Of a stretch of DNA of 64,000 bases, positions 1 through 64,000 are shown in pieces. Positions within the stretch are counted from its first letter, which is position 1. Each line of letters begins with the position of its first letter. The DNA is taken from assembly GCF_000024405.1 (NCBI RefSeq), contig NC_013517.1:3503989-3567988 (forward strand), written 5' to 3'. A program made the position numbers and the translations under genes. The notes beneath the pieces are model-generated. The model worked only from the letters and a program-made list of their open reading frames with translations, had not been told where the DNA came from and did not search any database. This stretch comes from Sebaldella termitidis ATCC 33386. Its GTDB lineage: Bacteria > Fusobacteriota > Fusobacteriia > Fusobacteriales > Leptotrichiaceae.

Positions 1-528
1 CAGGGTCAGAATCAGGACAAAAGAAATGAACTCAGTGAGTGGTTTAGATTTTCCGATAAGGAAACTGAGGCAAAAAAAGATGGATTTAGCGCTGAAATGC
101 TTGGCATGGGTTCATTAAAAAAATTTTTTTATTATAATTTTTATAACAGAGAAAAAGTACGGAATATAAAGTTTTTGAATGAGGAATTAAAACTTATAAA
201 AACTCAGACAGATACTGCAGACGGCTTTTTACTTGTTATCGCAAAAGACAATTCCGTAAAGGAAAATATCCGTGCGGGAATCATTCTGGAAAACATATGG
301 CTGAATGCTGCTGATGCAGATATAAAAATACAGCCTTTGAGTCAGATTTTGGAAGAAGAGCCATATAAAAACAATATCAGCAATGATTTGAACATAAACG
401 GAGAAGTAAAAATGATTCTGAGAACAGGTTATTCTGCTAATAATAAAATAGTAAAAAAAGTAAGAAGAAACATAAAAGATATTTTGGATAATACCGAAAT
501 ACTGAATACAAAGGAGGAAAAACAATGA
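1..528 (+). CDS. Nitroreductase-family protein, C-terminal part (5' end outside window)
   Basis: The reading frame is open from the first base, so the start lies outside the window; about 175 C-terminal residues are visible. The stretch with FLLVIAKDN, then RAGIILENIWLNA and IQPLSQILEE, resembles the C-terminal half of FMN-dependent nitroreductase-like proteins, where the helix carrying G-x-x-x-E-N-x-W-L packs on the flavin. The catalytic N-terminal half cannot be seen, so substrate and activity are open. The stop codon overlaps the start of the next gene by 4 bp (ATGA), which implies translational coupling with the small outer-membrane protein. The family call is inferred from sequence pattern only. 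Confidence 0.55.
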   Translation, partial: QGQNQDKRNELSEWFRFSDKETEAKKDGFSAEMLGMGSLKKFFYYNFYNREKVRNIKFLNEELKLIKTQTDTADGFLLVIAKDNSVKENIRAGIILENIWLNAADADIKIQPLSQILEEEPYKNNISNDLNINGEVKMILRTGYSANNKIVKKVRRNIKDILDNTEILNTKEEKQ

Positions 529-1049
529 AAAAAATAATGCTTATACTGTTAGCCGTATTAGGAAGTGCAGTATTTTCAGACACTATCGAGATAAGAAACG
601 GAGGGTATTTTGAAGGGCAGTATCATACTGAGGAGGATACGCTTAAAACAAAATTTCCTGCAATGGAAGTAGCAGTAGAATACAGAAAAGAAGTAATTAA
701 CAATCTTGAAATAGGCGGCGGAATCGCATTTCAATACCAAAAAAGAATTAACGGAAATGATATAGACGGATTTAACTCTATTCCTCTGTATGCTACTGCC
801 AGATATGCTTTTTTTGAAAGCGGTAAATTTAAGAGCTATGTAAAAGCAGATGTAGGTTATTCATATAATTCCGGAAATTTTGATGATGACATATATTATG
901 GTGCAGGACTTGGTGTCCAATATAGTAAAATCACATGGGACATCATGTACAAAAGAAATAATTCCTCGCATAATAATTCGGAATATTACAAAAATAAATT
1001 CGATTATGACAGACTTTCTCTCAGTTCAGGTTTTATTTTTGATTTTTAA
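525..1049 (+). CDS. Small outer-membrane beta-barrel protein
   Basis: A 174-residue protein with a clear signal peptide (MKKIMLILLAVLGSAVFS, cleavage near residue 18) and no other hydrophobic helix. The mature part consists of alternating polar/aromatic strands separated by Gly/Asn/Asp turns and ends in phenylalanine (FIFDF), the usual C-terminal signature recognised by the outer-membrane assembly machinery. Its size fits an eight-stranded OmpA/OmpW-type barrel. AAGGAGG sits just upstream and the start overlaps the stop of the nitroreductase-like gene, so the two are probably one transcript. Ligand and role are unknown; the barrel assignment is inferred from pattern. Confidence 0.6.
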   Translation: MKKIMLILLAVLGSAVFSDTIEIRNGGYFEGQYHTEEDTLKTKFPAMEVAVEYRKEVINNLEIGGGIAFQYQKRINGNDIDGFNSIPLYATARYAFFESGKFKSYVKADVGYSYNSGNFDDDIYYGAGLGVQYSKITWDIMYKRNNSSHNNSEYYKNKFDYDRLSLSSGFIFDF

Positions 1050-1134
1050 TACATCAGCTATTTACAATTTTCTTCATAAGTATTATACTAATATAAAATA
1101 TTTAAAATTATTATAAATATAAAGGAGTCTGCTT

Positions 1135-1779
1135 ATGAAAGAAGAGCTGAAACTAAAAATAAGTGAACTGAAAAAAGATAATATCATAGATCATGCAGAG
1201 AAACTTTTCTCAGAGCTTGGTATTGAAAATACAACCATAGATGTTATAGCCAAAAGTGCCGGAATCAGCAAAAGAACTGTTTATACATATTTTTCTTCAA
1301 AAACAGAGCTTTATAATGCTATTTTGTACAGGGCTAATAAAGATATGTATGAATATTTTTATATACTTATACAAAAAAAGGAATTTATCTCACTTAAGCC
1401 CAAAGAAAAATTAAATGCACTTTGGAGTGCGTTAATTAACTTCAAAACAGAAAAAAATCTTTATTTTAAAATTATTACTATGTATGAAAATCAAAAAGAG
1501 GATATCAGTACCACTGATGAATATCTGAAAAAATCTTATGAATGGGGCCAGAAAATACATTTAATTCTAAAAGAAATCATTATCGAACTAAATCCTGGTT
1601 TTTTTAAGGATAAGAATCCTGATGAAATTGTGCTTATTTTATGGATGACTTCAATAAGCATCCTTAATACAATAGATGTGAAAAAGTTTTATCTGCAGGA
1701 CTTTTTTGACATTAATGCGGAAGAATTTGAAAATACTTTTTTCAGATATATTGCTTCCCCGCTCTTTAACAACAAATAA
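1135..1779 (+). CDS. TetR/AcrR-family transcriptional regulator
   Basis: A 214-residue protein with an N-terminal TetR-type helix-turn-helix: residues about 17-60 contain the pattern A-x-x-L-F-x-x-x-G, then T-x-x-x-I-A-x-x-A-G-I-S-K-x-T-V-Y-x-Y-F, which is diagnostic for the family. The C-terminal two thirds are helical with no recognisable ligand motif, as usual for these one-component repressors. It follows the membrane-protein gene on the same strand after an 85-bp gap, with its own AAAGGAG ribosome binding site. It may control the upstream nitroreductase and barrel genes, but no operator was identified. Confidence 0.85.
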   Translation: MKEELKLKISELKKDNIIDHAEKLFSELGIENTTIDVIAKSAGISKRTVYTYFSSKTELYNAILYRANKDMYEYFYILIQKKEFISLKPKEKLNALWSALINFKTEKNLYFKIITMYENQKEDISTTDEYLKKSYEWGQKIHLILKEIIIELNPGFFKDKNPDEIVLILWMTSISILNTIDVKKFYLQDFFDINAEEFENTFFRYIASPLFNNK

Positions 1780-1871
1780 AATATCACTTTCTGCCGCAGA
1801 ATCTCCTGATTTTATTTTCATGACCTGTTGATGAATCCGGATATGCAAAATCGGCAGAATATCAATAATAT

Positions 1872-1924
1872 AAAAGCTTAAGATATCATTTTAAAGAATT
1901 CAGCTTCTGATGTCTTAAGCTTTT
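1872..1924. terminator. Bidirectional intrinsic terminator
   Basis: A 17-bp stem (AAAAGCTTAAGATATCA pairs with TGATGTCTTAAGCTTTT, one wobble) flanks a 19-nt loop and continues into T residues on the plus strand; the A-rich left arm gives a T tract on the minus strand. It lies between the convergent TetR gene and the glucitol PTS operon and can end both. Confidence 0.85.
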
Positions 1925-1962
1925 TTCTGCATTCTACAATATATTTTAACCGTATAAGCTTT

Positions 1963-2982
1963 TTATCTTTCCAGTTTCACAGGTTTTCCCGTAATTATAC
2001 TTTCATGTACCGCATCTGCTATTTTAGTGGCTTCAAGTCCGTCAACAGCATTTGCCATAAATTTTTCCCCGCTGATAATGCTGTCGGTAAAATCATTTAT
2101 AGGATCTATTCCGAATCCAAAGGCTTTGTTATTTCTGTATGTAATAAAGTAAGAATTCGGAGTCTGCGTTTTTGTATCACTGAAAAATTCCACTCCTCTG
2201 TTTTGCGAATCACTTCTGAGATATTTTTTCTCGGTAACTATAAACATTCTTCCGTCATTTGACTTTGGAAATTTATCCGGAAGTATCCATGAATTTTCTA
2301 CTGTCCATGTACTCCCTTTACTGAATTTCAATATTGCCTGTACGTTATCGTAAGTGTCTATACCCATTCCGGATAACACGCTTTTTGATCCTACGGCATA
2401 GACCTCTGTTACTTCATCTTCTATGAGGTATCTTATCAAATCATAGCAGTGTACACCGAGGAAATATGCCGGTGAGCTGTTTCTCGACCACGGCAGCCAG
2501 TTCACAGGAACGTCTATAATATCATCCATACTGACATATCCTCTTACTATCTTACCTGTATCTTCTTTTTCCAGTTCCAGTTTTAGATTTATAGAGGCCG
2601 GATCCCATCTTTTATGAAAATCTACTCCTACTTTTACATTATGAGCTTCTGCAAGCTTTATCAGCTCCTCACATTCTTTTCTGCTTGTAGCCAGCGGCTT
2701 TTCCACCAGTACATCTATATTATTTTCTATTGCGGTTTTAGCCGGTCCGAAATGATAAGGATCAGGTGTTGCAATTGAAATTATATCCGGTTTTTCCTTT
2801 TTTATCATTTCCTCAAGATCAGTATAAGTATTTATACTATATTCCTTTTTTACCATATCCAGCTTTTTGGGATCAAGATCACATACTCCCACAAGCTCGG
2901 TTTTGTCATTATTTAAATATGCGTTTATATGGTGTGAACCGTATATACCTGCTCCTACCACTGCTGCTTTTATTCTTTTCAT
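1963..2982 (-). CDS. Gfo/Idh/MocA-family NAD(P)-dependent oxidoreductase
   Basis: About 339 residues. The N-terminus has a Rossmann dinucleotide-binding loop (AVVGAGIYGSHH); the E-K-P motif (VEKPLATSRKE) and GVDFHKRWDP are typical of Gfo/Idh/MocA sugar or inositol dehydrogenases. ATG at 2982 is preferred over the one three codons upstream, because AAGGAAG lies about 9 nt before it but only 2 nt before the upstream ATG. It is the last gene of the glucitol-type PTS operon and takes the place normally held by sorbitol-6-phosphate dehydrogenase, so it probably oxidises the imported polyol phosphate or a derivative; that substrate is an inference. Confidence 0.82.
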   Translation of the reverse strand: MKRIKAAVVGAGIYGSHHINAYLNNDKTELVGVCDLDPKKLDMVKKEYSINTYTDLEEMIKKEKPDIISIATPDPYHFGPAKTAIENNIDVLVEKPLATSRKECEELIKLAEAHNVKVGVDFHKRWDPASINLKLELEKEDTGKIVRGYVSMDDIIDVPVNWLPWSRNSSPAYFLGVHCYDLIRYLIEDEVTEVYAVGSKSVLSGMGIDTYDNVQAILKFSKGSTWTVENSWILPDKFPKSNDGRMFIVTEKKYLRSDSQNRGVEFFSDTKTQTPNSYFITYRNNKAFGFGIDPINDFTDSIISGEKFMANAVDGLEATKIADAVHESIITGKPVKLER

Positions 2983-3022
2983 TATTACCATCTTCCTTTC
3001 TCAAAATATCTTTTCCGAATGC

Positions 3023-4015
3023 TTAAAATAATCCTAAACCTATTAAATACGCTATAATAACTGCAAGCGGTCCAGTCAGCTGGCGTGAAAGAAGAACTGC
3101 CGGGGTTCCTATTTCTATAGTTTCCGGTTTAGCTTCCTGCATAGACATTCCCACGGGCAGAAAATCCGCACCGACCTGAACATTTATTGCAAATAGTGCC
3201 GGCAATGCAAATACAGGACTTATTTCTCCCGCACCGATCTTAGCCCCTATAAGAACACCCACTACCTGTGCAATAGCAGCTCCGGGTCCTAATATAGGCG
3301 ATAAAAAGGGAATACCGCATATAAGTGCCAGTACTACAAGACCTATAATAGAGCCTGAAAGCGGAGTAAGAAGCTTTGCTATTGTTGTTCCTATTGCAGT
3401 GGAATTTATTATTGCTATAAACACACTGATAAATGCCATAAAAGGAACAACAGTTTTTATCATTATATCCACAGCCTCTTTCCCTGACTGAAAAAATAAT
3501 GTCACTACATTTCCTATATTCAATCCGATTTTTTCAATAAGTCTCAAAAATGAAAACTTTTCTGTTCTTTCCATACTCTCCATTTTTTTTACCACAGCAT
3601 CTTCTATACTGTCTTTAGTTCTTTTTTCTGCCGTCCCGTTTTCTTTCATGCCGGAAACCAATTCCAGATTACCCTCACGCACATCTGAAACATATATATC
3701 CTCAAGTATAAATTCAGCTAAAGGCCCTGACTTCCCTACAGGTGTCACATTAATAGTAGGCACCCTTTTTTTAGGATATATACCGCATCTTAGTGTTCCT
3801 CCACAGTTTATTATTACACAAAGTATTTCAGTATCCTGAGGTGTGTGCTTAAAACCGTTGACTACTTCCAATCCCAGCATTTCCGCGATTTTTTCAGCCA
3901 CAGGATCTATAAAATTTCCAGTCATTGACACTATTTTTTTTTCGGGTTCATTTTTCAGATAAAGTGGTCCGCCCCATCCGTTGGAACCTCTGGATACCTT
4001 AAGTATTTTTTCCAT
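3023..4015 (-). CDS. srlE: PTS glucitol/sorbitol-family IIB (IIBC) component
   Basis: A 330-residue protein starting MEKILKVSRGSNGWGG, the typical opening of glucitol IIB, followed by a cytoplasmic IIB domain containing TLRCGIYPKK; the cysteine is the expected phosphorylation site. After a linker (about residues 120-160) comes a membrane domain rich in glycine and proline helices, ending IAYLIGLGLF. The SrlE family has this length and arrangement. AAGGAGG precedes the ATG. It sits between the IIA gene and the dehydrogenase gene with short gaps, giving a IIC-IIA-IIB operon. The sugar is presumably a hexitol, but specificity cannot be read from sequence. Confidence 0.9.
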   Translation of the reverse strand: MEKILKVSRGSNGWGGPLYLKNEPEKKIVSMTGNFIDPVAEKIAEMLGLEVVNGFKHTPQDTEILCVIINCGGTLRCGIYPKKRVPTINVTPVGKSGPLAEFILEDIYVSDVREGNLELVSGMKENGTAEKRTKDSIEDAVVKKMESMERTEKFSFLRLIEKIGLNIGNVVTLFFQSGKEAVDIMIKTVVPFMAFISVFIAIINSTAIGTTIAKLLTPLSGSIIGLVVLALICGIPFLSPILGPGAAIAQVVGVLIGAKIGAGEISPVFALPALFAINVQVGADFLPVGMSMQEAKPETIEIGTPAVLLSRQLTGPLAVIIAYLIGLGLF

Positions 4016-4033
4016 TTTTCCTCCTTGTTTCTT

Positions 4034-4405
4034 TTAGAAATCATCTTTTATTATAAATTTCTTTAGATTTTTTACAGCAAGAGCTGATCTGGCTTTAGTT
4101 ACTGCTATATCTCCTGGATTTTCAGCCTCATCACTTCCTGAGAACTTTACAGTCAAATGTCCAAGTTCCCTGAGGTTCTCCGCAGCCTTGCTGCCCACAG
4201 CAGTTATGATAAAAACTTCATTATCAAAATAGACTAAATTACCTTTTTTCACATCACCTGTCAGACCTTTTTTGATTCCCAGACATAAACAGTAATCTTT
4301 AAAGTCTTCGGGACCGCTGTTTATAAAAGTTATTAAATACCCCTCTTCACAGCTCTCTTCTGCAAATTTTCCCACACTTGTTATATCTGCCTCATATAAA
4401 ATCAT
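4034..4405 (-). CDS. srlB: PTS glucitol/sorbitol-family IIA component
   Basis: A 123-residue cytoplasmic protein of the usual length for glucitol IIA. Recognisable family stretches are LITFINSGPEDFKDYC near residues 25-40 and ITAVGSKAAENLRELGHLTVKFSG near 70-95. In this family, IIA takes phosphate from HPr and passes it to IIB. An AGGTG ribosome binding site lies just before the ATG, and the gene is 18 bp from both of its operon neighbours. Assignment rests on the characteristic sequence together with flanking srlA- and srlE-type genes. Confidence 0.88.
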   Translation of the reverse strand: MILYEADITSVGKFAEESCEEGYLITFINSGPEDFKDYCLCLGIKKGLTGDVKKGNLVYFDNEVFIITAVGSKAAENLRELGHLTVKFSGSDEAENPGDIAVTKARSALAVKNLKKFIIKDDF

Positions 4406-4423
4406 ATTACACCTCTTCCGGAT

Positions 4424-4960
4424 TTATGCAGTCTTAGCCTGTATATTTCTTCTCTTTGATAAAAATACAAATATTATTTCGGTAATAAACCCTCTCATTA
4501 ATCCGACAATTACTCCGGCTATAATATATCTTATTGCAAGTCCTGAAACAGGGAGTCCGATCTTCTTTATCCCTTCTGCCACACCAAGCCAGATAAAAAG
4601 CTCAGACGGAACAACATGGGGAAATAAGGCTGTAAGCGGATGGGCTGTTGCCCCTAAGGCATCCTGATATCCCGGCTTACATTTTTCCGGAAGAAATCTC
4701 CCTACTGTAAGAGCACCCGGACTGCTGAAAAAGAACCATGCAAAGCTCGGAAGTATTCCATATGTAAGTATCTTTGACTTACCGAAAATTCTTGCCACAT
4801 TATTGATTTTATCTTCTCCTATAATCTTGATAATAAAATTAATTGTGGTAAGAAGTACTATAAGCATCGGTACAGAGCCTTTTACCATTCCCACGAGAGT
4901 AAGTCCTGCTTCCTGAAATAATGCTATAAAACTCTGTGCAAAATTAGTAATAAATTCCAT
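4424..4960 (-). CDS. srlA: PTS glucitol/sorbitol-family IIC component
   Basis: A 178-residue integral membrane protein with several hydrophobic helices and the family motif around PSFAWFFFSSPGALTVGRFLPEK, followed by HPLTALFPHVVPSELFIW. Length and motifs match SrlA, the smaller membrane subunit of glucitol permeases. It is the first gene of the operon, behind AGGAGG and a TTGACA/TATATA promoter about 100 bp upstream. The 269-bp upstream region is shared with the divergent Rep_3-like gene and holds the paired T-rich elements described separately. Confidence 0.9.
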   Translation of the reverse strand: MEFITNFAQSFIALFQEAGLTLVGMVKGSVPMLIVLLTTINFIIKIIGEDKINNVARIFGKSKILTYGILPSFAWFFFSSPGALTVGRFLPEKCKPGYQDALGATAHPLTALFPHVVPSELFIWLGVAEGIKKIGLPVSGLAIRYIIAGVIVGLMRGFITEIIFVFLSKRRNIQAKTA

Positions 4961-5057
4961 AAAATAAACCTCCTGTTTTTATTTATAAATTTAATTGAAA
5001 AATTTATTTTAAAGTTCTATAATTAGACATAGCACTCTAAAGTTTTTTCATACCCAA

Positions 5058-5086
5058 TATATACCCTGATCTCAAACCATTGTCAA
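5058..5086 (-). promoter_or_regulatory. Sigma-70-type promoter of the glucitol PTS operon
   Basis: Read on the minus strand, TTGACA (5086-5081) and TATATA (5063-5058) are separated by 17 bp. They lie about 100 bp upstream of the srlA start. The proximal T-rich CGTCT element starts 27 bp upstream of the -35 hexamer. Confidence 0.7.
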
Positions 5087-5113
5087 ATAAGGATTCTTTA
5101 CACTTTATTACAT

Positions 5114-5192
5114 CTTTTTTTCGTCTTTCTTAAATATCATTATTTGATTATATACAGCTCAGGGAAAATTCAAACGACTTTTTTTCGTCTTT
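5114..5192 (+). promoter_or_regulatory. Pair of identical T-rich CGTCT elements (glucitol locus)
   Basis: The 15-mer CTTTTTTTCGTCTTT occurs at 5114-5128 and again, identical and in the same orientation, at 5178-5192. The CG dinucleotides are 64 bp apart, about six helical turns. Both copies lie in the intergenic region between the PTS operon and the divergent Rep_3-like gene, on that gene's coding strand. A related pair precedes the second Rep_3-like gene at 19580-19675. I infer a binding site for the neighbouring protein, comparable to plasmid iterons; binding itself is not shown by the sequence. Confidence 0.6.
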
Positions 5193-5229
5193 ACTCCGAA
5201 CAAAAAATTTTTAAAAAAAGGAAAAAAAT

Positions 5230-6339
5230 ATGAATCAAAAATTTTCGTTATTATCCGAAAGGCACTATTATGTAGATATCAGCCCACGAATAACTTCACG
5301 TGAAAAAAAACTTTTACTTTATGTTTTTGAAACATATAAAAAATACAGAAAGAATCCTGTAAAGCTTTCATCTGAAAAAATTCCCGCAATATTAAATGAA
5401 GAAAAAAAGGATCTGAATATTTTTCTGGAAAAACTCTCAAAAAAAAGAGTAACCTACTGCCTAAAAAATTTATACGGTTTCTCCTCTTTATTTGCCAGTG
5501 TTATTAATGTTTCAGAAAGTCTTTCCTTTTATCTTTCACATGAAATTACAGAATCCTTTAATTTTGGAACTAAATTTTATAACTATGATTTCAAATCCTT
5601 TTTTCTTTTTAATGAGAAAAGCTCACCTTTGTTCTTTCTTGAAATTTTGAAAAGAAAAAAAGTTACTGAAAATGAAATCATCATATCTATTTCAGATTTG
5701 AAAAATATATTAATGATTGAAAATGCATATGACAGGTTTTATGATTTTGAGAGATATATCTTAAAAAAAATTTTTTATGATGTGAATTTGTTTTCCAGAT
5801 TTAATTTTTCCTATGAGAAGATAAAAAAGGACGGACGTATTTCCGGATTAAAGATTTTATTTGATGACTTTGAATCAATTCAGGAAAATCCTGATATTAA
5901 TCATCTTATTTCCCTTGCAAAGGATCATACGGAAAATTACAAAAAGCTTCTGGAGCTTGTCAGCTCTGCCTTGAAAATAAAAGATACAGAAACAGTAAAA
6001 AAAGAGATTATTTTTTCGATCGAAAGCTATACACAAAATTTTGACAGATTTCTTGAAAAAGTTTTTAACGGAAAAATTGATATTTATGAAGATTTGAATA
6101 TTGTGAATTATTATGAAAAGGAATATTCCAATTTTTATACTTTTCAGTCTGATGTAATAAAAGAACTGAAAAATCACACGGAGAACCGATCTTTACTTGA
6201 ATATCTCAGTCTTTCCTATGAATTATACAGTTTTTTCTACGGGAAACAGTCTTCTTATACGAAGCTTATTCATAATATTATTCTGAAAATCCTTAAGATA
6301 GATTCTGTTTTTATTGTGAAGTTTATTTATAAGATTTAA
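5230..6339 (+). CDS. Rep_3-like (plasmid replication-initiator fold) protein, putative PTS-locus regulator
   Basis: A 369-residue soluble protein. Residues about 145-215 read like the second winged-helix part of Rep_3 initiators: a strand, then ISDLKNIL, YDRFYDFERYILKK, and a strand pair (FNFSYEKIKKDGRISGLKILF). Known Rep_3 proteins of this type (RepE, pPS10 RepA) start plasmid replication at iterons. The roughly 150 C-terminal residues are lysine-rich, helical and not recognised. The protein at 19887-21083 is a clear paralogue, sharing the LKNIL...RFYDFE(R/K)YILKK block. There are no plasmid maintenance genes nearby; instead it is divergent from the glucitol PTS operon, with two iteron-like repeats between them. 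A regulatory role is inferred from that context. AAGGA lies before the ATG. Confidence 0.65.
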   Translation: MNQKFSLLSERHYYVDISPRITSREKKLLLYVFETYKKYRKNPVKLSSEKIPAILNEEKKDLNIFLEKLSKKRVTYCLKNLYGFSSLFASVINVSESLSFYLSHEITESFNFGTKFYNYDFKSFFLFNEKSSPLFFLEILKRKKVTENEIIISISDLKNILMIENAYDRFYDFERYILKKIFYDVNLFSRFNFSYEKIKKDGRISGLKILFDDFESIQENPDINHLISLAKDHTENYKKLLELVSSALKIKDTETVKKEIIFSIESYTQNFDRFLEKVFNGKIDIYEDLNIVNYYEKEYSNFYTFQSDVIKELKNHTENRSLLEYLSLSYELYSFFYGKQSSYTKLIHNIILKILKIDSVFIVKFIYKI

Positions 6340-6362
6340 AATTCTCATATCTGTTTCTCAAT

Positions 6363-6402
6363 ATAAAATGCACCCTTCTATAACTTCAGAGGTGCATTTT
6401 AT
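6363..6402. terminator. Bidirectional intrinsic terminator
   Basis: A perfect 12-bp stem (ATAAAATGCACC / GGTGCATTTTAT) with a 16-nt loop lies between the convergent Rep_3-like gene and the small gene ending at 6414. Short T runs occur on both strands. Confidence 0.8.
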
Positions 6403-6413
6403 AATTTATATTT

Positions 6414-6734
6414 TTATTCCATGGCTTTTTTGGCATAATCTATATCAATCTGCATATCTATATCCGGATATTTTTTCTGAAGATTTTCCAGACATTCTAT
6501 AAATTTCCAGCTTTGCAGCTTTTCGGATATATCATCAAAAACTTCAGATATCCAATATGCTTTATCTTCTTTACAATATCTCTCAAAATATTCTATTGTA
6601 GTCTTCTTATCCTTTGAAAAAATTTCAGTCAGTTCTTCCCATATTCTGTATACACTTGGGTCATTAGGATGCAGCTGTCGTCTTTTTTCTATAAGTTTCT
6701 CTATTTTATGATTATTAAACATTCCCGTTTTCAC
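6414..6734 (-). CDS. Small conserved-looking hypothetical protein
   Basis: A 106-residue acidic, helical, cytoplasmic protein without signal peptide or membrane segment. The C-terminal half (FDDISEKLQSWKFIECLENLQKKYPDID followed by an IDYAKKAME end) looks like a conserved domain, but I cannot name it. The start is probably GTG at 6734, preceded by AGAGG at good spacing; an ATG at 6722 lacks a proper site. The start lies inside the 3' end of the endonuclease V gene (20-bp overlap), so the two are likely translationally coupled. No function is proposed. Confidence 0.6.
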   Translation of the reverse strand: MKTGMFNNHKIEKLIEKRRQLHPNDPSVYRIWEELTEIFSKDKKTTIEYFERYCKEDKAYWISEVFDDISEKLQSWKFIECLENLQKKYPDIDMQIDIDYAKKAME

Positions 6735-7413
6735 TTAATTCCTCTCTCATCACATGGGTTTCAAGATCAGCCAGTCTTACAGGAACAGGAAGCCGGCTTT
6801 CACCGTTAATAAAGCTCATGGTTATCTCCATGGCAGTATCCAGCTCTATCCAGTTCCCGCATGAGACAAATACAGGCTTTACATCCTTCCGGGTTCTCAA
6901 TACTCTGCCATATACTTCATTGTTTATCACAATATCTGTATATGCCCCTACTGTATTTTCCGGCATGATAAACTCCGTATTCTTTATCTTCAAATAACTT
7001 TTAGCTATCCCAATTGTAGGTTTTTCAAGATGAAAAGATGCATGTGTAGCTATTCCCATATGAGTATAGTGAAGATATCCGTTTCCGTCAAACATATAAA
7101 TATCAGGATCACTAACTAGCTTAGCTTTGGCTTCCATTACCAGCGGCAGCTCTCTGAATGCGAGAAATCCCGGGATATAAGGAACTGTTATCTCTCCGCT
7201 GCTCCATACCTTCTCTTTTACCTCTCTGCTGTGAAAATCTACCACGACTATACAGCAGACAGCGAAATGTTTCCCGTCCTGATCCCAGTAGCCGAGATCT
7301 ACTCCTGCCACGAGCTTTATATCTTTCATTCCAAAATTATTCTTTAGTTCTATTTTCCCAGCAAGATTTTGCTGTATATTCATAAACTTCTTTTTTATAC
7401 TATCTATCCCCAT
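6715..7413 (-). CDS. nfi: Endonuclease V (deoxyinosine 3' endonuclease)
   Basis: A 232-residue protein with the endonuclease V signatures in order: AGVDLGYW near residue 37 (first metal-binding Asp), VPYIPGFLAFRE near 80 (wedge motif with the catalytic Glu), and DIYMFDGNGYLHYTHMGIATHAS near 105-130 (second Asp, active-site region). In known members it nicks DNA at the second phosphodiester 3' of deoxyinosine, starting repair of deaminated adenine. AAAGGA precedes the ATG. The gene overlaps the small hypothetical gene downstream. Confidence 0.93.
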   Translation of the reverse strand: MGIDSIKKKFMNIQQNLAGKIELKNNFGMKDIKLVAGVDLGYWDQDGKHFAVCCIVVVDFHSREVKEKVWSSGEITVPYIPGFLAFRELPLVMEAKAKLVSDPDIYMFDGNGYLHYTHMGIATHASFHLEKPTIGIAKSYLKIKNTEFIMPENTVGAYTDIVINNEVYGRVLRTRKDVKPVFVSCGNWIELDTAMEITMSFINGESRLPVPVRLADLETHVMREELSENGNV

Positions 7414-7586
7414 ATTTTATCCTTTTATAAGAATTTATTTTTGTATCAGGAAAAATTATATTTTTCCTTTTTTCATCCGCCATTCTCTAAAAATACTATC
7501 TGCAAAGCAAATAGCATTTTTTTTAATAATTTACATAAAAATCAAACAATAAATAATACGAAAACTCCAAAATAAGAAATTACCAG

Positions 7587-8615
7587 TTACTTTAAACTGT
7601 TTTCTATCTTTGCTATGTCCTCTTTTGTAAATGTAATATTAGTTTTCTCTCCGGTATCATTCAATATTTTTTCTGCTATTACTTTTGTCACAGGAGTAAT
7701 TATGTTAAAATGATCCCCGCCTTTTATATCATAAATATACAAAGGAATGTTATTCTCCTGAGCAATTTTTTTCATCTCGTCAAACTCATACCAGTAATCT
7801 GCTTCTCCTTCAAAATAAAACGTAGGAGACTGAAGTGACTTCATATAAGTTCTCGGTGATCTTATTTTAAGCTCTTCGGGATTTTTTGTATTAAAAGGGA
7901 TTGCTACACGCATTGACCCTTTCAGACGTAATTCCAAATCAGGTATTCCCCCTAAAGAAAACGCAGCCCTGAATCCTTTTGAATATTCATTACCTAATAA
8001 TGCTCTTGTTCCGCCGGTACTGTGTCCTACCACATAGATTCTGTCAGGATCAACATAAGGTATTTTTGAAAGATATTCTCTTGCTGATTCCAAATCTTCT
8101 ATTTCCCCGTAAAACATATCATAAATTCCCGGATTGGCATTTTCTCCCCTAAAGCTCGGCACCATCATTACTATTCCCGCATCTCTGAATGCTCTTCCTG
8201 TCTGATCATTTTCTGCCGGCTGATCTGTCCAGAAATAATCATCATCCCCGATTCCGCCATATCCGCCTATAAGCCATATTACTGCGGGATGCTTTTTCCC
8301 GTCTTTTGGATCAGGTGTCAGAAATGCATCCATATTACCGTCCTTTGCTTCATAATTTATAAGTAAAAATTTATCCTTAGGAGGTGTCATTGGTTTTCCG
8401 TCTCCCTGAAAGCTGTTATCCACTATTTCTGTCTGGAACTTCGAATGTGCTGTTGCCAGATCCTCATCACTCAGCTCAAAGCTATATTTTGTCTTCCCTT
8501 TTTTTTCTGTTTTTGTCTCTGTCCCCTGCTCTGTTTTATCTTTTTTTGAACCGCACGATAAAATAAGAGCTCCCAGAATAACCAATATTAATGCTAAATA
8601 CCTTTTATTTTTCAT
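7587..8615 (-). CDS. Alpha/beta-hydrolase lipoprotein (dienelactone hydrolase/prolyl oligopeptidase-like)
   Basis: A 342-residue protein. Residues 1-21 form a lipoprotein signal with lipobox LILSC, then a Lys/Glu/Thr-rich linker. The hydrolase core starts near residue 65: PAVIWLIGGYGG is the oxyanion-loop region, YVVGHSTGG carries the nucleophile serine (G-H-S-x-G), and GGDHFNIITP near the end supplies the probable histidine. The anchored enzyme should face the periplasm or the outer-membrane inner leaflet; its ester or peptide substrate is unknown. The next gene upstream, starting at 8977 on the same strand, is 26 bp away and probably co-transcribed. Confidence 0.8.
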   Translation of the reverse strand: MKNKRYLALILVILGALILSCGSKKDKTEQGTETKTEKKGKTKYSFELSDEDLATAHSKFQTEIVDNSFQGDGKPMTPPKDKFLLINYEAKDGNMDAFLTPDPKDGKKHPAVIWLIGGYGGIGDDDYFWTDQPAENDQTGRAFRDAGIVMMVPSFRGENANPGIYDMFYGEIEDLESAREYLSKIPYVDPDRIYVVGHSTGGTRALLGNEYSKGFRAAFSLGGIPDLELRLKGSMRVAIPFNTKNPEELKIRSPRTYMKSLQSPTFYFEGEADYWYEFDEMKKIAQENNIPLYIYDIKGGDHFNIITPVTKVIAEKILNDTGEKTNITFTKEDIAKIENSLK

Positions 8616-8641
8616 TTTATACTCCTCTCAAATTTTTAAAA

Positions 8642-8977
8642 TTATTTATTCTTTTTTCTTTCATATTTTTTATTAACCTTTTCCAGCCGTTCAGTCAGTA
8701 CAGGAAGACCTTTTTCCAGCCAGAAGCTGCTGTTTATCATTCCGCCTGATGCTCCGCCTTTGTCATATCCCGGAATATAATGCTCAACACCCTCTTTTAT
8801 TTCATATCCGGAAGTCAGCTTATAAAAAATATAAAAATTTTCTGTGAATCTCTCCACAGAATAAGGAAGAGACATATTGGAAAAAAATTCCTTCAAATCC
8901 TCCCATAAATGCGGATCTCCTGTCAGACCCCAATACTCAGGATGTGTTTCAAAAATTTCCGCTACAGTACCCTTCAT
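8642..8977 (-). CDS. Hypothetical protein with GDPHLW motif
   Basis: A 111-residue soluble protein from ATG 8977, chosen because GGGAGG lies 4 nt before it; an upstream in-frame TTG has no site of its own. Visible features are WGLTGDPHLWEDLKEFF near the N-terminus, a Gly-rich stretch (YDKGGASGGMINSSFW) and a basic tail. There is no signal peptide. I do not recognise the family. It is followed after 26 bp by the hydrolase lipoprotein gene on the same strand, so they may share a transcript. Confidence 0.55.
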   Translation of the reverse strand: MKGTVAEIFETHPEYWGLTGDPHLWEDLKEFFSNMSLPYSVERFTENFYIFYKLTSGYEIKEGVEHYIPGYDKGGASGGMINSSFWLEKGLPVLTERLEKVNKKYERKKNK

Positions 8978-9482
8978 AATTCCTCCCAAAATAACAAGAT
9001 TATTTCACTGGTTGATCTTACATAGTTACTATATACATAATATTATTAAAAACTTCCTTATATCAGCTGATTTACCTATATTAATTTTATAAAAGAACAA
9101 GCTCTTTTTTAGCCCATTCAAGAACTGTTTTAAAATATGTTTATTTTCTTCTTTTGATTATTTCCCATCATTTCATCACCTTTTTTTGACATCTTAAGAA
9201 AAATTATACATTGAATAGCCATATATGTCAATTTTATTGTTGTTCTGATTTTATGTCTGCTTTTTTACATAATCATATAAAAAGATACTCTTTAAAAAGA
9301 TAAAATTTATTTTCACATATACAATAGTTTCCTTATAATTGCAGTAAATATAGCACTTATTTTACTACAATAAAAAAGGATTGAATAAAAACAACACTTC
9401 AAAACAGAAAATATAATAAATACAATATTTCCCGTCCAAAGTCTGTATTAATCCAATCCAACTTCTACAAAAATACTAAATT
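8978..9482. other. AT-rich intergenic region, no gene seen
   Basis: About 500 bp of AT-rich sequence between two minus-strand genes. I found no convincing ORF with a ribosome binding site, no RNA gene and no strong hairpin. It presumably holds the promoter for the gene starting at 8977 and the 3' untranslated end of the lipoprotein gene at 9483. Confidence 0.5.
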
Positions 9483-10238
9483 TTATTTAAATGGGTGTGT
9501 TTTATAAACACTGTCAGCATCTTTAAGCAGCTTGTCAGCCTGTGCCTTACTATCAGCAAACGGCTGTCCGTAAACAAGTGTTCTTCCTAACATAACACCT
9601 GCGAAATATTCCTCCCAGCTGTTATAATCATTTTTAGCCTGAGTGACAGCTTTATTAATATAATCCCACATTTCCTGCTCAGTTATATAACCTGCACTGT
9701 GTGAAAATCTTGCCACATTTACAAGTCTGTCATAATCCCATGCACTTATTGTCTTGATTCCGTCTACTTGCTCTGCTGTGTAACCGTAGTTGTCTACAAG
9801 ATTTTTCTTTACATCTTCATAAGCCTGAAATTCTTCTGTATTTTTTTCAGCTGCTTCCGGTGTTCTTAATTCTGTCAGCATAGGATCTCCTTCTGCTCTG
9901 TGTCCCTCTGCCAAAAGACTCTCCAGAGTTTCCTTTGCAGTTGCTGTATCAGTTACTTTCCATGCGCTTCTTAATACCTGAATACTTGCATCTTTATATT
10001 CCTCAGCCTCTAAGTCATCAAAAGACATATCGTTTCTTGTAGTTAATACTGCCCCGAATACCAGTGCATTTTCCTGCTCTTTTGTAAGCTTTCCTTTTGC
10101 CTCTTCCTTAGCCGGAGCTGAAGATGTCTCAGTCTGGGCAGCAGTATCAGCCGAATCTGTTTTTTCCTCTTTCCCTTTACACGAAACTATTGTAAGTACA
10201 ACGAATAATCCAATTAATAACTTTGTTTTGTTTTTCAT
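9483..10238 (-). CDS. DUF1266-like lipoprotein
   Basis: A 251-residue protein with a lipoprotein signal (lipobox IVSCK, Cys at residue 20) and a low-complexity Ser/Ala/Glu/Lys linker to about residue 50. The mature domain has the DUF1266 pattern: SAWKVTDTATAKETLESLLAEGHR, later ISAWDYDRLVNVARFSHSAGYITEQEMWDYI, and YNSWEEYFAGVMLGR near the end. The function of this family is unknown; in most members it is a mainly helical domain. AAAGGAGAG precedes the ATG. It has no obvious operon partner, since the next upstream gene on this strand is separated by a terminator. Confidence 0.75.
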   Translation of the reverse strand: MKNKTKLLIGLFVVLTIVSCKGKEEKTDSADTAAQTETSSAPAKEEAKGKLTKEQENALVFGAVLTTRNDMSFDDLEAEEYKDASIQVLRSAWKVTDTATAKETLESLLAEGHRAEGDPMLTELRTPEAAEKNTEEFQAYEDVKKNLVDNYGYTAEQVDGIKTISAWDYDRLVNVARFSHSAGYITEQEMWDYINKAVTQAKNDYNSWEEYFAGVMLGRTLVYGQPFADSKAQADKLLKDADSVYKTHPFK

Positions 10239-10349
10239 AAATCTCTCCTTTTTAAAATGATCGTTCTATCTTATCATAATTTCTATATTTTTTCAAATTT
10301 ATATCTAAATACTCTTATACTTCTATATAAATATTAATTAAAATAAAAA

Positions 10350-10375
10350 AGACCATCACTCCGTTGTAATAGTCT
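10350..10375 (-). terminator. Intrinsic terminator of the HAD phosphatase gene
   Basis: On the minus strand, AGACTATTAC and GTGATGGTCT form a 10-bp stem with two G-U wobbles and a six-base loop, followed by TTTTTTATTTT. It lies about 20 bp after the stop at 10395. The wobbles pair only in the minus-strand RNA, which fixes the orientation. Confidence 0.75.
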
Positions 10376-10394
10376 CCATACCAACCTGTTTTTA

Positions 10395-11669
10395 TTATTT
10401 AACTAATTGTTCCGCTTTACTTCCCAAAAGTATTGTTTTTTCTGTCGGAATAAATAATCCAGTATTCTCATTACGTCCTTGTAGATAATATACTGCATTG
10501 CTTTTCCCTATACTTACTTCTGCCTTTTTGGAAAGCTCACCTATAGGTCCGCCTTTAACACGGTTAATTATTAAACCAACCTGCATATCCTTGTAATCAG
10601 ACAGCATATTATAGTCACCGTCGCTGTCTCCTGCTACAAGTATCGGCCCTTTTCCGCCATGGTTCGGTCTGATAAACTTATCAATAGTTTTCGATTTTCC
10701 TGCTCCCTGAGTCTGGAAGTAATTATTATAATCATACTGATTTATATATCTTCCTTTGTCGTCAGTTTTTAGCTGCATTGCGAATACATTGCTTCTTTTT
10801 ACATTTAATCCGTATTTAGGATTAGTCGCAGCTACTACAATTACATCAATAAATGAAGCAGAACATACATAAACTTCTATCCCGTTATCCATCAGCGTAT
10901 TGTAAAGATTTGTCATTTCAGGCATTATACGAAGACCTGTCTTATATGTTACGCTTACTATCCCGGCTTTTCCCGGTCTTTCCTTAGGACTTGTCCATGT
11001 TACTTTCTTATAGTCGTTTCTTTTCAGCCAGTAATCTGTAGAATCCTCTGCCAGCTTCTGCACTTCTTCTGAAGTCATTCCAGTGAACAGATATGTCACC
11101 CACGGATAACTTATATCAGCACTAAATGTTCCTCCTATTGCATCATACAGATAACGAACCTTAGTTATAAAATCTGTATATTCCGGAGCTTTTTTTATTT
11201 CTGCCAGAGATTTATTCCCTTTTCCGCCAAGCTCTTTATAGTTGTTATATAACCATGTATAGCTTGTTACACAGTCCTCGGCAACTATATCGATGTTTAG
11301 CTTTTCACCTTTTGAATTTTTGAATTCATCTGCAAAGCTGCCTTTTGGCACCTCTGTTTTCAAAGCTGCATCAAGCTGCTGCGGTGTCATCTTAAATCTC
11401 AGGTTTTCCAGCTGATAAATCAAAAGTGCTTCCTGAATGTCGTTCATAGCTGTAGTGTTATCAAAATCGAATACTGCATAAGGCTTGCTTCTGATATTAT
11501 AATCCTGATTGTTAATGCTGTTTTTTTCAATCATTCTGTTCAAAGCCGCATAAGTATCCGGTGCCCAGTTCTGAGCTTTTAATTTTGTTTCCTTTACCGG
11601 CAGTGCATAAGCAAAAACTGACATAAATACCATGAAAATTAATGCTAATACTCTTTTTCCATTTTTCAT
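10395..11669 (-). CDS. Secreted HAD-superfamily phosphatase
   Basis: A 424-residue protein with an N-terminal signal peptide (cleavage after about AYA, residue 22). HAD motif I is FDFDNTT (nucleophile and general-acid aspartates), motif II lies in VYVCSASF, and motif III/IV is LVAGDSDGDYNM. The long insert between motifs I and II is a helical cap. The pattern resembles periplasmic phosphorylcholine/phosphoserine phosphatase-like enzymes (HAD type I). Substrate is unknown. CAGGAGG precedes the ATG. The unusually long leader upstream is described separately. Confidence 0.8.
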   Translation of the reverse strand: MKNGKRVLALIFMVFMSVFAYALPVKETKLKAQNWAPDTYAALNRMIEKNSINNQDYNIRSKPYAVFDFDNTTAMNDIQEALLIYQLENLRFKMTPQQLDAALKTEVPKGSFADEFKNSKGEKLNIDIVAEDCVTSYTWLYNNYKELGGKGNKSLAEIKKAPEYTDFITKVRYLYDAIGGTFSADISYPWVTYLFTGMTSEEVQKLAEDSTDYWLKRNDYKKVTWTSPKERPGKAGIVSVTYKTGLRIMPEMTNLYNTLMDNGIEVYVCSASFIDVIVVAATNPKYGLNVKRSNVFAMQLKTDDKGRYINQYDYNNYFQTQGAGKSKTIDKFIRPNHGGKGPILVAGDSDGDYNMLSDYKDMQVGLIINRVKGGPIGELSKKAEVSIGKSNAVYYLQGRNENTGLFIPTEKTILLGSKAEQLVK

Positions 11670-12076
11670 ATTCTTTCCTCCTGATAAAATTTTTTATGTA
11701 ATATATTTAAATTCCCTGAAATAAACAGGGACAATTACATACTTCGGAAGAAAAATACTTCTTAATTGCAAAAACCTCCTTAAAAAAATTCACTATTAAA
11801 AGTTTACCCTGAAAATACAGCAGTGTCAATTTTTCTACAAAAGGAAAAAACGAATAATAGTTTTGCTTTTTATTTTTATTTGTAAAAAAGATGCTCTTGC
11901 AGCATCTGTCTGAGTAGTTATCCGACCCTTATATTCCTGATTCCAAGACTTATTTATCTTATATCTTTATTATTTTCTCTGATTTTTTATAAATTTATTC
12001 TCTTACATTTTCAGAATTTTTTTTAATTTAAAAAAATCTATATAATATAAATATTGAAATGTTTCATTTAAATTTT
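11670..12076. other. Intergenic region: HAD gene leader and GNAT terminator
   Basis: On the minus strand this holds the leader of the HAD phosphatase gene. It contains a perfect AAGGAGG (11781-11775) that is not followed by an ATG, and a TCCCTG/CAGGGA hairpin (about 11713-11731). A 7-bp hairpin at 11889-11907 is described as a terminator. I saw no convincing gene in the remaining AT-rich sequence. Confidence 0.45.
11885..11907 (-). terminator. Intrinsic terminator downstream of the GNAT gene
   Basis: AGATGCT and AGCATCT (11889-11895, 11901-11907) form a 7-bp stem with a five-base loop; on the minus strand it is followed by a run of six T residues. It lies about 170 bp after the acetyltransferase stop. 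Confidence 0.65.
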
Positions 12077-12577
12077 CTATTCTAAATTTAGATTATGGTA
12101 AAACAATATAATATCCTCATATTTTCCATTTTTCATTAAAAAACCTCCCGGTATTGTCCCCAGCCGGACAAATCCAAGCTTTTCATACAGCTTAATCGCA
12201 CTGTAATTCGTTTTGACAACAGCATTAAACTGTAAAATTTTGAAACCAAGCTCTTTTGATTTTTTTATAGAATGCTGCACTAATTTTTCACCGATATGTA
12301 ATCCTCTGGCTGCAGATTTTACTGCATAGCTCGCATTTGAAAGATGTCCGCAACGTCCGATATTATTCGGATGCAGTGTATACAGCCCTAATATTTCCTG
12401 TGTATTTTCATTTACAGCCGCTCCTGTAAATGATTGTTCGGCAAAAAATACAGCTGCTTCATCCTGTGTTAATTTCTCAGTCTGAGGAAATGCAATTCCT
12501 GAATCAATAACTTCATTCCAGATTTCTATCATTTGTTCCAAATCTTTTTCTGAATATTCTCTTATAGTGATCTCCAT
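12077..12577 (-). CDS. GNAT-family N-acetyltransferase
   Basis: About 166 residues from ATG 12577, chosen because GGAGGG lies 7 nt upstream; the reading frame extends a further 20 codons without a better site. The GNAT core is visible: AVKSAARGLHIGEKLVQHSIKKSKELGFKIL is motif A (acetyl-CoA pyrophosphate loop, R-G-x-x-I-G) and TNYSAIKLYEKLGFVRLGTIPGGF is the C-terminal acceptor region. The pattern is close to phosphinothricin/amino-acid acetyltransferase-like members, but the substrate cannot be inferred. It appears to be a single-gene unit. Confidence 0.85.
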   Translation of the reverse strand: MEITIREYSEKDLEQMIEIWNEVIDSGIAFPQTEKLTQDEAAVFFAEQSFTGAAVNENTQEILGLYTLHPNNIGRCGHLSNASYAVKSAARGLHIGEKLVQHSIKKSKELGFKILQFNAVVKTNYSAIKLYEKLGFVRLGTIPGGFLMKNGKYEDIILFYHNLNLE

Positions 12578-12669
12578 AATATTTCCCTCCAAATAAAAAT
12601 TTATCTGTTGATATTTCCAGAAAAATATCTCATTCATATTAAACTATCCCTATTCTACCACATAAAAAA

Positions 12670-12697
12670 TAAACCTGCATGAGATTTCACAGGTTTA
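12670..12697 (-). terminator. Terminator of the cellobiose/chitobiose PTS operon
   Basis: TAAACCTG and CAGGTTTA form an 8-bp stem with a 12-base loop. On the minus strand the right arm runs into ATTTTTTATG. It is located 34 bp after the chbG-like stop, the last gene of the operon. Confidence 0.8.
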
Positions 12698-12730
12698 CTA
12701 ATAATTATTTAGGATTTATATTTTATAAAA

Positions 12731-13480
12731 TTACAAAACAGAATAATCTGCTATCTCTATCCCTTTGCTTGTGATAAATTCTTTTATTTCATCACTTGTA
12801 ATAACATCCAGCTCTGTGAGTCTGGGATAATTATACGAACTCTTCAGCGTATCTGTACATAAGAAAGCAGGATGACACATTAATTCCACCACATCATATA
12901 TCATTGCATCCTCAACGAAAGCTTTAAAGTCCTCTGCTCCTACTTTATCAGCATAATACCTGTCTTCAAATAAGTCTATAGTTTTCAAAAATGAAGGAAT
13001 AACAATTTCCTCTCCTGTTCTCGTAGTCCTTCCGGTTCTCCCCACTCTTACAGGAAGATCATATTCTTTCGCAACAGCAAAGACCGCTTCTGTCATTTTC
13101 AGACTGTACAGATGAACATGATGATGACCGTCAAGATGTGTAGGCTTTATCCCCATATCTATCAGCTTGTCTATTTGTACTCTCATTTCTGTTTTTATTT
13201 CTTCGATATCGGCTTCTTTCATTAATTCAGGATATTTCTTAAATATACCGTCTTTATCCACGAGTGTTTTTCCCAAAGACAATGACTTTTCTATAAAAGT
13301 AAGATGAACCCCTATCGAAGTAATTCCTTCTTTTTTGGCGAGATTTATTGCATGCTCCGCATAAGGCATATTCATCATAATTGTAGTAGATGAAAGTACA
13401 CCGTTTTTTATAGCTTCTACTATACCATAGTTTATTCCTCTTGTTCTTCCAAAATCGTCTGCATTAATTATCAGTTTCAA
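12731..13480 (-). CDS. chbG: ChbG/YdjC-family carbohydrate deacetylase
   Basis: A 249-residue soluble enzyme of the YdjC/ChbG fold. The N-terminus IINADDFG supplies the metal-binding Asp pair, SIGVHLTF the next His, and THLDGHHHVHL the H-x-x-x-H type site. ChbG of enterobacteria removes one acetyl group from chitobiose-6-phosphate and chitotriose-6-phosphate so the product can induce and be hydrolysed. Translation starts at TTG, supported by GGAGGTG at proper spacing. It is the last gene of the PTS operon, separated from the preceding gene by a long hairpin. Presence of this gene suggests that chito-oligosaccharides are among the operon's substrates. Confidence 0.87.
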   Translation of the reverse strand: MKLIINADDFGRTRGINYGIVEAIKNGVLSSTTIMMNMPYAEHAINLAKKEGITSIGVHLTFIEKSLSLGKTLVDKDGIFKKYPELMKEADIEEIKTEMRVQIDKLIDMGIKPTHLDGHHHVHLYSLKMTEAVFAVAKEYDLPVRVGRTGRTTRTGEEIVIPSFLKTIDLFEDRYYADKVGAEDFKAFVEDAMIYDVVELMCHPAFLCTDTLKSSYNYPRLTELDVITSDEIKEFITSKGIEIADYSVL

Positions 13481-13501
13481 TTTTACACCTCCGGAAACTT
13501 C

Positions 13502-13550
13502 AGGTCTTTGGCAGCAGTATATTTTTTCACAGATACTCTGTCAAAGACCT
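13502..13550 (-). other. Intercistronic hairpin before chbG
   Basis: AGGTCTTTG (13502-13510) pairs with CAAAGACCT (13542-13550), and the stem continues inward through GCAG/AGTAT pairings with one wobble and one bulge to about 18 bp. It sits between the phosphatase stop and the chbG start within one operon. No T tract follows on the minus strand, so it looks like an mRNA processing or stability element rather than a terminator. Confidence 0.65.
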
Positions 13551-13591
13551 CTCCTTATCTCAAACAGCTCCCCCGGCTTTCACAGTTAATT

Positions 13592-14242
13592 TCAGGCTCT
13601 GCTGCTTTCTTTCATTATTTCTCTGCCTTTTTCTATGTATTTCGTTATTCCGAAATCTTCCACGGTAAATTTACCGTCTTCCCATGTTACTATATTTGCA
13701 CTGCAGTTTGGTATCTGTTCCTTTATTTCAATATCCGGCTTTACAGTTCTTAAAAAGTTCAAAATAGATGTCCCATGAGAAACAACCAGAATATTTCCGC
13801 CGGTTTCCCTGTTTTCCTCTATTATTTCATCATATGCCCTTTTCTGTCTTTCCACCAGATCATCAATACTTTCACCATTTGGAAACTTGAAGTCTTTTCT
13901 CCCCGCATGAAGTTTTTCTATTAATCCCGGATGCTCTTTTTTTACTGTTGCTGATTTTTCTCCTTCAAGATCTCCGAAAAACATCTCTTTCAAGTCTTTT
14001 AACATTGTCAGATCCAGCTCTCTTTCCTGTAATAAAATCAAAGCCGTATCTGCTGCTCTTTCACTTGTGCTTGAATATGCCGCCGAGAATTTTATATCTT
14101 TCATTCCTTCCGCAGCATACTCTGCTACCTCTATTCCCTCAGGTGTCAGCGGTGCATCACAGTAACCCTGCATTCTTAAAAACTTGTTGAATAGTGTCTG
14201 TCCGTGTCTTACTATGTAAAGTACTATCTTTTTATCATTCAT
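13592..14242 (-). CDS. Histidine phosphatase (phosphoglycerate mutase-like) family protein
   Basis: A 216-residue protein with the branch-1 histidine phosphatase motif YIVRHGQTLFN at the N-terminus (His and Arg of the phosphate pocket), YSSTSERAADTA in the middle and ILVVSHGTSI near residue 155 with the second catalytic His. The family contains mutases and many small-molecule phosphatases. In a PTS operon a sugar-phosphate phosphatase is plausible but not shown. GGCAGG lies before the ATG; the gene follows the GH1 gene at 99 bp. Confidence 0.87.
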   Translation of the reverse strand: MNDKKIVLYIVRHGQTLFNKFLRMQGYCDAPLTPEGIEVAEYAAEGMKDIKFSAAYSSTSERAADTALILLQERELDLTMLKDLKEMFFGDLEGEKSATVKKEHPGLIEKLHAGRKDFKFPNGESIDDLVERQKRAYDEIIEENRETGGNILVVSHGTSILNFLRTVKPDIEIKEQIPNCSANIVTWEDGKFTVEDFGITKYIEKGREIMKESSRA

Positions 14243-14341
14243 TTTTGAACCTGCCTTTTGCTTTTTTAGATATTTATATTATAGCACTTATACACTATTT
14301 TTTCATTTTTTACTTTCATTTTTTAAACTGTTCTCAAATAC

Positions 14342-15853
<1,512 letters not shown>

Positions 15854-15856
15854 CAT

Positions 15857-17182
15857 CTATTGTTTGTCAAAAAAATCTTTAAACTGAGGAAGATATTTTT
15901 TGTGAGCTATTAATAATTCATCTAATACCTTTTTACCGATAGTGCTTCCAGGTACTAAAGGATTAGTAATGAATGCTTCTAATGCTATTTTATAATCTCC
16001 AGTTACAGCCGCTTCTATTGTAAGTTCTTCCATTGCTTTCATTATCTGGATATATCCTCTTTGTGCAGTAGGAAATTTCCCGAAATTAAGAGGTCTTGGA
16101 CCGGATGCAGTTATATATGCAGTAGTTTCTATAGCACAGTCATAAGGAAGATCATCTATTGTTCCGTTATTACGCGTATTTACTACCATTAATATTTTTT
16201 TGTCATTATGTATTGAATTTATCAATTCACATGCAGCATCTGAATAATATGCTCCTCCTCTTTTTTCAAGCTGTGTAGGCTTATCTTTTAAGTCTGGATT
16301 TTTATATAGTTCAAATAATTCTTCTTCCACTCTTTTTACCACTTCACCACGAGTTCCTTCATTTTTATAGCTTTCAAGTCCTTTTTGAAGCATATCGTCC
16401 TGAAGATAATAGTATCTGTGATAATAACACGGTATCATTCCTAAGTGATCAAGCTGATCCTGAAGAAAATGCATTACTTCTATATTAGCCACTCCTGCTT
16501 CTTCTTCGCTTATTACTTTCGCAGCTACTTCTCCTGTTATATCATTACCTTTATTATCATATACCTTGTGCCATACAAAGTGGTTTAATCCTGCAAAGTG
16601 GAAAAACAATTCACTGGCATCCTTGCCAAGAAGCTTTGATTCGCTCATCATATGGTTTACAGGAACATTGCACAGTCCCACCACTTTTTCATATTTCCCA
16701 TACTTCAATACTGCTTCTGTTACCATTCCTGCCGGATTTGTAAAGTTTACGAGCCATGCATCAGGACAAAGTCTTTTCATGTCTTCAACTATAGAAAGAA
16801 TTACCGGAATTGTACGAAATGCTTTCAGCATTCCGCCGGGACCGTTTGTTTCCTGACCAAGCAGACCATTTTCAAAAGGTATTCTTTCATCTTTTATACG
16901 AGCATCAAGGAAACCAACCCTGAATTGTGTTGTTACGAAATCAGCACCTTTCAAAGCTTCTTCTCTGTCCAGAGTCAGATGTATCTGCCAGTCCAGTCCA
17001 GCTTTTTCTACCATACGTTTTGCCAGATTCCCCACTATTTCAAGCTTCTCTTTCCCCTCTTCTATGTCAACAAGCCAAATTTCCCTTATTGGAAGCTCCG
17101 CACTTCTCTTAATAAATCCCTCAATCAGTTCCGGTGTGTAGCTGGAACCTCCGCCAATAGTTACAATTTTAATTTTTGACAT
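15857..17182 (-). CDS. chbF: Glycoside hydrolase family 4, 6-phospho-beta-glucosidase
   Basis: A 441-residue enzyme with the GH4 N-terminal NAD-binding loop (VTIGGGSSYTPELIEGF) and the motifs GLLGQETNGPGGMLKAFRTIPV, VNFTNPAGMVTEA and VGLCNVPVNHM; the last cysteine and the following HFAGLNHFVWH histidine are the metal ligands known for the family. These enzymes cleave phospho-disaccharides by an NAD/Mn-dependent redox elimination mechanism. It is the first catabolic gene after the transporter genes. The close match to the CelF/LicH/ChbF branch supports beta-linked phospho-disaccharides as substrates. Confidence 0.92.
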   Translation of the reverse strand: MSKIKIVTIGGGSSYTPELIEGFIKRSAELPIREIWLVDIEEGKEKLEIVGNLAKRMVEKAGLDWQIHLTLDREEALKGADFVTTQFRVGFLDARIKDERIPFENGLLGQETNGPGGMLKAFRTIPVILSIVEDMKRLCPDAWLVNFTNPAGMVTEAVLKYGKYEKVVGLCNVPVNHMMSESKLLGKDASELFFHFAGLNHFVWHKVYDNKGNDITGEVAAKVISEEEAGVANIEVMHFLQDQLDHLGMIPCYYHRYYYLQDDMLQKGLESYKNEGTRGEVVKRVEEELFELYKNPDLKDKPTQLEKRGGAYYSDAACELINSIHNDKKILMVVNTRNNGTIDDLPYDCAIETTAYITASGPRPLNFGKFPTAQRGYIQIMKAMEELTIEAAVTGDYKIALEAFITNPLVPGSTIGKKVLDELLIAHKKYLPQFKDFFDKQ

Positions 17183-17257
17183 GTTACCATCATCTCCTTA
17201 TATAAAATTTGTTAGTTGAATATATATATTTATTATATTATATCACTTTATCACCTT

Positions 17258-18580
17258 TTATGCACTAACTGCTGCCTGCTCTTCTTTTAATTTTTGCGCA
17301 TCCATTATTTTAAAGAATGGATAATATATAAAGAAAGTCAATACCATACTTATTACCTGTATTACTCCTCCGGATATACTCGCCGTAGCCAGTGCCCCTC
17401 CGAGAACAGGCGGTGTTGTCCATGGTATCGCTATACCTGCGAGTCTTGACACCAGTCCTAATTTCATTGACCAGTATGTTATTGTAATTACCACTACCGG
17501 TGACAGTACAAACGGTATCAGCATAAGCGGGTTCATTACTATAGGAAGCCCGAAAAGAATCGGTTCATTAATATTGAAGAATGCCGGTCCTACAGCCAGT
17601 TTTCCTATTTCTTTCAGCTGTTTGCTCTTTGAGAAGAGGAATAATATTATTGCAAGTGAGAATGTAGATCCTGATCCGCCCATTGACTGGAATATATCAA
17701 AAAACTGTGTTGTTACAACGTGAGGTAATTCTGTTCCTCTTGCTCCTGCCATATAAGCAGCATTATTTTCCGCCATAAGCTTATAAGTTACCGGAGAGAT
17801 TATTCCCATTATAAGGGCTGCACCGTGAATTCCCGTCATCCACAATAAGTGAATAAGCAGTGTTACTACGAGAGCTCCCCAGTATGTTCCTCCGATTTTT
17901 GTAAGCGGTCCTACCAGTATTACTCTTACTATATTATGCATATCCTCAAATGGAGTGTACATTAATCCAAGTCTGATTATCCATACTACAGTTAATATTA
18001 TCATTCCCGGAATCAGGGCTGCGAATGACTTTGCCACTGCAGGCGGTACTCCGTCAGGCATTTTTATAATAATATCTTTTTGTACAATTATTCTGTATAT
18101 TTCCACAGTAAATATTGACATTATCAAACCTACGAATAATCCTCCACTGTCTAAAAAGCTAAATGCGATTCCGCCTACAGTGCCTATTTCTTTACCGTCT
18201 TGTAAAAACGGGATGTTGTAAGGTGTTACAAGAACGAAAGTACATAAAGACAACACTGCCCCTGTAAGCGCATCTACATTATATTTTTCAGAAAGTCTGT
18301 ATGCTATACCTATACAGGCTATTACTCCCATTAGTCCGAAGGATGCTGTTACCGGATACCCCAGCTTTTCAGCTATTCCTGTTTCCGCCAGCCATTTTGT
18401 GTATGCCGGTATCGGAAAGTTTCCTATTATTAAAAATACTGATCCTATTATTGTAAGCGGCATTGTAACTATAATTCCATCTCTTATTGCCTGAACATGT
18501 TTTTGATTTCCTATTCTTCCTGCTACAGGCATTAAATGTTTTTCCAGAAATCCTATAACCCCGTCCATTGCTCCTGCCAT
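17258..18580 (-). CDS. chbC: PTS cellobiose/chitobiose-family IIC component
   Basis: A 440-residue membrane permease of the lactose/cellobiose IIC type, with about ten hydrophobic segments. Family marks are GVIGFLEKHLMPVAGRIGNQKHVQAIRDG at the N-terminus, HLLWMTGIHGA near the middle (substrate-binding region) and FNINEPILFGLPIVMNP. Start at ATG 18580 is supported by GAGGAGG; a frame extension of five codons has no site. It is separated from the IIA gene by 207 bp, unusually long inside this operon, with a hairpin just after the IIA stop. Confidence 0.92.
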   Translation of the reverse strand: MAGAMDGVIGFLEKHLMPVAGRIGNQKHVQAIRDGIIVTMPLTIIGSVFLIIGNFPIPAYTKWLAETGIAEKLGYPVTASFGLMGVIACIGIAYRLSEKYNVDALTGAVLSLCTFVLVTPYNIPFLQDGKEIGTVGGIAFSFLDSGGLFVGLIMSIFTVEIYRIIVQKDIIIKMPDGVPPAVAKSFAALIPGMIILTVVWIIRLGLMYTPFEDMHNIVRVILVGPLTKIGGTYWGALVVTLLIHLLWMTGIHGAALIMGIISPVTYKLMAENNAAYMAGARGTELPHVVTTQFFDIFQSMGGSGSTFSLAIILFLFSKSKQLKEIGKLAVGPAFFNINEPILFGLPIVMNPLMLIPFVLSPVVVITITYWSMKLGLVSRLAGIAIPWTTPPVLGGALATASISGGVIQVISMVLTFFIYYPFFKIMDAQKLKEEQAAVSA

Positions 18581-18756
18581 AATATTCCTCCTCAATTTCT
18601 ATATATAATATTATACTAAAATTCTTTAACATCTTCATCAAAAAACAATGATAATTATGCATAAAATTAATGTTTTAAGGAATAAAATTCCAAACTTATG
18701 GACATAATACCCCTGTTATAAAGTTTATCTGCCCAAGTTCTTGGAATTTATTTATA

Positions 18757-18777
18757 CAGGATAAATTTCATATCCTG
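18757..18777 (-). other. Hairpin after the IIA stop codon
   Basis: CAGGATA and TATCCTG form a 7-bp stem with a seven-base loop, located about 10 bp after the chbA stop in the 207-bp gap before chbC. There is no T tract downstream on the minus strand, so it is more likely to be a processing or stabilising hairpin that separates the small soluble PTS genes from the permease gene. Confidence 0.5.
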
Positions 18778-18787
18778 CAAAAAAGCT

Positions 18788-19111
18788 TTAACCCTCCAGA
18801 GCATCCACTCTTTTATATAAATCTATCATTTCTATTACCATATCTTTGAACAGAATTGACCCCATCAGATGATCCTGTGCATGAACCATTATAAGACCCA
18901 GCTCTACTTTTTCTCCGCCTGCTTCCTTTGTTATAAGATCTGTCTGTATTTCATGTGCTTTCAGCATCTCTTCATTTGCTTTCTTTATATAGCTGTCAGC
19001 TTCTTCAAAGTTACCGACCTTTGCTTCTCTCAAAGCCTGAAAAGAATAGCTTTTACTTTCTCCTGCATGACCTATTAAGCTCATTGCAATCATTTCTATA
19101 TCCATTTCCAT
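18788..19111 (-). CDS. chbA: PTS lactose/cellobiose-family IIA component
   Basis: A 107-residue helical cytoplasmic protein of the usual length for lactose/cellobiose IIA. The phosphorylation site is in MVHAQDHLM (His77), with the metal-binding Asp80 that holds the trimer in known members. Other family marks are SLIGHAGESKSYSFQALREA and AHEIQTDLI. It carries phosphate from HPr to the IIB protein encoded just upstream. The gene lies 45 bp after chbB. Confidence 0.93.
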   Translation of the reverse strand: MEMDIEMIAMSLIGHAGESKSYSFQALREAKVGNFEEADSYIKKANEEMLKAHEIQTDLITKEAGGEKVELGLIMVHAQDHLMGSILFKDMVIEMIDLYKRVDALEG

Positions 19112-19156
19112 ATGTCATCTCCTAAATAATAAATTTATATTTACATTTTCAAAAAA

Positions 19157-19462
19157 TTAACCGATTAATTTCAAAGCCTGTTCCAAAACCTTTGGCCCGT
19201 TCATCATTCCGTAATCCATCATATTTATTACATCAATAGGTATTCCTTTTTCATCAGCCACTTTTTTCAGATCGCTTAATGCGTATTTTACCTGCGGACC
19301 TAATAAAAGTACATCGGCATTTCCTACGTGATCTCTTACTTTTTCAAGCGGCTCTGCCCAAACTTCTGTTTCAATTCCCTGTTCATCTGCAGCCTTTTTA
19401 ATTTTTGTCACAAGCAGACTTGTAGACATCCCTGCTGCGCAGCATAATAAAATTCTTTTCAT
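19157..19462 (-). CDS. chbB: PTS cellobiose-family IIB component
   Basis: A 101-residue protein beginning MKRILLCCAAGMSTSLLV; Cys8 before A-A-G-M-S-T is the phospho-acceptor of the lactose/cellobiose IIB family. DVLLLGPQVKYAL and the terminal IDVINMMDYGMMNG are also typical. It is the promoter-proximal gene, preceded by GAGGAGG and a TTGACA/TATTAT promoter about 70 bp upstream. The 424-bp upstream region is shared with the second, divergent Rep_3-like gene and contains the second pair of T-rich CGTCT elements. Confidence 0.93.
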   Translation of the reverse strand: MKRILLCCAAGMSTSLLVTKIKKAADEQGIETEVWAEPLEKVRDHVGNADVLLLGPQVKYALSDLKKVADEKGIPIDVINMMDYGMMNGPKVLEQALKLIG

Positions 19463-19532
19463 AGTGAATTTCCTCCTCTAAAATGTTAATTTAATAATTT
19501 AATTGTTTCTTGCATAAATTCATCTTACCTAT

Positions 19533-19560
19533 ATAATAACCTATTTTTCTTATATGTCAA
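19533..19560 (-). promoter_or_regulatory. Sigma-70-type promoter of the cellobiose PTS operon
   Basis: On the minus strand, TTGACA (19560-19555) and TATTAT (19538-19533) are separated by 16 bp. The proximal CGTCT element begins 19 bp upstream of the -35 hexamer; its CG is 26 bp from the hexamer edge, against 36 bp at the glucitol locus. Confidence 0.7.
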
Positions 19561-19579
19561 ATTTAGTAAAAAAGCTTTA

Positions 19580-19675
19580 TTTTTTCGTCTGCTTTTTTCT
19601 GATAAAAATTTTATTTTTGCCGTTTTTAAGCTTTTTATTCTTAAATCTTCAAAAAAAATATTGTTTTTTCGTCTG
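19580..19675 (+). promoter_or_regulatory. Pair of identical T-rich CGTCT elements (cellobiose locus)
   Basis: The 12-mer TTTTTTCGTCTG occurs at 19580-19591 and 19664-19675 in the same orientation. Each is followed by another T run. The CG dinucleotides are 84 bp apart, which is eight turns of B-DNA. The core TTTTTTCGTCT is shared with the pair upstream of the first Rep_3-like gene, but the base after it differs (G here, T there), so the elements match better within a locus than between loci. Confidence 0.6.
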
Positions 19676-19783
19676 TTTTTGGCAAAAAAAAGTTATTATA
19701 TTTTTATTTTTCTTGAAAATTTTTTCAAAAAACCCCATTTTTTAAATATAATTTTAATAATTATAGCTTTTTTTTCATATTTT

Positions 19784-19858
19784 TGTTATAATTCATTCAA
19801 AGTACTTTCCATATAGAAAATTCGGATTTTGAAAATCCAAAGGTATAAAAATATGGAA
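19784..19858 (+). promoter_or_regulatory. Extended -10 promoter and nested inverted repeats before the second Rep_3-like gene
   Basis: TGTTATAAT (19784-19792) is an extended -10 element with no clear -35. Downstream, before the start codon, two inverted repeats are nested: the outer one is TTCCATAT (19807-19814) with ATATGGAA (19851-19858), the inner one GGATTTTGAAAATCC (19824-19838). They would lie in the untranslated leader. They could be an operator or an RNA fold. Plasmid Rep proteins of this fold commonly autoregulate through inverted repeats, which makes autoregulation a reasonable guess. Confidence 0.45.
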
Positions 19859-19886
19859 TATATGAAATTTTAATAAAGGAGTTGTA

Positions 19887-21083
19887 ATGCTAAATATATA
19901 TAATTCCCAACAGTTTAATTTTCTAAAAAAACATAATTTTTCAGTTTTTACAAATAAATCATTAAATAAGAAAGAAAAAAAATTTTTAAAAACCCTTTAT
20001 ATCAGCTGCGGTATTATCGATAAAAATAACTCGGAAATATCCTATAAAACCGAAGATATATTAAGTATTTTAAATTACGATTCCATCGCACGTCTTGAAA
20101 AATTTCTTAATAATATTATCAGTAAAAGAGTTTTTTACAGAATTGAGGAGGATAACAAACTTCTGCAGAACGGGAGCTTCGGAATTATAAACTCTTATTC
20201 TGTATATAAAGGCAAGGTCTATTTTCTTCTTTCCGAAGAGATACTCCTATCTTTTGTGGAAAAGACTCTTTTTTCATACCTGAAAATAGATAAATTTATT
20301 TTTATGGAGGAAAATTTCTCTTATAATCTTTATTTATATCTTATTCCGCTTTTTTATAATCAAAAAGAAGTAAATATCGAACTGGATAAGCTCAAAAATA
20401 TACTTAATGCCGAAACCAGCTATGAAAGATTTTATGATTTTGAAAAATACATTCTGAAAAAAGCAATTGAGGATATAGTAACTTTCAGTAAATATAATCT
20501 TTCATATTATAAGATGAAAACCGGAAAAAACATAAATAACAAGGTTACCGCAATAAAATTCATACTTAACAATAAAAAACCCGGCAATTACTTTGATGTA
20601 AAATATGCTGCCAATGAACTCCTGAATATGGTTAAGTCTCACATAACCAATATAAATGAGATGTACGAGCTTATTCTTCTTTATATAGTAAAAAGAAACT
20701 ATGACTATGTACTTCTCAATATAAAATATGTACTTGCCAATTATACCGACAATATAGAAAAGCACCTGAAAAGAGCTCTTTTATACGATCTCGGCAATAC
20801 TGAAAAAACAGATAAATATACACTTTATGTAGAGGATATTGCACACTTTAAGACACCTTTTATACTTCAGATGAATCTTTGGAGACATTTGAATAAAGTC
20901 AGCAGTGAAATTCCTGATTACGATGATGTAAACAGACTTTATTACTCAGATTTTTTCAAAAAAATAATAAAGCTTAAGGATAAGGAAGAGTTTGATTTTA
21001 CTAATGATTCTGTGAGAATATTCATAAAATATAATGTAAAAGAGGAAAGTATTATCAGAATATATATTCATAAGGAAGTATAG
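19887..21083 (+). CDS. Second Rep_3-like protein, putative PTS-locus regulator
   Basis: A 398-residue soluble protein, paralogue of the one at 5230-6339. The strongest shared block is residues 166-192 (LDKLKNILN, then YERFYDFEKYILKK), followed by a strand pair (YNLSYYKMKTG... VTAIKFIL), matching the second winged helix of Rep_3 plasmid initiators. The N-terminal part (about 25-135) would be the first winged helix. The C-terminal half is helical and unrecognised. There are no partition, mobilisation or copy-control genes nearby. It is divergent from the cellobiose PTS operon and shares the 424-bp control region. AAAGGAG precedes the ATG, and an MmcQ-like gene follows 34 bp downstream. Confidence 0.65.
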   Translation: MLNIYNSQQFNFLKKHNFSVFTNKSLNKKEKKFLKTLYISCGIIDKNNSEISYKTEDILSILNYDSIARLEKFLNNIISKRVFYRIEEDNKLLQNGSFGIINSYSVYKGKVYFLLSEEILLSFVEKTLFSYLKIDKFIFMEENFSYNLYLYLIPLFYNQKEVNIELDKLKNILNAETSYERFYDFEKYILKKAIEDIVTFSKYNLSYYKMKTGKNINNKVTAIKFILNNKKPGNYFDVKYAANELLNMVKSHITNINEMYELILLYIVKRNYDYVLLNIKYVLANYTDNIEKHLKRALLYDLGNTEKTDKYTLYVEDIAHFKTPFILQMNLWRHLNKVSSEIPDYDDVNRLYYSDFFKKIIKLKDKEEFDFTNDSVRIFIKYNVKEESIIRIYIHKEV

Positions 21084-21117
21084 CAGGCTCCTTCCTTACT
21101 ATGAAAGGAGAATTTTT

Positions 21118-21786
21118 ATGACTGATACGGATATTTTGTTTAAAAATAAAAAAGCAGATATAAAGCGGCTTCTTTCCTATGGATTTATAAAAAGGGAGAA
21201 AAATTACATCTATTCTGCCAAATTAGTAAATGATCAGCTTGAAATGACAGTAATTATAACAGAAGCCGGAAAATTATCAACAGAAATCAGAGATACGCTT
21301 TCAAAAGAACTTTACATTGTTCATAAGGTTTCCAATTCATACGGGGGCTTCGTCGGAAAAGTCCGTGAAGAACATAACAGAATTCTTAATGATATTATAA
21401 AAAACTGTTTTGATAATGATACATTTAAAAGTGAATATTCAAAACTGGTTATTGAATATGTCAGAAAAAAATACAATGACGAACTTCAGTTTTTATGGAA
21501 GAAATTTCCTGATAATGCGGTTTTTCGCCGTAAGGACAGTAATAAATGGTATGCAGCATTACTAATTCTTCAAAAGCACAAATTAGGACTGAAAGAAGAC
21601 GGCATAGTTGAAATAATTGATTTGAGAATTAAGCCTGAAGAGCTGATCAGCCTTATTGACAACAAAAAATATTTTCCCGGTTACCATATGAATAAAAAAC
21701 ACTGGTTCACTATCTGCCTTGACGGCTCGGTTCCAATAGAAGAAATTTTTTCACATATTGATAAAAGTTATACACTGGCACAATAG
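21118..21786 (+). CDS. MmcQ/YjbR-like protein with extra N-terminal domain
   Basis: A 222-residue protein. The C-terminal ~90 residues match the MmcQ/YjbR fold: FPDNAVFRRKDSNKWYAALLIL, a DLRIKPEELISLIDN segment and the ending FPGYHMNKKHWFTICLDGSVPIEEIFSHIDKSYTLA. The family is a small double-wing domain sometimes called DNA-binding, with no established biochemical function. The N-terminal ~115 residues are an additional region that I do not recognise. AAAGGAG precedes the ATG. It follows the second Rep_3-like gene closely and ends at a strong terminator, so the two are probably co-transcribed. Confidence 0.75.
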   Translation: MTDTDILFKNKKADIKRLLSYGFIKREKNYIYSAKLVNDQLEMTVIITEAGKLSTEIRDTLSKELYIVHKVSNSYGGFVGKVREEHNRILNDIIKNCFDNDTFKSEYSKLVIEYVRKKYNDELQFLWKKFPDNAVFRRKDSNKWYAALLILQKHKLGLKEDGIVEIIDLRIKPEELISLIDNKKYFPGYHMNKKHWFTICLDGSVPIEEIFSHIDKSYTLAQ

Positions 21787-21826
21787 CTCCTTGGCTTTTG
21801 AACTAATAACTAAAGCATTAATATAC

Positions 21827-21871
21827 AAAAACAGACTGTCCTAAAAATGATTTTTTATACAGTCTGTTTTT
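21827..21871. terminator. Bidirectional intrinsic terminator
   Basis: AAAAACAGACTGT and ACAGTCTGTTTTT form a 13-bp perfect stem with T tracts on both strands, between the convergent MmcQ-like gene and blaR1. Confidence 0.9.
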
Positions 21872-21902
21872 TTGCTGATTCCTCTTGAAAATACATATTC
21901 TG

Positions 21903-23693
21903 TTAATATATATTCTTATCTTTCAAAACAGCCAATGCAGTCTCTGCTGCTTTTTTCCCGCCTGCATCATCCTTTCCCTGAATATTCACGGCAAAAATAA
22001 ATACATTATCTTCCTTTTCCACAAAGCCCACAAACCAGCCGTTTACATTCTTTCCGTTTACTGCTCCGGTTCCTGTTTTTCCATAAAGGGCAGCTTTGTT
22101 ATTTTCTGATAATTTCATTGCATTTTTTACAGTTTTTATGTTTTTATTACTGAAATCCAAACTGCCTGTATAAAAATTTTTCAGCAGTAAAACCTGCTCC
22201 ACCGGAGAAATCCGTAAAGAAGAACCCATCCAGTAATCTGATATATCTCCGGCAAGATTATAATTTCCGTAGGCTATTTTTTTATAATAAGAATAAAGCT
22301 GTTTTTTCCCGGCTTTTTTATCGATTTCCTGAAAATACCAGTTTACGGAATTTCTTAATGCACTTTCAAGAGTCTGATCCTGATCCCACACTTGATAAGG
22401 ATTCTTTTTCCCGTCCCATTTCATAACAGAATCATCATTTTTTATTATTCCCAGCTCCAGCCCGATAAGTGCGTCATATATCTTATAGGTAGAATCAGGT
22501 GCTGTTCTGGTGATACTTTTATCCCTGTTATAAATAAAATACTGATCATTTTTCATGTTATATAAAACAAAGCTTCCGTTAAATCCCCTGAAATAAGTGC
22601 TGAGATCTTCATAAACAATATTTTTTCCCCGAAAATCATACTTTTCAGTATAAGCCATCTGTGTTACAGCCGGAATCTGACTCAGCAAAAAAACACTCAG
22701 TCCCGTAAAAACAAAAAAACTCTTTATTTTCATGCTGATTGTTTCTCTGGTATAAACCGCTATTTTTTTTATTCGCTTTTTGAGTTCTTTTTTAGTTCCT
22801 CCCAAACTTGCTGTCATAAACATGTGAGGAGTTTCAGATAATTTTGTTATAAAATTTATAATAGTATATCCGTAATCATGAAAAGAGGTTTCATCAAGCA
22901 CTTTCAGCACTGCAGCATCGCAAGCTATTTCTCTGTCAATGCGTATCTGCTTAAAAATCAGCCATATCAGCGGATTAAACCAGTAAATAACCTGAAAAAA
23001 CAGCATTATCCAGTTAATCAAAACGTCCCTGCTTTTATAATGATTCAGTTCATGTAAAAAAATATATTTTATCTCTTTTGAGCTGAACTGCTCGGATATT
23101 TTTTCAGGAAGTACGATATATGACCGAAAGACTCCCATTGTTACCGGAACCCGGGTAAGAGAAGACGTCCCCATCACAGGTTTCTTGCTTATTTTAAGTA
23201 TATTGCAGCATTCCGCATAAAGATCGTTTATTTTCTTATCTCTCACAAAAATTAGTGATTTTCCGATTTTTCCAAGTCTAAAACTGCCCATAATTATGAG
23301 AAATAAAAATATGAAAATTCCGGCAGCCCATACTCCTATCAAAAATAAGACAATATATTCAGGCATTGAATGATTGGCAGATACGCCAAAATCCTGAATC
23401 CAGTCAGCAGCATGTACTAAAGTCCCGCTTCTGTCGTTTCCCGCCATTCCGATTTCTGTAATCTGACCTGCATTCAGCTTATGAAACGTAAAATTATTCA
23501 AAACTCTGTAATCAAAAATTCTGCTTGGTATAAAAGGTACAGCTAATATTAACAGAAATAAAAAATCAGTATTATTCTGCCATTTTGCAGTAATATGTTT
23601 TTTAAATATACCTTTTATTCCCAGAATAACTAAAATAAAAACAGATATTGTAAAAGAATTCATCAAAAAACAGATAAAATTCGTCCTGATCAT
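21903..23693 (-). CDS. blaR1: BlaR1/MecR1-family beta-lactam sensor-transducer
   Basis: About 596 residues. The N-terminal half has membrane segments and an M56 metalloprotease domain with FLHELNHYKSRD (zinc H-E-x-x-H) and a downstream INWIMLFFQVIYWFNPLIW helix. The C-terminal ~250 residues are a penicillin-binding sensor related to class D beta-lactamases: DSTYK (acylated Ser and carboxylatable Lys), NSVNWYF, YGN and KTGTG. In the staphylococcal paradigm, acylation activates the protease domain, which cuts BlaI. Start at ATG 23693, one base after the blaI stop, with AAGGGG upstream; translation of blaI and blaR1 is probably coupled. Confidence 0.93.
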   Translation of the reverse strand: MIRTNFICFLMNSFTISVFILVILGIKGIFKKHITAKWQNNTDFLFLLILAVPFIPSRIFDYRVLNNFTFHKLNAGQITEIGMAGNDRSGTLVHAADWIQDFGVSANHSMPEYIVLFLIGVWAAGIFIFLFLIIMGSFRLGKIGKSLIFVRDKKINDLYAECCNILKISKKPVMGTSSLTRVPVTMGVFRSYIVLPEKISEQFSSKEIKYIFLHELNHYKSRDVLINWIMLFFQVIYWFNPLIWLIFKQIRIDREIACDAAVLKVLDETSFHDYGYTIINFITKLSETPHMFMTASLGGTKKELKKRIKKIAVYTRETISMKIKSFFVFTGLSVFLLSQIPAVTQMAYTEKYDFRGKNIVYEDLSTYFRGFNGSFVLYNMKNDQYFIYNRDKSITRTAPDSTYKIYDALIGLELGIIKNDDSVMKWDGKKNPYQVWDQDQTLESALRNSVNWYFQEIDKKAGKKQLYSYYKKIAYGNYNLAGDISDYWMGSSLRISPVEQVLLLKNFYTGSLDFSNKNIKTVKNAMKLSENNKAALYGKTGTGAVNGKNVNGWFVGFVEKEDNVFIFAVNIQGKDDAGGKKAAETALAVLKDKNIY

Positions 23694-23694
23694 A

Positions 23695-24081
23695 TTATTT
23701 CCCCTTCTTGTCTTTTTCCATATCAAGAATTTTCTTTAGTTCATTTATATCATTTTCCGTAAGCTTATCCTGTTCCAAAAAGTTAACTACCATAGAATTC
23801 AGGGCACCGTCATAAAATTTATTCAAAAAGCTGCTGCTTTCCTGTTCCACATAATCTTCCTCTTTTATCAGCGGAGTATACACAAATACTCTCCCCTCTT
23901 TTTTATAGCCTATCGCACCCTTTTTTACCAATCTCGAAAGCAGTGTCTGTATTGTCTTAGGCTTCCACGAGCTTTCAACTGTGAGAATTTCAGTAACTTC
24001 CTTTGTACTCACAGGGGCTTTGTCCCAAATTAATTTCATAACCTGATATTCTGCTTCTGAAATAGAAAATGAATTTTTCAT
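23695..24081 (-). CDS. blaI: BlaI/MecI-family repressor
   Basis: About 128 residues. The N-terminal winged helix is clear: ISEAEYQVMKLIWDKAPVSTKEV, then WKPKTIQTLLSRLVKKGAIGYKKEGRVFVYTPLI, closely following BlaI/MecI. The C-terminal ~45 residues form the dimerisation helices. ATG 24081 is preferred over an upstream TTG because GGAGG lies 5 nt before it. In this family a dimer binds TACA-N2-TGTA palindromes; three such palindromes lie in the divergent intergenic region. BlaR1 cleavage would relieve repression. Confidence 0.94.
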   Translation of the reverse strand: MKNSFSISEAEYQVMKLIWDKAPVSTKEVTEILTVESSWKPKTIQTLLSRLVKKGAIGYKKEGRVFVYTPLIKEEDYVEQESSSFLNKFYDGALNSMVVNFLEQDKLTENDINELKKILDMEKDKKGK

Positions 24082-24096
24082 AACAGCCTCCAATTC

Positions 24097-24108
24097 TTAC
24101 AAATGTAA
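24097..24108. promoter_or_regulatory. BlaI-type operator 3 (blaI side)
   Basis: TTACAAATGTAA is a perfect palindrome around two central bases. It lies between the blaI -10 (TATAAT on the minus strand, 24121-24116) and the blaI ribosome binding site, a position suited to autorepression of blaI-blaR1. Confidence 0.85.
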
Positions 24109-24168
24109 TAAATTTATTATACCACAATTTCAAAGGGATTATAAGTAATTTTTTTATAAAAATTTTTC

Positions 24169-24197
24169 TTGACAAATTTATCTTACAAGTGTAAGAT
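24169..24197 (+). promoter_or_regulatory. Beta-lactamase promoter overlapping BlaI operator 1
   Basis: TTGACA (24169-24174) and TAAGAT (24192-24197) are 17 bp apart. The 18-bp palindrome ATCTTACAAGTGTAAGAT (24180-24197), with perfect 8-bp arms, covers most of the spacer and the whole -10. Repressor binding here would block RNA polymerase directly. Confidence 0.88.
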
Positions 24198-24205
24198 ATA
24201 AAAAA

Positions 24206-24217
24206 TTACATATGTAA
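24206..24217. promoter_or_regulatory. BlaI-type operator 2 (bla side)
   Basis: TTACATATGTAA is a perfect palindrome, 23 bp centre to centre from operator 1 and just downstream of the expected bla transcription start. Two adjacent operators on this side would give tight repression. Confidence 0.82.
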
Positions 24218-24279
24218 GATTTAATTTTAAAGAGTATTATAATAATACTTATTTCTATCAAAATAATAAGGAGAAAATC

Positions 24280-25113
24280 ATGAAAAGAATTCTATTAGTT
24301 ATTATGCTGGCTTTTTCTACTATTCTGTGCAAAGCCCAGCCAAAATCAGAAAATACTGTTAACAATGCTGCTTCCGGAGGAATCCAGGAGGAAAATCTTC
24401 AAAAATACTTTGACGATCTGAATATAAAAGGAAGTATTACCATTTATGATTATAAAAATAAAAAATGGTACTATAGCGACAAAAAAGACTCAGAGAAACG
24501 AACTCTTCCGGCCTCTACCTTCAAAATACCAAATTCACTGATAAGCATTGAAGAATATGCTGTAAAAGATGAAAATGAAGTTTTGAAATGGGACGGAGTT
24601 ATAAGAGAATTTCCAGCACATAATGCAGATACAGACTTAAAAACTGCTTTTAAAAATTCCACTGTCTGGTTTCACAGGGAAATGTCAAGAAGGGTCGGAA
24701 TTGATAAATACAGAAAATATCTGAAAGAATTTAATTACGGAAATCAAAAGCTTTCAGGAATACCGGATTATTTCTGGCTGGATAATACACTTGTTATTTC
24801 ACCTGCTGAACAAATAAATTTCTTATCCGGGCTTTATGATGAAAAATATCCGCTTTCAAAAAGAACCTATAATATTGTAAAAAATGTAATGATTGAGAAA
24901 AAGACAGACTCATATACCTTAAGAGCCAAAACCGGAAGCGGATTGGTAAAAACTCTGGATATAGGCTGGTATGTTGGTTATATAGAAACCAAAGACAATG
25001 TTTATTTTTTTGCTACAAGATTACAGCAGGACGAACCTGATAAAAATGATGATTTCCTGAATCTGAGAAAAACTATTACTTTTAATATTTTTCAGGATAT
25101 GGGAGTTATGTAA
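24280..25113 (+). CDS. Class D (OXA-type) beta-lactamase
   Basis: A 277-residue protein with an N-terminal export signal; Cys17 in STILC may be a lipobox. All class D motifs are present: ASTFK (Ser79 nucleophile, Lys82), STV (127-129), YGN (153-155) and KTG (217-219). Such enzymes hydrolyse penicillins and related beta-lactams in the periplasm; the exact spectrum cannot be read from sequence. The gene is divergent from blaI-blaR1 and its promoter carries two BlaI palindromes, so expression should be inducible. Base composition does not differ visibly from the neighbours and no mobile element flanks the locus. Confidence 0.94.
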   Translation: MKRILLVIMLAFSTILCKAQPKSENTVNNAASGGIQEENLQKYFDDLNIKGSITIYDYKNKKWYYSDKKDSEKRTLPASTFKIPNSLISIEEYAVKDENEVLKWDGVIREFPAHNADTDLKTAFKNSTVWFHREMSRRVGIDKYRKYLKEFNYGNQKLSGIPDYFWLDNTLVISPAEQINFLSGLYDEKYPLSKRTYNIVKNVMIEKKTDSYTLRAKTGSGLVKTLDIGWYVGYIETKDNVYFFATRLQQDEPDKNDDFLNLRKTITFNIFQDMGVM

Positions 25114-25134
25114 TATCTTCTGTGAAAAATAAAA

Positions 25135-25167
25135 AGGACTGTACCACTTCAAAAATGTTACAGTCCT
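25135..25167 (-). terminator. Terminator of autotransporter 1
   Basis: AGGACTGTA and TACAGTCCT form a 9-bp stem with a 15-base loop. On the minus strand it is followed by TTTTTATTTTT, so it ends the autotransporter transcript. On the plus strand the T run is weak (CTTATT), so it probably stops bla transcripts less well. Confidence 0.78.
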
Positions 25168-25174
25168 CTTATTC

Positions 25175-28100
25175 CTAAAATGAAGCCTTAAAAGAAACTC
25201 CTACTTTATAATCTTCTTTCTTTTCATTTCCTATTCCGTATTCTCCTGTAAGGAATATTCCATATCTGTCTTTTAATTCCACCCCTATTATACCGTTTGT
25301 CTTTAATCTCCCCTTATCCTCAGCTGTCTGTGCCAGTTTATGATGACCTTCTTCTATTGCTGAAAGACCGGCTTCTTCCTGTCTGTTCATATTTCCAAGC
25401 TCATATTCATAACCTGCTCCTATATTACCCTTGATTTTCCAGTTTGACTCCGATCCGAGCCTTTTTTCCGCTTCCAGTCTTACACCTATACTTGGCTTTA
25501 TACTGTAAGCATCATTGCTTTCCACCTTCAGACTTTCGGCAGCTCCGCTCTCCTCAAAGCTTTCATGTGTCATATATCCCAGCTCCAGACCTGTATAAGG
25601 TACCATCTTTACATTCCGCCCTATTTCAAAGTCTTTTCCAATTTCATTTAATGAGCTTAGACCGTATACATTATAATCCGATTTCATATCTGACTTTGTT
25701 TTATCATACCATGTAATGCTTCTGTCATTTGTATGGAAGCTCACTCTTCCCAGCAGGTCATTTCGGAAATTCCATCCGTTTACAGTATATTTATTATGTA
25801 ATCCAAGCTGTATAGTATCTGCCTGATCCTCATTATCAGTATTCTTCATCTGAAAATCAGTTCTTGTATACCCAAGTGAATAACCAAATGTATGTCTGTA
25901 TGTTCTTTCTACTTCCCTAAGCGCCAGTACACCTACTGTATTATAATCATATGACTCTACTCCGCTCGTATCTTCCTTAGTGCTTCCTTTACCTGCTATT
26001 ACATTTATTTTTACATTTTCTTTTGTGTTGTTCTCTGAATTCTGCAGTGTAAACAAGGCATTATTTAGTACACCGTAAATATCCTGTTCTCTTTGGTTTA
26101 TATTGGCATACATGCTTCCCGAAAGCTGCTCTAAACTATCTCTTAATGTATTTTCATCTTTTATAAGATCAAGCCTGTCATAAATTTTCAGTGCATCACC
26201 CTGTGCATTTAGATATTTATTTTCTATATTTTTGGCAAAGCCGTCATACCATGCTCCTTGTGTAAAGTTGTCATAATTGATCTTTTCCATCCATATATCT
26301 ATTTTCCCCTGTGCATTCGTTACCGGAATTGCATCAAATGTCACTGAAGTACTTTTTACAGACACTTCTCCGGTATTTTGTCCTCCGCCCGGAGTAGTAG
26401 GATCAAATACATTTTCAAATTTATACACCCTTGCATTAGTTCCCTGAGTAAATAACGGGTCTATTTTTGCAACATTGTCACCAAAATTAAATCCCGGTGC
26501 CACTATACTCACACTGTTGCTTAGAAGAAAACCGCCGTTTATATCTTCCGGCGAATAACCATTTAGAGCAACCTCTTCTGCTGTAGGTACTCTAAAGCTT
26601 GACGGATCAGGCTTTATAATAAGATCAAAGCCGTTCAGCTCGAATTTTTCATCCACCTTTATAATTCCTGCGTTTATTATACTTGGAGGAGTATATGCCG
26701 CTTCTCCGGTTACTACCTGTACAGAACCTATTGTTCCGGAAGCTATTTCTATCAGTCCGTGATTTTCAAGTATTGAACCTCCTGAAAGCTGTATTCCTGT
26801 ACTGTTATTTCCGTTTATATATATCTTTCCCGTACTTTCATTTATTACCTTCGAATTGGCATTAGCATAAATACCCATACTGTCGTTACCATTCATTGTT
26901 ATAATTCCTGCATTTGTAATCTCAGTATTTCTTGTTCCGGCTATTCCGATACTTCCGTCTCCCGATAATGTAATATTGCCTTCATTTCTTACTGCTCCCT
27001 GCTCTATGTATATCCCCACTGCTTTTTCTGACACAGATGTTATATTTCCAGTATTCAGAGATTCATTTATATTATTTATCGAGTAAAAACCTACTGCATC
27101 GGAACCAATAGATATATTTCCGCTGTTTTGCATATTCTGTACATTTTCTCCGTAGACTCCCACTGCGTACTTATTAGCAAAAGGATTATCCGGATCTGTT
27201 ATAACAGAATTACCGATTTTTATATCACCGCTGTTATTTATACTGCCTTCTTTATTATATATTCCCATATTTGCAGTTCCGTTGTCACCATTTATTGCGG
27301 CTTTATTTGTTATATCCCCGCCATTTATCATGTAAAAGCCTATTGAGTCAGAACCTGACATATTCAGGTCCGCCCCTGTTTCATTAATAACAGTTGTTTT
27401 ACCGTCAGAATAAATCAAAACACCCGTATCTTCCAAATGAGATATATTTCTTCCGGTATAGACTGCATTCCCGCTTAACACTGCACCATAACTGCCGCTG
27501 CTTACACTTATCTCAGCATTATTATCAGTTACGGCACCGTTTGTCGCATAAATTCCTACTGTTTTTTCACCGCTTAATAACAATTTCCCGCCTGTAAGAT
27601 TCAGATTCCCGGCATTCATATATATCCCGGTACCTGCCGGAGCAATTTTTATATCTCCGGCTGTATGATTTATTATACCGCCTTTATTATAGATACCTAT
27701 AGATTTTTCACCCAGTATCATGTCAGTGGAATTATTAACCGTTCCCTGAGAATTATTATTGAATATCCCTATACTCGGATCAGCCGCGCTCACTGAACCG
27801 CCTAATTCTACAGAATTATTATTATTAAAGGTTTTTATACCTCCAGATGTAATATATACTCCTACAGATTTATCACCTGTTAATTTTATAGTTCCGTTAT
27901 TTTCTCCTGTAATATCAGCTGTTCCGTCGATATAAATACCTACAGCCTTTTCGCCTGTACTATTAATTACACCCGAATTCGAGACAGCGCTGCCATCTTT
28001 TATATAAAGCCCTGATGATCCCGCTCCGATTCCTATATATCCGGAATTTTCAATGCTGGTACCTGCACCGCTCCCATACAATCCCACAGAAGAATTCCCC

Positions 28101-31100
28101 ATATATACAGAACCTTCATTTTTTGCCTTAGCACCATTTGTTACATAAATTGCTGTTGATTTGCTGCCGCCGAAATTTATTACTCCTTTATTAGTTGCTT
28201 CATGATTTACAGCTTCACCATTTATAGTTACGGGAAGCCCGCCTGAATAAGCACCTGTAAGGGCTATCCCCACCATATTATCTCCTGCCGCATCTAAATA
28301 TGAATTACTTCCGAGCAATACTGCCGAATTAATTCCGGAAGTAAATGTTCCTCCGGCTCCCAAAGAAGCATACGAATCATAAAACATGGTTCTGTCTTTT
28401 ATATTCTGTACTATATACTGTGAATCAACCGTAGAATTAACGGAAAAACTCTGATTAAAATATCCTGAACCGGCTACGTTAAATATTACTATTCCTTTCC
28501 CGTCTACATTTACCGTTCCTGTTCCTGAGAAAGATGAAGTTCCGTCAGTATATATACCCACAGAATTATCTCCCTTCAGATTTAGCTCCAGATTACTAAG
28601 GGATACAGTATTATCTTTAATATATATTCCTGTTCCGTTTTCCCCTGCTGTTATTTTATTAAGTCCGTTACCTGAAACATAAGATTTATTGGAGTATATT
28701 CCTACACCGCCTTTTGAAGCGCTTACATCAATATCACTCCCGTCTTCGAGATACAGAGTTCCCTGTCCGTAATATCCTCCGCTTGAATTTTCATTTACAT
28801 AAATTCCTATGGCCTTTTTACCTGAAGATGCAGTTATTTTCCCGGAATTATATACATCAAAACTTGCATAAGAAGTTGTGTAATCATTTGGTTCCGGATA
28901 AGTTTCCGCATAAATTCCCACACCGTTATTTCCAATATTTATCTCACTGCTGTTTCTGACAGTTCCGGCAGTAGTATACATCCCTATACTGCTTTCACCG
29001 TTCAAATTTAGAGCGCCTGTATTAGTCTGCCCTGCTCTTTGAGTATAAATACCTATAGATTTATTTCCGCTAAGAGTAATTATCCCGTTATTTTCGCTGT
29101 TTATTCTGTTATACTCATTCGCCTTATAGCTCTGTCCTATTGCTACCAGATTATCTTCAGTTCCGCTTATTGTCACACCTTGGTTTACAGATACTCCGGA
29201 TTTTCCTATTTCAGTATTTCTGTATGTTTTATCTCCTGTATTATTGTTTTTATCTATATTGGAATCTGTATCTATTACCAGCAGTGATGAAGTCAGCTTG
29301 GATTTCCCTGAACCGATAAACTCTATTGAAGAATTTCCTGACAGATCCTTCAGATCACTTAAATTTACCTTTGCATTTTTTACTGCTATATTAAAGCTGT
29401 CTGAATCTGTATTTATAGTAAGCTTCCCGTTTGAAGCATCAGTTACGCTGTTTACATATCCCTGAAGATCAACAGTATTTGATATTCCGCTGCCTTCATA
29501 ATAATATCCTATTGCCCCGTTTTTCAAGTTTGCATTTACATCACCATTAATTACTGTTTTCCCTGTCAGAGTGGTATAGTTATCTTTTTGAAAAAAGAAT
29601 GCAAAGCTGTCCTTTCCGTTTACTGTTAATTCCATAGCCTGTCCTGGAGTTTGGGACTGCAGGGTAATATTCCCGCCTTTTGAAAATAAAGCTGCTCCCC
29701 CGTCGCCATTTACTTCAAGTCTGTCTGTAGTAATATTTGTTTCTGACGAAGTATTCTGATATGCCCCGTTTACATATAAAGAACCCGATCCGCTGTAGAC
29801 CGCTGTCGGTTGTTTACCGTTCACCTCTATATAGCTGTTTTCAGATGTCAGACTTAATCCGTTATTATAAACAGCAGTGGCATAATTACCGTTCATTTCA
29901 ATATTACCTTTATTTAAACCATATTCACCCGCTACCATTCCGCTGACTACAAGACCCAGACTCCCGTAATTACTTCCCCACTGAGTTGTAAATGAAGAAG
30001 AATTATTTACGATATCCCCGTAATTTTCAAAGGTCCCGTTAGTTATTATTCCGGTCATTGCTATTGCCCCCGGATTTATTGTAATAGGCATATAATTTTT
30101 TATTACTGTTCCATATGAACCTGACACTATAGAATTTTGAGTTCCTGCATTAATAGGGACTATGGAATTAATAAGACTGCTGTCCAGCGTTACTTTTCCA
30201 TAACTCACTTTTACTATAGAACTTTGCTTGGAGTCTGCTCCGAATTCTACTTTTTTTATTACAGTATCATTTAATATCATATCCATTGTTTTTAACGTTG
30301 CAGACTGTGTTTCTCTTGATACTGCCGGTGTATTTGTTCCGTTTATATATATATCCATATTTTTTACATTATCTAAAATATTGTTTCCTGTGGTACTCAA
30401 ACCTCTTTGAACATATAACCCGACATTTTTGGTACCTTCCAGTATTATTTTCCCGTTTGATCCATCTATTTCTATTGTTGAATTTACATAATCATTACTT
30501 CCATATACTGAAGCTCCGATTTCCACAGCCCGGTTTCCTTCTCCGGTAACACTTATATTACCGGGCTTTATCAGAATAGGCCTTGTGTACGGGTCTACTG
30601 CAACAAATACTCCTACTCCTCCTGTTGATCCCGATACGTTTCCTGTATTCAGTTCTATTATGATATTCCCTGAATTGATCAGCTCTCCTGCCATTGAAGA
30701 TGATGCAGTTCCCCTGTCCAGCTGCATTGCTATCCCGCTTTGTCCGGATTGTGTTCCATTTTTTATTGTTATTGTTCCCGTATTTTCAAGAACTGCTTTT
30801 GCACCAGAGTTCGGATTTGAATTTGTCAGATTAAGACTTAATCCGACAAGTCCTGTTGATGAAAACGAAGATGTAGTATCATCTGCCTGCAAATTTAAGT
30901 TTCCTGAAAATACAAGCCTGCTGTCTGATGTTGCATAGTATGGTCTATAGCTTAAAAAGCCCCAGTTATTATAACTTGCTCCGTTAGTCATAATCAGATC
31001 CCAGTTGCCTTTTACTTCAAAATTACCGTTATTTGATATATTATGTACTGCAAATCCTGTACTATAACCGGTATGAGTATAAGAAGCAGCTGTTGTCCCT

Positions 31101-31825
31101 GTATACGAACCATTATTATACGAAGCTGCTCCCGTTACTGATATGTTATTTGTTGTTCCGTCCATGTTCAGCGTAGTTCCCGTAGGTGATTCTACATTCA
31201 GATTTTCATAAGCTCTGTTTCCGGAAGTATTATAACGAACCAGAGTTGTTATTCCTCCTATAGATTTTCCCTGATATGAATTCTGTACTCCAAAATACGG
31301 TACTACCACATTTGGTGCTGCGGGAAAACTAAAATCTCCCACTGTAAAAACCGGTGCTGTTATCTGAGGAGCTGCTACAGGTGACATATTTACATTTACT
31401 GTCGGCGCATCCACTGAACTGATATTTAATTTTATATCTTCCCTTGTAATTCCCTTTACCGGTATATACATTCCCAGATCTACAGATTTTGCCGTTCCTT
31501 TTTCCAGACTTGACACTGTTTCTTTCGATCCGCCTCTGTGATTGCTATTATAGAACCCGCTAAAAAATATCTGCCATTCTAAATATTCAGGTTTTACAAT
31601 ATAATCACTTTGCATATACAAATCATTTAACTCTTTATTTCTTTTATTTAATATTTTTTCTAAAAGTCTATAATTTTCATCTGCTGTTTTACTTCCCATA
31701 TTTTTGGTTATATTATTATAAAGTCTTTCATATTTACTTTTAGAGATATTATTGTTATTATCTGCATAAATACTTGCTATAGAACCTAAAGCTAAAAACA
31801 TGCACATTCTCTTATTGCCTAACAT
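25175..31825 (-). CDS. Autotransporter adhesin-like protein 1 (type V secretion)
   Basis: A 2216-residue protein. Residues 1-22 form a signal peptide; 30-90 are a conserved block (KYERLYNNITKN..., NYRLLEKILNKRNKEL, YIVKPEYLEWQIFFSGFY) found also in autotransporter 2. A Pro/Val-rich segment (about 105-175) leads into a very long passenger of repeated Asn/Gly-rich beta-helix rungs, with recurring units of the form N-x-G-x-I-x-x-x-x-x-x-x-x-G-I-Y. The C-terminal ~300 residues form the autotransporter barrel, ending VSFKASF. Conserved barrel features such as LREVERTYRHTFGYSLGY are shared with the second copy. Likely roles are adhesion or aggregation, but the ligand is unknown. The gene stands alone with its own promoter and terminator. 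Confidence 0.9.
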   Translation of the reverse strand: MLGNKRMCMFLALGSIASIYADNNNNISKSKYERLYNNITKNMGSKTADENYRLLEKILNKRNKELNDLYMQSDYIVKPEYLEWQIFFSGFYNSNHRGGSKETVSSLEKGTAKSVDLGMYIPVKGITREDIKLNISSVDAPTVNVNMSPVAAPQITAPVFTVGDFSFPAAPNVVVPYFGVQNSYQGKSIGGITTLVRYNTSGNRAYENLNVESPTGTTLNMDGTTNNISVTGAASYNNGSYTGTTAASYTHTGYSTGFAVHNISNNGNFEVKGNWDLIMTNGASYNNWGFLSYRPYYATSDSRLVFSGNLNLQADDTTSSFSSTGLVGLSLNLTNSNPNSGAKAVLENTGTITIKNGTQSGQSGIAMQLDRGTASSSMAGELINSGNIIIELNTGNVSGSTGGVGVFVAVDPYTRPILIKPGNISVTGEGNRAVEIGASVYGSNDYVNSTIEIDGSNGKIILEGTKNVGLYVQRGLSTTGNNILDNVKNMDIYINGTNTPAVSRETQSATLKTMDMILNDTVIKKVEFGADSKQSSIVKVSYGKVTLDSSLINSIVPINAGTQNSIVSGSYGTVIKNYMPITINPGAIAMTGIITNGTFENYGDIVNNSSSFTTQWGSNYGSLGLVVSGMVAGEYGLNKGNIEMNGNYATAVYNNGLSLTSENSYIEVNGKQPTAVYSGSGSLYVNGAYQNTSSETNITTDRLEVNGDGGAALFSKGGNITLQSQTPGQAMELTVNGKDSFAFFFQKDNYTTLTGKTVINGDVNANLKNGAIGYYYEGSGISNTVDLQGYVNSVTDASNGKLTINTDSDSFNIAVKNAKVNLSDLKDLSGNSSIEFIGSGKSKLTSSLLVIDTDSNIDKNNNTGDKTYRNTEIGKSGVSVNQGVTISGTEDNLVAIGQSYKANEYNRINSENNGIITLSGNKSIGIYTQRAGQTNTGALNLNGESSIGMYTTAGTVRNSSEINIGNNGVGIYAETYPEPNDYTTSYASFDVYNSGKITASSGKKAIGIYVNENSSGGYYGQGTLYLEDGSDIDVSASKGGVGIYSNKSYVSGNGLNKITAGENGTGIYIKDNTVSLSNLELNLKGDNSVGIYTDGTSSFSGTGTVNVDGKGIVIFNVAGSGYFNQSFSVNSTVDSQYIVQNIKDRTMFYDSYASLGAGGTFTSGINSAVLLGSNSYLDAAGDNMVGIALTGAYSGGLPVTINGEAVNHEATNKGVINFGGSKSTAIYVTNGAKAKNEGSVYMGNSSVGLYGSGAGTSIENSGYIGIGAGSSGLYIKDGSAVSNSGVINSTGEKAVGIYIDGTADITGENNGTIKLTGDKSVGVYITSGGIKTFNNNNSVELGGSVSAADPSIGIFNNNSQGTVNNSTDMILGEKSIGIYNKGGIINHTAGDIKIAPAGTGIYMNAGNLNLTGGKLLLSGEKTVGIYATNGAVTDNNAEISVSSGSYGAVLSGNAVYTGRNISHLEDTGVLIYSDGKTTVINETGADLNMSGSDSIGFYMINGGDITNKAAINGDNGTANMGIYNKEGSINNSGDIKIGNSVITDPDNPFANKYAVGVYGENVQNMQNSGNISIGSDAVGFYSINNINESLNTGNITSVSEKAVGIYIEQGAVRNEGNITLSGDGSIGIAGTRNTEITNAGIITMNGNDSMGIYANANSKVINESTGKIYINGNNSTGIQLSGGSILENHGLIEIASGTIGSVQVVTGEAAYTPPSIINAGIIKVDEKFELNGFDLIIKPDPSSFRVPTAEEVALNGYSPEDINGGFLLSNSVSIVAPGFNFGDNVAKIDPLFTQGTNARVYKFENVFDPTTPGGGQNTGEVSVKSTSVTFDAIPVTNAQGKIDIWMEKINYDNFTQGAWYDGFAKNIENKYLNAQGDALKIYDRLDLIKDENTLRDSLEQLSGSMYANINQREQDIYGVLNNALFTLQNSENNTKENVKINVIAGKGSTKEDTSGVESYDYNTVGVLALREVERTYRHTFGYSLGYTRTDFQMKNTDNEDQADTIQLGLHNKYTVNGWNFRNDLLGRVSFHTNDRSITWYDKTKSDMKSDYNVYGLSSLNEIGKDFEIGRNVKMVPYTGLELGYMTHESFEESGAAESLKVESNDAYSIKPSIGVRLEAEKRLGSESNWKIKGNIGAGYEYELGNMNRQEEAGLSAIEEGHHKLAQTAEDKGRLKTNGIIGVELKDRYGIFLTGEYGIGNEKKEDYKVGVSFKASF

Positions 31826-32041
31826 TCTTCTCTCCTCTTAATTTTATTATTATTTCAAAATTAGAAATTACTGATTAATTCTGATATTAACTTTTCTGAA
31901 AACTACAGCCTGGTTTTATGTACAATAACCGTTAATCCGTTTTATTTACAGATGCTATTATATCCAGAAAAATTTATTTCAACTCAAGTTCATTTTCACA
32001 TACAATTATCGAACATCAGATATACATAAACTTGACTGCTC

Positions 32042-32070
32042 ATTCTAACATTGTTAAAGCAATTTGTCAA
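32042..32070 (-). promoter_or_regulatory. Promoter of autotransporter 1
   Basis: On the minus strand, TTGACA (32070-32065) and TAGAAT (32047-32042) are 17 bp apart, giving a leader of about 210 nt. A second perfect TATAAT (31962-31957) lies nearer the gene but has no -35 at the right distance. Confidence 0.65.
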
Positions 32071-32215
32071 CAATACAAATTGACTATGGTTTCAATTATA
32101 AGCATTTTCAAAGAAATTTCGTACCATCTGATATTTATATAAATTTTATATAAATTTGCATATATATATTCATTATATATATCTTTATTTTCCCGTCGTT
32201 TATTTTTATGTAATA

Positions 32216-32245
32216 GAAAAGACCGAAAATCTATCCGGTCTTTTC
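32216..32245 (-). terminator. Terminator downstream of gltX
   Basis: GAAAAGACCG and CGGTCTTTTC form a perfect 10-bp stem with a 10-base loop, 55 bp after the gltX stop. The T tract is only moderate. The region between here and the autotransporter promoter is AT-rich without a visible gene. Confidence 0.75.
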
Positions 32246-32300
32246 CAGAAATCCAAATCGTAATATATTACTGTCTGCACAGCTAATTTTACTGGATATT

Positions 32301-33815
32301 CTATAAATTATATTTTTCTTTAGTTTTCTTCACTCTTCCCAGTGTTCTTTCCTTCCCGATAATTCCAATTACAGTATATAGATCTGCACCTCTTGCTTTT
32401 CCTGTAAGTACTGCTCTTATCGGCATAAGAACTGCAGCAGGTCCTTCACCAAGCTCTTCCTGCAATTCATTCAGAATTTTTATAGCTTCCTCTTCACTGA
32501 TTTTTTCATTTAACATACTGATCTTATTTACAAATAAATCTATCGCTTTTTTGCCAATTTCTGTTTCCATTGATGAACGAAGCTTTTCAATAGATTTTCT
32601 TTCTTTTTTATTTTCAGCCTCTTCAGAATTCGGAAGTTCAAAATCATCTTCATAGTAAATAACTGATTTTTCAGGAAGCTCCTTTAATGTCTGTGCTGAC
32701 TCTCTTCCTATCTCCACTATTCTCATAAGCTTTGTAAATTCTTCATCACTTAAATCTTCATTTTCATAATACCCTGCTTTCACAAAGTAAGGCAGAGCAA
32801 GTTTTGTAAGTTCTTTCAGATCTTTAAGCTTCATATGCTGATTATTTACCCAGCCCAGCTTTACAAGATCAAAAACCGGCCCTCCAAGCGAGATTCTGTC
32901 AAAAGAAAAATTCTCTATCATTTCTTCAAGACTGAATATTTCTTTATCTCCTCCGAAGCTCCATCCCATAAGAGCAAGAAAGTTCAAAAGACCCTCTTTC
33001 AGATATCCTTCTTCTACATAGTAGTTCAAAGAAACGGGATTCTTTCTTTTCGATATCTTCGATTTATCTGCATTTCTCAAAAGAGGCATATGATACCATT
33101 TCGGTTCTTCCCATCCAAAAGCCTTATACAGCTGTATATGCTTAGGTGTGGAAGCTATCCATTCTTCAGCTCTGATTACATGCGTTATTTCCATTAAGTA
33201 ATCATCCACTATATTAGCAAGATGATAAGTCGGAAATCCGTCTGACTTTAATAATACCTGATCATCAATTTTGCTGTTTTCAAAAACTATATCCCCTCTT
33301 AATTCGTCATGAACAACAGTATCACCTTCATAAGGCATTTTCAGTCTGATTACATAAGATACACCTTCGGCGAGCTTCTGCTTTACTTCCTCATCTGTGA
33401 GATTTCTGCAGTGTCTGTCATATCCCGGTGCCTGCTTCATTGCTATTTGTCTTTCTCTAAGCTTGGAAAGTCTCTCAGGAGTACAGAAGCAGTAATATGC
33501 TTCTCCCTTTTCCACAAGCTTTTCTGCATATTCTTTATATATATGAAATCTTTCAGATTGTCTGTACGGTCCTTTTGCTCCGCCTACATCCGGTCCCTCA
33601 TCATAATTAAGACCCAGCCAGTGCATAGCATCGAAGATCTGCTGTTCAGAATCCGCTGAAAATCTTGTTCTGTCTGTATCCTCTATTCTTAATAAAAAAT
33701 CCCCGTTATTTTTCTTGGCAAATGCATAGTTAAAAAGCCCTATATACGCAGTCCCCACATGCGGATCTCCAGTTGGAGAAGGTGCTATTCTTACCCTTAC
33801 TCTTTTACCTTCCAT
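32301..33815 (-). CDS. gltX: Glutamyl-tRNA synthetase
   Basis: A 504-residue class I synthetase. The HIGH-type signature is [23 protein letters not shown] near residue 10; the KMSKS counterpart is KISKR near residue 245. [10 protein letters not shown] is the conserved Glu/ATP-site segment. Length and motifs match bacterial GluRS, which charges tRNA-Glu and in many bacteria also tRNA-Gln. A TAGGAGG site precedes the ATG, and the gene starts 15 bp after the prfB stop, giving a two-gene translation operon prfB-gltX. Confidence 0.96.
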
Positions 33816-33830
33816 TTTTCCTCCTATTTA

Positions 33831-34935
33831 TTAATCTGTATTCTTATACCATTTCAGATATTCATTTATAAAATTATCTATATTTCCGTCCATTACTTTG
33901 TCTACATTGCCTTCCTCGGCTTTTGTCCTGTGATCTTTCACCATTTTATAAGGCTGGAATACATATGACCTTATCTGGCTTCCCCATTCTATTTTAGACT
34001 GCTGCCCCTGTATCTCCGAAATTTCGTTTTCTCTTTTCTGCATTTCGAGCTCCAGCAGTTTTGATTTTAGTATTTTCATGGCAGTTTCCCTGTTTTTCAG
34101 CTGCGATCTTTCTTTCTGACATGTTACTACTGTATTAGTGGGTATATGTGTAATTCTCACAGCCGAGTCTGTAGTATTTACATGCTGTCCGCCTGCTCCG
34201 CTTGATCTGTATGTATCTATTTTCAGATCGTCAGGCTTGATATTCAGCTCCACATCATCTTCCAGTTCCGGAAGCACATTTATTGCCGCAAATGATGTAT
34301 GTCTCTTCTTATTGGCATCAAAAGGTGAAATCCTTACAAGTCTGTGAACACCTTTTTCCCCTTTCAGATAACCATATACATATTCACCGGCAATACTTAG
34401 TGTTACACTTTTTATCCCGGCTTCATCACCGGCAAGTGAGTCCAGCACCGATACACTAAAGCCATGTATTGCTGCCCATCTGTCATACATTCTGTAAAGC
34501 ATTTCTGCCCAGTCGCAGGCCTCTGTTCCTCCTGCACCTGCATTTATTGTCAGCATAGCATTACAGCTGTCGTATTTCTCATCCAAAAGCAGTTTTATCT
34601 TAAAGTTTTCCACTTCATTCTTTAGATTTTCAATTTTTTCCCTAAGCTCTCCCTGAAATTCAGTTTCACCGTTTTCTGCAAATTCCAGTAAAACACCCAC
34701 ATCTTCTAGAAGTGTACTTAATTTATTAAATTCGTCCCTGTCTTTTTTCAGTATATTCAATTCTTTTATGACCTTCTGGCTTTCCTGCTGATCATCCCAG
34801 AAATTTTCCGTAAGTGTCTGTTCTTCCAATTCTTTTATTTTTGCTTTTAAATTTTCCAGATCAAAGATGCCCCCTAATTTCGTTTATACTTTCAGTAAAC
34901 CCTTCAATCTCTTTTTTGATTTCAAAAAGATCCAT
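33831..34935 (-). CDS. prfB: Peptide chain release factor 2, with programmed +1 frameshift
   Basis: The gene starts at ATG 34935 behind AGAGGAG. Frame 0 encodes 24 residues (MDLFEIKKEIEGF...IRGHL) and stops at an in-frame TGA (34863-34861). A +1 shift at CTT-TGA continues as D-L-E-N-L-K-A and the protein runs to 33831, about 367 residues in all, the normal RF2 length. The body carries the stop-codon tripeptide SPF (in RISPFDANKKRH) and the GGQ peptidyl-hydrolysis motif (SSGAGGQHVNTTDSAVRI). RF2 reads UAA and UGA, so low RF2 lets ribosomes shift and make more: the known autoregulatory circuit. The CDS should be annotated as a join (34935-34864, 34862-33831). Confidence 0.96.
34861..34875 (-). 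promoter_or_regulatory. RF2 programmed frameshift site
   Basis: On the minus strand the sequence reads AGGGGGCATCTTTGAT. The AGGGGG is the internal Shine-Dalgarno-like stimulator, CTT the shift codon and TGA the in-frame stop. The widespread form is AGGGGGTATCTTTGAC; here CAT replaces TAT and the base after the stop is T instead of C. Confidence 0.93.
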
Positions 34936-35083
34936 ATTTTCTCCTCTAAAAAATAAATTTCATTACTGTGTATTATATCATAAATATCACTGTTTTTCAA
35001 ATATTTGACTATTTTTACTATCTTTCTCAGCTTATAGAATATATAAAATTTTACATCATATGAATTTGTACATGAAAATTTCC

Positions 35084-35112
35084 TTGACATATGGTATAAA
35101 AAATTATAGCAT
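35084..35112 (+). promoter_or_regulatory. Promoter of the D-lactate dehydrogenase gene
   Basis: TTGACA (35084-35089) and TAGCAT (35107-35112) are 17 bp apart, about 50 bp upstream of the start codon. Confidence 0.6.
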
Positions 35113-35164
35113 ACTTATATAAACAAACTATTTTATAAACTAATTTTTATATATGGAGGCTGAG

Positions 35165-36205
35165 ATGAAAATAGCTTTATTTGATGTAAAACCATACGAC
35201 AGAGAATTTTTTGAAAAATGGAATAAAAAATATAATGCCAGCATCACATATTTTGAAGAAAGACTTTCTGTAAATAATGCCGTTCTTACAAAATATTATG
35301 ATGTCGTCTGCGTTTTTGTAAACGATGATGTAAATGAAAAAGTGCTTTCTATTCTTTCCAAAAACGGAATAAGACTTTTGGCTTTGAGAAGTGCAGGCTA
35401 TAATAATGTTGATTTTAAAGCTGCAAAAAAATATGGTATCAGGGTAGTAAGAGTTCCCGCTTATTCTCCTTATGCAGTAGCAGAACATGCGCTTGCTCTG
35501 ATTATGACCCTGAATAGAAAAATTCATAAAGCATACAGCAGAACAAGAGACGGAAACTTTACGCTGAACGGACTTCTGGGAACAGATCTTCATGGTAAAA
35601 CTGCGGGTATTATCGGTACCGGAAGAATAGCCAAAATACTGATAGGTATTTTGAAAGGTCTGGGAATGAATGTTCTTGGTTATGATAAATTTCCTGATGA
35701 AAAAGCTGCAAAGGAAATAGGATATACCTATGTTACGCTTGATGAATTATATAAAGAATCTGACATTATATCACTGCACTGTCCGCTTACCCCGGAAACT
35801 ATGTACCTTATTAATTATAACAGTATAAAGAAAATGAAAGACGGTGTTATGATTATTAATACAGGAAGAGGAAAGCTTATAGATACAAGCATGCTTATAG
35901 AGGGGCTGAAAGACAAAAAAATAAGTGCTGCCGGACTTGATGTTTACGAAGAGGAGGAATCATATTTCTTTGAGGATGATTCTGCTGATGTGCTTCAGGA
36001 TGATGTACTAGCAAGACTGCTCACATTTAACAATGTTATCGTTACATCGCATCAGGCTTTCTTCACAAGGGAAGCTCTTGACGGAATAGTAGAAACTACT
36101 TTTAATAATATTCTGGAATACCATAATAAGCAGGAGCTTACAAATGAAGTGTATTATGATGAAAAAGAAAATAGAATTGTAGAAGGCAATCTACAGAAAC
36201 ACTAG
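35165..36205 (+). CDS. ldhA: D-lactate dehydrogenase (D-2-hydroxyacid dehydrogenase family)
   Basis: About 346 residues of the D-2-hydroxyacid dehydrogenase family. GIIGTGRIAKILIGILKGLGM is the NAD-binding Rossmann loop; RSAGYNNVDFKAA, PAYSPYAVAEHALALIM, LHCPLTPETMYLIN and INTGRGKLIDT are the usual conserved stretches, and the catalytic His is in VIVTSHQAF. The overall pattern is close to fermentative LdhA, which reduces pyruvate to D-lactate with NADH. ATG 35165 is preferred because GGAGG lies 5 nt before it; a frame-extending ATG at 35153 sits immediately before that site. It is a single-gene unit with its own terminator. Confidence 0.92.
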   Translation: MKIALFDVKPYDREFFEKWNKKYNASITYFEERLSVNNAVLTKYYDVVCVFVNDDVNEKVLSILSKNGIRLLALRSAGYNNVDFKAAKKYGIRVVRVPAYSPYAVAEHALALIMTLNRKIHKAYSRTRDGNFTLNGLLGTDLHGKTAGIIGTGRIAKILIGILKGLGMNVLGYDKFPDEKAAKEIGYTYVTLDELYKESDIISLHCPLTPETMYLINYNSIKKMKDGVMIINTGRGKLIDTSMLIEGLKDKKISAAGLDVYEEEESYFFEDDSADVLQDDVLARLLTFNNVIVTSHQAFFTREALDGIVETTFNNILEYHNKQELTNEVYYDEKENRIVEGNLQKH

Positions 36206-36238
36206 GCTTATATTTCTAAAGATTGTAAACTTTCCATG

Positions 36239-36263
36239 AAAAACCGGATTATTACCGGTTTTT
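36239..36263 (+). terminator. Intrinsic terminator of ldhA
   Basis: AAAAACCGG and CCGGTTTTT form a stem around a seven-base loop, followed by further T residues. Confidence 0.88.
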
Positions 36264-36325
36264 TTTGTATCTTTTCCATAGATATTATAGAACAATCATA
36301 AAAACAGATAATTTTTATACTTATA

Positions 36326-36353
36326 TTGACTTTTAAATTTTCTCTGTTAAAAT
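36326..36353 (+). promoter_or_regulatory. Promoter of the DKNYY-repeat gene
   Basis: TTGACT (36326-36331) and TAAAAT (36348-36353) are 16 bp apart, about 28 bp upstream of the start codon at 36381. Confidence 0.55.
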
Positions 36354-36380
36354 ATAATCACATTAAGGAGGTTTAAAATT

Positions 36381-37403
36381 ATGAGAAATATAATTATTTT
36401 TATATTGATATTTTCTTTTACATGTTTTGCAGGTGAATATCTCAAAGAGGGAAAAAGTATTTATTATATGAAAGACGGACAGATGGTCTCGTGCTACTTT
36501 GAAGACGGTACTGTTGATCCTGCTGCGGATTGTTATTCAAAACCTTCTAAAATTCTTTTAGATAATGTTGACCTTGATACTTTTAAAAGTCTTAATCTGG
36601 GCTATGCCAAAGATAAAAATTCAGTTTATTATGAAGGTCTGAGGCTTGATGATTCTGATCCTGATACTTTTAAAATTATGGACAGATATCTTTATTCCAA
36701 GGATAAAAATTATGTCTATTTCACAAACATAAAACTGGATAATTCCAATTCTGATACCTTTGTTTTTCTTGGTTCAGACTATGCCAAAGACAAAAATAAT
36801 ATATATTGGCACGGAGCAAAACTGGAAAATGCAGACACAAAATCATTTGAAATACTTTCTGCTGACCCGTGGAAATACCATGCCAGAGATAAAAATTCAG
36901 TTTATTTTGCAGGAAATAAAATACTGGGTTCTGATGCAAAAACTGCGGAATACCTTTCAGGCTATTTTATGAAGGATAAGAATAACATTTATTATCTAGG
37001 CAAAAAAATGGAAACAGAAATAAAGAATACCGCCGATCTGGTAAAAATAGACGATACTTACTACAAAGACAAAAACAATATATATTGCTATTTTAAAAAA
37101 ATTCAAGATGTTGACCCTGCGACTTTTGAAATAATAAAAAGTCCTCATCACCCTTATTCCAGAGACAAAAACAATGTCTATTATTATGAGCATACAATAA
37201 CTGGTGCCAATCCTGAAACTTTCGTGATTCTTGATGAAGGATACGGATATGCCAAAGACAGCAAAAGTATCTATTACGGGACCAAGAGTCTAAAGGAAGC
37301 TGACTTGAATACTTTTAAAGTTATTAATATGAATACGGCAAAAGATAAAAATAATGTCTACAGAGACGGGGAAATAAGCGGTGAAAACCCGTCAAAATTC
37401 TAA
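36381..37403 (+). CDS. Secreted DKNYY-repeat protein
   Basis: A 340-residue protein with a signal peptide (MRNIIIFILIFSFTCFAG). The mature part is built from about ten imperfect repeats of 25-35 residues with the core Y-A-K-D-K-N-x-V-Y-Y and a following D-x-x-T-F (examples start near residues 75, 100 and 130). This is the DKNYY family pattern, found in exported proteins of Fusobacteria and Bacteroidetes and of unknown function. AAGGAGG precedes the ATG and a terminator follows at once, so it is monocistronic. The repeats probably form a beta-rich solenoid; that is inference. Confidence 0.78.
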   Translation: MRNIIIFILIFSFTCFAGEYLKEGKSIYYMKDGQMVSCYFEDGTVDPAADCYSKPSKILLDNVDLDTFKSLNLGYAKDKNSVYYEGLRLDDSDPDTFKIMDRYLYSKDKNYVYFTNIKLDNSNSDTFVFLGSDYAKDKNNIYWHGAKLENADTKSFEILSADPWKYHARDKNSVYFAGNKILGSDAKTAEYLSGYFMKDKNNIYYLGKKMETEIKNTADLVKIDDTYYKDKNNIYCYFKKIQDVDPATFEIIKSPHHPYSRDKNNVYYYEHTITGANPETFVILDEGYGYAKDSKSIYYGTKSLKEADLNTFKVINMNTAKDKNNVYRDGEISGENPSKF

Positions 37404-37426
37404 AACATCATAATTTATTATAAAAC

Positions 37427-37451
37427 AAAAGAGCAGATGACCTGCTCTTTT
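37427..37451. terminator. Bidirectional terminator between the DKNYY gene and sodA
   Basis: AAAAGAGCAG and CTGCTCTTTT form a perfect 10-bp stem with a five-base loop and T runs on both strands, between convergent genes. Confidence 0.9.
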
Positions 37452-37456
37452 TATAT

Positions 37457-38080
37457 TTATCCTATTGCTTCTTCGTATTTTTTAGCTACTTCGTTCCAGT
37501 CTACTACATTAAAGAAAGCTTTTATGTAGTCAGCTCTTACGTTTTTATACTTTAAGTAGTATGCATGCTCCCATACGTCCAATGCCAGAATAGGCTGCCC
37601 TTTTCCGTCACATTTACACATAAAAGGATTATCCTGATTAGGAGATGATCCTACTGACAGGTGCCCGTCCTCTTTCACTACAAGCCAAGCCCATCCTGAA
37701 CCGAATCTTCCTGCTGCTTTAGCAGATATTTCTTCTTTTAGCTTATCTACGCTTCCAAAGTCTGCTTTTATCTGTTCTGCCAATTTACCTGTAGGTTCTC
37801 CTCCGCCGTTTGGAGACAGAATTTCAAAATAAAGATTGTGATTGTAGTACCCTCCACCGTTATTTTGAATAGCTGTTCTTGAAGCTTCCGGGATAGCATC
37901 CAGATTTTTCAAAATTTCTTCTATTGATTTTCCTTTTAATTCAGGTAATTTTTCTATAGCATCATTTAGATTTTTTGTGTATGTAGCATGGTGTTTTCCA
38001 TAATGAGTCTCCATAGTAAGTGTATCTATATGTGGCTCCAAAGCATCAAAAGCATATTTTAATTTAATTTGTTCAAACAT
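37457..38080 (-). CDS. sodA: Superoxide dismutase (Fe/Mn family)
   Basis: A 207-residue enzyme. Metal ligands are visible at His26 ([12 protein letters not shown]), the His of [13 protein letters not shown] near residue 80, and Asp/His of [19 protein letters not shown] near residues 167-171. GSGWAWLV is the other family mark. It converts superoxide to peroxide and oxygen in the cytoplasm; iron or manganese preference is not certain from sequence. AGGAGGG precedes the ATG. It is monocistronic, with a terminator on its downstream side. Confidence 0.94.
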
Positions 38081-38200
38081 TTAAATCCCTCCTGTAATTT
38101 GTTTTATTATACAAATAATAACACTTTCTTTTTAATTTTTCAAGATTTAATTTGAAAATTATTTTATTTGTAAATCAAACTATTTTTATTTTATACAAAT

Positions 38201-38228
38201 AAAAAAGCAGGACTGTTAAATGTCCTGC
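38201..38228 (-). terminator. Terminator of the response-regulator gene
   Basis: GCAGGAC (38207-38213) and GTCCTGC (38222-38228) form a 7-bp stem with an eight-base loop; on the minus strand it ends in TTTTTTATTT, 14 bp after the regulator stop. Confidence 0.85.
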
Positions 38229-38242
38229 ATTTTTTGGTATGG

Positions 38243-38923
38243 TTACTCTTTTACTATGTAACCTACACCTCTTACAGTTTTTATAATTTTTTTGTCATAT
38301 CCTTTGTCTATTTTTGATCTTAAGAAGTTAATGTATACATCTACTATGTTGCTTTCAGTGATGAAATCAATATCCCAGATCTTTTCTGATATCATAGTTC
38401 TTGTAAGTACTCTGTTTTTATTTTTCAAAAAGTATTCAAGAAGTAAGAATTCTTTATTAGTAAGTTCAATTTCTTTTCCTGCTCTTTTTACTTCTCTGTT
38501 AATAGGATTTAGTGTTAAATCATATGCAGACAGTACTTCTGACGAATCGTCATTACCCTGTCTTGTAAGAGTTCTTACTATTGCTTTTACTTTGGCAGAC
38601 AGTTCATCAAGTTTATAATCATTATAAACATAATCGTCTATCCCCTGTAATAATGCTTCTGTTTTTGAGTATCTGTCATCTTTATCTATTGATAACAGAA
38701 TGTAGCTGTTTTTCTTGTTGTCTATAATTTCTTCGAGCTCTTTTGAAAAAGTATTTTTAAAAGATTTAATATCCAGCATTACTATATCTATTGTGTCTGA
38801 TTTTAATTCCTGCATCATTTTGTTCTTGTCTTCTGCCAGTGAAACACTGAAGCTTAACTCTTTCATCAGCTGACCTACTACAAGTCTGCTTTTTTCGTTA
38901 CTATTAAATATTAAAATTTTCAT
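38243..38923 (-). CDS. OmpR/PhoB-type response regulator with degenerate receiver
   Basis: A 226-residue protein. The C-terminal ~95 residues are a clear OmpR-type winged helix (LTNKEFLLLEYFLKNKNRVLTRTMISEKIWD, then VDVYINFLRSKID and IKTVRGVGYIV). The N-terminal receiver keeps the phospho-acceptor-position Asp51 (VMLDI), but the acidic pair that binds Mg is replaced by N-S-N (residues 7-9) and the conserved Lys of the T-K-P-F segment is Asn101 (YVYNDY). Phosphorylation is therefore doubtful and the protein may act as a constitutive or ligand-controlled regulator. No histidine kinase gene is adjacent; the Mrp gene lies 23 bp upstream on the same strand. Confidence 0.88.
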   Translation of the reverse strand: MKILIFNSNEKSRLVVGQLMKELSFSVSLAEDKNKMMQELKSDTIDIVMLDIKSFKNTFSKELEEIIDNKKNSYILLSIDKDDRYSKTEALLQGIDDYVYNDYKLDELSAKVKAIVRTLTRQGNDDSSEVLSAYDLTLNPINREVKRAGKEIELTNKEFLLLEYFLKNKNRVLTRTMISEKIWDIDFITESNIVDVYINFLRSKIDKGYDKKIIKTVRGVGYIVKE

Positions 38924-38946
38924 TTTTCGTTTCCTCCAAAAATATT

Positions 38947-39744
38947 TTATTTTACTTTATCTAAGATCTGATCAATGATTTTATTTAGCCGAATGCTTGC
39001 TTCTGATTCATTCTGGATATACGGCTCACCGCTATCTCCAGCTTCTGCAATATTTTTATCCATAGGTATGGAACCAAGAAAATTAACTTTTAATTCGTTT
39101 GCCATTCTCTCCGCTCCGCCTTTTTTTAATATATTAACTTCTTCTCCACATTCAGGACATATAAACCCACTCATATTCTCAATTATCCCAATTAATTCCA
39201 TATTTACCAATCCTGAAAATTTCACTGATCTCCTAGAGTCTAATAACGCTACATCTTGAGGAGTTGTTACAACTATTGCCTTTGTCCCTACACCCACATT
39301 TTGTGCAATTGTTAATGTTTCATCACCTGTACCCGGTGGTAAATCTATTATCAAATAATCCAGTTTACCCCAAACTACATTTTCTAGTATTTCCATAATA
39401 GCACCCATTTTTTGTGGTCCTCTCCAAATTATTGGATCCGTACTAGGAAGAAAAAAACTTAAGGATGTTGTGCACAGATTCTCATTTATCTTGTATGGAA
39501 CTGATAAATCGGTTAACTTTTCCCCTTCTACTCCTAACATAATAGGAATATTTGGCCCATGCAGATCTGCATCTAGAATCCCCACTTTATATCCTCGCAT
39601 AGAAAGCCCATATGCTAAATTTACCGATAGTGTGGATTTCCCAACTCCACCTTTGCCACTCATAATAACAACTTTGTTAGTAATATTACTCATATTCTCC
39701 TTGATTTTGGATTTTTGATTTTCCATATTGATATTACTATGCAT
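38947..39744 (-). CDS. apbC: Mrp/NBP35-family Fe-S cluster carrier ATPase
   Basis: A 265-residue P-loop ATPase. The deviant Walker A motif SGKGGVGKST (near residue 30), DADLHGPNIP, DYLIIDLPPGTGD and the C-terminal C-P-E-C pair in NMSGFICPECGEE are the marks of the Mrp/ApbC family, which binds and transfers Fe-S clusters as a dimer bridged by that cysteine pair. The start at 39744 has GGGAGG 10 nt upstream; an internal ATG at codon 18 also has AAGGAG but with very short spacing, so a shorter form is possible. It probably shares a transcript with the response-regulator gene. Confidence 0.92.
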   Translation of the reverse strand: MHSNINMENQKSKIKENMSNITNKVVIMSGKGGVGKSTLSVNLAYGLSMRGYKVGILDADLHGPNIPIMLGVEGEKLTDLSVPYKINENLCTTSLSFFLPSTDPIIWRGPQKMGAIMEILENVVWGKLDYLIIDLPPGTGDETLTIAQNVGVGTKAIVVTTPQDVALLDSRRSVKFSGLVNMELIGIIENMSGFICPECGEEVNILKKGGAERMANELKVNFLGSIPMDKNIAEAGDSGEPYIQNESEASIRLNKIIDQILDKVK

Positions 39745-40063
39745 GTGTGTTTTACCTCCCTTAAATCACGTAACCTGTCTTAACTCGGACACCACCTCTC
39801 CATTTTATTTTTCCTTAATTATATTTATTTGAATATAATAATTAAGAGCTCTTGATTTTATTAGACAATATGTTATAATAAATTAAAAATTTAGTTTTTC
39901 ACATCAATTATTACTAATATAATCAAGACATTTTACTAAGTTTTTAGCACTTTTGTCAAGCATATTTTAATTTTTTAGTAGAACTCATTCTAAATTTTTT
40001 GAACAATATCTTTTTAGACCAATAAAATCAGGTCTTTCCGCTAATATTAAAAGGAGGAATTTT
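39745..40063. other. AT-rich divergent intergenic region
   Basis: About 320 bp between the Mrp gene and the small gene at 40064, both reading outward. It presumably contains promoters for both. A small AGACC/GGTCT hairpin (40016-40035) lies just before the small gene's ribosome binding site. No further gene is visible. Confidence 0.4.
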
Positions 40064-40312
40064 ATGTCAGAGTATTTAAGCGATAAACCAAAAAAATTAA
40101 TCATAAAAGATAAAAATGGAAATATTAAAAATTACCAGGAATTTGAACATAATAATAACGGTGATCCCATTTATTATAAAAAAGTTGAAAATGAAAGAAC
40201 AACAGTAGAATTAACCTATGAATATGAATATGATGAAATTGGACGTAAAAAAGTAACAAAAATTGCTGATTTAATAACTGATAATATTACTATAATGGAA
40301 TATGAATATTAA
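40064..40312 (+). CDS. Small YD/RHS-repeat-like hypothetical protein
   Basis: An 82-residue hydrophilic protein with a good AAAAGGAGG site. The pattern KDKNGNIKNYQEFEHNNNGDPI and YEYEYDEIGRKKVTKI resembles one or two YD-type repeats of RHS proteins (Y-x-Y-D-x-x-G-R), but it is far too short to be an RHS shell. It has no signal peptide. It could be a free-standing remnant or a small immunity- or chaperone-like protein; no function is proposed. pepA follows 154 bp downstream. Confidence 0.55.
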   Translation: MSEYLSDKPKKLIIKDKNGNIKNYQEFEHNNNGDPIYYKKVENERTTVELTYEYEYDEIGRKKVTKIADLITDNITIMEYEY

Positions 40313-40466
40313 TACCTTTTCTTATTCATGTTTTGATATGTGAAATATCGAATGAGGTATAAGTGTTTCGACATTAGTATATTTTTGTCATTTTGAATTA
40401 AAACTGGACAAAACACTGGTTATATCATAAAATTTATGTATATTTTTAGAAAGAAGGTTTGTAAAT

Positions 40467-41882
40467 ATGAATATAAGTGTAATTAACAATTTTAAAGATA
40501 ATTTTGATACTCTGATACTTCCGGTCAGTAAAAACCGTAAGATTAATTCCCATAATAAGGAACTGGACAAGAAAATTAATAAATATATTGAACTTTATTC
40601 TTTTTCTTATTCTGATGATAAATTTCTTTCTTTCGATTTGGAAGCAGATAATAAGCTAAAACAGATTGTTTTGGTTAATATCGACCTTCCAGATAAACTT
40701 CAGATTCGAGATACATTATTCAATGTATTTGGTAAAATTTCCGAAAAATCAAAAAATATACTTTTTATTAATTCTGATTTATTTTTTGATGAATATATTA
40801 TAACAGAAATTTTCATATTAAGATACTATAAATTTATAAAATATATAGAAAATTCTAAAAAACATAAACATCATTTATTTATCTTAACCAATAAAGATAT
40901 TGACCTCACTGAAACCATAGAACTTGCAAATTCTGTTAATACCGCTAGAGATTTAGTTAATGAACCTTCTAATGTACTTTATCCTGAAACTTTAGCCGAA
41001 TCAGCTTTATCACTCGGAGAAAAATACGGTTTTGAAGTCGAAGTATTAAATAAGAAAGATATTAAAAAGCTGAAAATGGAATGCTTTTTAAAAGTAGGCG
41101 AAGGATCTGACAAAGAACCAAAGCTTATTATTCTTCGCTACCACGGCAACAAAAAAGATAAAAATAAAATCGGGCTGATTGGTAAAGGCGTTACATTTGA
41201 CAGCGGCGGTCTGTCGTTAAAACCTTCTGACAGCATGATCGAAATGAAATCCGACATGGCTGGTGCTGCAGCTGTTATTTCTGCTGTTTGTACCGCTTCA
41301 AAAATGAAGATAAAGAAAAACATTATCGGTGTCATACCCGCCTGTGAAAATATGATTAACGGTTCTTCATATAAACTTGGCGATATAATTAAATCAATGA
41401 ATGGCAAGACTGTAGAAATACACAATACTGATGCTGAAGGACGTCTTACTATTATTGATGCTGTTACTTATGCGATCCGTCATGAAAAAGTAACACATAT
41501 ACTAGATATCGCAACTTTAACGGGTGCATGTATGGTTGCACTCGGTACTGATATTACTGGTGTTGTTACCAACGACGGTAATATGCTGAAAGTCTTGAAA
41601 AAGGCCTCTGAAATTTCAGGTGAGCTCATTTGGGAACTTCCTAATCATAGTACCTATAAAGAAAGTTTAAAATCACCCAATGCAGATCTTAAAAATGTAG
41701 GAACAAGATGGGGCGGTGCTATTATAGCCGGTCAGTTTATAGAGGAATTCGTAGAGAAACTTCCGTGGCTGCACCTTGACATTGCAGGCCCTGCTTTTAT
41801 TGAAAGTAAGTCTAAATTCGGCAGTGCAGGCGGAACAGGAGCCGGTACCAGATTATTATATGAATTTATAAAAAACTTTTGA
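40467..41882 (+). CDS. pepA: Leucyl aminopeptidase (M17)
   Basis: A 471-residue cytoplasmic metallopeptidase. The catalytic C-terminal domain shows IGKGVTFDSGGLSLKPSDSMIEMKSDMAGAAAV (metal-binding Lys and Asp residues), the family signature N-T-D-A-E-G-R-L, and the closing WGGAIIAGQFIEEF with a WLHLDIAGPAF metal-proximal segment. The N-terminal ~160 residues are the variable domain, here rather divergent. It removes N-terminal residues from peptides during protein turnover. AGAAGG precedes the ATG and a terminator follows. Confidence 0.93.
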   Translation: MNISVINNFKDNFDTLILPVSKNRKINSHNKELDKKINKYIELYSFSYSDDKFLSFDLEADNKLKQIVLVNIDLPDKLQIRDTLFNVFGKISEKSKNILFINSDLFFDEYIITEIFILRYYKFIKYIENSKKHKHHLFILTNKDIDLTETIELANSVNTARDLVNEPSNVLYPETLAESALSLGEKYGFEVEVLNKKDIKKLKMECFLKVGEGSDKEPKLIILRYHGNKKDKNKIGLIGKGVTFDSGGLSLKPSDSMIEMKSDMAGAAAVISAVCTASKMKIKKNIIGVIPACENMINGSSYKLGDIIKSMNGKTVEIHNTDAEGRLTIIDAVTYAIRHEKVTHILDIATLTGACMVALGTDITGVVTNDGNMLKVLKKASEISGELIWELPNHSTYKESLKSPNADLKNVGTRWGGAIIAGQFIEEFVEKLPWLHLDIAGPAFIESKSKFGSAGGTGAGTRLLYEFIKNF

Positions 41883-41896
41883 TCACAATATGGAAG

Positions 41897-41922
41897 AGCT
41901 GTTTATTTAGAACAGCTTTTTT
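41897..41922 (+). terminator. Intrinsic terminator of pepA
   Basis: AGCTGTT and AACAGCT form a 7-bp stem with a seven-base loop and a run of six T residues, 15 bp after the pepA stop. Confidence 0.85.
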
Positions 41923-42607
41923 AATTTTGTCAGAATCTTTGTTTTATTTCTTCCTTTGATTTCAAAATTTTATTCCGCTTTCTGATATATTTCTGTTTCA
42001 TTTTTGACTTCACAAAGTTTAAAATTTTTCACAGTTTCCGCTTTATTAATTAATTAATTAATTTAGATATTTAAAAAATTTTATCTCTAAATTTTCTAAT
42101 AAAAATTAACATTTAAAATAGTAAATTCCGAGTTATTTTTATTATTCACAAGTATTTGTTGACATATTATTATATAAAACAGATTCTAAGATCTTATTTT
42201 ATGCTAAAATACTTACACTCGTCTTTATTCATATAATTGGAATCCAAAAAGTTAAAGTATTGGTAACTGATATTATTTTTTTATGATTTTCCATCTAAAA
42301 TGAATTAAATTGAAATATGTGAAAAGTGTTGAAAATTGTCAAATAAATAACCGATAAGTAATATGATTGTGATAAACTTTCCCTATTTATGAAATTATTA
42401 TAGCACATTTTATAGTAATAATGAAAGAAAATAATTCTTATTTATTTATTAACAAATATAAGATATCTCTAATATAAATGCAAGACAGATCAAAAAACAC
42501 TCTTTATTTTAAATTGAACATACTAATTCATATACAATTCTTTTACTAATAATTTATACAAAAAGACAAGCAGAATTAATTTTTCTGCTCGCTCTTTTTA
42601 TTAGTTT
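41923..42607. other. Long AT-rich intergenic region
   Basis: Almost 700 bp between two convergent transcription units. It contains a short tandem run of TTAA units (about 42046-42063) and, near its right end, the ascorbate-PTS operon terminator. I found no ORF with a ribosome binding site, tRNA or convincing structured RNA. It may be decayed sequence. Confidence 0.5.
42569..42589 (-). terminator. Terminator of the ascorbate-family PTS operon
   Basis: AGCAGAA and TTCTGCT form a 7-bp stem with a seven-base loop, extended outward by further imperfect pairs; on the minus strand it ends in TGTCTTTTTG. It lies 19 bp after the last gene of the operon. Confidence 0.78.
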
Positions 42608-43561
42608 TTACAGTAATTCAAGTGCATTTTTACAGATATCTTCTGCTGTCAGTTCATATTCCTTCATCAGATAATCTAATGTTCCCACTTGTCCGTATCT
42701 TTCCTTTACTCCTACTCTTCTCATTTTAGCAGGATAATTTTCAGCAAGAACTTCAGCTACTGCTGATCCAAGTCCGTTATGTATGCTGTGATTTTCACAT
42801 GTTACTATCTTTCCTGTTTTTTCTGCATATTTTATAATAAGATCTTTATCTATAGGCTTTAATGTAAACATATCAATTACAGCCGCATTATATCCTTTTT
42901 CTTTAAGCATATCTGCTGCTTTAAGAGCTTCTGACACCATAATACCATTCGCTATAAGTGTTATGTCGCTTCCGTCTTTTACTACATTTCCTTTTCCTAT
43001 TTCAAATACTGAACCATCTTCATATATCTTTTCCGCATTTTTTCTCATTGTTCTGATCCAGTGAAAACCTTCTGTCTGGGCTACCTGTTCTATTATATTT
43101 TTGAACATTACACCGTCAGTTACCTCAAGAACAACTGCTCCGGCAAGCCCTCTGACGATTCCCATATCTTCAAAAGACATATGTGTTCCGCCATTATGTA
43201 CTGCTGTTATTCCGGCATCCGAAGCTATTATTTTTACATTGTTTTTTTGATATGATATTGACATAAACAGCTGGTCAAAGCATCTTCTGCTGGCAAATGC
43301 CGTAAATGTATGGAAAAAAGGTACTTTTCCCGCAATTGACATTCCGCCTGCCATACCTGCTATATGAGCTTCCATAATACCGCCGTTTATTATTCTTCCG
43401 GGAAGCTCTTTCTGTATAATGTCTGTACTCATTGACCCCATCAGATCTGCTTCAAGGGCAACTATTCTTTCATCCTTTTTCATGAGCTCCAGAAGAGTGG
43501 TAGAATATATCTTTCTCATTTCCATATCATCTTTTTTTCTTTCACTGCATATTTTATACAT
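42608..43561 (-). CDS. Transketolase, C-terminal subunit
   Basis: A 317-residue protein matching the pyrimidine-binding and C-terminal domains of transketolase: IVALEADLMGSMST, the Glu-containing INGGIMEAHIAGMAGGMSIAGKVPFFHTF, AVHNGGTHMSFEDMGIVRGL and a C-terminal VTCENHSIHNGLGSAVAEVLAE. It pairs with the N-terminal subunit encoded just upstream; their start and stop codons overlap by one base (TAATG) with GGGGAGG in front, so translation is coupled. Split transketolases transfer two-carbon units between sugar phosphates using thiamine diphosphate. Location in a PTS operon suggests a pentose or pentulose phosphate product of the imported sugar. Confidence 0.92.
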   Translation of the reverse strand: MYKICSERKKDDMEMRKIYSTTLLELMKKDERIVALEADLMGSMSTDIIQKELPGRIINGGIMEAHIAGMAGGMSIAGKVPFFHTFTAFASRRCFDQLFMSISYQKNNVKIIASDAGITAVHNGGTHMSFEDMGIVRGLAGAVVLEVTDGVMFKNIIEQVAQTEGFHWIRTMRKNAEKIYEDGSVFEIGKGNVVKDGSDITLIANGIMVSEALKAADMLKEKGYNAAVIDMFTLKPIDKDLIIKYAEKTGKIVTCENHSIHNGLGSAVAEVLAENYPAKMRRVGVKERYGQVGTLDYLMKEYELTAEDICKNALELL

Positions 43562-44394
43562 TATTCTACCTCCCCTTCCAATTCGGCAACAGCCTTTTCT
43601 ATTTCCGCTTTCACATCATCTGTAAGTCTCAGATGATGTGAATTTTTTAAATTTTCTATATATTTTACACCCTGACCTTTTTTTGTATCAAGAATTACTG
43701 CAAGCGGTCTTTCATTTTCCCCTCTTGGATTTTTTAAAAGGTTATAAATTCCTTCTATATCATCACCTTTTACTTCCACGCTATCAAATCCAAAGGTCTT
43801 GAATTTCTCTGTTAAAGAAAACGGCTTTATAATTTCTTCCAGAGTTCCGTCAAGCTGGAGCTTGTTATAATCCACAAATACAGTAAGATTATTCAAATTA
43901 TGGTGTGCTATAAACTGAAACGCTTCCCAGCACTGACCCTCATTTAATTCTCCATCCCCAAGGATAGTAAATACACGGTTATCCTTACCTGAGAGCTTTT
44001 CTGCCATTGCTATTCCTGTTGCTAATGATACTCCCTGACCCAGTGATCCTGTAGTAGCGTCTACTCCTTTAGTCAAAAGTCTGTCCGGATGGCTGGGCAG
44101 ATGAGTTCCGTTTACATTCAGAGTCATTAATTCTTCTTTGGGAAAGTATCCTTTTATGGCAAGAGCAGCGTATAAAGCCGGACCTGCATGTCCTTTTGAC
44201 AGCACCATATAGTCTCTTCCTTCCCAGTTTGGATTTTTAGGGTCTATTTTCATTACAGCACCATATAATACTGCAAGAGTTTCAACCACTGAAAGACTTC
44301 CTCCAAAATGCCCGAATCCCAGATTCAAAAGCATTTTTAACATAGAGATTCTTATATCCTTTGCCAGTTTTTTTATTTCATTATAATTTTCCAT
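43561..44394 (-). CDS. Transketolase, N-terminal subunit
   Basis: A 277-residue protein corresponding to the thiamine-diphosphate-binding domain: LGFGHFGGSLSVVETLAVLY, YMVLSKGHAGPALYAALA, TGSLGQGVSLATGIAMA and the cofactor motif ILGDGELNEGQCWEAFQFIAHHNLNNL (G-D-G-x(~25)-N). It cannot act without the C-terminal subunit that follows. ACAGGAGG precedes the ATG, and the gene lies 21 bp after the permease gene of the same operon. Confidence 0.93.
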   Translation of the reverse strand: MENYNEIKKLAKDIRISMLKMLLNLGFGHFGGSLSVVETLAVLYGAVMKIDPKNPNWEGRDYMVLSKGHAGPALYAALAIKGYFPKEELMTLNVNGTHLPSHPDRLLTKGVDATTGSLGQGVSLATGIAMAEKLSGKDNRVFTILGDGELNEGQCWEAFQFIAHHNLNNLTVFVDYNKLQLDGTLEEIIKPFSLTEKFKTFGFDSVEVKGDDIEGIYNLLKNPRGENERPLAVILDTKKGQGVKYIENLKNSHHLRLTDDVKAEIEKAVAELEGEVE

Positions 44395-44414
44395 TTAATC
44401 CTCCTGTATTTTGT

Positions 44415-45788
44415 TTATTTCGCTGCATCTGCTTCAGGCATTTTTTTCTTAGGCATCATATAGTTCAGAGCTACAAGGATTGCTAATATTGCTACAGCTA
44501 TTATTGTTATTACATTTTTATCCATATATCTTGCCATATTTCCTAAAATTATTCCTACCAGTCCGAAATCCGCATCTGAGAATGTAGTATTCGCAAATCC
44601 GAGAGATCCTAAAACAGGCAGAAGCATTACAGGCAGGAATGTAATAAGCAGACCGTTTGCAAATGCTCCAAGCATTGATCCTCTTCTTCCTCCTGTAGCA
44701 TTACCAAATACACCTGCTGTTGCTCCACAGAAGAAATGCGGAATTACACCCGGAAGTATTAATACCATGTTTAACTGACCAAGTACCAGAAGTCCTACTA
44801 TTCCTCCCAAAAAGCTGAATAAGAATCCTACAAGAACTGCATTTGGTGCATACGGGAATACTACCGGACAGTCTAATGCAGGTTTTGCAGACGGTACCAT
44901 TTTTTCAGAGAACCCTTTGAATGCAGGTATTATTTCCCCAAGAATTAGTCTAACACCTGATAATATGATAAATACACCGGCTGCGAATGTAATTGCCTGA
45001 ATAATAGCATATACAAGATAATTATCCCCATTGCTTAAATTAGTTTCTACGAATTCTCTTCCTGATAACACTGCCAGCATCAGATAAATAACCATCATAG
45101 TAAGTGATATAGAAATAGAACTGTCTCTTAAAAAACTAAGATTTTTCGGAAGATTCATATCTTCTGTTGATTTTGAACCTTTTCCTACTGCTTCACCAAC
45201 GAATCCCGAAAGAACATAACCAAGCGTTCCGAAATGCCCGAAAGCTATATCGTCATTACCTGTAATTCTTCTCATATGTCTTTGTGCCATTGCAGGGAAT
45301 AATGCCATTATAAGACCTAAAATTATTGACCCTACCAATACTAACTGAACACCGTCAAAATCTGCCACACGAAGAATTATTGCTATCATACATGCCATGT
45401 ATAATGTGTGATGTCCTGTAAGGAAGATATACTTCAGTCTTGTAAATCTTGCTATAAATATATTAAATATCATTCCAAATGCCATGATATATGCTGTCAT
45501 TGCCCCATATTCCCCAAGTGCTATGGACACGATTGCCTCATTATTCGGGATTATACCCTGTATATGAAAGGCCTGTTCGAACATTTGTCCCAGCGGATCC
45601 AAAGATCCAGTAAGTACTCCGGCTCCTCCGCTCAGAACCAGAAATCCCAATATTGTTTTTATTGTTCCTTTTACCACATCAGTAACTGGTTTTTTTTGTG
45701 CCACCAGCCCTATTAATGCCATTAATCCTACTAAAACCGATGGTACTTTCAGTATGTCAAATACGAACATTAATAATCCATTCATCAT
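44415..45788 (-). CDS. ulaA: PTS ascorbate-family IIC component
   Basis: A 457-residue permease with about eleven hydrophobic segments. Typical UlaA/SgaT stretches are FLVLSGGAGVLTGSLDPLGQMFEQAF, the RFTRLKYIFLTGHHTLYMA loop and HFGTLGYVLSGFVGEAVGKGSKSTED. The family takes up L-ascorbate in E. coli, but many members elsewhere have other or unknown pentitol-like substrates. Two consecutive ATG codons follow AGGAGG. It is followed by transketolase genes and not by the ula lactonase/decarboxylase set, so the substrate is left open. Confidence 0.9.
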   Translation of the reverse strand: MMNGLLMFVFDILKVPSVLVGLMALIGLVAQKKPVTDVVKGTIKTILGFLVLSGGAGVLTGSLDPLGQMFEQAFHIQGIIPNNEAIVSIALGEYGAMTAYIMAFGMIFNIFIARFTRLKYIFLTGHHTLYMACMIAIILRVADFDGVQLVLVGSIILGLIMALFPAMAQRHMRRITGNDDIAFGHFGTLGYVLSGFVGEAVGKGSKSTEDMNLPKNLSFLRDSSISISLTMMVIYLMLAVLSGREFVETNLSNGDNYLVYAIIQAITFAAGVFIILSGVRLILGEIIPAFKGFSEKMVPSAKPALDCPVVFPYAPNAVLVGFLFSFLGGIVGLLVLGQLNMVLILPGVIPHFFCGATAGVFGNATGGRRGSMLGAFANGLLITFLPVMLLPVLGSLGFANTTFSDADFGLVGIILGNMARYMDKNVITIIAVAILAILVALNYMMPKKKMPEADAAK

Positions 45789-45802
45789 TAAACCTCCTAA
45801 TA

Positions 45803-46072
45803 TTATTTTCCAAAATATTTGCTCAATTTTTCTTCCAGTTCATTCATATCGATAATATTATCCAATACTACCAGTTTATTTTCGGGAACACTTGCACTAG
45901 CCGCAATATCTTTTCCCATAACGAATAAATCCGCTGCATCAGGTGTAGCACTTGATAAATCCGAATGCTCCACTTCTGCGTCTACCCCTATCTTTTGTAT
46001 TACTTTTTTTATGTTCATTTCCACAAGGAAACTGCTTCCAAGTCCTGAACCGCATACTGCCATAATTTTCAT
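45803..46072 (-). CDS. ulaB: PTS ascorbate-family IIB component
   Basis: An 89-residue protein starting MKIMAVCGSGLGSSFLVEMNI; Cys7 before G-S-G-L-G-S-S is the phosphorylation site of the ascorbate/galactitol-like IIB group. ADLFVMGKDIAASA is also characteristic. AGGAGGAG precedes the ATG. It is 14 bp upstream of the IIC gene and separated from the IIA gene by 234 bp that contain two inverted repeats and may hold an internal promoter. Confidence 0.9.
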   Translation of the reverse strand: MKIMAVCGSGLGSSFLVEMNIKKVIQKIGVDAEVEHSDLSSATPDAADLFVMGKDIAASASVPENKLVVLDNIIDMNELEEKLSKYFGK

Positions 46073-46112
46073 GAATTTCTCCTCCTAATATTTTAATTAT
46101 AATTAATTTTTT

Positions 46113-46129
46113 TTGATCATAGCGATCAA
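46113..46129. promoter_or_regulatory. Inverted repeat before ulaB
   Basis: TTGATC and GATCAA are separated by five bases, about 40 bp before the ulaB ribosome binding site. No T tract follows on the transcribed (minus) strand, so an operator or leader hairpin is more likely than a terminator. Confidence 0.4.
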
Positions 46130-46142
46130 TTTGAAGCACAGA

Positions 46143-46188
46143 TATTTTTACAGTCCGTTATTTTCTGAATGTGGATTCTGCAAAAATA
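46143..46188. promoter_or_regulatory. Larger inverted repeat in the ulaC-ulaB gap
   Basis: TATTTTTACAG (46143-46153) and CTGCAAAAATA (46178-46188) form 11 bp with one wobble around 24 bases. Located upstream of ulaB in the 234-bp gap. It may be the site for the PRD regulator encoded upstream, or an RNA structure that sets the ratio of IIA to IIB/IIC; both are inference. Confidence 0.4.
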
Positions 46189-46306
46189 CTGAAATACCAG
46201 TGTTTTTATAAATTTTTATCTAAAGTAATCAATGATGCCTGTCAGTATCAAAACACTTATATCCCGGTTATATTTTTATTCTTTAAAATATAAATGAGAT
46301 AAGGTA

Positions 46307-46738
46307 TTAATATTTATTTATTATTCCTATTACTTCCTCTGTAGTTTCCGCCTTCATTAAAGCCTCTACCTCTTCATCATTCTGAAGAAGCTCGGAAAAA
46401 CCTGTAAGAGCTTCTATATGCTTCTCACTATCCTCCGCCGCGAGTATGAAAATCAACTTTACTTCATTTTCTCCGTATTTCACGGGCTCTTTCAGCTTTA
46501 AAAGCGACATTGCAGTTTTTGATACTCCGTTTTCAGGTCTTGAATGTGGCATTGCCACACCTTCCCTGAGCACTATATAAAATCCCAGTCTCTTTATGTC
46601 ATTTATCATTGCATTCACATAATTTTCTGATATAAATCCCTTCTCCAGCAGCGGATTAGCAGCTGTTTTTACTGATTCTTCCCAGTCCGAAGTGCCTTTT
46701 ATCAGATTTATATTTCCGTTTAAAAATTCTTTTAGCAT
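46307..46738 (-). CDS. ulaC: PTS IIA component (fructose/mannitol-ascorbate type)
   Basis: A 143-residue cytoplasmic protein of the PTS EIIA type 2 fold. The phospho-acceptor is His65 in REGVAMPHSRPENGV; the flanking YIVLREG and VKLIFILAAEDSEKHIEAL are family marks. It is 11 bp downstream of the PRD regulator gene and is followed by the IIB and IIC genes after a 234-bp gap. It would phosphorylate the IIB protein, and probably also the PRD regulator. Confidence 0.88.
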   Translation of the reverse strand: MLKEFLNGNINLIKGTSDWEESVKTAANPLLEKGFISENYVNAMINDIKRLGFYIVLREGVAMPHSRPENGVSKTAMSLLKLKEPVKYGENEVKLIFILAAEDSEKHIEALTGFSELLQNDEEVEALMKAETTEEVIGIINKY

Positions 46739-46749
46739 AATGATGCCCC

Positions 46750-48813
46750 CTAAACTTTTGTTTTTATAAAATAATCTATTACTTCATGTTTATCTTTTGC
46801 CTGTAATAATTCTCCTTTTAAGTCATATTTGGTTATCAGATCAAATAAATCATTCAGAATAGTAAGATGTGATTTATTTTCATTGCTTGCAAATGATATA
46901 AAAATATTTGCAGACTTCTTATCGGAAAATAAAACAGGTTTCTTTACCACAAGTACTCCCACACCCAGCTTCAAAACATTACGGCTTATTCCTGCATGCG
47001 GAAGAGCTATTCCGTCATCAATAACAATATATGAACCATACTTTTTTACCAGATTTATCATCTCGTCTATATATTCTGTTTTCACATACATGTTATCTAC
47101 CAGAAGACTTCCCGATATTTTTATTGCCTCTTCCCAGCTTTCTACTTCGTCCAGCACCACTACACTTTTTTCATTTATAAATTCTTTTATATGTGTGGTT
47201 TTATAGTCTACATCATCAATTATTCTGTTTTTAAATTCTTGCTTTATCTCATTAATCAGAATTTCTTCATTGACGATCTTTGTATTTTTCTTTATTATTT
47301 TCAGAATTTTGGACAGAAAAATTTTATTGTCATTTTTTGGTATGTTATATTTTGCCATTTCAAGATAATCTTCCTGCTTTAACAGCGGATTTATCTTTAC
47401 CACGGGAATTTTATACTTCTCGGTTATATCAAGCGTAGTAAGAATCAGATCTATATTTTTGTAGTTTTTCAGTGCATCTTTCAAGAGGTAATAAGGGAGC
47501 ACGTCTACTATATCCACGTTATAATTTTCTTTTATACTCTGTTCGAGAAGCCTTGAGCTTCCATAACCCAAACCGCATACCAGAAGTATTCTTTTCAGAT
47601 TCTGGTGTGTGTTCCTGTCTATTGATGCCTTGAAATGAAAAGCCAGCAGAGCCAGCTCCTCTTCCGGAAATTCTATTCCAAACATTTTTTCAATGTCTCT
47701 GGTAATTATTCTTACTATTTCCAGAATAGGATCCTTGCTTATTATCAATTCCTTAAAAACAGGATTTGTTACTCTTATATTGTTCCTTATTCTGTATATT
47801 ACCGGTTTCATATGATATATAAGACAGTCTATTAATATTTCATCACTTGTAATATCCAGCTCTATATATTTATTAAATTCATTTACCATTTTTTTGATAA
47901 AAACCTCTTCATGAATCCAGTTTTCCAAATTATTGCTGCTATACTCATTTGTAGTAATTCCTAAGATAAAATCCGCAAGCTCCAGAATTCTTTCTTTGGG
48001 AATTTCGGCATTTTTCAGTTCCTTTATTTTTTTTATTTCCTTTTCTATTACCAGAAATTCTTTTGTTCCCAGAAGAAAACTCTTATTACTGCTCCTTGTA
48101 TACAGTGACTGTATATTTTTATGATTATCTATCAGTATTATCAGATATGCGTATATAACATAAAATATTTCATCACTGATATTCAGACTCAGATTCTTAT
48201 GAATATTCAGTATAAATTCTTTTATGCTTTCTTTGCCTTTTATGTTAAAAAGGCTGTCGCATAATTCTGACATAGTTTTTTTATACGAGCTCTCTTTATC
48301 TTTTGTGTTTACCAAAATAAGAATTTCTTTTAAAAGACCTATTTTATAAAGCTCAAGCTTATAGGGCTCTCCTTCCAGTCTGTATCCTTCATTATTTTTA
48401 TAGGCTACGTCAAAACCTTCCTGTATCATCTCCTTTTTTAAAATTTTCATATCTTTCTTTATTGTTGTTCTTGACACTCTCAGCTTTTCAGAGCTTTTGG
48501 TAAGATTTAGTCCGGTTTTATCAAAGCATAATATAAACTTCAATATTTCCAGACGCTCTTCCTGTGAAAAAACTTCAATATCATTTAATATTGTATAAAT
48601 ATTTGATATATCCTGTGTATTGTCAAAATACAGATCTTTCCCTGATTTCTTTACGGGACTTATATGCAGTACCTCCAGAAAATAATTTATATTATCAATG
48701 TTATATCTGGCTGCTCTCTCAGAAATACTGTACTTATTGCATATTTCTTCATAAGTGAATTTTCCGTTCTTAACAAAAAAATCCAACAATTCCTGTTCTC
48801 TGTGATTTAACAT
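46750..48813 (-). CDS. PRD-containing PTS transcriptional regulator (LicR/MtlR type)
   Basis: About 687 residues. N-terminal helix-turn-helix domains (MLNHREQELLDFFVKNGKFTYEEICNKYSISERAARYNI, then LTKSSEKLRVSRTTIKKDM) are followed by two PRD domains (roughly 175-390), a IIB-like domain with LLVCGLGYGSSRLLEQ (near 410) and a C-terminal IIA domain with DGIALPHAGISRN (near 625). This is the layout of DNA-binding activators such as LicR and MtlR, not of RNA-binding BglG. PTS phosphorylation of PRD and EII domains tunes it to sugar supply. ATG 48813 is the preferred start; a TTG 15 codons upstream is possible. It is the first gene of the operon. Confidence 0.9.
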   Translation of the reverse strand: MLNHREQELLDFFVKNGKFTYEEICNKYSISERAARYNIDNINYFLEVLHISPVKKSGKDLYFDNTQDISNIYTILNDIEVFSQEERLEILKFILCFDKTGLNLTKSSEKLRVSRTTIKKDMKILKKEMIQEGFDVAYKNNEGYRLEGEPYKLELYKIGLLKEILILVNTKDKESSYKKTMSELCDSLFNIKGKESIKEFILNIHKNLSLNISDEIFYVIYAYLIILIDNHKNIQSLYTRSSNKSFLLGTKEFLVIEKEIKKIKELKNAEIPKERILELADFILGITTNEYSSNNLENWIHEEVFIKKMVNEFNKYIELDITSDEILIDCLIYHMKPVIYRIRNNIRVTNPVFKELIISKDPILEIVRIITRDIEKMFGIEFPEEELALLAFHFKASIDRNTHQNLKRILLVCGLGYGSSRLLEQSIKENYNVDIVDVLPYYLLKDALKNYKNIDLILTTLDITEKYKIPVVKINPLLKQEDYLEMAKYNIPKNDNKIFLSKILKIIKKNTKIVNEEILINEIKQEFKNRIIDDVDYKTTHIKEFINEKSVVVLDEVESWEEAIKISGSLLVDNMYVKTEYIDEMINLVKKYGSYIVIDDGIALPHAGISRNVLKLGVGVLVVKKPVLFSDKKSANIFISFASNENKSHLTILNDLFDLITKYDLKGELLQAKDKHEVIDYFIKTKV

Positions 48814-48858
48814 GTTTATCACCCTACTATAAAATACCACAATTTTCGCAGCATTCAA

Positions 48859-49194
48859 TATAAACTTCCTTTCTCACATTTATGACGAAAAATTACCACT
48901 GTACAAAATATAGAAAAATATTAGCTTTTAGAATTTTTATTTCTTTTTGTAAGTGCAAAATTTTATACTATATTTTTATATTCACTAAAATATTCCAAAA
49001 TTTATTATTTTTTGTATTATAATTTTTTTTAATAATAAATTATCAAAAAAACCTCTCTTTTCCAGTAATATCAAAAAAAATCAACTATTTATAATATTTG
49101 CTGAAATTATCCTTCAAATCCTGTCTGATATTATATTGACACAATTTATAATTATATAATATAATGTATCATTTAATTCATTAAGGAGGATTTC
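48859..49194. other. Divergent intergenic region with LprI-gene promoter
   Basis: AT-rich region between the PRD regulator gene (minus) and the LprI-like gene (plus). TTGACA (49136-49141) and TATAAT (49160-49165) are 18 bp apart and would drive the LprI-like gene. One TTTTTCGTC (minus strand, 48892-48884) resembles the core of the elements at the Rep_3 loci but is single and lacks the final T. No further gene is seen. Confidence 0.5.
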
Positions 49195-49608
49195 ATGAAA
49201 AAGTTTATTTTATTTTTAGTATTTACGCTTGCAGTATCTTCATTTGCAAACTATGAAAGCGATCTGCTCGGCAGAATGAAGCCGGTAGAACAAAAATCTG
49301 GTTCAATGCTTGATTCAGCACAGACAACAGCAGAAATGATTAATGCCGTTTCGTATGCTTCAAATGAATGGGATGCTGAATTAAACAAGATATATAAGCT
49401 TCTTATGTCCAGTCTTTCAAAGGACGGTCAAAATTCACTCAGAAACGCACAACGCAGCTGGATCAAGGAAAGAGATAAAAAGATAGCTGGGGAAAACAGC
49501 GGCGGCACTATAGATTTAGTCAACAAAAACAGCATCTTTTTGGAAGAAACCAAAAAACGTACTATAGAGCTTGCTAGAATTTATGATAAGCTCAAATCCA
49601 AAACATAA
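49195..49608 (+). CDS. LprI/DUF1311-like secreted protein
   Basis: A 137-residue protein with a signal peptide (MKKFILFLVFTLAVSSFA). The mature part matches the lysozyme-inhibitor LprI-like (DUF1311) domain: EWDAELNKIYKLLMSSLSKDGQNSLRNAQRSWIKERDKKI. Known members are periplasmic or surface proteins; a few inhibit lysozyme, most are uncharacterised. The conserved cysteines found in many members are missing here. AAGGAGG precedes the ATG, and a hairpin terminator follows the stop. It is monocistronic. Confidence 0.8.
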   Translation: MKKFILFLVFTLAVSSFANYESDLLGRMKPVEQKSGSMLDSAQTTAEMINAVSYASNEWDAELNKIYKLLMSSLSKDGQNSLRNAQRSWIKERDKKIAGENSGGTIDLVNKNSIFLEETKKRTIELARIYDKLKSKT

Positions 49609-49613
49609 AAAAT

Positions 49614-49658
49614 AATGGTGCCGTATCGGTGATTAAGCTGATACGACACCATTTTTTT
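49614..49658. terminator. Bidirectional terminator between LprI-like gene and autotransporter 2
   Basis: AATGGTGCCGTATC and GATACGACACCATT form a 14-bp stem with one mismatch and a 12-base loop. T runs follow on both strands (TTTTTTT on plus, ATTATTTTTT on minus). Confidence 0.88.
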
Positions 49659-49734
49659 ACATACCTTATAAATTTTATTACCGAAATTTTTCAGTTCTGA
49701 TATTATCTGTTAAACTCAGACTTTACGGCATATC

Positions 49735-52700
49735 CTAAAATACTGCCTTTAATGTTACACCTGCTCTGTAATCATTTTCTTTATTATCACCTGTAAAATA
49801 TTCCCCTGTAATAAATATTCCATATTTATCTTCTACTTCTACCCCTATTGCCGCCTTTGTTCTAATTGTTCCTTTTTCGTCCTGCGGTTTTGATAAATTA
49901 TGATAATCATTTTCCACCGCTATTAATTTTGCTCTTTCTCTTTCATTTAAATCTGCAAGTTCATATTCATATGCTACATCCAATGTACCTTTTAGTTTTA
50001 CCCCGGTATTTTTTCCAAGCGGCAGTGCTCCTTTTAGTTCCACTCCTGCTCTTGGCTTTGCACTCCAAGCGTCATTTCCTTCCACTTCAAGTCTTTCTAA
50101 TCCGCTCTCACTAAATGTCGGTCTTGTAACATACATTGCCTTGAATGCTCCATATGGCATTATGCTGGCATCTTTGCTTATTTTAAATTCTTTACCAATA
50201 ATATTGTCACTTGTTACACTATAAGTTTCATATGTTCCGTTCATTTCCGATCTTCCATGCGGAGAAGGCCAGTCTATATTTCTGTCCACATTATGCATGC
50301 TTACTCTTCCTGTAAGATCATTTCTCATTTCCCAGTCATTAACTTTATACTTATTATGTACACCTAGCTGTACTGTATCTACCCATTCCTCACTACTGTT
50401 TCCGTCGTTGAATTCAAATCCTGAATGTAAATATCCAAGCGAATATCCGAATGTATGTCTGTAGGTTCTTTCTACCTCACGCAGGGCAAGTACTCCTGTT
50501 GTAGTATAATTATAACCTGTTACTCCGTCTGTTTCTTCTTTATTCTTCCCTTTTCCGCCTATAATACTTATTTTTACATTTTCTTTTGTATTATTTGTCG
50601 AATCCTGCAATAAGTGCAGCGAATTTTCAAATGCTCCTGCTATATCGTTTTCTCTTTGATTAATATTAGCATATACATTTCCTGCAAGACTTGCCATTAT
50701 ATGTCTGAAATTCTCTTCATTTGGAATATATGCAGTTTTATTATATATTTCCACTCCGTCACCGGAAGCACTCAGATAATTATTTTCCAATGAAGTCCCG
50801 AAATCTTCAAACCATAATCCGTCTGTAAATTCTGTAAATGCCTTTCTTGACATATATACATCTGAACCATTTCCTGTAGCCTGAGGTGTTGCCTCCCATA
50901 ATAATGATCCGCTTATAAAATCATACTTTCCTGATGTTGCCTGAATTACACCTTCCAGTTTATAAACATTGGCAATTGTACCGTCTGAGAATCCCGGAAG
51001 TATTACAATAGGCTTAGATGTTGATATTTCATCTGCTATTATTGATGTTCCCGATAATGCAAAGTCATAGTCAGGGTTTCCAGAAGGCTGTACTGATGAA
51101 GGATCCGGCTTTATCAGTACCTGTATTCCATCTAGTGCCAGTACTCCGTTAGTTTTTATTATTCCCGCATTTATTAATGACGGTAGTGTATGTGTACTTC
51201 CCACTGACTGTATTGTATTATCGAATATGCCATTTACACCGGCTGTTCCTGAATTTACATTATGCAGTGAATTTGTAGGGTCTGATGATACAAATAACTG
51301 TCCGTCACCTGTTATATTTATAGTACCTGTGTTAGTGATTATTGTCCCAAGGTTTCCGTACATTCCTATAGCTCCGTTACCTGTTATATTTATAGTACCA
51401 TGGTTTATTATTTCAGAGCCTTCACCTTTTCCTGCCATTCCTATTGCATTATTGCCTGTTACATTTATAATTCCTGTTGATTCATTTGTAATTACTCCGC
51501 CTTCTGTATACATACCAGTAGAATAATCACCATTTGTTGTCACAGTACCAAAGTTATTTGCTGTTCCGCCTTTAGCCACTATTCCGTATCCACCGTAGCC
51601 TGCTGACACATTAGCTCCTGCATGGTTTACAATTGCTGCATTTTCTCCATATATTCCTACTGAATATTTACTATTCTCCACATCTACATCTGTTGTTCCT
51701 GAAACAAACAGAATATCTGAATTACCTACAGATACTGTACCGTAGTTGTCTACTGTTCCGCCGTAATTATAAATACCTACATTATTATTTCCTGCTGTTC
51801 CGGAGATGATACCGTTATTTGCCATAACAGCTCCTCCCGCTCCGCTTGCAGGATCCTGTGCCATATAGAATCCGACATTGTCAGAACCTGTCATTGTTAC
51901 ATTACCATTATTAGTAATTACTGCACCTTCTGTACTGTACATATATACTGAGTCAGTTCCTACTGTACTGTTAGTTCCGGCATTATTTACCAATGAACCG
52001 CCTTTTAATATAAATCCGTAATTTCCATTTCCTGTATTCAAATCAGCTGAATTATTTACTGCCGAAGATACTCCGTATACTGCTACTGCCCCGTCAGTTC
52101 CCATGTTCATTACTGATCCTGCATTTAGATTTACGATTCCGTTTGTAGAATATATACCTATTCCTGAATTTCCTATATTTGACGTATTATTATTAATAAC
52201 TGTTCCGCTATTGCTGTAAATACCTATTGAACCTGTTCCTGCTGTTACTGTCCCCGAATTCGTTACTGTATTTCCAGCAGTATTACTGTATACAGCTATA
52301 CTCGGATCGGAAATATTTGACGAATCTCCTACTTTTACCGTACCTGTATTATTTATAGCCTGACTGCTTGTTCCTATAGTATAAATACCTATAGATTTAT
52401 CCCCGGTAAGATCTATAATTCCGCTGTTATTTACAGTACCCGTATTATTATTCGAAAATAATCCTATTGAGCCTGCTCCTGTTCCGCTGATAATTCCAGA
52501 ACCCATATTATCAATACCTGCTCCATCTTTCAGATATATTCCGTGCGAACCTGAACCTACAGTTATAGAACCGCTGTTTAACACGAAAGATCCGCTTCCC
52601 GAAGTCATAAGTCCTGCCGAGCCTGTTCCTACAGTTATAGAACCTTTGTTACTTATTCTTGAACCGTTTTTCCCGTATATACCTGCTGAGCTGTCTCCTA

Positions 52701-55700
52701 ATATTATAGTTCCGTTATTTTCACCATCTGTTCCTGCTGTCATTCCTACCGGAACTGTTCCCGAATATTGCTTATCCAGTGCGATAGCTGCTACATTCAC
52801 TGCACCTGGTGCTGCTGTTATTACAGAACCGTTCAGATACACTGCAGAATTTTCCCCTACCACAAGTGTTCCGTCAGATGCAAGTCCTGCATTACCTGTA
52901 TATTCCAGTGAACCGCCTTTCATGCTTCCTAATGTATATGTAGAACCTGCTGATGAGCTTACAGTAAAATTATTATTTATTGTTGCTCCCGGGATTGTAT
53001 TCATATAGAATAATGTTACATTTTGTCCGTTTATATCTATATTTCCTGTTCCTGTTAACAGATTTGTATCTCCTTCAAGATACATCCCCAATGCATTATC
53101 TCCATAAAGATTTATATTTGTTCCGCTTAGATTCAGATCACTGTCTTTTGCGTATATTCCTATTCCATTTTTACCCACAGTTATTGTAGAACCTGTATCA
53201 TTTACTGTTCCTTTATTTACATAAACACCTATTGCTTCTGTTACATTACCAAGATTTATTGTTCCTCCGCTTAGTGTTACTACGGCATCTCCTTTTGTTC
53301 CGCCGGTTCTGTTTGTATTGGAATATATTCCTATTGTTCCTGAACCGCCTGTTCCTGTAATACTTCCGGAATTCGTAATATTTATTAATCCGCCTCCGTT
53401 AGCTCCCGGATTTGACGGATCCTGATAACTTACTCCGTAAATACCTACTCCCTGATCACCGATAGTTATAGTTCCTGTATTTGTTGATACAGTTCCATTT
53501 TCGCCATATATACCAAAACTCTCTTTCCCTGTAGCTGAAACAGCACTACTATTAGTTATATTTCCGTTATTGGCATATATTGCAACCGAACCGTCACCTG
53601 TCAGACTTACTGTTCCGTTATTTATCATGTTATTGTATGTTACAGAATTTACAGAAGAAAAATTATCTGCTATAGCTACCTGATTAGCCAGACTTCCAGA
53701 AATTACAGCATTGTTTGTAATACCTATCAAAGATTTTTCAATTGTATTATATGCATCTGTAGAATCATTCAGATTTACATTTTGGTCTACAGTTAATGTT
53801 CCTTCTAAAAGGGACGCTATATTTCCTCCATTCAGAGTAATGCTCTTAAACATAGAACCTATTGATCCGAAGCTTAATGATGACAAAGTCGAATTTGCAT
53901 TTTGCAGTGCCATTAATGTGGCATCCTGTGAAAGTATTACATCCATATTAGTGTTTAACCCTGAATAGTATGCACTAAAGTAACTCGGAATTCCCATTGA
54001 ACCGTCTACTATGAATCCTGTTGATCCTGACAGCAGATTTAAAGTACTTCCTGATGTAAAATTAGTTTTTGTCCCTGAATCTTTAGCTATCGAAAATATT
54101 GAACCGTCACCGACAGTAAAGCTTGTTCCGGGTGTATTTATTGTTCCTCCTCCTGAATTATACAGAAGTACTCCGTTTGTTCCTACTTCATATGTTCCGC
54201 CTGTTGTTCCCAGCGTGATCGTTCCGTTGTCATTATAAACACCTATTGATTTATTTCCCAAAGCATAAACATCTACATTATTGCTTGTTCCAAGATTCAA
54301 AATTGAACCGCCTTTTACATAAAGCGTTGCACTGCCTTCTCCCGCTGTTTTGAAGCTATGGTCTCCTCCCGAAGTTCCTGTCAGCGTTGTTCCTGTATCT
54401 GTCAGAACTACAGCATGAGATTCTTTTCCGTTTGTTTCTATATTGTTTGATCCCAAAAGATTTATTTTTCCGCCTGATTTAGCTATCAGTGCGATAGTTC
54501 CGTCTACAGGTACTGCTGTACTTCCTACTGTCATATGAGGATACAGATTTAAAGTCGAGCTTGTTCCGTCTACTATTATTCCTGTGTTATCTACACCTTT
54601 ATCTATGTTAATTACCGAATATTTTTCATTGTCAAGAGTCAATGATCCTTTACTTATATAAGCCAGTGAACTGTTTTTAGCATAATCTCCGAATTGTAAT
54701 TCATATTCTTTTATTCTATAATTTAATGAAGCATGATTTACATATAACCCTATTGCTCCCTCTACAAAATTTTCATCATTTCCCGCTGCATTTCCGGCAT
54801 ACTTATTTTTTTCATCCCCTATAGTCACTCTTATTTCAGCTGACTGAGGATCATACTGTCCGGCTGTGAGGTTCCCGTATCCGCTGTCCATTACCTGGGC
54901 AAGCTCTACACCTATACTGGAATCTCCGTTTATTCTTATTGGAGTTTTTAAAACCAGTTTTGAAGAAGCTAAAGTATTTGCTCCTGCTCCTGCTGTTTTT
55001 ACTCCTACACTGTTTCTACCATACAGAACAACATCTCCTTCATTATATATAGAAAGATGCGCAGCACTTGTATTCGCATAGTTAAATCCTATACTTTCCT
55101 TAGTCTGCAATTCCACAAGTCCGTTCGATGCATTATAGAACTCCAGTCTTCTGGCTGCTGTAGAACCGCTTACCGTAAATGAAAAAGCTACGTGTCTTCT
55201 TCCTCCGTCTGTATAATTACTATCATATAACCCTAATATACTTCCTTCATTTCTTACTGTAGGACTGAAACTTCCGCTGTGCATCTGTAATGAAATTAGA
55301 AGCAGTGAATTTCCATTTCCTTTAATAGTTCCCTGATTTAATAATTCTCCGTATTTGTCATAGGTTCCCCAGCTTGTTAATGCATTCCCGTAATAATCAT
55401 AATCATAATTGTGATAAGTAGTTCTTGATCCATGAGGGTCATATTGAATAAGGTGAGGAAGAACTCCTGTATAAGTATCGCTCACATTACTTGTCATCGA
55501 TATGGTAAAATTCTTTCCGAATACTGCACGATCAGCACCTGTTATCTCATATAAAGCCGGTACAGAACCAGATACAGTTATCGATCCAAGACTGCCTGCA
55601 TTTGTCATTGAATTGGAACCTGAAGCCCAGTTAGATGTTCCAGTAAGATTATCATATGAGTATGAAGTAATATACTGACTATTCCATACTCCTGATAATT

Positions 55701-56472
55701 CACCCTCTGAAAAATTATAATTTCCTACAAATGATGTTATTCCTCCAGGGTCTGATGTACTCGCATTCCCCAGACTGTTAAAGCTGTCGTCACCATTTCC
55801 TGTTGATGGTACAGTTACAGCAAATGTGCTGATTACTGGCACATCCGGAATAGTTATGTCAGGAATATTAATGGAAAATGTATCTACATTTACATTTGCT
55901 GTAATTACTTTAGTAGGATCACTTGGAGCTGCGAATGTCGGATTGAAGCTCAGCTCCGGAACCTCTGACAATGCCAGATTAACCGGCTCTCTTGTGAGTC
56001 CCTTCAAAGGAATGCTTACTCCCAGATTTATATCCTTTGGTTTTTGTAAAGCCTGATATCCTTTTCCTGCAATTCCGCCTTTTACACTGCTTGTTGTTAC
56101 ATAATTGCCTTCTTCATCATAATATCCTGTTACCTGTGAATGATATTTTGCGTTTTCTTCACTATTATCCACGCCTTTTCCGTGCTCATCATAGTATCCC
56201 GTAAAAAATACCTGCCATTCAAGATATTCGGGTTTTACTATGTAATCGCCCTGTATATGTAAATCTTTTAATTCTTTATTTCTTTGTTTGAGTATTCGTT
56301 CTATTAGTTGGTAATTTTTTTCGTTTGGTTTTCCCTGTTCTATGTTTCTTACAATATTATTATACATTCTGTCATAACGTGATGATACAGGAGCTTTCTC
56401 TCCTTTGGCGTAAGCCGCCATCACCGCATTCAATGCCAGAAATAATACTAATAGTTTCTTTCCTTTTTTCAT
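49735..56472 (-). CDS. Autotransporter adhesin-like protein 2 (type V secretion)
   Basis: A 2245-residue protein with a signal peptide (cleavage after AYA, residue 22). Residues 30-95 are the same conserved N-terminal block as in autotransporter 1 (RYDRMYNNIVRN, NYQLIERILKQRNKEL, YIVKPEYLEWQVFFTGYY). The next ~40 residues hold a second GYYDE copy. The passenger is a long run of Gly/Asn/Ser/Thr-rich rungs with G-I-Y at regular intervals, consistent with a right-handed beta-helix. The final ~300 residues form the beta-barrel, ending VTLKAVF. Unlike copy 1 it is the last gene of an operon with three small secreted proteins, an arrangement resembling the F. nucleatum radABCD locus. Ligand is unknown. 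Confidence 0.9.
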   Translation of the reverse strand: MKKGKKLLVLFLALNAVMAAYAKGEKAPVSSRYDRMYNNIVRNIEQGKPNEKNYQLIERILKQRNKELKDLHIQGDYIVKPEYLEWQVFFTGYYDEHGKGVDNSEENAKYHSQVTGYYDEEGNYVTTSSVKGGIAGKGYQALQKPKDINLGVSIPLKGLTREPVNLALSEVPELSFNPTFAAPSDPTKVITANVNVDTFSINIPDITIPDVPVISTFAVTVPSTGNGDDSFNSLGNASTSDPGGITSFVGNYNFSEGELSGVWNSQYITSYSYDNLTGTSNWASGSNSMTNAGSLGSITVSGSVPALYEITGADRAVFGKNFTISMTSNVSDTYTGVLPHLIQYDPHGSRTTYHNYDYDYYGNALTSWGTYDKYGELLNQGTIKGNGNSLLLISLQMHSGSFSPTVRNEGSILGLYDSNYTDGGRRHVAFSFTVSGSTAARRLEFYNASNGLVELQTKESIGFNYANTSAAHLSIYNEGDVVLYGRNSVGVKTAGAGANTLASSKLVLKTPIRINGDSSIGVELAQVMDSGYGNLTAGQYDPQSAEIRVTIGDEKNKYAGNAAGNDENFVEGAIGLYVNHASLNYRIKEYELQFGDYAKNSSLAYISKGSLTLDNEKYSVINIDKGVDNTGIIVDGTSSTLNLYPHMTVGSTAVPVDGTIALIAKSGGKINLLGSNNIETNGKESHAVVLTDTGTTLTGTSGGDHSFKTAGEGSATLYVKGGSILNLGTSNNVDVYALGNKSIGVYNDNGTITLGTTGGTYEVGTNGVLLYNSGGGTINTPGTSFTVGDGSIFSIAKDSGTKTNFTSGSTLNLLSGSTGFIVDGSMGIPSYFSAYYSGLNTNMDVILSQDATLMALQNANSTLSSLSFGSIGSMFKSITLNGGNIASLLEGTLTVDQNVNLNDSTDAYNTIEKSLIGITNNAVISGSLANQVAIADNFSSVNSVTYNNMINNGTVSLTGDGSVAIYANNGNITNSSAVSATGKESFGIYGENGTVSTNTGTITIGDQGVGIYGVSYQDPSNPGANGGGLINITNSGSITGTGGSGTIGIYSNTNRTGGTKGDAVVTLSGGTINLGNVTEAIGVYVNKGTVNDTGSTITVGKNGIGIYAKDSDLNLSGTNINLYGDNALGMYLEGDTNLLTGTGNIDINGQNVTLFYMNTIPGATINNNFTVSSSAGSTYTLGSMKGGSLEYTGNAGLASDGTLVVGENSAVYLNGSVITAAPGAVNVAAIALDKQYSGTVPVGMTAGTDGENNGTIILGDSSAGIYGKNGSRISNKGSITVGTGSAGLMTSGSGSFVLNSGSITVGSGSHGIYLKDGAGIDNMGSGIISGTGAGSIGLFSNNNTGTVNNSGIIDLTGDKSIGIYTIGTSSQAINNTGTVKVGDSSNISDPSIAVYSNTAGNTVTNSGTVTAGTGSIGIYSNSGTVINNNTSNIGNSGIGIYSTNGIVNLNAGSVMNMGTDGAVAVYGVSSAVNNSADLNTGNGNYGFILKGGSLVNNAGTNSTVGTDSVYMYSTEGAVITNNGNVTMTGSDNVGFYMAQDPASGAGGAVMANNGIISGTAGNNNVGIYNYGGTVDNYGTVSVGNSDILFVSGTTDVDVENSKYSVGIYGENAAIVNHAGANVSAGYGGYGIVAKGGTANNFGTVTTNGDYSTGMYTEGGVITNESTGIINVTGNNAIGMAGKGEGSEIINHGTINITGNGAIGMYGNLGTIITNTGTINITGDGQLFVSSDPTNSLHNVNSGTAGVNGIFDNTIQSVGSTHTLPSLINAGIIKTNGVLALDGIQVLIKPDPSSVQPSGNPDYDFALSGTSIIADEISTSKPIVILPGFSDGTIANVYKLEGVIQATSGKYDFISGSLLWEATPQATGNGSDVYMSRKAFTEFTDGLWFEDFGTSLENNYLSASGDGVEIYNKTAYIPNEENFRHIMASLAGNVYANINQRENDIAGAFENSLHLLQDSTNNTKENVKISIIGGKGKNKEETDGVTGYNYTTTGVLALREVERTYRHTFGYSLGYLHSGFEFNDGNSSEEWVDTVQLGVHNKYKVNDWEMRNDLTGRVSMHNVDRNIDWPSPHGRSEMNGTYETYSVTSDNIIGKEFKISKDASIMPYGAFKAMYVTRPTFSESGLERLEVEGNDAWSAKPRAGVELKGALPLGKNTGVKLKGTLDVAYEYELADLNERERAKLIAVENDYHNLSKPQDEKGTIRTKAAIGVEVEDKYGIFITGEYFTGDNKENDYRAGVTLKAVF

Positions 56473-56487
56473 AATTCTCCTCCTGAA

Positions 56488-56757
56488 CTACCTTATATTG
56501 TTTTCCACTTTATACTGCTCTATTCTGAATAATAAATCTTCTATTTCCTGTATTTCCTTCACTTTTCTGTCTATTTGTTTATCTACTTTTGTTATTTCTC
56601 TTTCCAGTCTCTGTCCGCTGTTTAAGTGCTGTCTGAGATTAATCCACTTTCCTCTTGCACCTTCTCTCAGTTCCCTTCTGTACTCATACGTAGGAGCAGC
56701 ATTTAGCACCATTCCCCAGAGAGCACCTAAAGATATAATCAAAATCATTTTTTTCAT
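56488..56757 (-). CDS. Small secreted coiled-coil protein of the adhesin operon
   Basis: About 89 residues from ATG 56757, chosen because GGAGGAG lies 6 nt before it; an ATG five codons upstream overlaps that site. A signal peptide (KKMILIISLGALWGMVLNA) is followed by a short helical protein with heptad-like Leu/Ile spacing (LEREITKVDKQIDRKVKEIQEIEDLL). The size and layout recall FadA-like small adhesins, but similarity is too weak for naming. It lies 15 bp upstream of autotransporter 2 and only 16 bp after the previous gene's stop. Confidence 0.7.
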   Translation of the reverse strand: MKKMILIISLGALWGMVLNAAPTYEYRRELREGARGKWINLRQHLNSGQRLEREITKVDKQIDRKVKEIQEIEDLLFRIEQYKVENNIR

Positions 56758-56773
56758 AATTTTCTCCTCCATG

Positions 56774-57046
56774 TTATCTTCTTCTCATTCTTGCTGTTTC
56801 ATCTGGTAATAATTCCTCTTCCTCAGCTTTTATTTTATCAAGAGTGCTGTACCAGTAGCCTCTGTGTTCGGGAAGAGTCACATATATCGATTCCTGTGCC
56901 TTTCTCAACGCTTTCTCATAAGCGGAGTATTTCCCGTCCTGGTCAAAATCCTTTGTAATACTTTCTTTTACTGCTCTATCAATTTTTATATCATCAGAAA
57001 AACTGAAAAAAGATATTACAGCAACTAAGATCATAATCTTTTTCAT
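56774..57046 (-). CDS. Small secreted protein of the adhesin operon (2)
   Basis: A 90-residue protein with a signal peptide (MKKIMILVAVISFFSFS) and a charged mature part. ITKDFDQDGKYSAYEKALRKAQESIYVTLPEHRGYWYSTL has a D-x-D-x-D-like segment (DFDQDGK), which may be coincidental. The C-terminus is Arg-rich (RMRRR). AAGGAGG precedes the ATG. Gaps to both neighbours are 11-16 bp, so it is firmly inside the operon. The family was not recognised. Confidence 0.68.
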   Translation of the reverse strand: MKKIMILVAVISFFSFSDDIKIDRAVKESITKDFDQDGKYSAYEKALRKAQESIYVTLPEHRGYWYSTLDKIKAEEEELLPDETARMRRR

Positions 57047-57057
57047 ATTATTCCTCC

Positions 57058-57255
57058 TTATTTTTTAGTCTTTTTCAGATACTTTAAGACCTTGTTATAT
57101 TCTGTTTTATGCCATGCAAGATCTTTTTTTGCCTTATAACTTTCGATTTTATCGGCTCTTTCCATTTCTAAAGCGACGTCAGTTTTCACATTTTTGCTTT
57201 CTGCCGCCGATACTGCACCGAATACTATAAGAAACGTAAAAAATACTATTCTCAT
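57058..57255 (-). CDS. Small secreted protein of the adhesin operon (3)
   Basis: A 65-residue protein, first gene of the operon. A signal peptide (MRIVFFTFLIVFGAVSAA) is followed by a short Lys/Glu-rich helix (VALEMERADKIESYKAKKDLAWHKTEYNKVLKYLKKTKK). GAGAGGAG lies before the ATG. Its function was not recognised. Strict linkage with autotransporter 2 suggests a helper in its export or surface display; this is inference from context. Confidence 0.65.
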   Translation of the reverse strand: MRIVFFTFLIVFGAVSAAESKNVKTDVALEMERADKIESYKAKKDLAWHKTEYNKVLKYLKKTKK

Positions 57256-57329
57256 ACATTACTCCTCTCTCAGGTTTCTTTAGAATAATTCTTCATAATA
57301 ATTTTGCTTGTTAAATTACTTTTATACCC

Positions 57330-57360
57330 ATTATAGATTTATTTCCACACGAATTGTCAA
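57330..57360 (-). promoter_or_regulatory. Promoter of the adhesin operon
   Basis: On the minus strand, TTGACA (57360-57355) is followed by TATAAT (57335-57330) with a 19-bp spacer, longer than ideal. Long spacers often mark promoters that need an activator which twists DNA; that reading is speculative. Confidence 0.5.
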
Positions 57361-57906
57361 ATATATGATAAGAACAGAAAAGGTCTGACAACTATTGAAG
57401 CGAGACTATATGTTAATTTTATCATAAACTACCTATTTTTAAGCAAACTAGACATTCGCAGAAATTACGAATATAAAGCAAAACCAACCCATTACTTTTT
57501 TACATTCAGATTTTTCCATATTCAGCATCTTAATTTTATAAAAAAATATAAAACGAATACTCAATTCTGTTTGTTTTATTCAAAAAACTGTCTGATTCTT
57601 AATATGAAACATTCTGAATTCAATTAAAGAAACATTTTTACTATCATTTAAATTATTGTAATAATGTTCAATTCATTCTATCAAAAGACTCTTAAATTGT
57701 CAAACATTTTTTATTTTGCTTAATAATTTATTTATGGAATAATAATGAAAAAATTTTCCTTATAATGTCTTTAAGGATATATTTTTTTAGAAATAAGAAC
57801 TATTATTTTAAAAATTATATTTTTAATTTTTAATATTATTTTTTAAAATTTACCTAATATTTAATTTTAAAAGACTGTATTTTAGTAGTACTTTTCACAT
57901 TCTTTG
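57361..57906. other. AT-rich intergenic region upstream of the adhesin operon
   Basis: About 545 bp without a visible gene or structured RNA. It contains many short AT runs. It may contain regulatory sites for the adhesin operon, but none could be recognised. Confidence 0.45.
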
Positions 57907-57933
57907 AAAAAAAAATGAACCTTGCGGCTCATT
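57907..57933 (-). terminator. Terminator with GNRA-type loop
   Basis: On the minus strand AATGAGCC and GGTTCATT pair over 8 bp with one wobble around a GCAA tetraloop, followed by nine T residues. It ends the transcript from the gene at 57966-58340. Confidence 0.85.
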
Positions 57934-57965
57934 TCATCTCTTATTATTTAAATTATTCTCATTAT

Positions 57966-58340
57966 TTACAATGTTCCCCATATCATTATTTCATCTGAAT
58001 CACTTTTTTTATCCATAATCCAGTTGCAAAAGTTTTCTATAAACCTTTGCAGATAAATATCTTTATATTCTTTTTTGTATAAGTCAATTAATATTTTACT
58101 CCATTCAACGGCAGGAATACAATTCATCCCACAGGCATCAAAGAATTCCTGTATTTCTTTTGTTTCAGGGTCTGCAAACGGGTAAATACTTTTTACAGAT
58201 TCTGTTATATGTTCAAAATCAGATGAATAAATAAATATATGATCTTCTTCTTTTATACTGTCCCATCTGTCTCCAAATTTTGCAGAAAATAATATAAAAC
58301 CATATTTTTCTTCTCTGGGTTTATAACTCAATATTTTCAT
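57966..58340 (-). CDS. Hypothetical cytoplasmic protein
   Basis: A 124-residue acidic, aromatic-rich protein (MKILSYKPREEKYGFILFSAKFGD...IMIWGTL) without signal peptide, membrane segment or known motif. AGGGAG lies before the ATG. It follows the PstS-like gene on the same strand after 20 bp, so it may be the last gene of that operon, with a strong terminator behind it. Its composition resembles small immunity-type proteins, but no toxin gene is adjacent, so no function is assigned. Confidence 0.6.
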   Translation of the reverse strand: MKILSYKPREEKYGFILFSAKFGDRWDSIKEEDHIFIYSSDFEHITESVKSIYPFADPETKEIQEFFDACGMNCIPAVEWSKILIDLYKKEYKDIYLQRFIENFCNWIMDKKSDSDEIMIWGTL

Positions 58341-58360
58341 AACAAGTAATCTCCCTTATT

Positions 58361-59368
58361 TTACTTTATCGGTACATAGCCCGTTTTTTCCACTACTTCC
58401 TGTCCTTCATCACTTAGTATCCATTCTATCAGCATATCAAGATTTTTATTTTTCACATCTTTTCTTGTAATGATATAAAAATCGATTGTGTATGGATATT
58501 TTCCTGTTCTGATGTTTTCTCTGGAAGGCTCTGCACCGTTTATTGACAGAAGCTTTATATTGTCATTTTTATTCATTCCTGTCACATAATATCTAAAGGA
58601 ATATCCTATTGAGTTCTTATAGTTTCTGTAACTAGCTACTCCGTTAACTATACCGCCCATAAGCTCGTAATATTCCTCCTCCAAAGGCGGTGCCATCTGT
58701 ATTCCGTTCATCACTTTATTTTCCATAATTGTCTGGCTTCCAGAATTTTCCGGACGTTGAAAAGCCATGATTTTCGCGCGCTGTCCGCCGGCTTTTTTCC
58801 AGTTCTTAATTTTTTTAGTGTATATATCCTGTATTTGCTCCACACTTAGATTAGATACAGGATTATCTTTATTAACTAAAAATACAAACGCCTCTCTTCC
58901 CAAAGGAATGAGTTCCAGCTCTACTCCGGCTTTTTTTGCCATCTCGAGCTGACTTTTCGACGGCTCTGCTCCAAATATAGCATCTACCTCTTTATTTATA
59001 AGTCTCTCATATGCAACAGGTGTGGTATTACATTGCACATAATCCTTGACTGTTTCCTCATTAAGACCTTTATAAACTGCCTGTACTATGGAACCATACA
59101 CAGGATATGCCGCTGTTGCCCCGTCCAGTTTAGGATAATTACTTTCTATACTGATTTCCGGTTCTTTTTCAAATATATACAGGCTGTTTTCTCCTGAAAA
59201 AGGGACATAGCGCTGTATGGAAAATCCGTCTGCCACCTGATCTACAGAAGTATCCCTTTTTAATTTACCTGAATTATAAACATATTTATATACTCCAATA
59301 CCTATTACACTCAATATCATCATTATTATTACTGCTAAAAATAAAAATAACGCTGTTTTCTTATTCAT
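58361..59368 (-). CDS. PstS-like substrate-binding protein, membrane-anchored
   Basis: A 335-residue protein. Residues 5-30 form an uncleaved-looking membrane helix (ALFLFLAVIIMMILSVIGIGV). The rest is a PstS-like periplasmic-binding fold: LDGATAAYPVYGSIVQAVY (ligand-loop region), LSVEQIQDIYTKKIKNWKKAGG, FQRPENSGSQT and a C-terminal LIEWILSDEGQEVVEKTGYVPI. These are typical of phosphate-binding PstS relatives. No pstC, pstA or pstB gene lies in the window. It is tandem with a close paralogue 47 bp upstream, and AGGAGG precedes the ATG. Confidence 0.82.
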   Translation of the reverse strand: MNKKTALFLFLAVIIMMILSVIGIGVYKYVYNSGKLKRDTSVDQVADGFSIQRYVPFSGENSLYIFEKEPEISIESNYPKLDGATAAYPVYGSIVQAVYKGLNEETVKDYVQCNTTPVAYERLINKEVDAIFGAEPSKSQLEMAKKAGVELELIPLGREAFVFLVNKDNPVSNLSVEQIQDIYTKKIKNWKKAGGQRAKIMAFQRPENSGSQTIMENKVMNGIQMAPPLEEEYYELMGGIVNGVASYRNYKNSIGYSFRYYVTGMNKNDNIKLLSINGAEPSRENIRTGKYPYTIDFYIITRKDVKNKNLDMLIEWILSDEGQEVVEKTGYVPIK

Positions 59369-59415
59369 TATTCCTCCTGATATCCACTTCTTATTATTTA
59401 ATAAAAATATCTTAT

Positions 59416-60396
59416 TTATTTTACTGGCACATAGCCCGTTTTTTCTACTACTTCCTGTCCCTCATCACTTAATATCCATTCTATCAGCATATCAAGGTTT
59501 TTATTTTTCACATCTTTTCTTGTAACAAGATAAAAGTTTACTGTATACGGATATTTTCCTGATTTGATATTCTCTATGCTGGGCTCTACATTATCTATTG
59601 ATAAAATTTTTATATTATCATTTTTATTCATCCCTGTTGTGTAGTATCTGAAAGAATATCCTATAGATCCTTCATAATTTCTATAATCTGCCACACCGCG
59701 TATTATCCCGCCCATTCCCATGAAAAATTCTTCTTTTAGCGGAGGAGTCATTTTTATTCCCTTCATTACTCTGTTTTCCATAATTGTCTGACTCCCGGAA
59801 TTTTGAGGTCTCTGGAAAGCCTGTATTTTCAATGACTTCCCGCCTGCCTTATTCCAGTTTGTTATTTTTTTTGTGTATATTTCCTGTATTTGCTTTACAC
59901 TTAAATTACTTACTTTATTTTCTTTATTTACAAAAAATATAAATGCTTCTTTTCCTATGGGTATAAGTTCCAGCTCTACACCTGCTTTTTTAGCTGCTTC
60001 AAGCTGCTTTTTTGAAGGCTCCAGTACGAATATAGCATCTACCTCTTTATTTATAAGTCTTTCATAAGCATAAGGCGTCGTATTGCACTGAACATATTCC
60101 CATATCGTATCATCATCAAGTCCTTTATAAACTGCCTGTACTATAGAACCGTATATCGGGTAACCCGCCGTTGCTCCGTCTAATGTGGGATAATCCTCAG
60201 ATATACTGATGCTCGGAGCTTTTTCAAATTTATACAGAAGATTTCCCGGTGCAAAAGGTGTATAATCCCATAAATCCACCTCTCCCACTACTCTTTCCAC
60301 ATCGTAATCAGGTTTCAGCATTATGGATTTCGAAGCGCTGAAAGTCACTGCCCCTGTTGTTATTAACAACAAAAAAAATACTTTAATTCTTTTCAT
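59416..60396 (-). CDS. PstS-like substrate-binding protein, exported
   Basis: A 326-residue paralogue of the next gene, differing mainly at the N-terminus: here a cleavable signal peptide (MKRIKVFFLLLITTGAVTFSAS) replaces the membrane helix. The conserved blocks LDGATAGYPIYGSIVQAVYKGL, LSVKQIQEIYTKKITNW, FQRPQNSGSQT and the nearly identical C-terminus are present. One copy would be free in the periplasm and the other tethered. AAGGAGG precedes the ATG. Substrate is probably phosphate or another oxyanion by family. Confidence 0.82.
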   Translation of the reverse strand: MKRIKVFFLLLITTGAVTFSASKSIMLKPDYDVERVVGEVDLWDYTPFAPGNLLYKFEKAPSISISEDYPTLDGATAGYPIYGSIVQAVYKGLDDDTIWEYVQCNTTPYAYERLINKEVDAIFVLEPSKKQLEAAKKAGVELELIPIGKEAFIFFVNKENKVSNLSVKQIQEIYTKKITNWNKAGGKSLKIQAFQRPQNSGSQTIMENRVMKGIKMTPPLKEEFFMGMGGIIRGVADYRNYEGSIGYSFRYYTTGMNKNDNIKILSIDNVEPSIENIKSGKYPYTVNFYLVTRKDVKNKNLDMLIEWILSDEGQEVVEKTGYVPVK

Positions 60397-60558
60397 TTAT
60401 TCCTCCTTTTTATATTTAATTTTTACAGCAAATATCTAAAAATAGTCATTTTACTCATTTAGCTTTGTTTAATTATACTACACTCATTTATATTAAACAA
60501 CATTTTAAGAATAAAATTTGATTTTTTATAAAATAAGCAATATACGTATAAAAAAGCA

Positions 60559-60593
60559 AAAAACAGATACCCAAAGCTGCAATATCTGTTTTT
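60559..60593 (-). terminator. Terminator of the aminotransferase unit
   Basis: AAAAACAGATA and TATCTGTTTTT form an 11-bp stem with a 13-base loop. On the minus strand it is followed by TTTTTTGCTTTTTT. It lies about 50 bp after the aminotransferase stop. Confidence 0.85.
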
Positions 60594-60643
60594 CTAATTT
60601 TATTCATAAAAAGTTCTATTTTTTCTAAATAACTGTATAAATA

Positions 60644-61891
60644 TTATTTTACCCTGTCTATTACCATTTTTATCTTAGCCGGCAACCCGTGCAGCTGTCT
60701 TTTTGGTACACTGCATATTGCTATTCTGAGACCTTTTTCCAGTATTACAGTGAAAATATTTTCTTTTTGAAGCTCAAGTCCTATTTTTTCAGTATCATCA
60801 CCAAGAGGAACAGTTATAAAAAAACCTCCTCTGTATGTGCACATAGGAATCCCCTCTTCTTTTGCCTCTTTTATAAAAATATCAGCTCTTTCTTTCATTA
60901 GCCCGACATATTCATTTCTTTCTTTTTTCAATTTATCAAAAAGCTCAGGATTAGATACTATATCAGAAAAAAGTCTCATCCCTCCTCTTGATATATTAGA
61001 CCATCTGCTGCGGCATGAAAATTCATTTGCCCGTTTGAAGTCATCTGTTACTTTTTTGCTTGATGACAGTGCAAGCTGTGCTCCCACTCTCAGTCCGTAT
61101 TCAGTGAAGGCCTTGGAAATACTAAAAGCAAAAATCACAAGAACATTTTCGGGAAGCCCCTTAAAATATTCCATATATTCTCTTGCTCCTTTTTCTCCCC
61201 TAAAATCATAATCTATATAAGCTATATCATTCAAAAGAATAATATCCCCTTTTAAAGCTGTTTTTATAAAAAAATCACGCAGTTCTTTCCATTCATCCAT
61301 AGAAAGTGAATATCCCGTTGGATTATGACATGGATCATTTATTATAGCAAGAACTTTACCCTGTTCTTCTATTATTTTTTCTGCTTTCTGCTCAAAATCA
61401 GCAGTATTAAATGCCCCGTTTTCGTCAAAAAGGCTGTAAAGCTCGTATTTTACACCGAATTCTTCTGACATAATCTTATATGACTCCCACATCCAGTCGG
61501 GTATTAGTATTTTCTCTCCTTTATCCACATAATTCCAGATAGTATTGCTTACGGCACCGCTTCCTCCGGGAGTAGCGACAGCGTCTATAAAGGAATCTTT
61601 GAACTCTTCCCCGTAATTTTTCCCCAAAACTACTTCTTTTACACACTCCAGATATTTCGGATCTCCGGAAAATGAACTGGCATAAGCTGCTATTTCATTG
61701 TCGGGAAGATTTTTATAAACTTCCGATACTGTCTTAAAATTAACAAACTGAGCATCTTCATTGCATAAAACACCTATTGTGGCATCTATTACATTCTCCT
61801 GCCCGAATTTTTCCTTTGCTTCTTTTGCTTTAGCCACCACAGTAAATACCTTATCCACAATGGACTTATCTTTTGAATGATTTGCTAACAC
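60644..61891 (-). CDS. Pyridoxal-phosphate aminotransferase, class I/II
   Basis: A 415-residue enzyme of PLP fold type I. Visible marks are ATPGGSGAVSNTIWNYVDKGE (cofactor-phosphate loop), INDPCHNPTGYSLS (the N-P-T-G motif), DIAYIDYDFRG and FSISKAFTEYGLRVG, where the Lys forms the Schiff base. The closing Arg in LRIAICSVP fits carboxylate binding. The pattern suggests an aromatic or aspartate aminotransferase, but the amino-acid substrate is uncertain. Translation probably starts at GTG 61891, with AGGTGA-like sequence upstream; no better ATG exists nearby. Confidence 0.88.
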   Translation of the reverse strand: MLANHSKDKSIVDKVFTVVAKAKEAKEKFGQENVIDATIGVLCNEDAQFVNFKTVSEVYKNLPDNEIAAYASSFSGDPKYLECVKEVVLGKNYGEEFKDSFIDAVATPGGSGAVSNTIWNYVDKGEKILIPDWMWESYKIMSEEFGVKYELYSLFDENGAFNTADFEQKAEKIIEEQGKVLAIINDPCHNPTGYSLSMDEWKELRDFFIKTALKGDIILLNDIAYIDYDFRGEKGAREYMEYFKGLPENVLVIFAFSISKAFTEYGLRVGAQLALSSSKKVTDDFKRANEFSCRSRWSNISRGGMRLFSDIVSNPELFDKLKKERNEYVGLMKERADIFIKEAKEEGIPMCTYRGGFFITVPLGDDTEKIGLELQKENIFTVILEKGLRIAICSVPKRQLHGLPAKIKMVIDRVK

Positions 61892-61922
61892 CTTTCTTCA
61901 CCTACTTTATATTAATCTATGC

Positions 61923-62345
61923 TTACTTTATTTTTTCCATTCTCTTTATCATATCAGGATAATAATTCTCCATAAGATCAGTAAATAATTCCTTTGTAAT
62001 TTTCGGAGTCTCCTCTATTATCTTTTTCCCTGCCGGAGTTTTATAAAAATTCAGAATATCGTCTATTTCCTGCTCTGTAAAATGCCTGTCATAAAGCTCG
62101 GCCTGTTTATTCAGTACATAATCCATCATTGACTGCATCTCTTTCTGCATCGCAGCTTTCTGATTTTTTGATAATTTCATACTATCTGTATCATTTAGTA
62201 TCATTTCCGACATTTCATTTGTTGCTGCCTGAATATCCATTACCTGAAATAATTCTTTTATTTTTTTCTGCTTTGGCGTTTCAGCGGAAAAAACTGTTAT
62301 GTTTATTGTGAATACTAACATTGTAATAATAAATAATTTTTTCAT
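61923..62345 (-). CDS. DUF2059 secreted protein
   Basis: A 140-residue protein with a signal peptide (cleavage near VFSAET). The mature part is helical with the DUF2059 signature: IKELFQVMDIQ near the start, then LYDRHFTEQEIDDILNFYKTPAGKKIIEETPKI. The family is periplasmic and of unknown function. AAGGAG precedes the ATG. It lies between the acid phosphatase gene and the aminotransferase gene with gaps of 76 and 31 bp, so co-transcription is possible. Confidence 0.85.
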   Translation of the reverse strand: MKKLFIITMLVFTINITVFSAETPKQKKIKELFQVMDIQAATNEMSEMILNDTDSMKLSKNQKAAMQKEMQSMMDYVLNKQAELYDRHFTEQEIDDILNFYKTPAGKKIIEETPKITKELFTDLMENYYPDMIKRMEKIK

Positions 62346-62421
62346 ATGCTCACTCCTTATTTATTTTATAGTTATGAAATAATTATATCACAAATACATA
62401 ATTTTTATAATTATTTCTCTT

Positions 62422-63237
62422 TTATTCTTTCCACCCTTTCAGTGAACTTTCCCTCATCTGTGTTCTTCCTCTGTAGTCTGTTTTATAATAGTCAGAATTT
62501 ATTGCTGCTTCAAAGCTTCCATACACAGGATTCGGAATAATGAAATATTTTTTCCCGAATTCTTTCGAAAGCTCGTCTACTTTCCTTCTCCGCTCTTCTG
62601 CTGTAGCCCCTGCATCAATAAAATCGTTTATATCATCTCCCAGATAAGCTGCGACATGATAATCCTTCTCTATCTGGTTTCTTCTCGATTCCTTACTGGA
62701 TTCTCCTGTTTTCATTATAAGATGTTTATTATCTGCCTTGAATTTTTCTTTCAAAAGATTATCAAGTGTATTTTTTCTTTCAGCCTCTTTTCTGTTCGTT
62801 ATATAAAATACTTCTCCGCCGTTTTCATATATAAAATTCACAAAATCAACAGCTCCCGGCATAGCAGCGGCTTTTTCCGCCTTTCTCCACTCATCCCATG
62901 CTTTCGGAGAAAAATTTTTCCCTTCTTTTATATATTCAGCCTGAGTATAAATATTATCCAGTACTGTTTCATCAATATCCACAATAACTGCAAGTTTTTT
63001 TTCATAGTTCTTACTTTTTTCTTCAATAAATCTACTCTTTGCAAAATTAAATACCTGATATACAGAGGCCCTGTATTCTGCCGAAGTCTGCATCCATACT
63101 GTTCCCAAAACTGTCTGCTGTGACTGGAGACTCTCATAAGTCATTTGTACAGTATCTGTATCTGCGCTTCCTGCATGTATAATTCCCGTGAATATTACTA
63201 TTATATATATACACAATAATTTTCTAAAACTTTTCAT
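62422..63237 (-). CDS. Acid phosphatase, HAD class C (lipoprotein e(P4)-like)
   Basis: About 271 residues from ATG 63237, with GGGGAG just upstream; a frame extension of ten codons has no site. An export signal (RKLLCIYIIVIFTGIIHAG) is followed by class C acid phosphatase motifs: VLGTVWMQTSAEYRASVYQVFN, AVIVDIDETVLDN (nucleophile Asp-x-Asp), YITNR (motif II) and VAAYLGDDINDF (D-D acidic motif). There is no lipobox cysteine at the cleavage site, unlike Haemophilus e(P4). Such enzymes dephosphorylate nucleotides and other phosphomonoesters outside the inner membrane. Confidence 0.9.
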   Translation of the reverse strand: MKSFRKLLCIYIIVIFTGIIHAGSADTDTVQMTYESLQSQQTVLGTVWMQTSAEYRASVYQVFNFAKSRFIEEKSKNYEKKLAVIVDIDETVLDNIYTQAEYIKEGKNFSPKAWDEWRKAEKAAAMPGAVDFVNFIYENGGEVFYITNRKEAERKNTLDNLLKEKFKADNKHLIMKTGESSKESRRNQIEKDYHVAAYLGDDINDFIDAGATAEERRRKVDELSKEFGKKYFIIPNPVYGSFEAAINSDYYKTDYRGRTQMRESSLKGWKE

Positions 63238-63256
63238 TTTTTCTCCCCTTTTTCTG

Positions 63257-64000
63257 CTATACTTCAAAAAATACTTTTATCAGCTCTTTTAAGGAATATA
63301 AATCATCTCTGCCGCATAGCTCTCTCACAGAATGCATTGCGAGCATAGGTATCCCCAAATCTACCGAATCTGTTTCCAGATGTGTCGATGATATCGGCCC
63401 AATGGTAGAGCCTCCCGCCTCTTTTGAATTATTAACAAAATCCTGTGTTTTTATATCTTTTCCCTCTATTATCTGCTTTATTACAGATATCGAAAATCCG
63501 TCAGATGTATATTTTTGGTTGGCACTTATTTTAAACACTACTCCCTGATTCAGAGAAGGCTTATTTGTGGGATCCATTTTACCAGTAAATCCCGGATGTG
63601 CCGCATGTGCTCCGTCAGCTGATATTAAAAAAGAGTTATTTACGGCTGTTAAAAAATCTCCTCTGTTCATTCCCAACGCTATATATATTCTTTCCATATA
63701 ATTCATCAGATAATTGGAATCTGCCCCCTGCTTCGTGGAGCTTCCCACCTCTTCATTATCAAAGCCGACAAAGATATTTATACCCTTATTAACATGTCTG
63801 CTTTCTATAACAGCACGAAGCCCTGTATAAACCGATGCCAGATTATCTATTTTCGGTGCAGAAACAAATTCATTTTCCGCTCCGAGCAGAGTTCCCTTTT
63901 CATAAGCATATACGTATAAATCAAAGTCCAGAATATCTTTTTTATCTATATTACTCTCTTTTGAAACCAGATTTATAAGAAAATCTTCTTTTTCAAATGC
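63257..64000 (-). CDS. M18-family aminopeptidase, C-terminal part (5' end outside window)
   Basis: The minus-strand frame is open to the window edge, so only about 247 C-terminal residues are visible. FVSAPKIDNLASVYTGLRAV carries a metal-binding Asp, and FVGFDNEEVGSSTKQGADS the catalytic Glu pair. ISADGAHAAHPGF and the C-terminal DLGIPMLAMHSVRELCGRDD (metal His) complete the M18 pattern. These are dodecameric aspartyl or general aminopeptidases of the cytoplasm. A valine GTG codon at 63748 lies inside the conserved catalytic region and is not the start. The acid phosphatase gene begins 19 bp downstream. Confidence 0.92.
   Translation of the reverse strand, partial: AFEKEDFLINLVSKESNIDKKDILDFDLYVYAYEKGTLLGAENEFVSAPKIDNLASVYTGLRAVIESRHVNKGINIFVGFDNEEVGSSTKQGADSNYLMNYMERIYIALGMNRGDFLTAVNNSFLISADGAHAAHPGFTGKMDPTNKPSLNQGVVFKISANQKYTSDGFSISVIKQIIEGKDIKTQDFVNNSKEAGGSTIGPISSTHLETDSVDLGIPMLAMHSVRELCGRDDLYSLKELIKVFFEV

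Follow-up and report, generated by a model that had tools for sequence, protein, structure and literature searches.

Chromosomal Rep_3 proteins beside PTS operons in Fusobacteriota: a putative regulator family related to plasmid replication initiators

Rep_3 plasmid initiators, among them RepE of F, π of R6K, RepM and lactococcal RepB, have the same two-winged-helix fold as the chromosomal proteins described here, and their genes are accompanied by an autoregulatory palindrome and direct repeats. Plasmid Rep proteins repress their own genes. Work on π and RepA as repressors is cited in PMC4980987. The initiator fold also occurs outside small plasmids, in RctB of Vibrio chromosome II; RctB works in replication, whereas the genes described here have no origin-like array.

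Mobile-element transcription factors that have been co-opted by their hosts include Ner/SfsB and antitoxins, SfsB also in connection with a sugar; these are Xre or RHH proteins, unlike the Rep_3 proteins considered here, and plasmid initiators are not named in the passages on co-opted factors that we consulted (PMC8987985). The classical regulators of PTS operons (PRD, DeoR, GntR and LacI types) take up the same divergent local position as our proteins but have another fold and another operator. Co-option of mobile-element transcription factors is already known, as are Rep_3 proteins. What would be new is a family of PTS regulators derived from Rep_3 initiators; we found no description of one in the literature searched, outside which most subscription papers lie.

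A Rep_3 protein encoded divergently from the srl operon

Within the window, the 64,000-nt stretch of the Sebaldella termitidis chromosome that we analysed, the gene at 5230–6339 (plus strand) encodes a 369-aa protein in which an earlier note had recognised similarity to Rep_3 initiators. Pfam PF21205 (Rep3_C, corresponding to the second winged helix, WH2) matches residues 153–210 with E = 6e-9 and 36.5 bits, against a cut-off of 21.1. PF01051 (Rep3_N) does not match this protein, and among its paralogs gives a single sub-threshold match; the first winged helix (WH1) seems too diverged for that model, the tandem fold being the stronger test. A profile built from the ten S. termitidis paralogs (A1) aligns with RepE of F (1REP, 2Z9O) across both winged helices with E ~5e-10. 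Consistent with this, a fold search with the AlphaFold2 model of the 5230–6339 protein gave Z 14.3 for RepE54 (1REP; residues 16–215 aligned), Z 14.0 for R6K π and Z 7.0 for RctB. The tandem WH1–WH2 fold of RepE and π, encoded here by 5266–5877 on the plus strand (residues 13–216; pLDDT mostly 85–95), is present according to both the two-domain profile and the predicted fold. We conclude that the product is a true Rep_3 protein, which bears out the earlier note. No classical PTS-regulator domain (PRD, DeoR, GntR or LacI type) was matched in this protein or its relatives.

The winged helices are followed by a C-terminal domain (residues 217–369; 5878–6336, plus strand) that is characteristic of the family and for which we built a profile, A3. 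In 98 genomes, A3 matches only frames of this family; mobile-element Rep_3 relatives are without the domain, and the mobile-element copies of genome G063 have no match to A3. The domain of a second family member in the window was modelled as four helices followed by a small α/β unit (pLDDT 88). Comparison with solved structures returned only weak matches (best Z 5.2) and no clear PDB match; we adopted none of them, and absence from the match list excludes nothing. In the 5230–6339 protein the domain is diverged after about residue 280: the last 80–90 residues depart from the paralogs, with a poor match over the final strands of its C-terminal unit, so that sensing by this protein may be altered. 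The ortholog from another Sebaldella genome (L086), which has the same length, shows the same kind of match there.

Some shorter family members, of about 300 aa, keep just the second half of the A3 domain. Members of this length were seen at L126, L131, L134, L148 and L150, those matched by A3 keeping only the α/β half, and opposite several of them is a Lac-type PTS operon with an asparaginase-like gene. The C-terminal domain was not found in 398 genomes of the phylum of Anaerosalibacter, and in the phylum of a Thermosipho metagenome-assembled genome (103 genomes) A1 detected nothing beyond the mobile-element copy already known; neither set contains a known regulator as a positive control.

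As the earlier note had stated, and as Pfam confirms, the gene lies back to back with a glucitol PTS operon on the minus strand. This consists of srlA (EIIC; 4424–4960; EII-GUT, E = 1e-69), srlB (EIIA; 4034–4405; PTSIIA_gutA, E = 1e-27), srlE (EIIBC; 3023–4015; EIIBC-GUT_N and _C) and, as its last gene, a Gfo/Idh/MocA-type dehydrogenase gene (1963–2991; E = 3e-31). Just downstream of the 5230–6339 gene, an Endonuclease V-like protein is encoded on the minus strand (6715–7413; by eye).

The second member in the window (19887–21083, plus strand; 398 aa) is divergent from a Lac/cellobiose-type PTS IIB-IIA-IIC operon (17258–19462, minus strand; PTS_IIB and PTS_EIIC by Pfam, IIA by eye). For this operon, Pfam was run on the stretch L032, to whose positions 10011 is added to give window positions. 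Beyond this member lie BlaR1-like and BlaI-like genes beside a class D β-lactamase-like gene (21903–25113, or L032 11892–15102; by eye).

Rep3_C scores above its cut-off in ten proteins encoded on the S. termitidis chromosome, which has 4,418,842 bp, the larger plasmid having 54,160 bp (PMC3035275); the ten are the 5230–6339 protein and its nine chromosomal paralogs, all of which match. The second PTS locus that the earlier note had pointed out is therefore real and is joined by eight more. All ten genes start divergently from a sugar operon: nine face PTS operons of six types (Gut at 5230–6339, Lac/cellobiose two, Glc two, Fru one, Man two, Asc/Gat one), and the tenth faces an operon of Gly_rich_SFCGS/DUF4310-4312 type (SFCGS), whose transport type is unsure. 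One of the two Man-type operons sits behind a DgaE-like gene. Representatives of these neighbours were checked with Pfam. By a rough estimate, if about 70 PTS operons lie among 4,210 genes, the chance that a random gene faces one is below 2 percent; the arrangement is far beyond chance. Given that the genome has 44 PTS_EIIC (PF02378) genes, the Rep_3-like proteins would serve a minority of PTS operons.

The ten copies are all chromosomal and lie among ordinary genes, in no mobile-element or maintenance-gene setting. No partition or mobilisation genes were seen by eye among their predicted neighbours, in agreement with the earlier note, which had seen no partition, mobilisation or toxin–antitoxin genes near the 5230–6339 gene. 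The resident 54-kb plasmid has a separate, canonical Rep_3 gene (PF01051, E = 6e-17).

Distribution and neighbours across Fusobacteriota

Relatives matched by A1 occur in 54 of 98 Fusobacteriota genomes, representing 17 of 29 genera. Stretches were taken around a large part of these relatives, picked irrespective of their neighbours, and the divergent genes were then classified by means of similarity clusters, which were labelled by eye and checked with Pfam through representatives. Leaving out two members cut by contig ends, 96 could be assessed. For 84 of these, the divergent genes belong to a PTS EII operon (Lac 49, Man 14, Fru 9, Glc 7, Asc 3, Gut 2); of the remainder, eight face Dga/SFCGS-type operons, three face ABC-transporter genes and one faces a GH1 gene. 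Hence the position beside PTS operons in relatives is not random, a point on which the earlier note's proposal depended. On a quick protein tree, operon type changes 15 times, whereas shuffling gives 52.5 changes, and a branch with support 99 separates the mobile-element copies from the others.

Homology to initiators could mean that these genes are silent copies or remnants of integrated plasmids, that is, initiators that ended up in the chromosome without taking on any part in regulation. This might seem to be supported by a 664-kb Cetobacterium replicon, the only plasmid record matching the 5230–6339 protein at E <1e-5, whose copy is annotated as a 'replication initiation protein' (GO:0006270). 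However, that copy also faces a Man-type PTS operon. Moreover, remnants would not be expected to keep open frames across a whole phylum, to lie beside PTS or Dga/SFCGS operons at the frequencies given above with a PTS type that follows the protein tree, or to be accompanied by a motif phased to the PTS promoter in place of a 22-bp iteron array (see below). We consider the remnant explanation highly improbable.

Two single loci were noted in the survey. One genome of the same family carries a decayed regulator copy with 16 in-frame stops (G071:C1:770631-771710), which points to loss there. At L026:7263-9605, a LevR-like activator gene adjoins a member, and a Man-type PTS operon lies on the other side; two regulator types meet at this locus.

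A shared motif and its helical phasing

The two identical 15-bp repeats that the earlier note had reported between the gene and srlA are present: CTTTTTTTCGTCTTT lies at 5114–5128 (TTTCGT core at 5119–5124) and again at 5178–5192 (core at 5183–5188), both on the plus strand, and the 4.49-Mb genome contains no further exact copy. The two operator-like sites are 64 bp, or six helical turns, apart, and the first is 33 bp upstream of the -35 hexamer of the predicted sigma70 promoter of the srl operon (5058–5086, minus strand; TTGACA at 5081–5086, 17 bp, TATATA at 5058–5063; hexamers read from the sequence). Upstream of the second window member, two TTTTTTCGTCTG sites (19583–19672, plus strand; cores at 19583 and 19667) are 84 bp, or eight turns, apart.

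When the 96 shared intergenic regions were pooled, TTTTCGTC was the one strong common word besides ribosome-binding and -35 sequences, occurring in 50 regions where dinucleotide shuffles predict 2.0. The motif had first been read as TTTTTTTCGTCTTT of the 5230–6339 locus; the pooled analysis gave the general core TTTCGTC instead. This core is found in 60 of the 96 shared regions but in just 2 of the 631 remaining intergenic regions at these loci, and some family regions are without even an exact TTTCGT.

Motif copies in the same orientation are 52–96 bp apart overall, with spacings near 52, 64, 73, 84 and 95 bp. These spacings follow a period of 10.5 bp (R = 0.72, p ~5e-5, phase 0.1 bp, n = 19). 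One value was used per 60%-identity cluster; the clusters are not fully independent, and the p-values are approximate. The motif is also placed with respect to the predicted PTS promoters, which are near consensus: 18 of the 38 clusters have an ACGAAA core, on the PTS strand, whose end is 20–24 bp upstream of the -35, whereas random placement predicts 1.08 clusters and reached at most 7 in 5000 trials. A site at this distance is positioned near -61.5, the start sites being, like the promoters, predictions. About half of the clusters have no such site; in others the upstream site is 10, 13 or 33 bp from the -35, in steps of roughly one turn, 33 bp being the distance at the 5230–6339 locus. In many clusters the second site coincides with the predicted promoter of the regulator gene or lies just past it, and in some that promoter has inverted pairs (ACGAAA-N13/14-TTTCGT). 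We conclude that TTTCGTC is a conserved, helically phased, operator-like motif of the shared intergenic region, for which there are no binding data.

A class-I activator would fit the upstream site, whose distance and phase to the PTS -35 are fixed: a protein bound there, on a constant helix face upstream of a near-consensus promoter and centred near -61.5 in most clusters that have the site (about one turn further at the 5230–6339 locus), would contact RNA polymerase. Autorepression fits the second site, which lies whole helical turns away at or just after the regulator's own predicted promoter, as with plasmid Rep proteins, although this placement is unclear at the 5230–6339 locus; a loop might perhaps form between the two phased sites. 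Activation is, however, not the only direction that can be inferred. Near-consensus promoters are unusual for strongly activator-dependent transcription, which counts against activation and leaves repression by looping open. GalR at gal represses by looping until sugar arrives. Similarly, a protein at the upstream site of a PTS operon could loop to the second site and block both promoters until sugar arrives, a variant of the regulatory reading that would make use of the helically phased pairs of sites around the divergent promoters. Against it, the PTS promoter is clear of the upstream site, whose fixed phase to the -35 suits polymerase contact; we regard looping repression as possible but less likely than activation. 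For the direction of the effect, we lean slightly towards activation of the PTS operon.

Iteron cores in mobile-element relatives and a proposed origin of the family

Among relatives without PTS neighbours, the nearest resemble initiators of mobile elements. L146 has three tandem Rep_3 copies, an integrase-like gene and 22-bp repeats (AAAAGACGAC); L082 has 22-bp repeats (AAGACGACAAAATCGGGA); L071 has repeats of AAGACGAAGGAATCTGACATTT, with a GACGA palindrome located at a TATAAT; and L079 has 22-bp repeats, one reading GACGAGAAAAAGTT, together with a GACGA palindrome. Such palindromes stand at the promoters of the mobile-element genes themselves. GACGA, the core common to all four loci, is the reverse complement of the TCGTC of the regulators' motif. 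Several mobile-element relatives have in common with the regulators both this core and the WH2 block Y-x-R-[FI]-Y-D-F-E-[KR]. The block, as Y-x-R-F-Y-D-F-E-[KR], is common to L071, L075, L079 and L082; since these loci were fetched by that very pattern, only the agreement in the DNA core is independent. L146 has another WH2 block and the same GACGA core. The Rep_3 gene of the resident 54-kb plasmid was weighed as the donor, but it has no GACGA repeats nearby, which makes a different Rep_3 lineage more likely.

The motif is common to operons of different sugars, as would be the case if it belonged to some other global PTS regulator, such as a catabolite regulator, with the Rep-like gene a mere neighbour. 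Such a regulator would not account for the near absence of the motif from the other intergenic regions of the same loci, nor for a core identical to that of the iterons at mobile-element Rep_3 loci away from PTS genes, and we think this explanation very unlikely.

Regulators differ from plasmid initiators in being chromosomal, multi-copy and PTS-adjacent, in having the extra C-terminal domain, and in having promoter-phased sites instead of a 22-bp iteron array. As few as two cores at 20–24 bp were seen in just 1 of 96 regions, and no 17–22 bp direct-repeat (iteron) array lies beside 5230–6339, where there are instead the two sites 64 bp apart. These observations bear on whether the proteins initiate replication locally beside PTS operons or act at a secondary origin, as their initiator fold, resembling that of RctB among others, could suggest. 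Given ten dispersed copies on one chromosome and two lone sites 52–96 bp apart rather than iteron arrays, we find an origin function scarcely credible.

We conclude that the product of 5230–6339 is very probably a transcription regulator with sequence-specific binding, whose ancestor was a Rep_3 initiator of a plasmid or mobile element; binding, expression and mutant data are lacking. Most likely, a Rep_3 initiator lineage gave rise to a phylum-wide family of PTS transcription regulators in Fusobacteriota, with the iteron half-site kept as operator. Homology, position and the iteron-like motif support the earlier note's suggestion of an initiator recruited as a sugar regulator, regulation itself being inferred from sequence. 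The two winged helices of the initiator would be retained as the DNA-binding part, with the conserved WH2 most likely reading the TTTCGTC core. The added C-terminal domain (a helical bundle and the small α/β unit) most likely receives a sugar or PTS signal, an inference that extends to the inducer. More tentatively, one conversion event of a Rep_3 plasmid initiator may have founded the family and preserved the control logic of the initiator itself, with lone direct sites activating the transport operon, inverted pairs or phased partners repressing the regulator's own gene, and the C-terminal domain switching between the two in response to sugar or the state of PTS phosphorylation.

If this is correct, a plasmid replication initiator has become a family of metabolic transcription factors in whose operators the iteron half-site is still visible, and the step from initiator autoregulation to regulation of a neighbouring gene becomes experimentally accessible. 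It would also provide testable predicted operators for many Fusobacteriota PTS operons, and would mean that the label 'replication initiation protein', carried by at least one member in public annotation, hides a regulator family.

Two of the mobile-element loci have further features. The near-identical tandem Rep_3 copies and 22-bp GACGA iterons at L146:4548-17410 (G063, Fusobacteriota) form an integrated array of an iteron-type element. In Anaerosalibacter, the Rep_3 gene at L075:7803-8273 is split, with only its second half in frame and a GACGA palindrome upstream, and looks decayed or frameshifted.

Follow-up and report, generated by a model that had tools for sequence, protein, structure and literature searches.

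The chromosome of Sebaldella termitidis ATCC 33386 carries, opposite a lactose/cellobiose PTS operon, a gene whose product has the fold of a plasmid replication initiator of the Rep_3 type, which raises the question of what such a protein does beside a sugar transport operon. The window, that is the whole stretch of DNA analysed, comprised 64,000 nucleotides (NC_013517.1, positions 3,503,989 to 3,567,988), and contained the subject gene at 19887-21083 and a paralogue at 5230-6339 (Table 1). In agreement with the initial annotation, the subject gene was found divergent from a PTS operon led by a PTS component, celIIB being the first gene across the intergenic region 19463-19886, and Pfam assigned the two facing PTS systems to different families (glucitol at the 5230 locus, lactose/cellobiose here), as had been stated. 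The block reported to be shared by both proteins was also recovered, LKNIL.AETSYERFYDFEKYILKKAIEDI, within an alignment of 28% identity over 307 aa (E 1e-19).

Table 1. Features of the subject locus and of the glucitol paralogue locus, in positions of the window
Feature	Position	Strand	Basis or remark
GH1-type 6-phospho-beta-glucosidase	14342..15787	-	ORF translation, by eye
GH4-type 6-phospho-glycosidase	15857..17182	-	ORF; homologous to L028:5599-6927
PTS lactose/cellobiose IIC (celIIC)	17258..18595	-	PTS_EIIC match
PTS lactose/cellobiose IIA (celIIA)	18788..19111	-	PF02255, E 4.5e-36
PTS lactose/cellobiose IIB (celIIB), first gene of divergent operon	19157..19462	-	PF02302, E 1.5e-25
Predicted -10 of PTS operon promoter, TATTAT	19533..19538	-	Consensus prediction
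Predicted -35 of PTS operon promoter, TTGACA	19555..19560	-	Consensus prediction; conserved in nearest relative L101
Operator-like box 1, TTTTTTCGTCT	19580..19590	+	Centre ~-60 from predicted PTS start; conserved in relatives
Operator-like box 2, TTTTTTCGTCT	19664..19674	+	84 bp = 8 turns from box 1, upstream; conserved in relatives
Predicted -10 of regulator gene, TATAAT	19787..19792	+	Sequence; conserved in L101
Rep_3-fold putative regulator gene, 398 aa (subject)	19887..21083	+	Rep3_C, RepE profile, structure model
Winged-helix domain 1, residues 17-115	19935..20231	+	Model m0b75b2af39c6, aligned with RepE and pi; Pfam Rep3_N silent
Winged-helix domain 2, residues 143-229, signature YERFYDFEKYIL	20313..20573	+	Rep3_C
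C-terminal extension, residues 235-398, helical then alpha/beta	20589..21080	+	Model pLDDT 88
Glucitol PTS IIC, first gene facing paralogue	4424..4960	-	PF03608, E 1.3e-69
Box 1 of paralogue, CTTTTTTTCGTCTTT	5114..5128	+	~-71 to -73 from predicted PTS start; identical in relative L115
Box 2 of paralogue, CTTTTTTTCGTCTTT	5178..5192	+	64 bp = 6 turns from box 1
Paralogous Rep_3-fold putative regulator facing glucitol PTS	5230..6339	+	Rep3_C, E 6e-9

Winged-helix domain 2 of the subject protein was matched by Rep3_C (PF21205, residues 165-225, E 4.6e-8) at 33.6 bits, above the cut-off of 21.1, and its residues Y179, R181 and D184 were invariant throughout the family. For winged-helix domain 1, no Pfam match to Rep3_N was obtained in the subject protein; the short-form family member L204 scored 25.5 for Rep3_N against a cut-off of 22.4, and residues 21-231 of the subject model could be aligned with RepE. 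A profile built from 17 relatives matched RepE of the F plasmid over both winged helices (E 1e-12, profile 26-216). The AlphaFold2 model of the subject protein (m0b75b2af39c6, mean pLDDT 83) was superposed on RepE bound to its iteron (1REP) with Z 13.8 and 180 residues aligned, and on R6K pi bound to its iteron (2NRA) with Z 13.2, residues 13-232 being the stretch aligned with both. No domain was given by Pfam for the C-terminal extension of ~165 residues, and Foldseek and VIA searches of its fold against PDB and viral models returned nothing significant, the weak rows having Z of ~5 or less. Some family members (~280-310 aa) do not possess the last part of this C-terminus. The extension was inferred to be a putative signal domain, and signal sensing has not been shown. 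No match to a PRD domain was obtained in the subject protein, and phosphorylation by the PTS at a conserved histidine was rejected, as residues 230-398 contain no invariant histidine across the family.

Several features around the subject gene were recorded separately. In the same direction and 34 bp downstream lies a gene for 222 aa (21118-21786) that ends in a YjbR domain (E 8e-16); a gene of similar size follows the relative in L101, not that in L107. Inspection by eye of 21903-25113, just downstream, pointed to three genes: one for a BlaR1-like membrane sensor of 607 aa whose C-terminal part is penicillin-binding/class D-like, one for a BlaI-like repressor of 132 aa, and a divergent one of 277 aa that is class D beta-lactamase-like. 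Together these appeared to form a complete beta-lactam sensing set in a Gram-negative member of the Fusobacteriota. Two very large autotransporter-like genes of ~2,200 codons each were located at 25175-31825 and 49735-56472. A candidate leader hairpin of the regulator mRNA (19824-19838) was discarded, being neither conserved nor more stable than shuffled sequences (z -0.6).

The complete genome (4,486,650 bases, three contigs) was searched for Rep paralogues. Ten chromosomal genes passed the Rep3_C cut-off, sharing six alignment columns invariant in all ten, and the sole strong Rep3_N match was located on the plasmid contig C2. Each of the ten was arranged head-to-head with a carbohydrate operon, encoding respectively glucose IICB; a cellobiose-family IIC; the EF_0829-0833 set with DgaF aldolase; fructose-family IIA/B/C with an 894-aa gene resembling alpha-mannosidase; ascorbate-family IIB/C; alpha-glucoside IICB with GH4; glucitol IIC/A/B; cellobiose IIB/A/C; galactosamine-type IIB/C/D/A; and DgaE/DgaF with mannose-family IIA-D. 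The proposal of an expanding regulator family with members paired to different sugar systems was therefore, if anything, understated, and it withstood its own refuting test, that most genomic paralogues would not be adjacent to transport operons (10/10 were). A third member (C1:3498924-3500111, in L028), 4 kb left of the window and facing an alpha-glucoside PTS, brings three members within ~26 kb. With 44 PTS_EIIC matches in the genome and ten paralogues, the regulator can be used by only a minority of the PTS operons.

The family was detected in 54 of 98 Fusobacteriota genomes and was represented in 17 of 29 genera; the number of copies ranged from one to ten. About 120 neighbourhoods were compared, the neighbours being typed by similarity to annotated PTS proteins and by Pfam. 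The nearest upstream gene was divergent in 122/126 usable loci, and a sugar uptake or breakdown operon was faced in 123 of the 124 informative loci (110 PTS, 9 EF_0829-type, 3 ABC importers and 1 GH1), from which plasmid-type Reps (L209-L211), one fragment and contig ends were left out; the single exception, L214, had a transposase upstream. The same layout was present in an NCBI-annotated record, the 664-kb plasmid p1 of Cetobacterium somerae, where a member annotated as 'replication initiation protein' faces a mannose-family PTS across an intergenic region holding the box TTTTTTCGTTTG. On the maximum-likelihood tree of 132 proteins the transporter label changed 18 times, compared with 62 times after labels were shuffled. 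The tree thus follows transporter family, the first of the two alternatives (PTS family or genome position) put forward earlier, and the regulator-operon pairs are therefore old and travel together. The view that the Rep gene was not simply duplicated with its operon held to the extent that the families of regulators and of operons are distinct; for one regulator to have spread recently to new operons is, however, exceptional.

Two further observations concern individual members. Those in L025:9819-13036 and L119-L124 face the little-known EF_0829-0833 set, which includes DgaF aldolase and is a putative transport system; the set is thereby linked to sugar-type control. One member (G007 contig C1, 770624-771740) is broken up by a number of stop codons, an indication that the regulator can degenerate.

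The intergenic DNA between the regulator gene and the PTS operon contained a directional box, TTTTTTCGTCTA (consensus TTTTTTCGT(C/T)TA), often in two copies. In the subject region it corresponds to the paired direct repeats TTTTTTCGTCTG at 19580 and 19664, and in the paralogue region to the CTTTTTTTCGTCTTT pair, neither of which had been noted in the initial annotation; between relatives, both boxes were the best conserved stretches of the intergenic region. On the Rep-gene strand, TTTCGT was present in 106 of 121 divergent intergenic regions (23.4 expected from dinucleotide shuffles) and TTCGTC in 65 of 121 (5.7 expected), these being the strongest words once ribosome-binding sites and the PTS promoter's -35 were set aside. 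Boxes were not uniform: those of the glucose/alpha-glucoside clade lay only near the regulator gene, none being PTS-proximal, so the mode may differ between clades, and the fru locus of the Sebaldella genome had no TTCGT, only GTCGTCT. Regulon searches by sequence patterns located exact TTTTTTCGTCTR at 11 places in the genome, GTCAA-N-TTTTCGT at 10 and paired TTTCGT at 17. A scattered regulon was not claimed, the pattern counts not exceeding reversed controls and few of the places outside Rep loci being promoter-like.

Two or three copies were present in 65 regions, at spacings of whole helical turns (52-53, 64, 72-74, 84-85 and 92-95 bp). Taking one spacing per 50%-identity cluster, the phase was significant at 10.5 bp (Rayleigh R 0.58, phase 0.3, p ~2e-4, n=25). 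With PTS promoters predicted by consensus and one random member drawn per cluster, a box was centred at -62 to -59 from the predicted PTS start in 19/42 clusters, compared with 0.94 by random placement, for which the maximum in 2000 trials was 7. The box was discovered and measured on the same regions; the controls, the clusters and the inverted cases were separate. These inverted cases arose in some Leptotrichiaceae and Fusobacteriaceae with PTS genes on both sides of the Rep gene. Nearly all TTTCGTCT boxes of the control regions fell on the side where the PTS gene runs in the direction of the Rep gene, between these two genes, and here the box was inverted and its orientation relative to the PTS promoter thus unchanged. 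As the box flips with the PTS promoter, it is to be assigned to that promoter rather than to the promoter of the Rep gene alone. In one clade the inverted boxes occurred as pairs at -60 and ~-145; a second clade had only one site, at -72, farther out by a turn. These positions fit the class I spacing by whole turns.

Directly established for the family were its fold, operon pairing, box, phase and position. That operator-like boxes are conserved, and lie at a constant distance from the PTS promoter, raises the case for a regulator well beyond what adjacency alone would allow, and an effect on transcription remains unproved. It appears highly probable, on the strength of sequence analysis and without binding, expression or mutant data, that the family protein would act as a local regulator of the neighbouring operon. 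The explanation we favour, and consider probable, is that of a transcription factor descended from a Rep_3 (RepE/RepA/pi-type) plasmid or phage initiator, which binds the box and activates the PTS operon; that it acts mainly as an activator is by itself a somewhat guarded inference. The two winged helices would bind the box as they once bound iterons. From -61 or -72, the protein would contact RNA polymerase from one helical face, activating the PTS promoter in the manner of class I activators. Another box in the same phase, at a distance of 5 to 9 turns and frequently beside the regulator's own promoter, may provide cooperative binding and autoregulation, a part that Rep proteins already play at their own promoters (PMC4980987). 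The extra C-terminal domain may sense a sugar, a sugar phosphate or the local PTS protein.

The same protein could instead be a repressor that occupies both -60 and the second in-phase box and silences the PTS promoter by DNA looping until it is released by the sugar or its phosphate, and this was judged a less likely possibility. GalR acts at -60.5, at gal by DNA looping. That position, together with the good consensus -35 that many PTS promoters already have (TTGACA in 30/56 promoters with a -61 box), makes a GalR-like repressor the main rival of activation, and the boxes are indeed paired and in phase. Rep proteins, moreover, are known to repress their own promoters (PMC4980987 and its reference list). 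Repression would, however, have to be reconciled with the predicted core PTS promoter, which was not covered by any box in most clusters, with the second box, which lies upstream of the PTS promoter and not downstream, and with the shift of one turn to -72 in a whole clade, which is typical of class I activation.

The box might also belong to a different, global regulator of PTS operons, the Rep-like gene being a passenger. The box core is common to all paralogues, and paralogue-specific flanks were unsupported on the 3' side (permutation 0.46) and weak on the 5' side (0.01), so how crosstalk among ten co-resident paralogues is avoided remains unexplained. This reading nevertheless became improbable given that the box is missing where a PTS operon of the same genome has no Rep gene beside it: only three TTTCGT were found in ~8 kb of intergenic DNA around such PTS_EIIC genes. 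The box was missing from other intergenic regions too, TTCGT reaching 7.2/kb against 0.8-1.1/kb in 349 other intergenic regions of the same loci (box density ~sevenfold or more above control regions); exact boxes were rare in the genome, and Rep and PTS families remain paired along the tree. That the genes survive from integrated plasmids, or still serve as chromosomal replication initiators, as their annotation and RepE fold could imply, is very improbable, since tandem iterons were absent beside them (0-3 boxes per region, spaced mostly 52-103 bp) whereas the true plasmid Reps of the phylum have 3-6 tandem units of 21-22 bp, plasmid genes were absent beside them, their pairing with sugar operons is strict, and a perfect DnaA box was present in only 9/121 regions.

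Returning to activation by a former initiator, the full proposal is of an unrecognised transcription-factor family that arose from plasmid initiators, was amplified across the phylum, and activates sugar-transport operons by means of helically phased direct repeats that derive from iterons, together with a new signal domain at the C-terminus; as a whole it is put forward with only slightly better than even confidence. No previous description of the family was found in a literature search limited to open-licence papers. If correct, the proposal would add a transcription-factor family to a phylum with little-studied sugar regulation and account for a large group of chromosomal proteins, such as WP_330112116.1, that are now wrongly annotated as replication initiation proteins. 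It would also be a well-replicated case of the initiator of a selfish element becoming a metabolic switch, in which tandem iterons were remodelled as a DNA site into phased boxes at promoters, and the conversion of initiator winged helices and direct repeats into promoter control becomes testable.

As for the origin, the simplest history is that a Rep_3 initiator was captured, lost its iteron array, acquired the C-terminal part and was amplified. One pattern-based scan beyond Fusobacteriota found the nearest relatives in L097 (beside a ParA gene) and L098 (a phage-like stretch), both ordinary Rep_3 proteins of ~315 aa which share the YxRFYDFEKxVLKPA helix with the family and are without its last ~90 residues. 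The box resembles the iteron TGCAGAAA..GTCGTCTTTT that accompanies the plasmid Rep of L209, which is suggestive only, and the iterons of L210, L211 and the Sebaldella plasmid Reps differ. The L209 locus itself (G095 contig C2, 227183-239352) contains three identical-scoring plasmid-type Rep copies at intervals of ~5.5 kb, reflecting either repetition of a replicon unit or a feature of the assembly.

The family can be set against four known systems. Local PTS regulators (PRD activators/antiterminators, LacI, GntR and DeoR types) are likewise encoded adjacent and often divergent to the PTS operon, but the present family has a Rep_3 fold, with neither a PRD domain nor an invariant C-terminal histidine. 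RctB, the initiator of Vibrio chromosome 2, is also a Rep-like winged-helix protein serving its host (weak structural match, Z 5.8); RctB initiates replication, whereas the family faces sugar operons. Class I activators such as CRP (-61.5/-71.5) resemble it in the predicted sites at -60/-61 and -72 on a fixed helical face, and the criterion of a site near -61.5 or whole turns further upstream was fulfilled on predicted promoters; CRP differs in its unrelated fold, and the family site is directional, not palindromic, contact with RNA polymerase being only inferred. Compared with the Rep_3 plasmid initiators (RepE of F, pi of R6K, RepA; PF01051/PF21205), the family is chromosomal, multi-copy, paired with sugar operons and devoid of tandem iterons, and in the subject protein Rep3_N is no longer recognised by Pfam. 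It retains, however, their tandem winged-helix fold, the WH2 signature with invariant Y-R and D, and direct-repeat DNA sites, and in those initiators the winged helices are known to repress the initiator's own gene.
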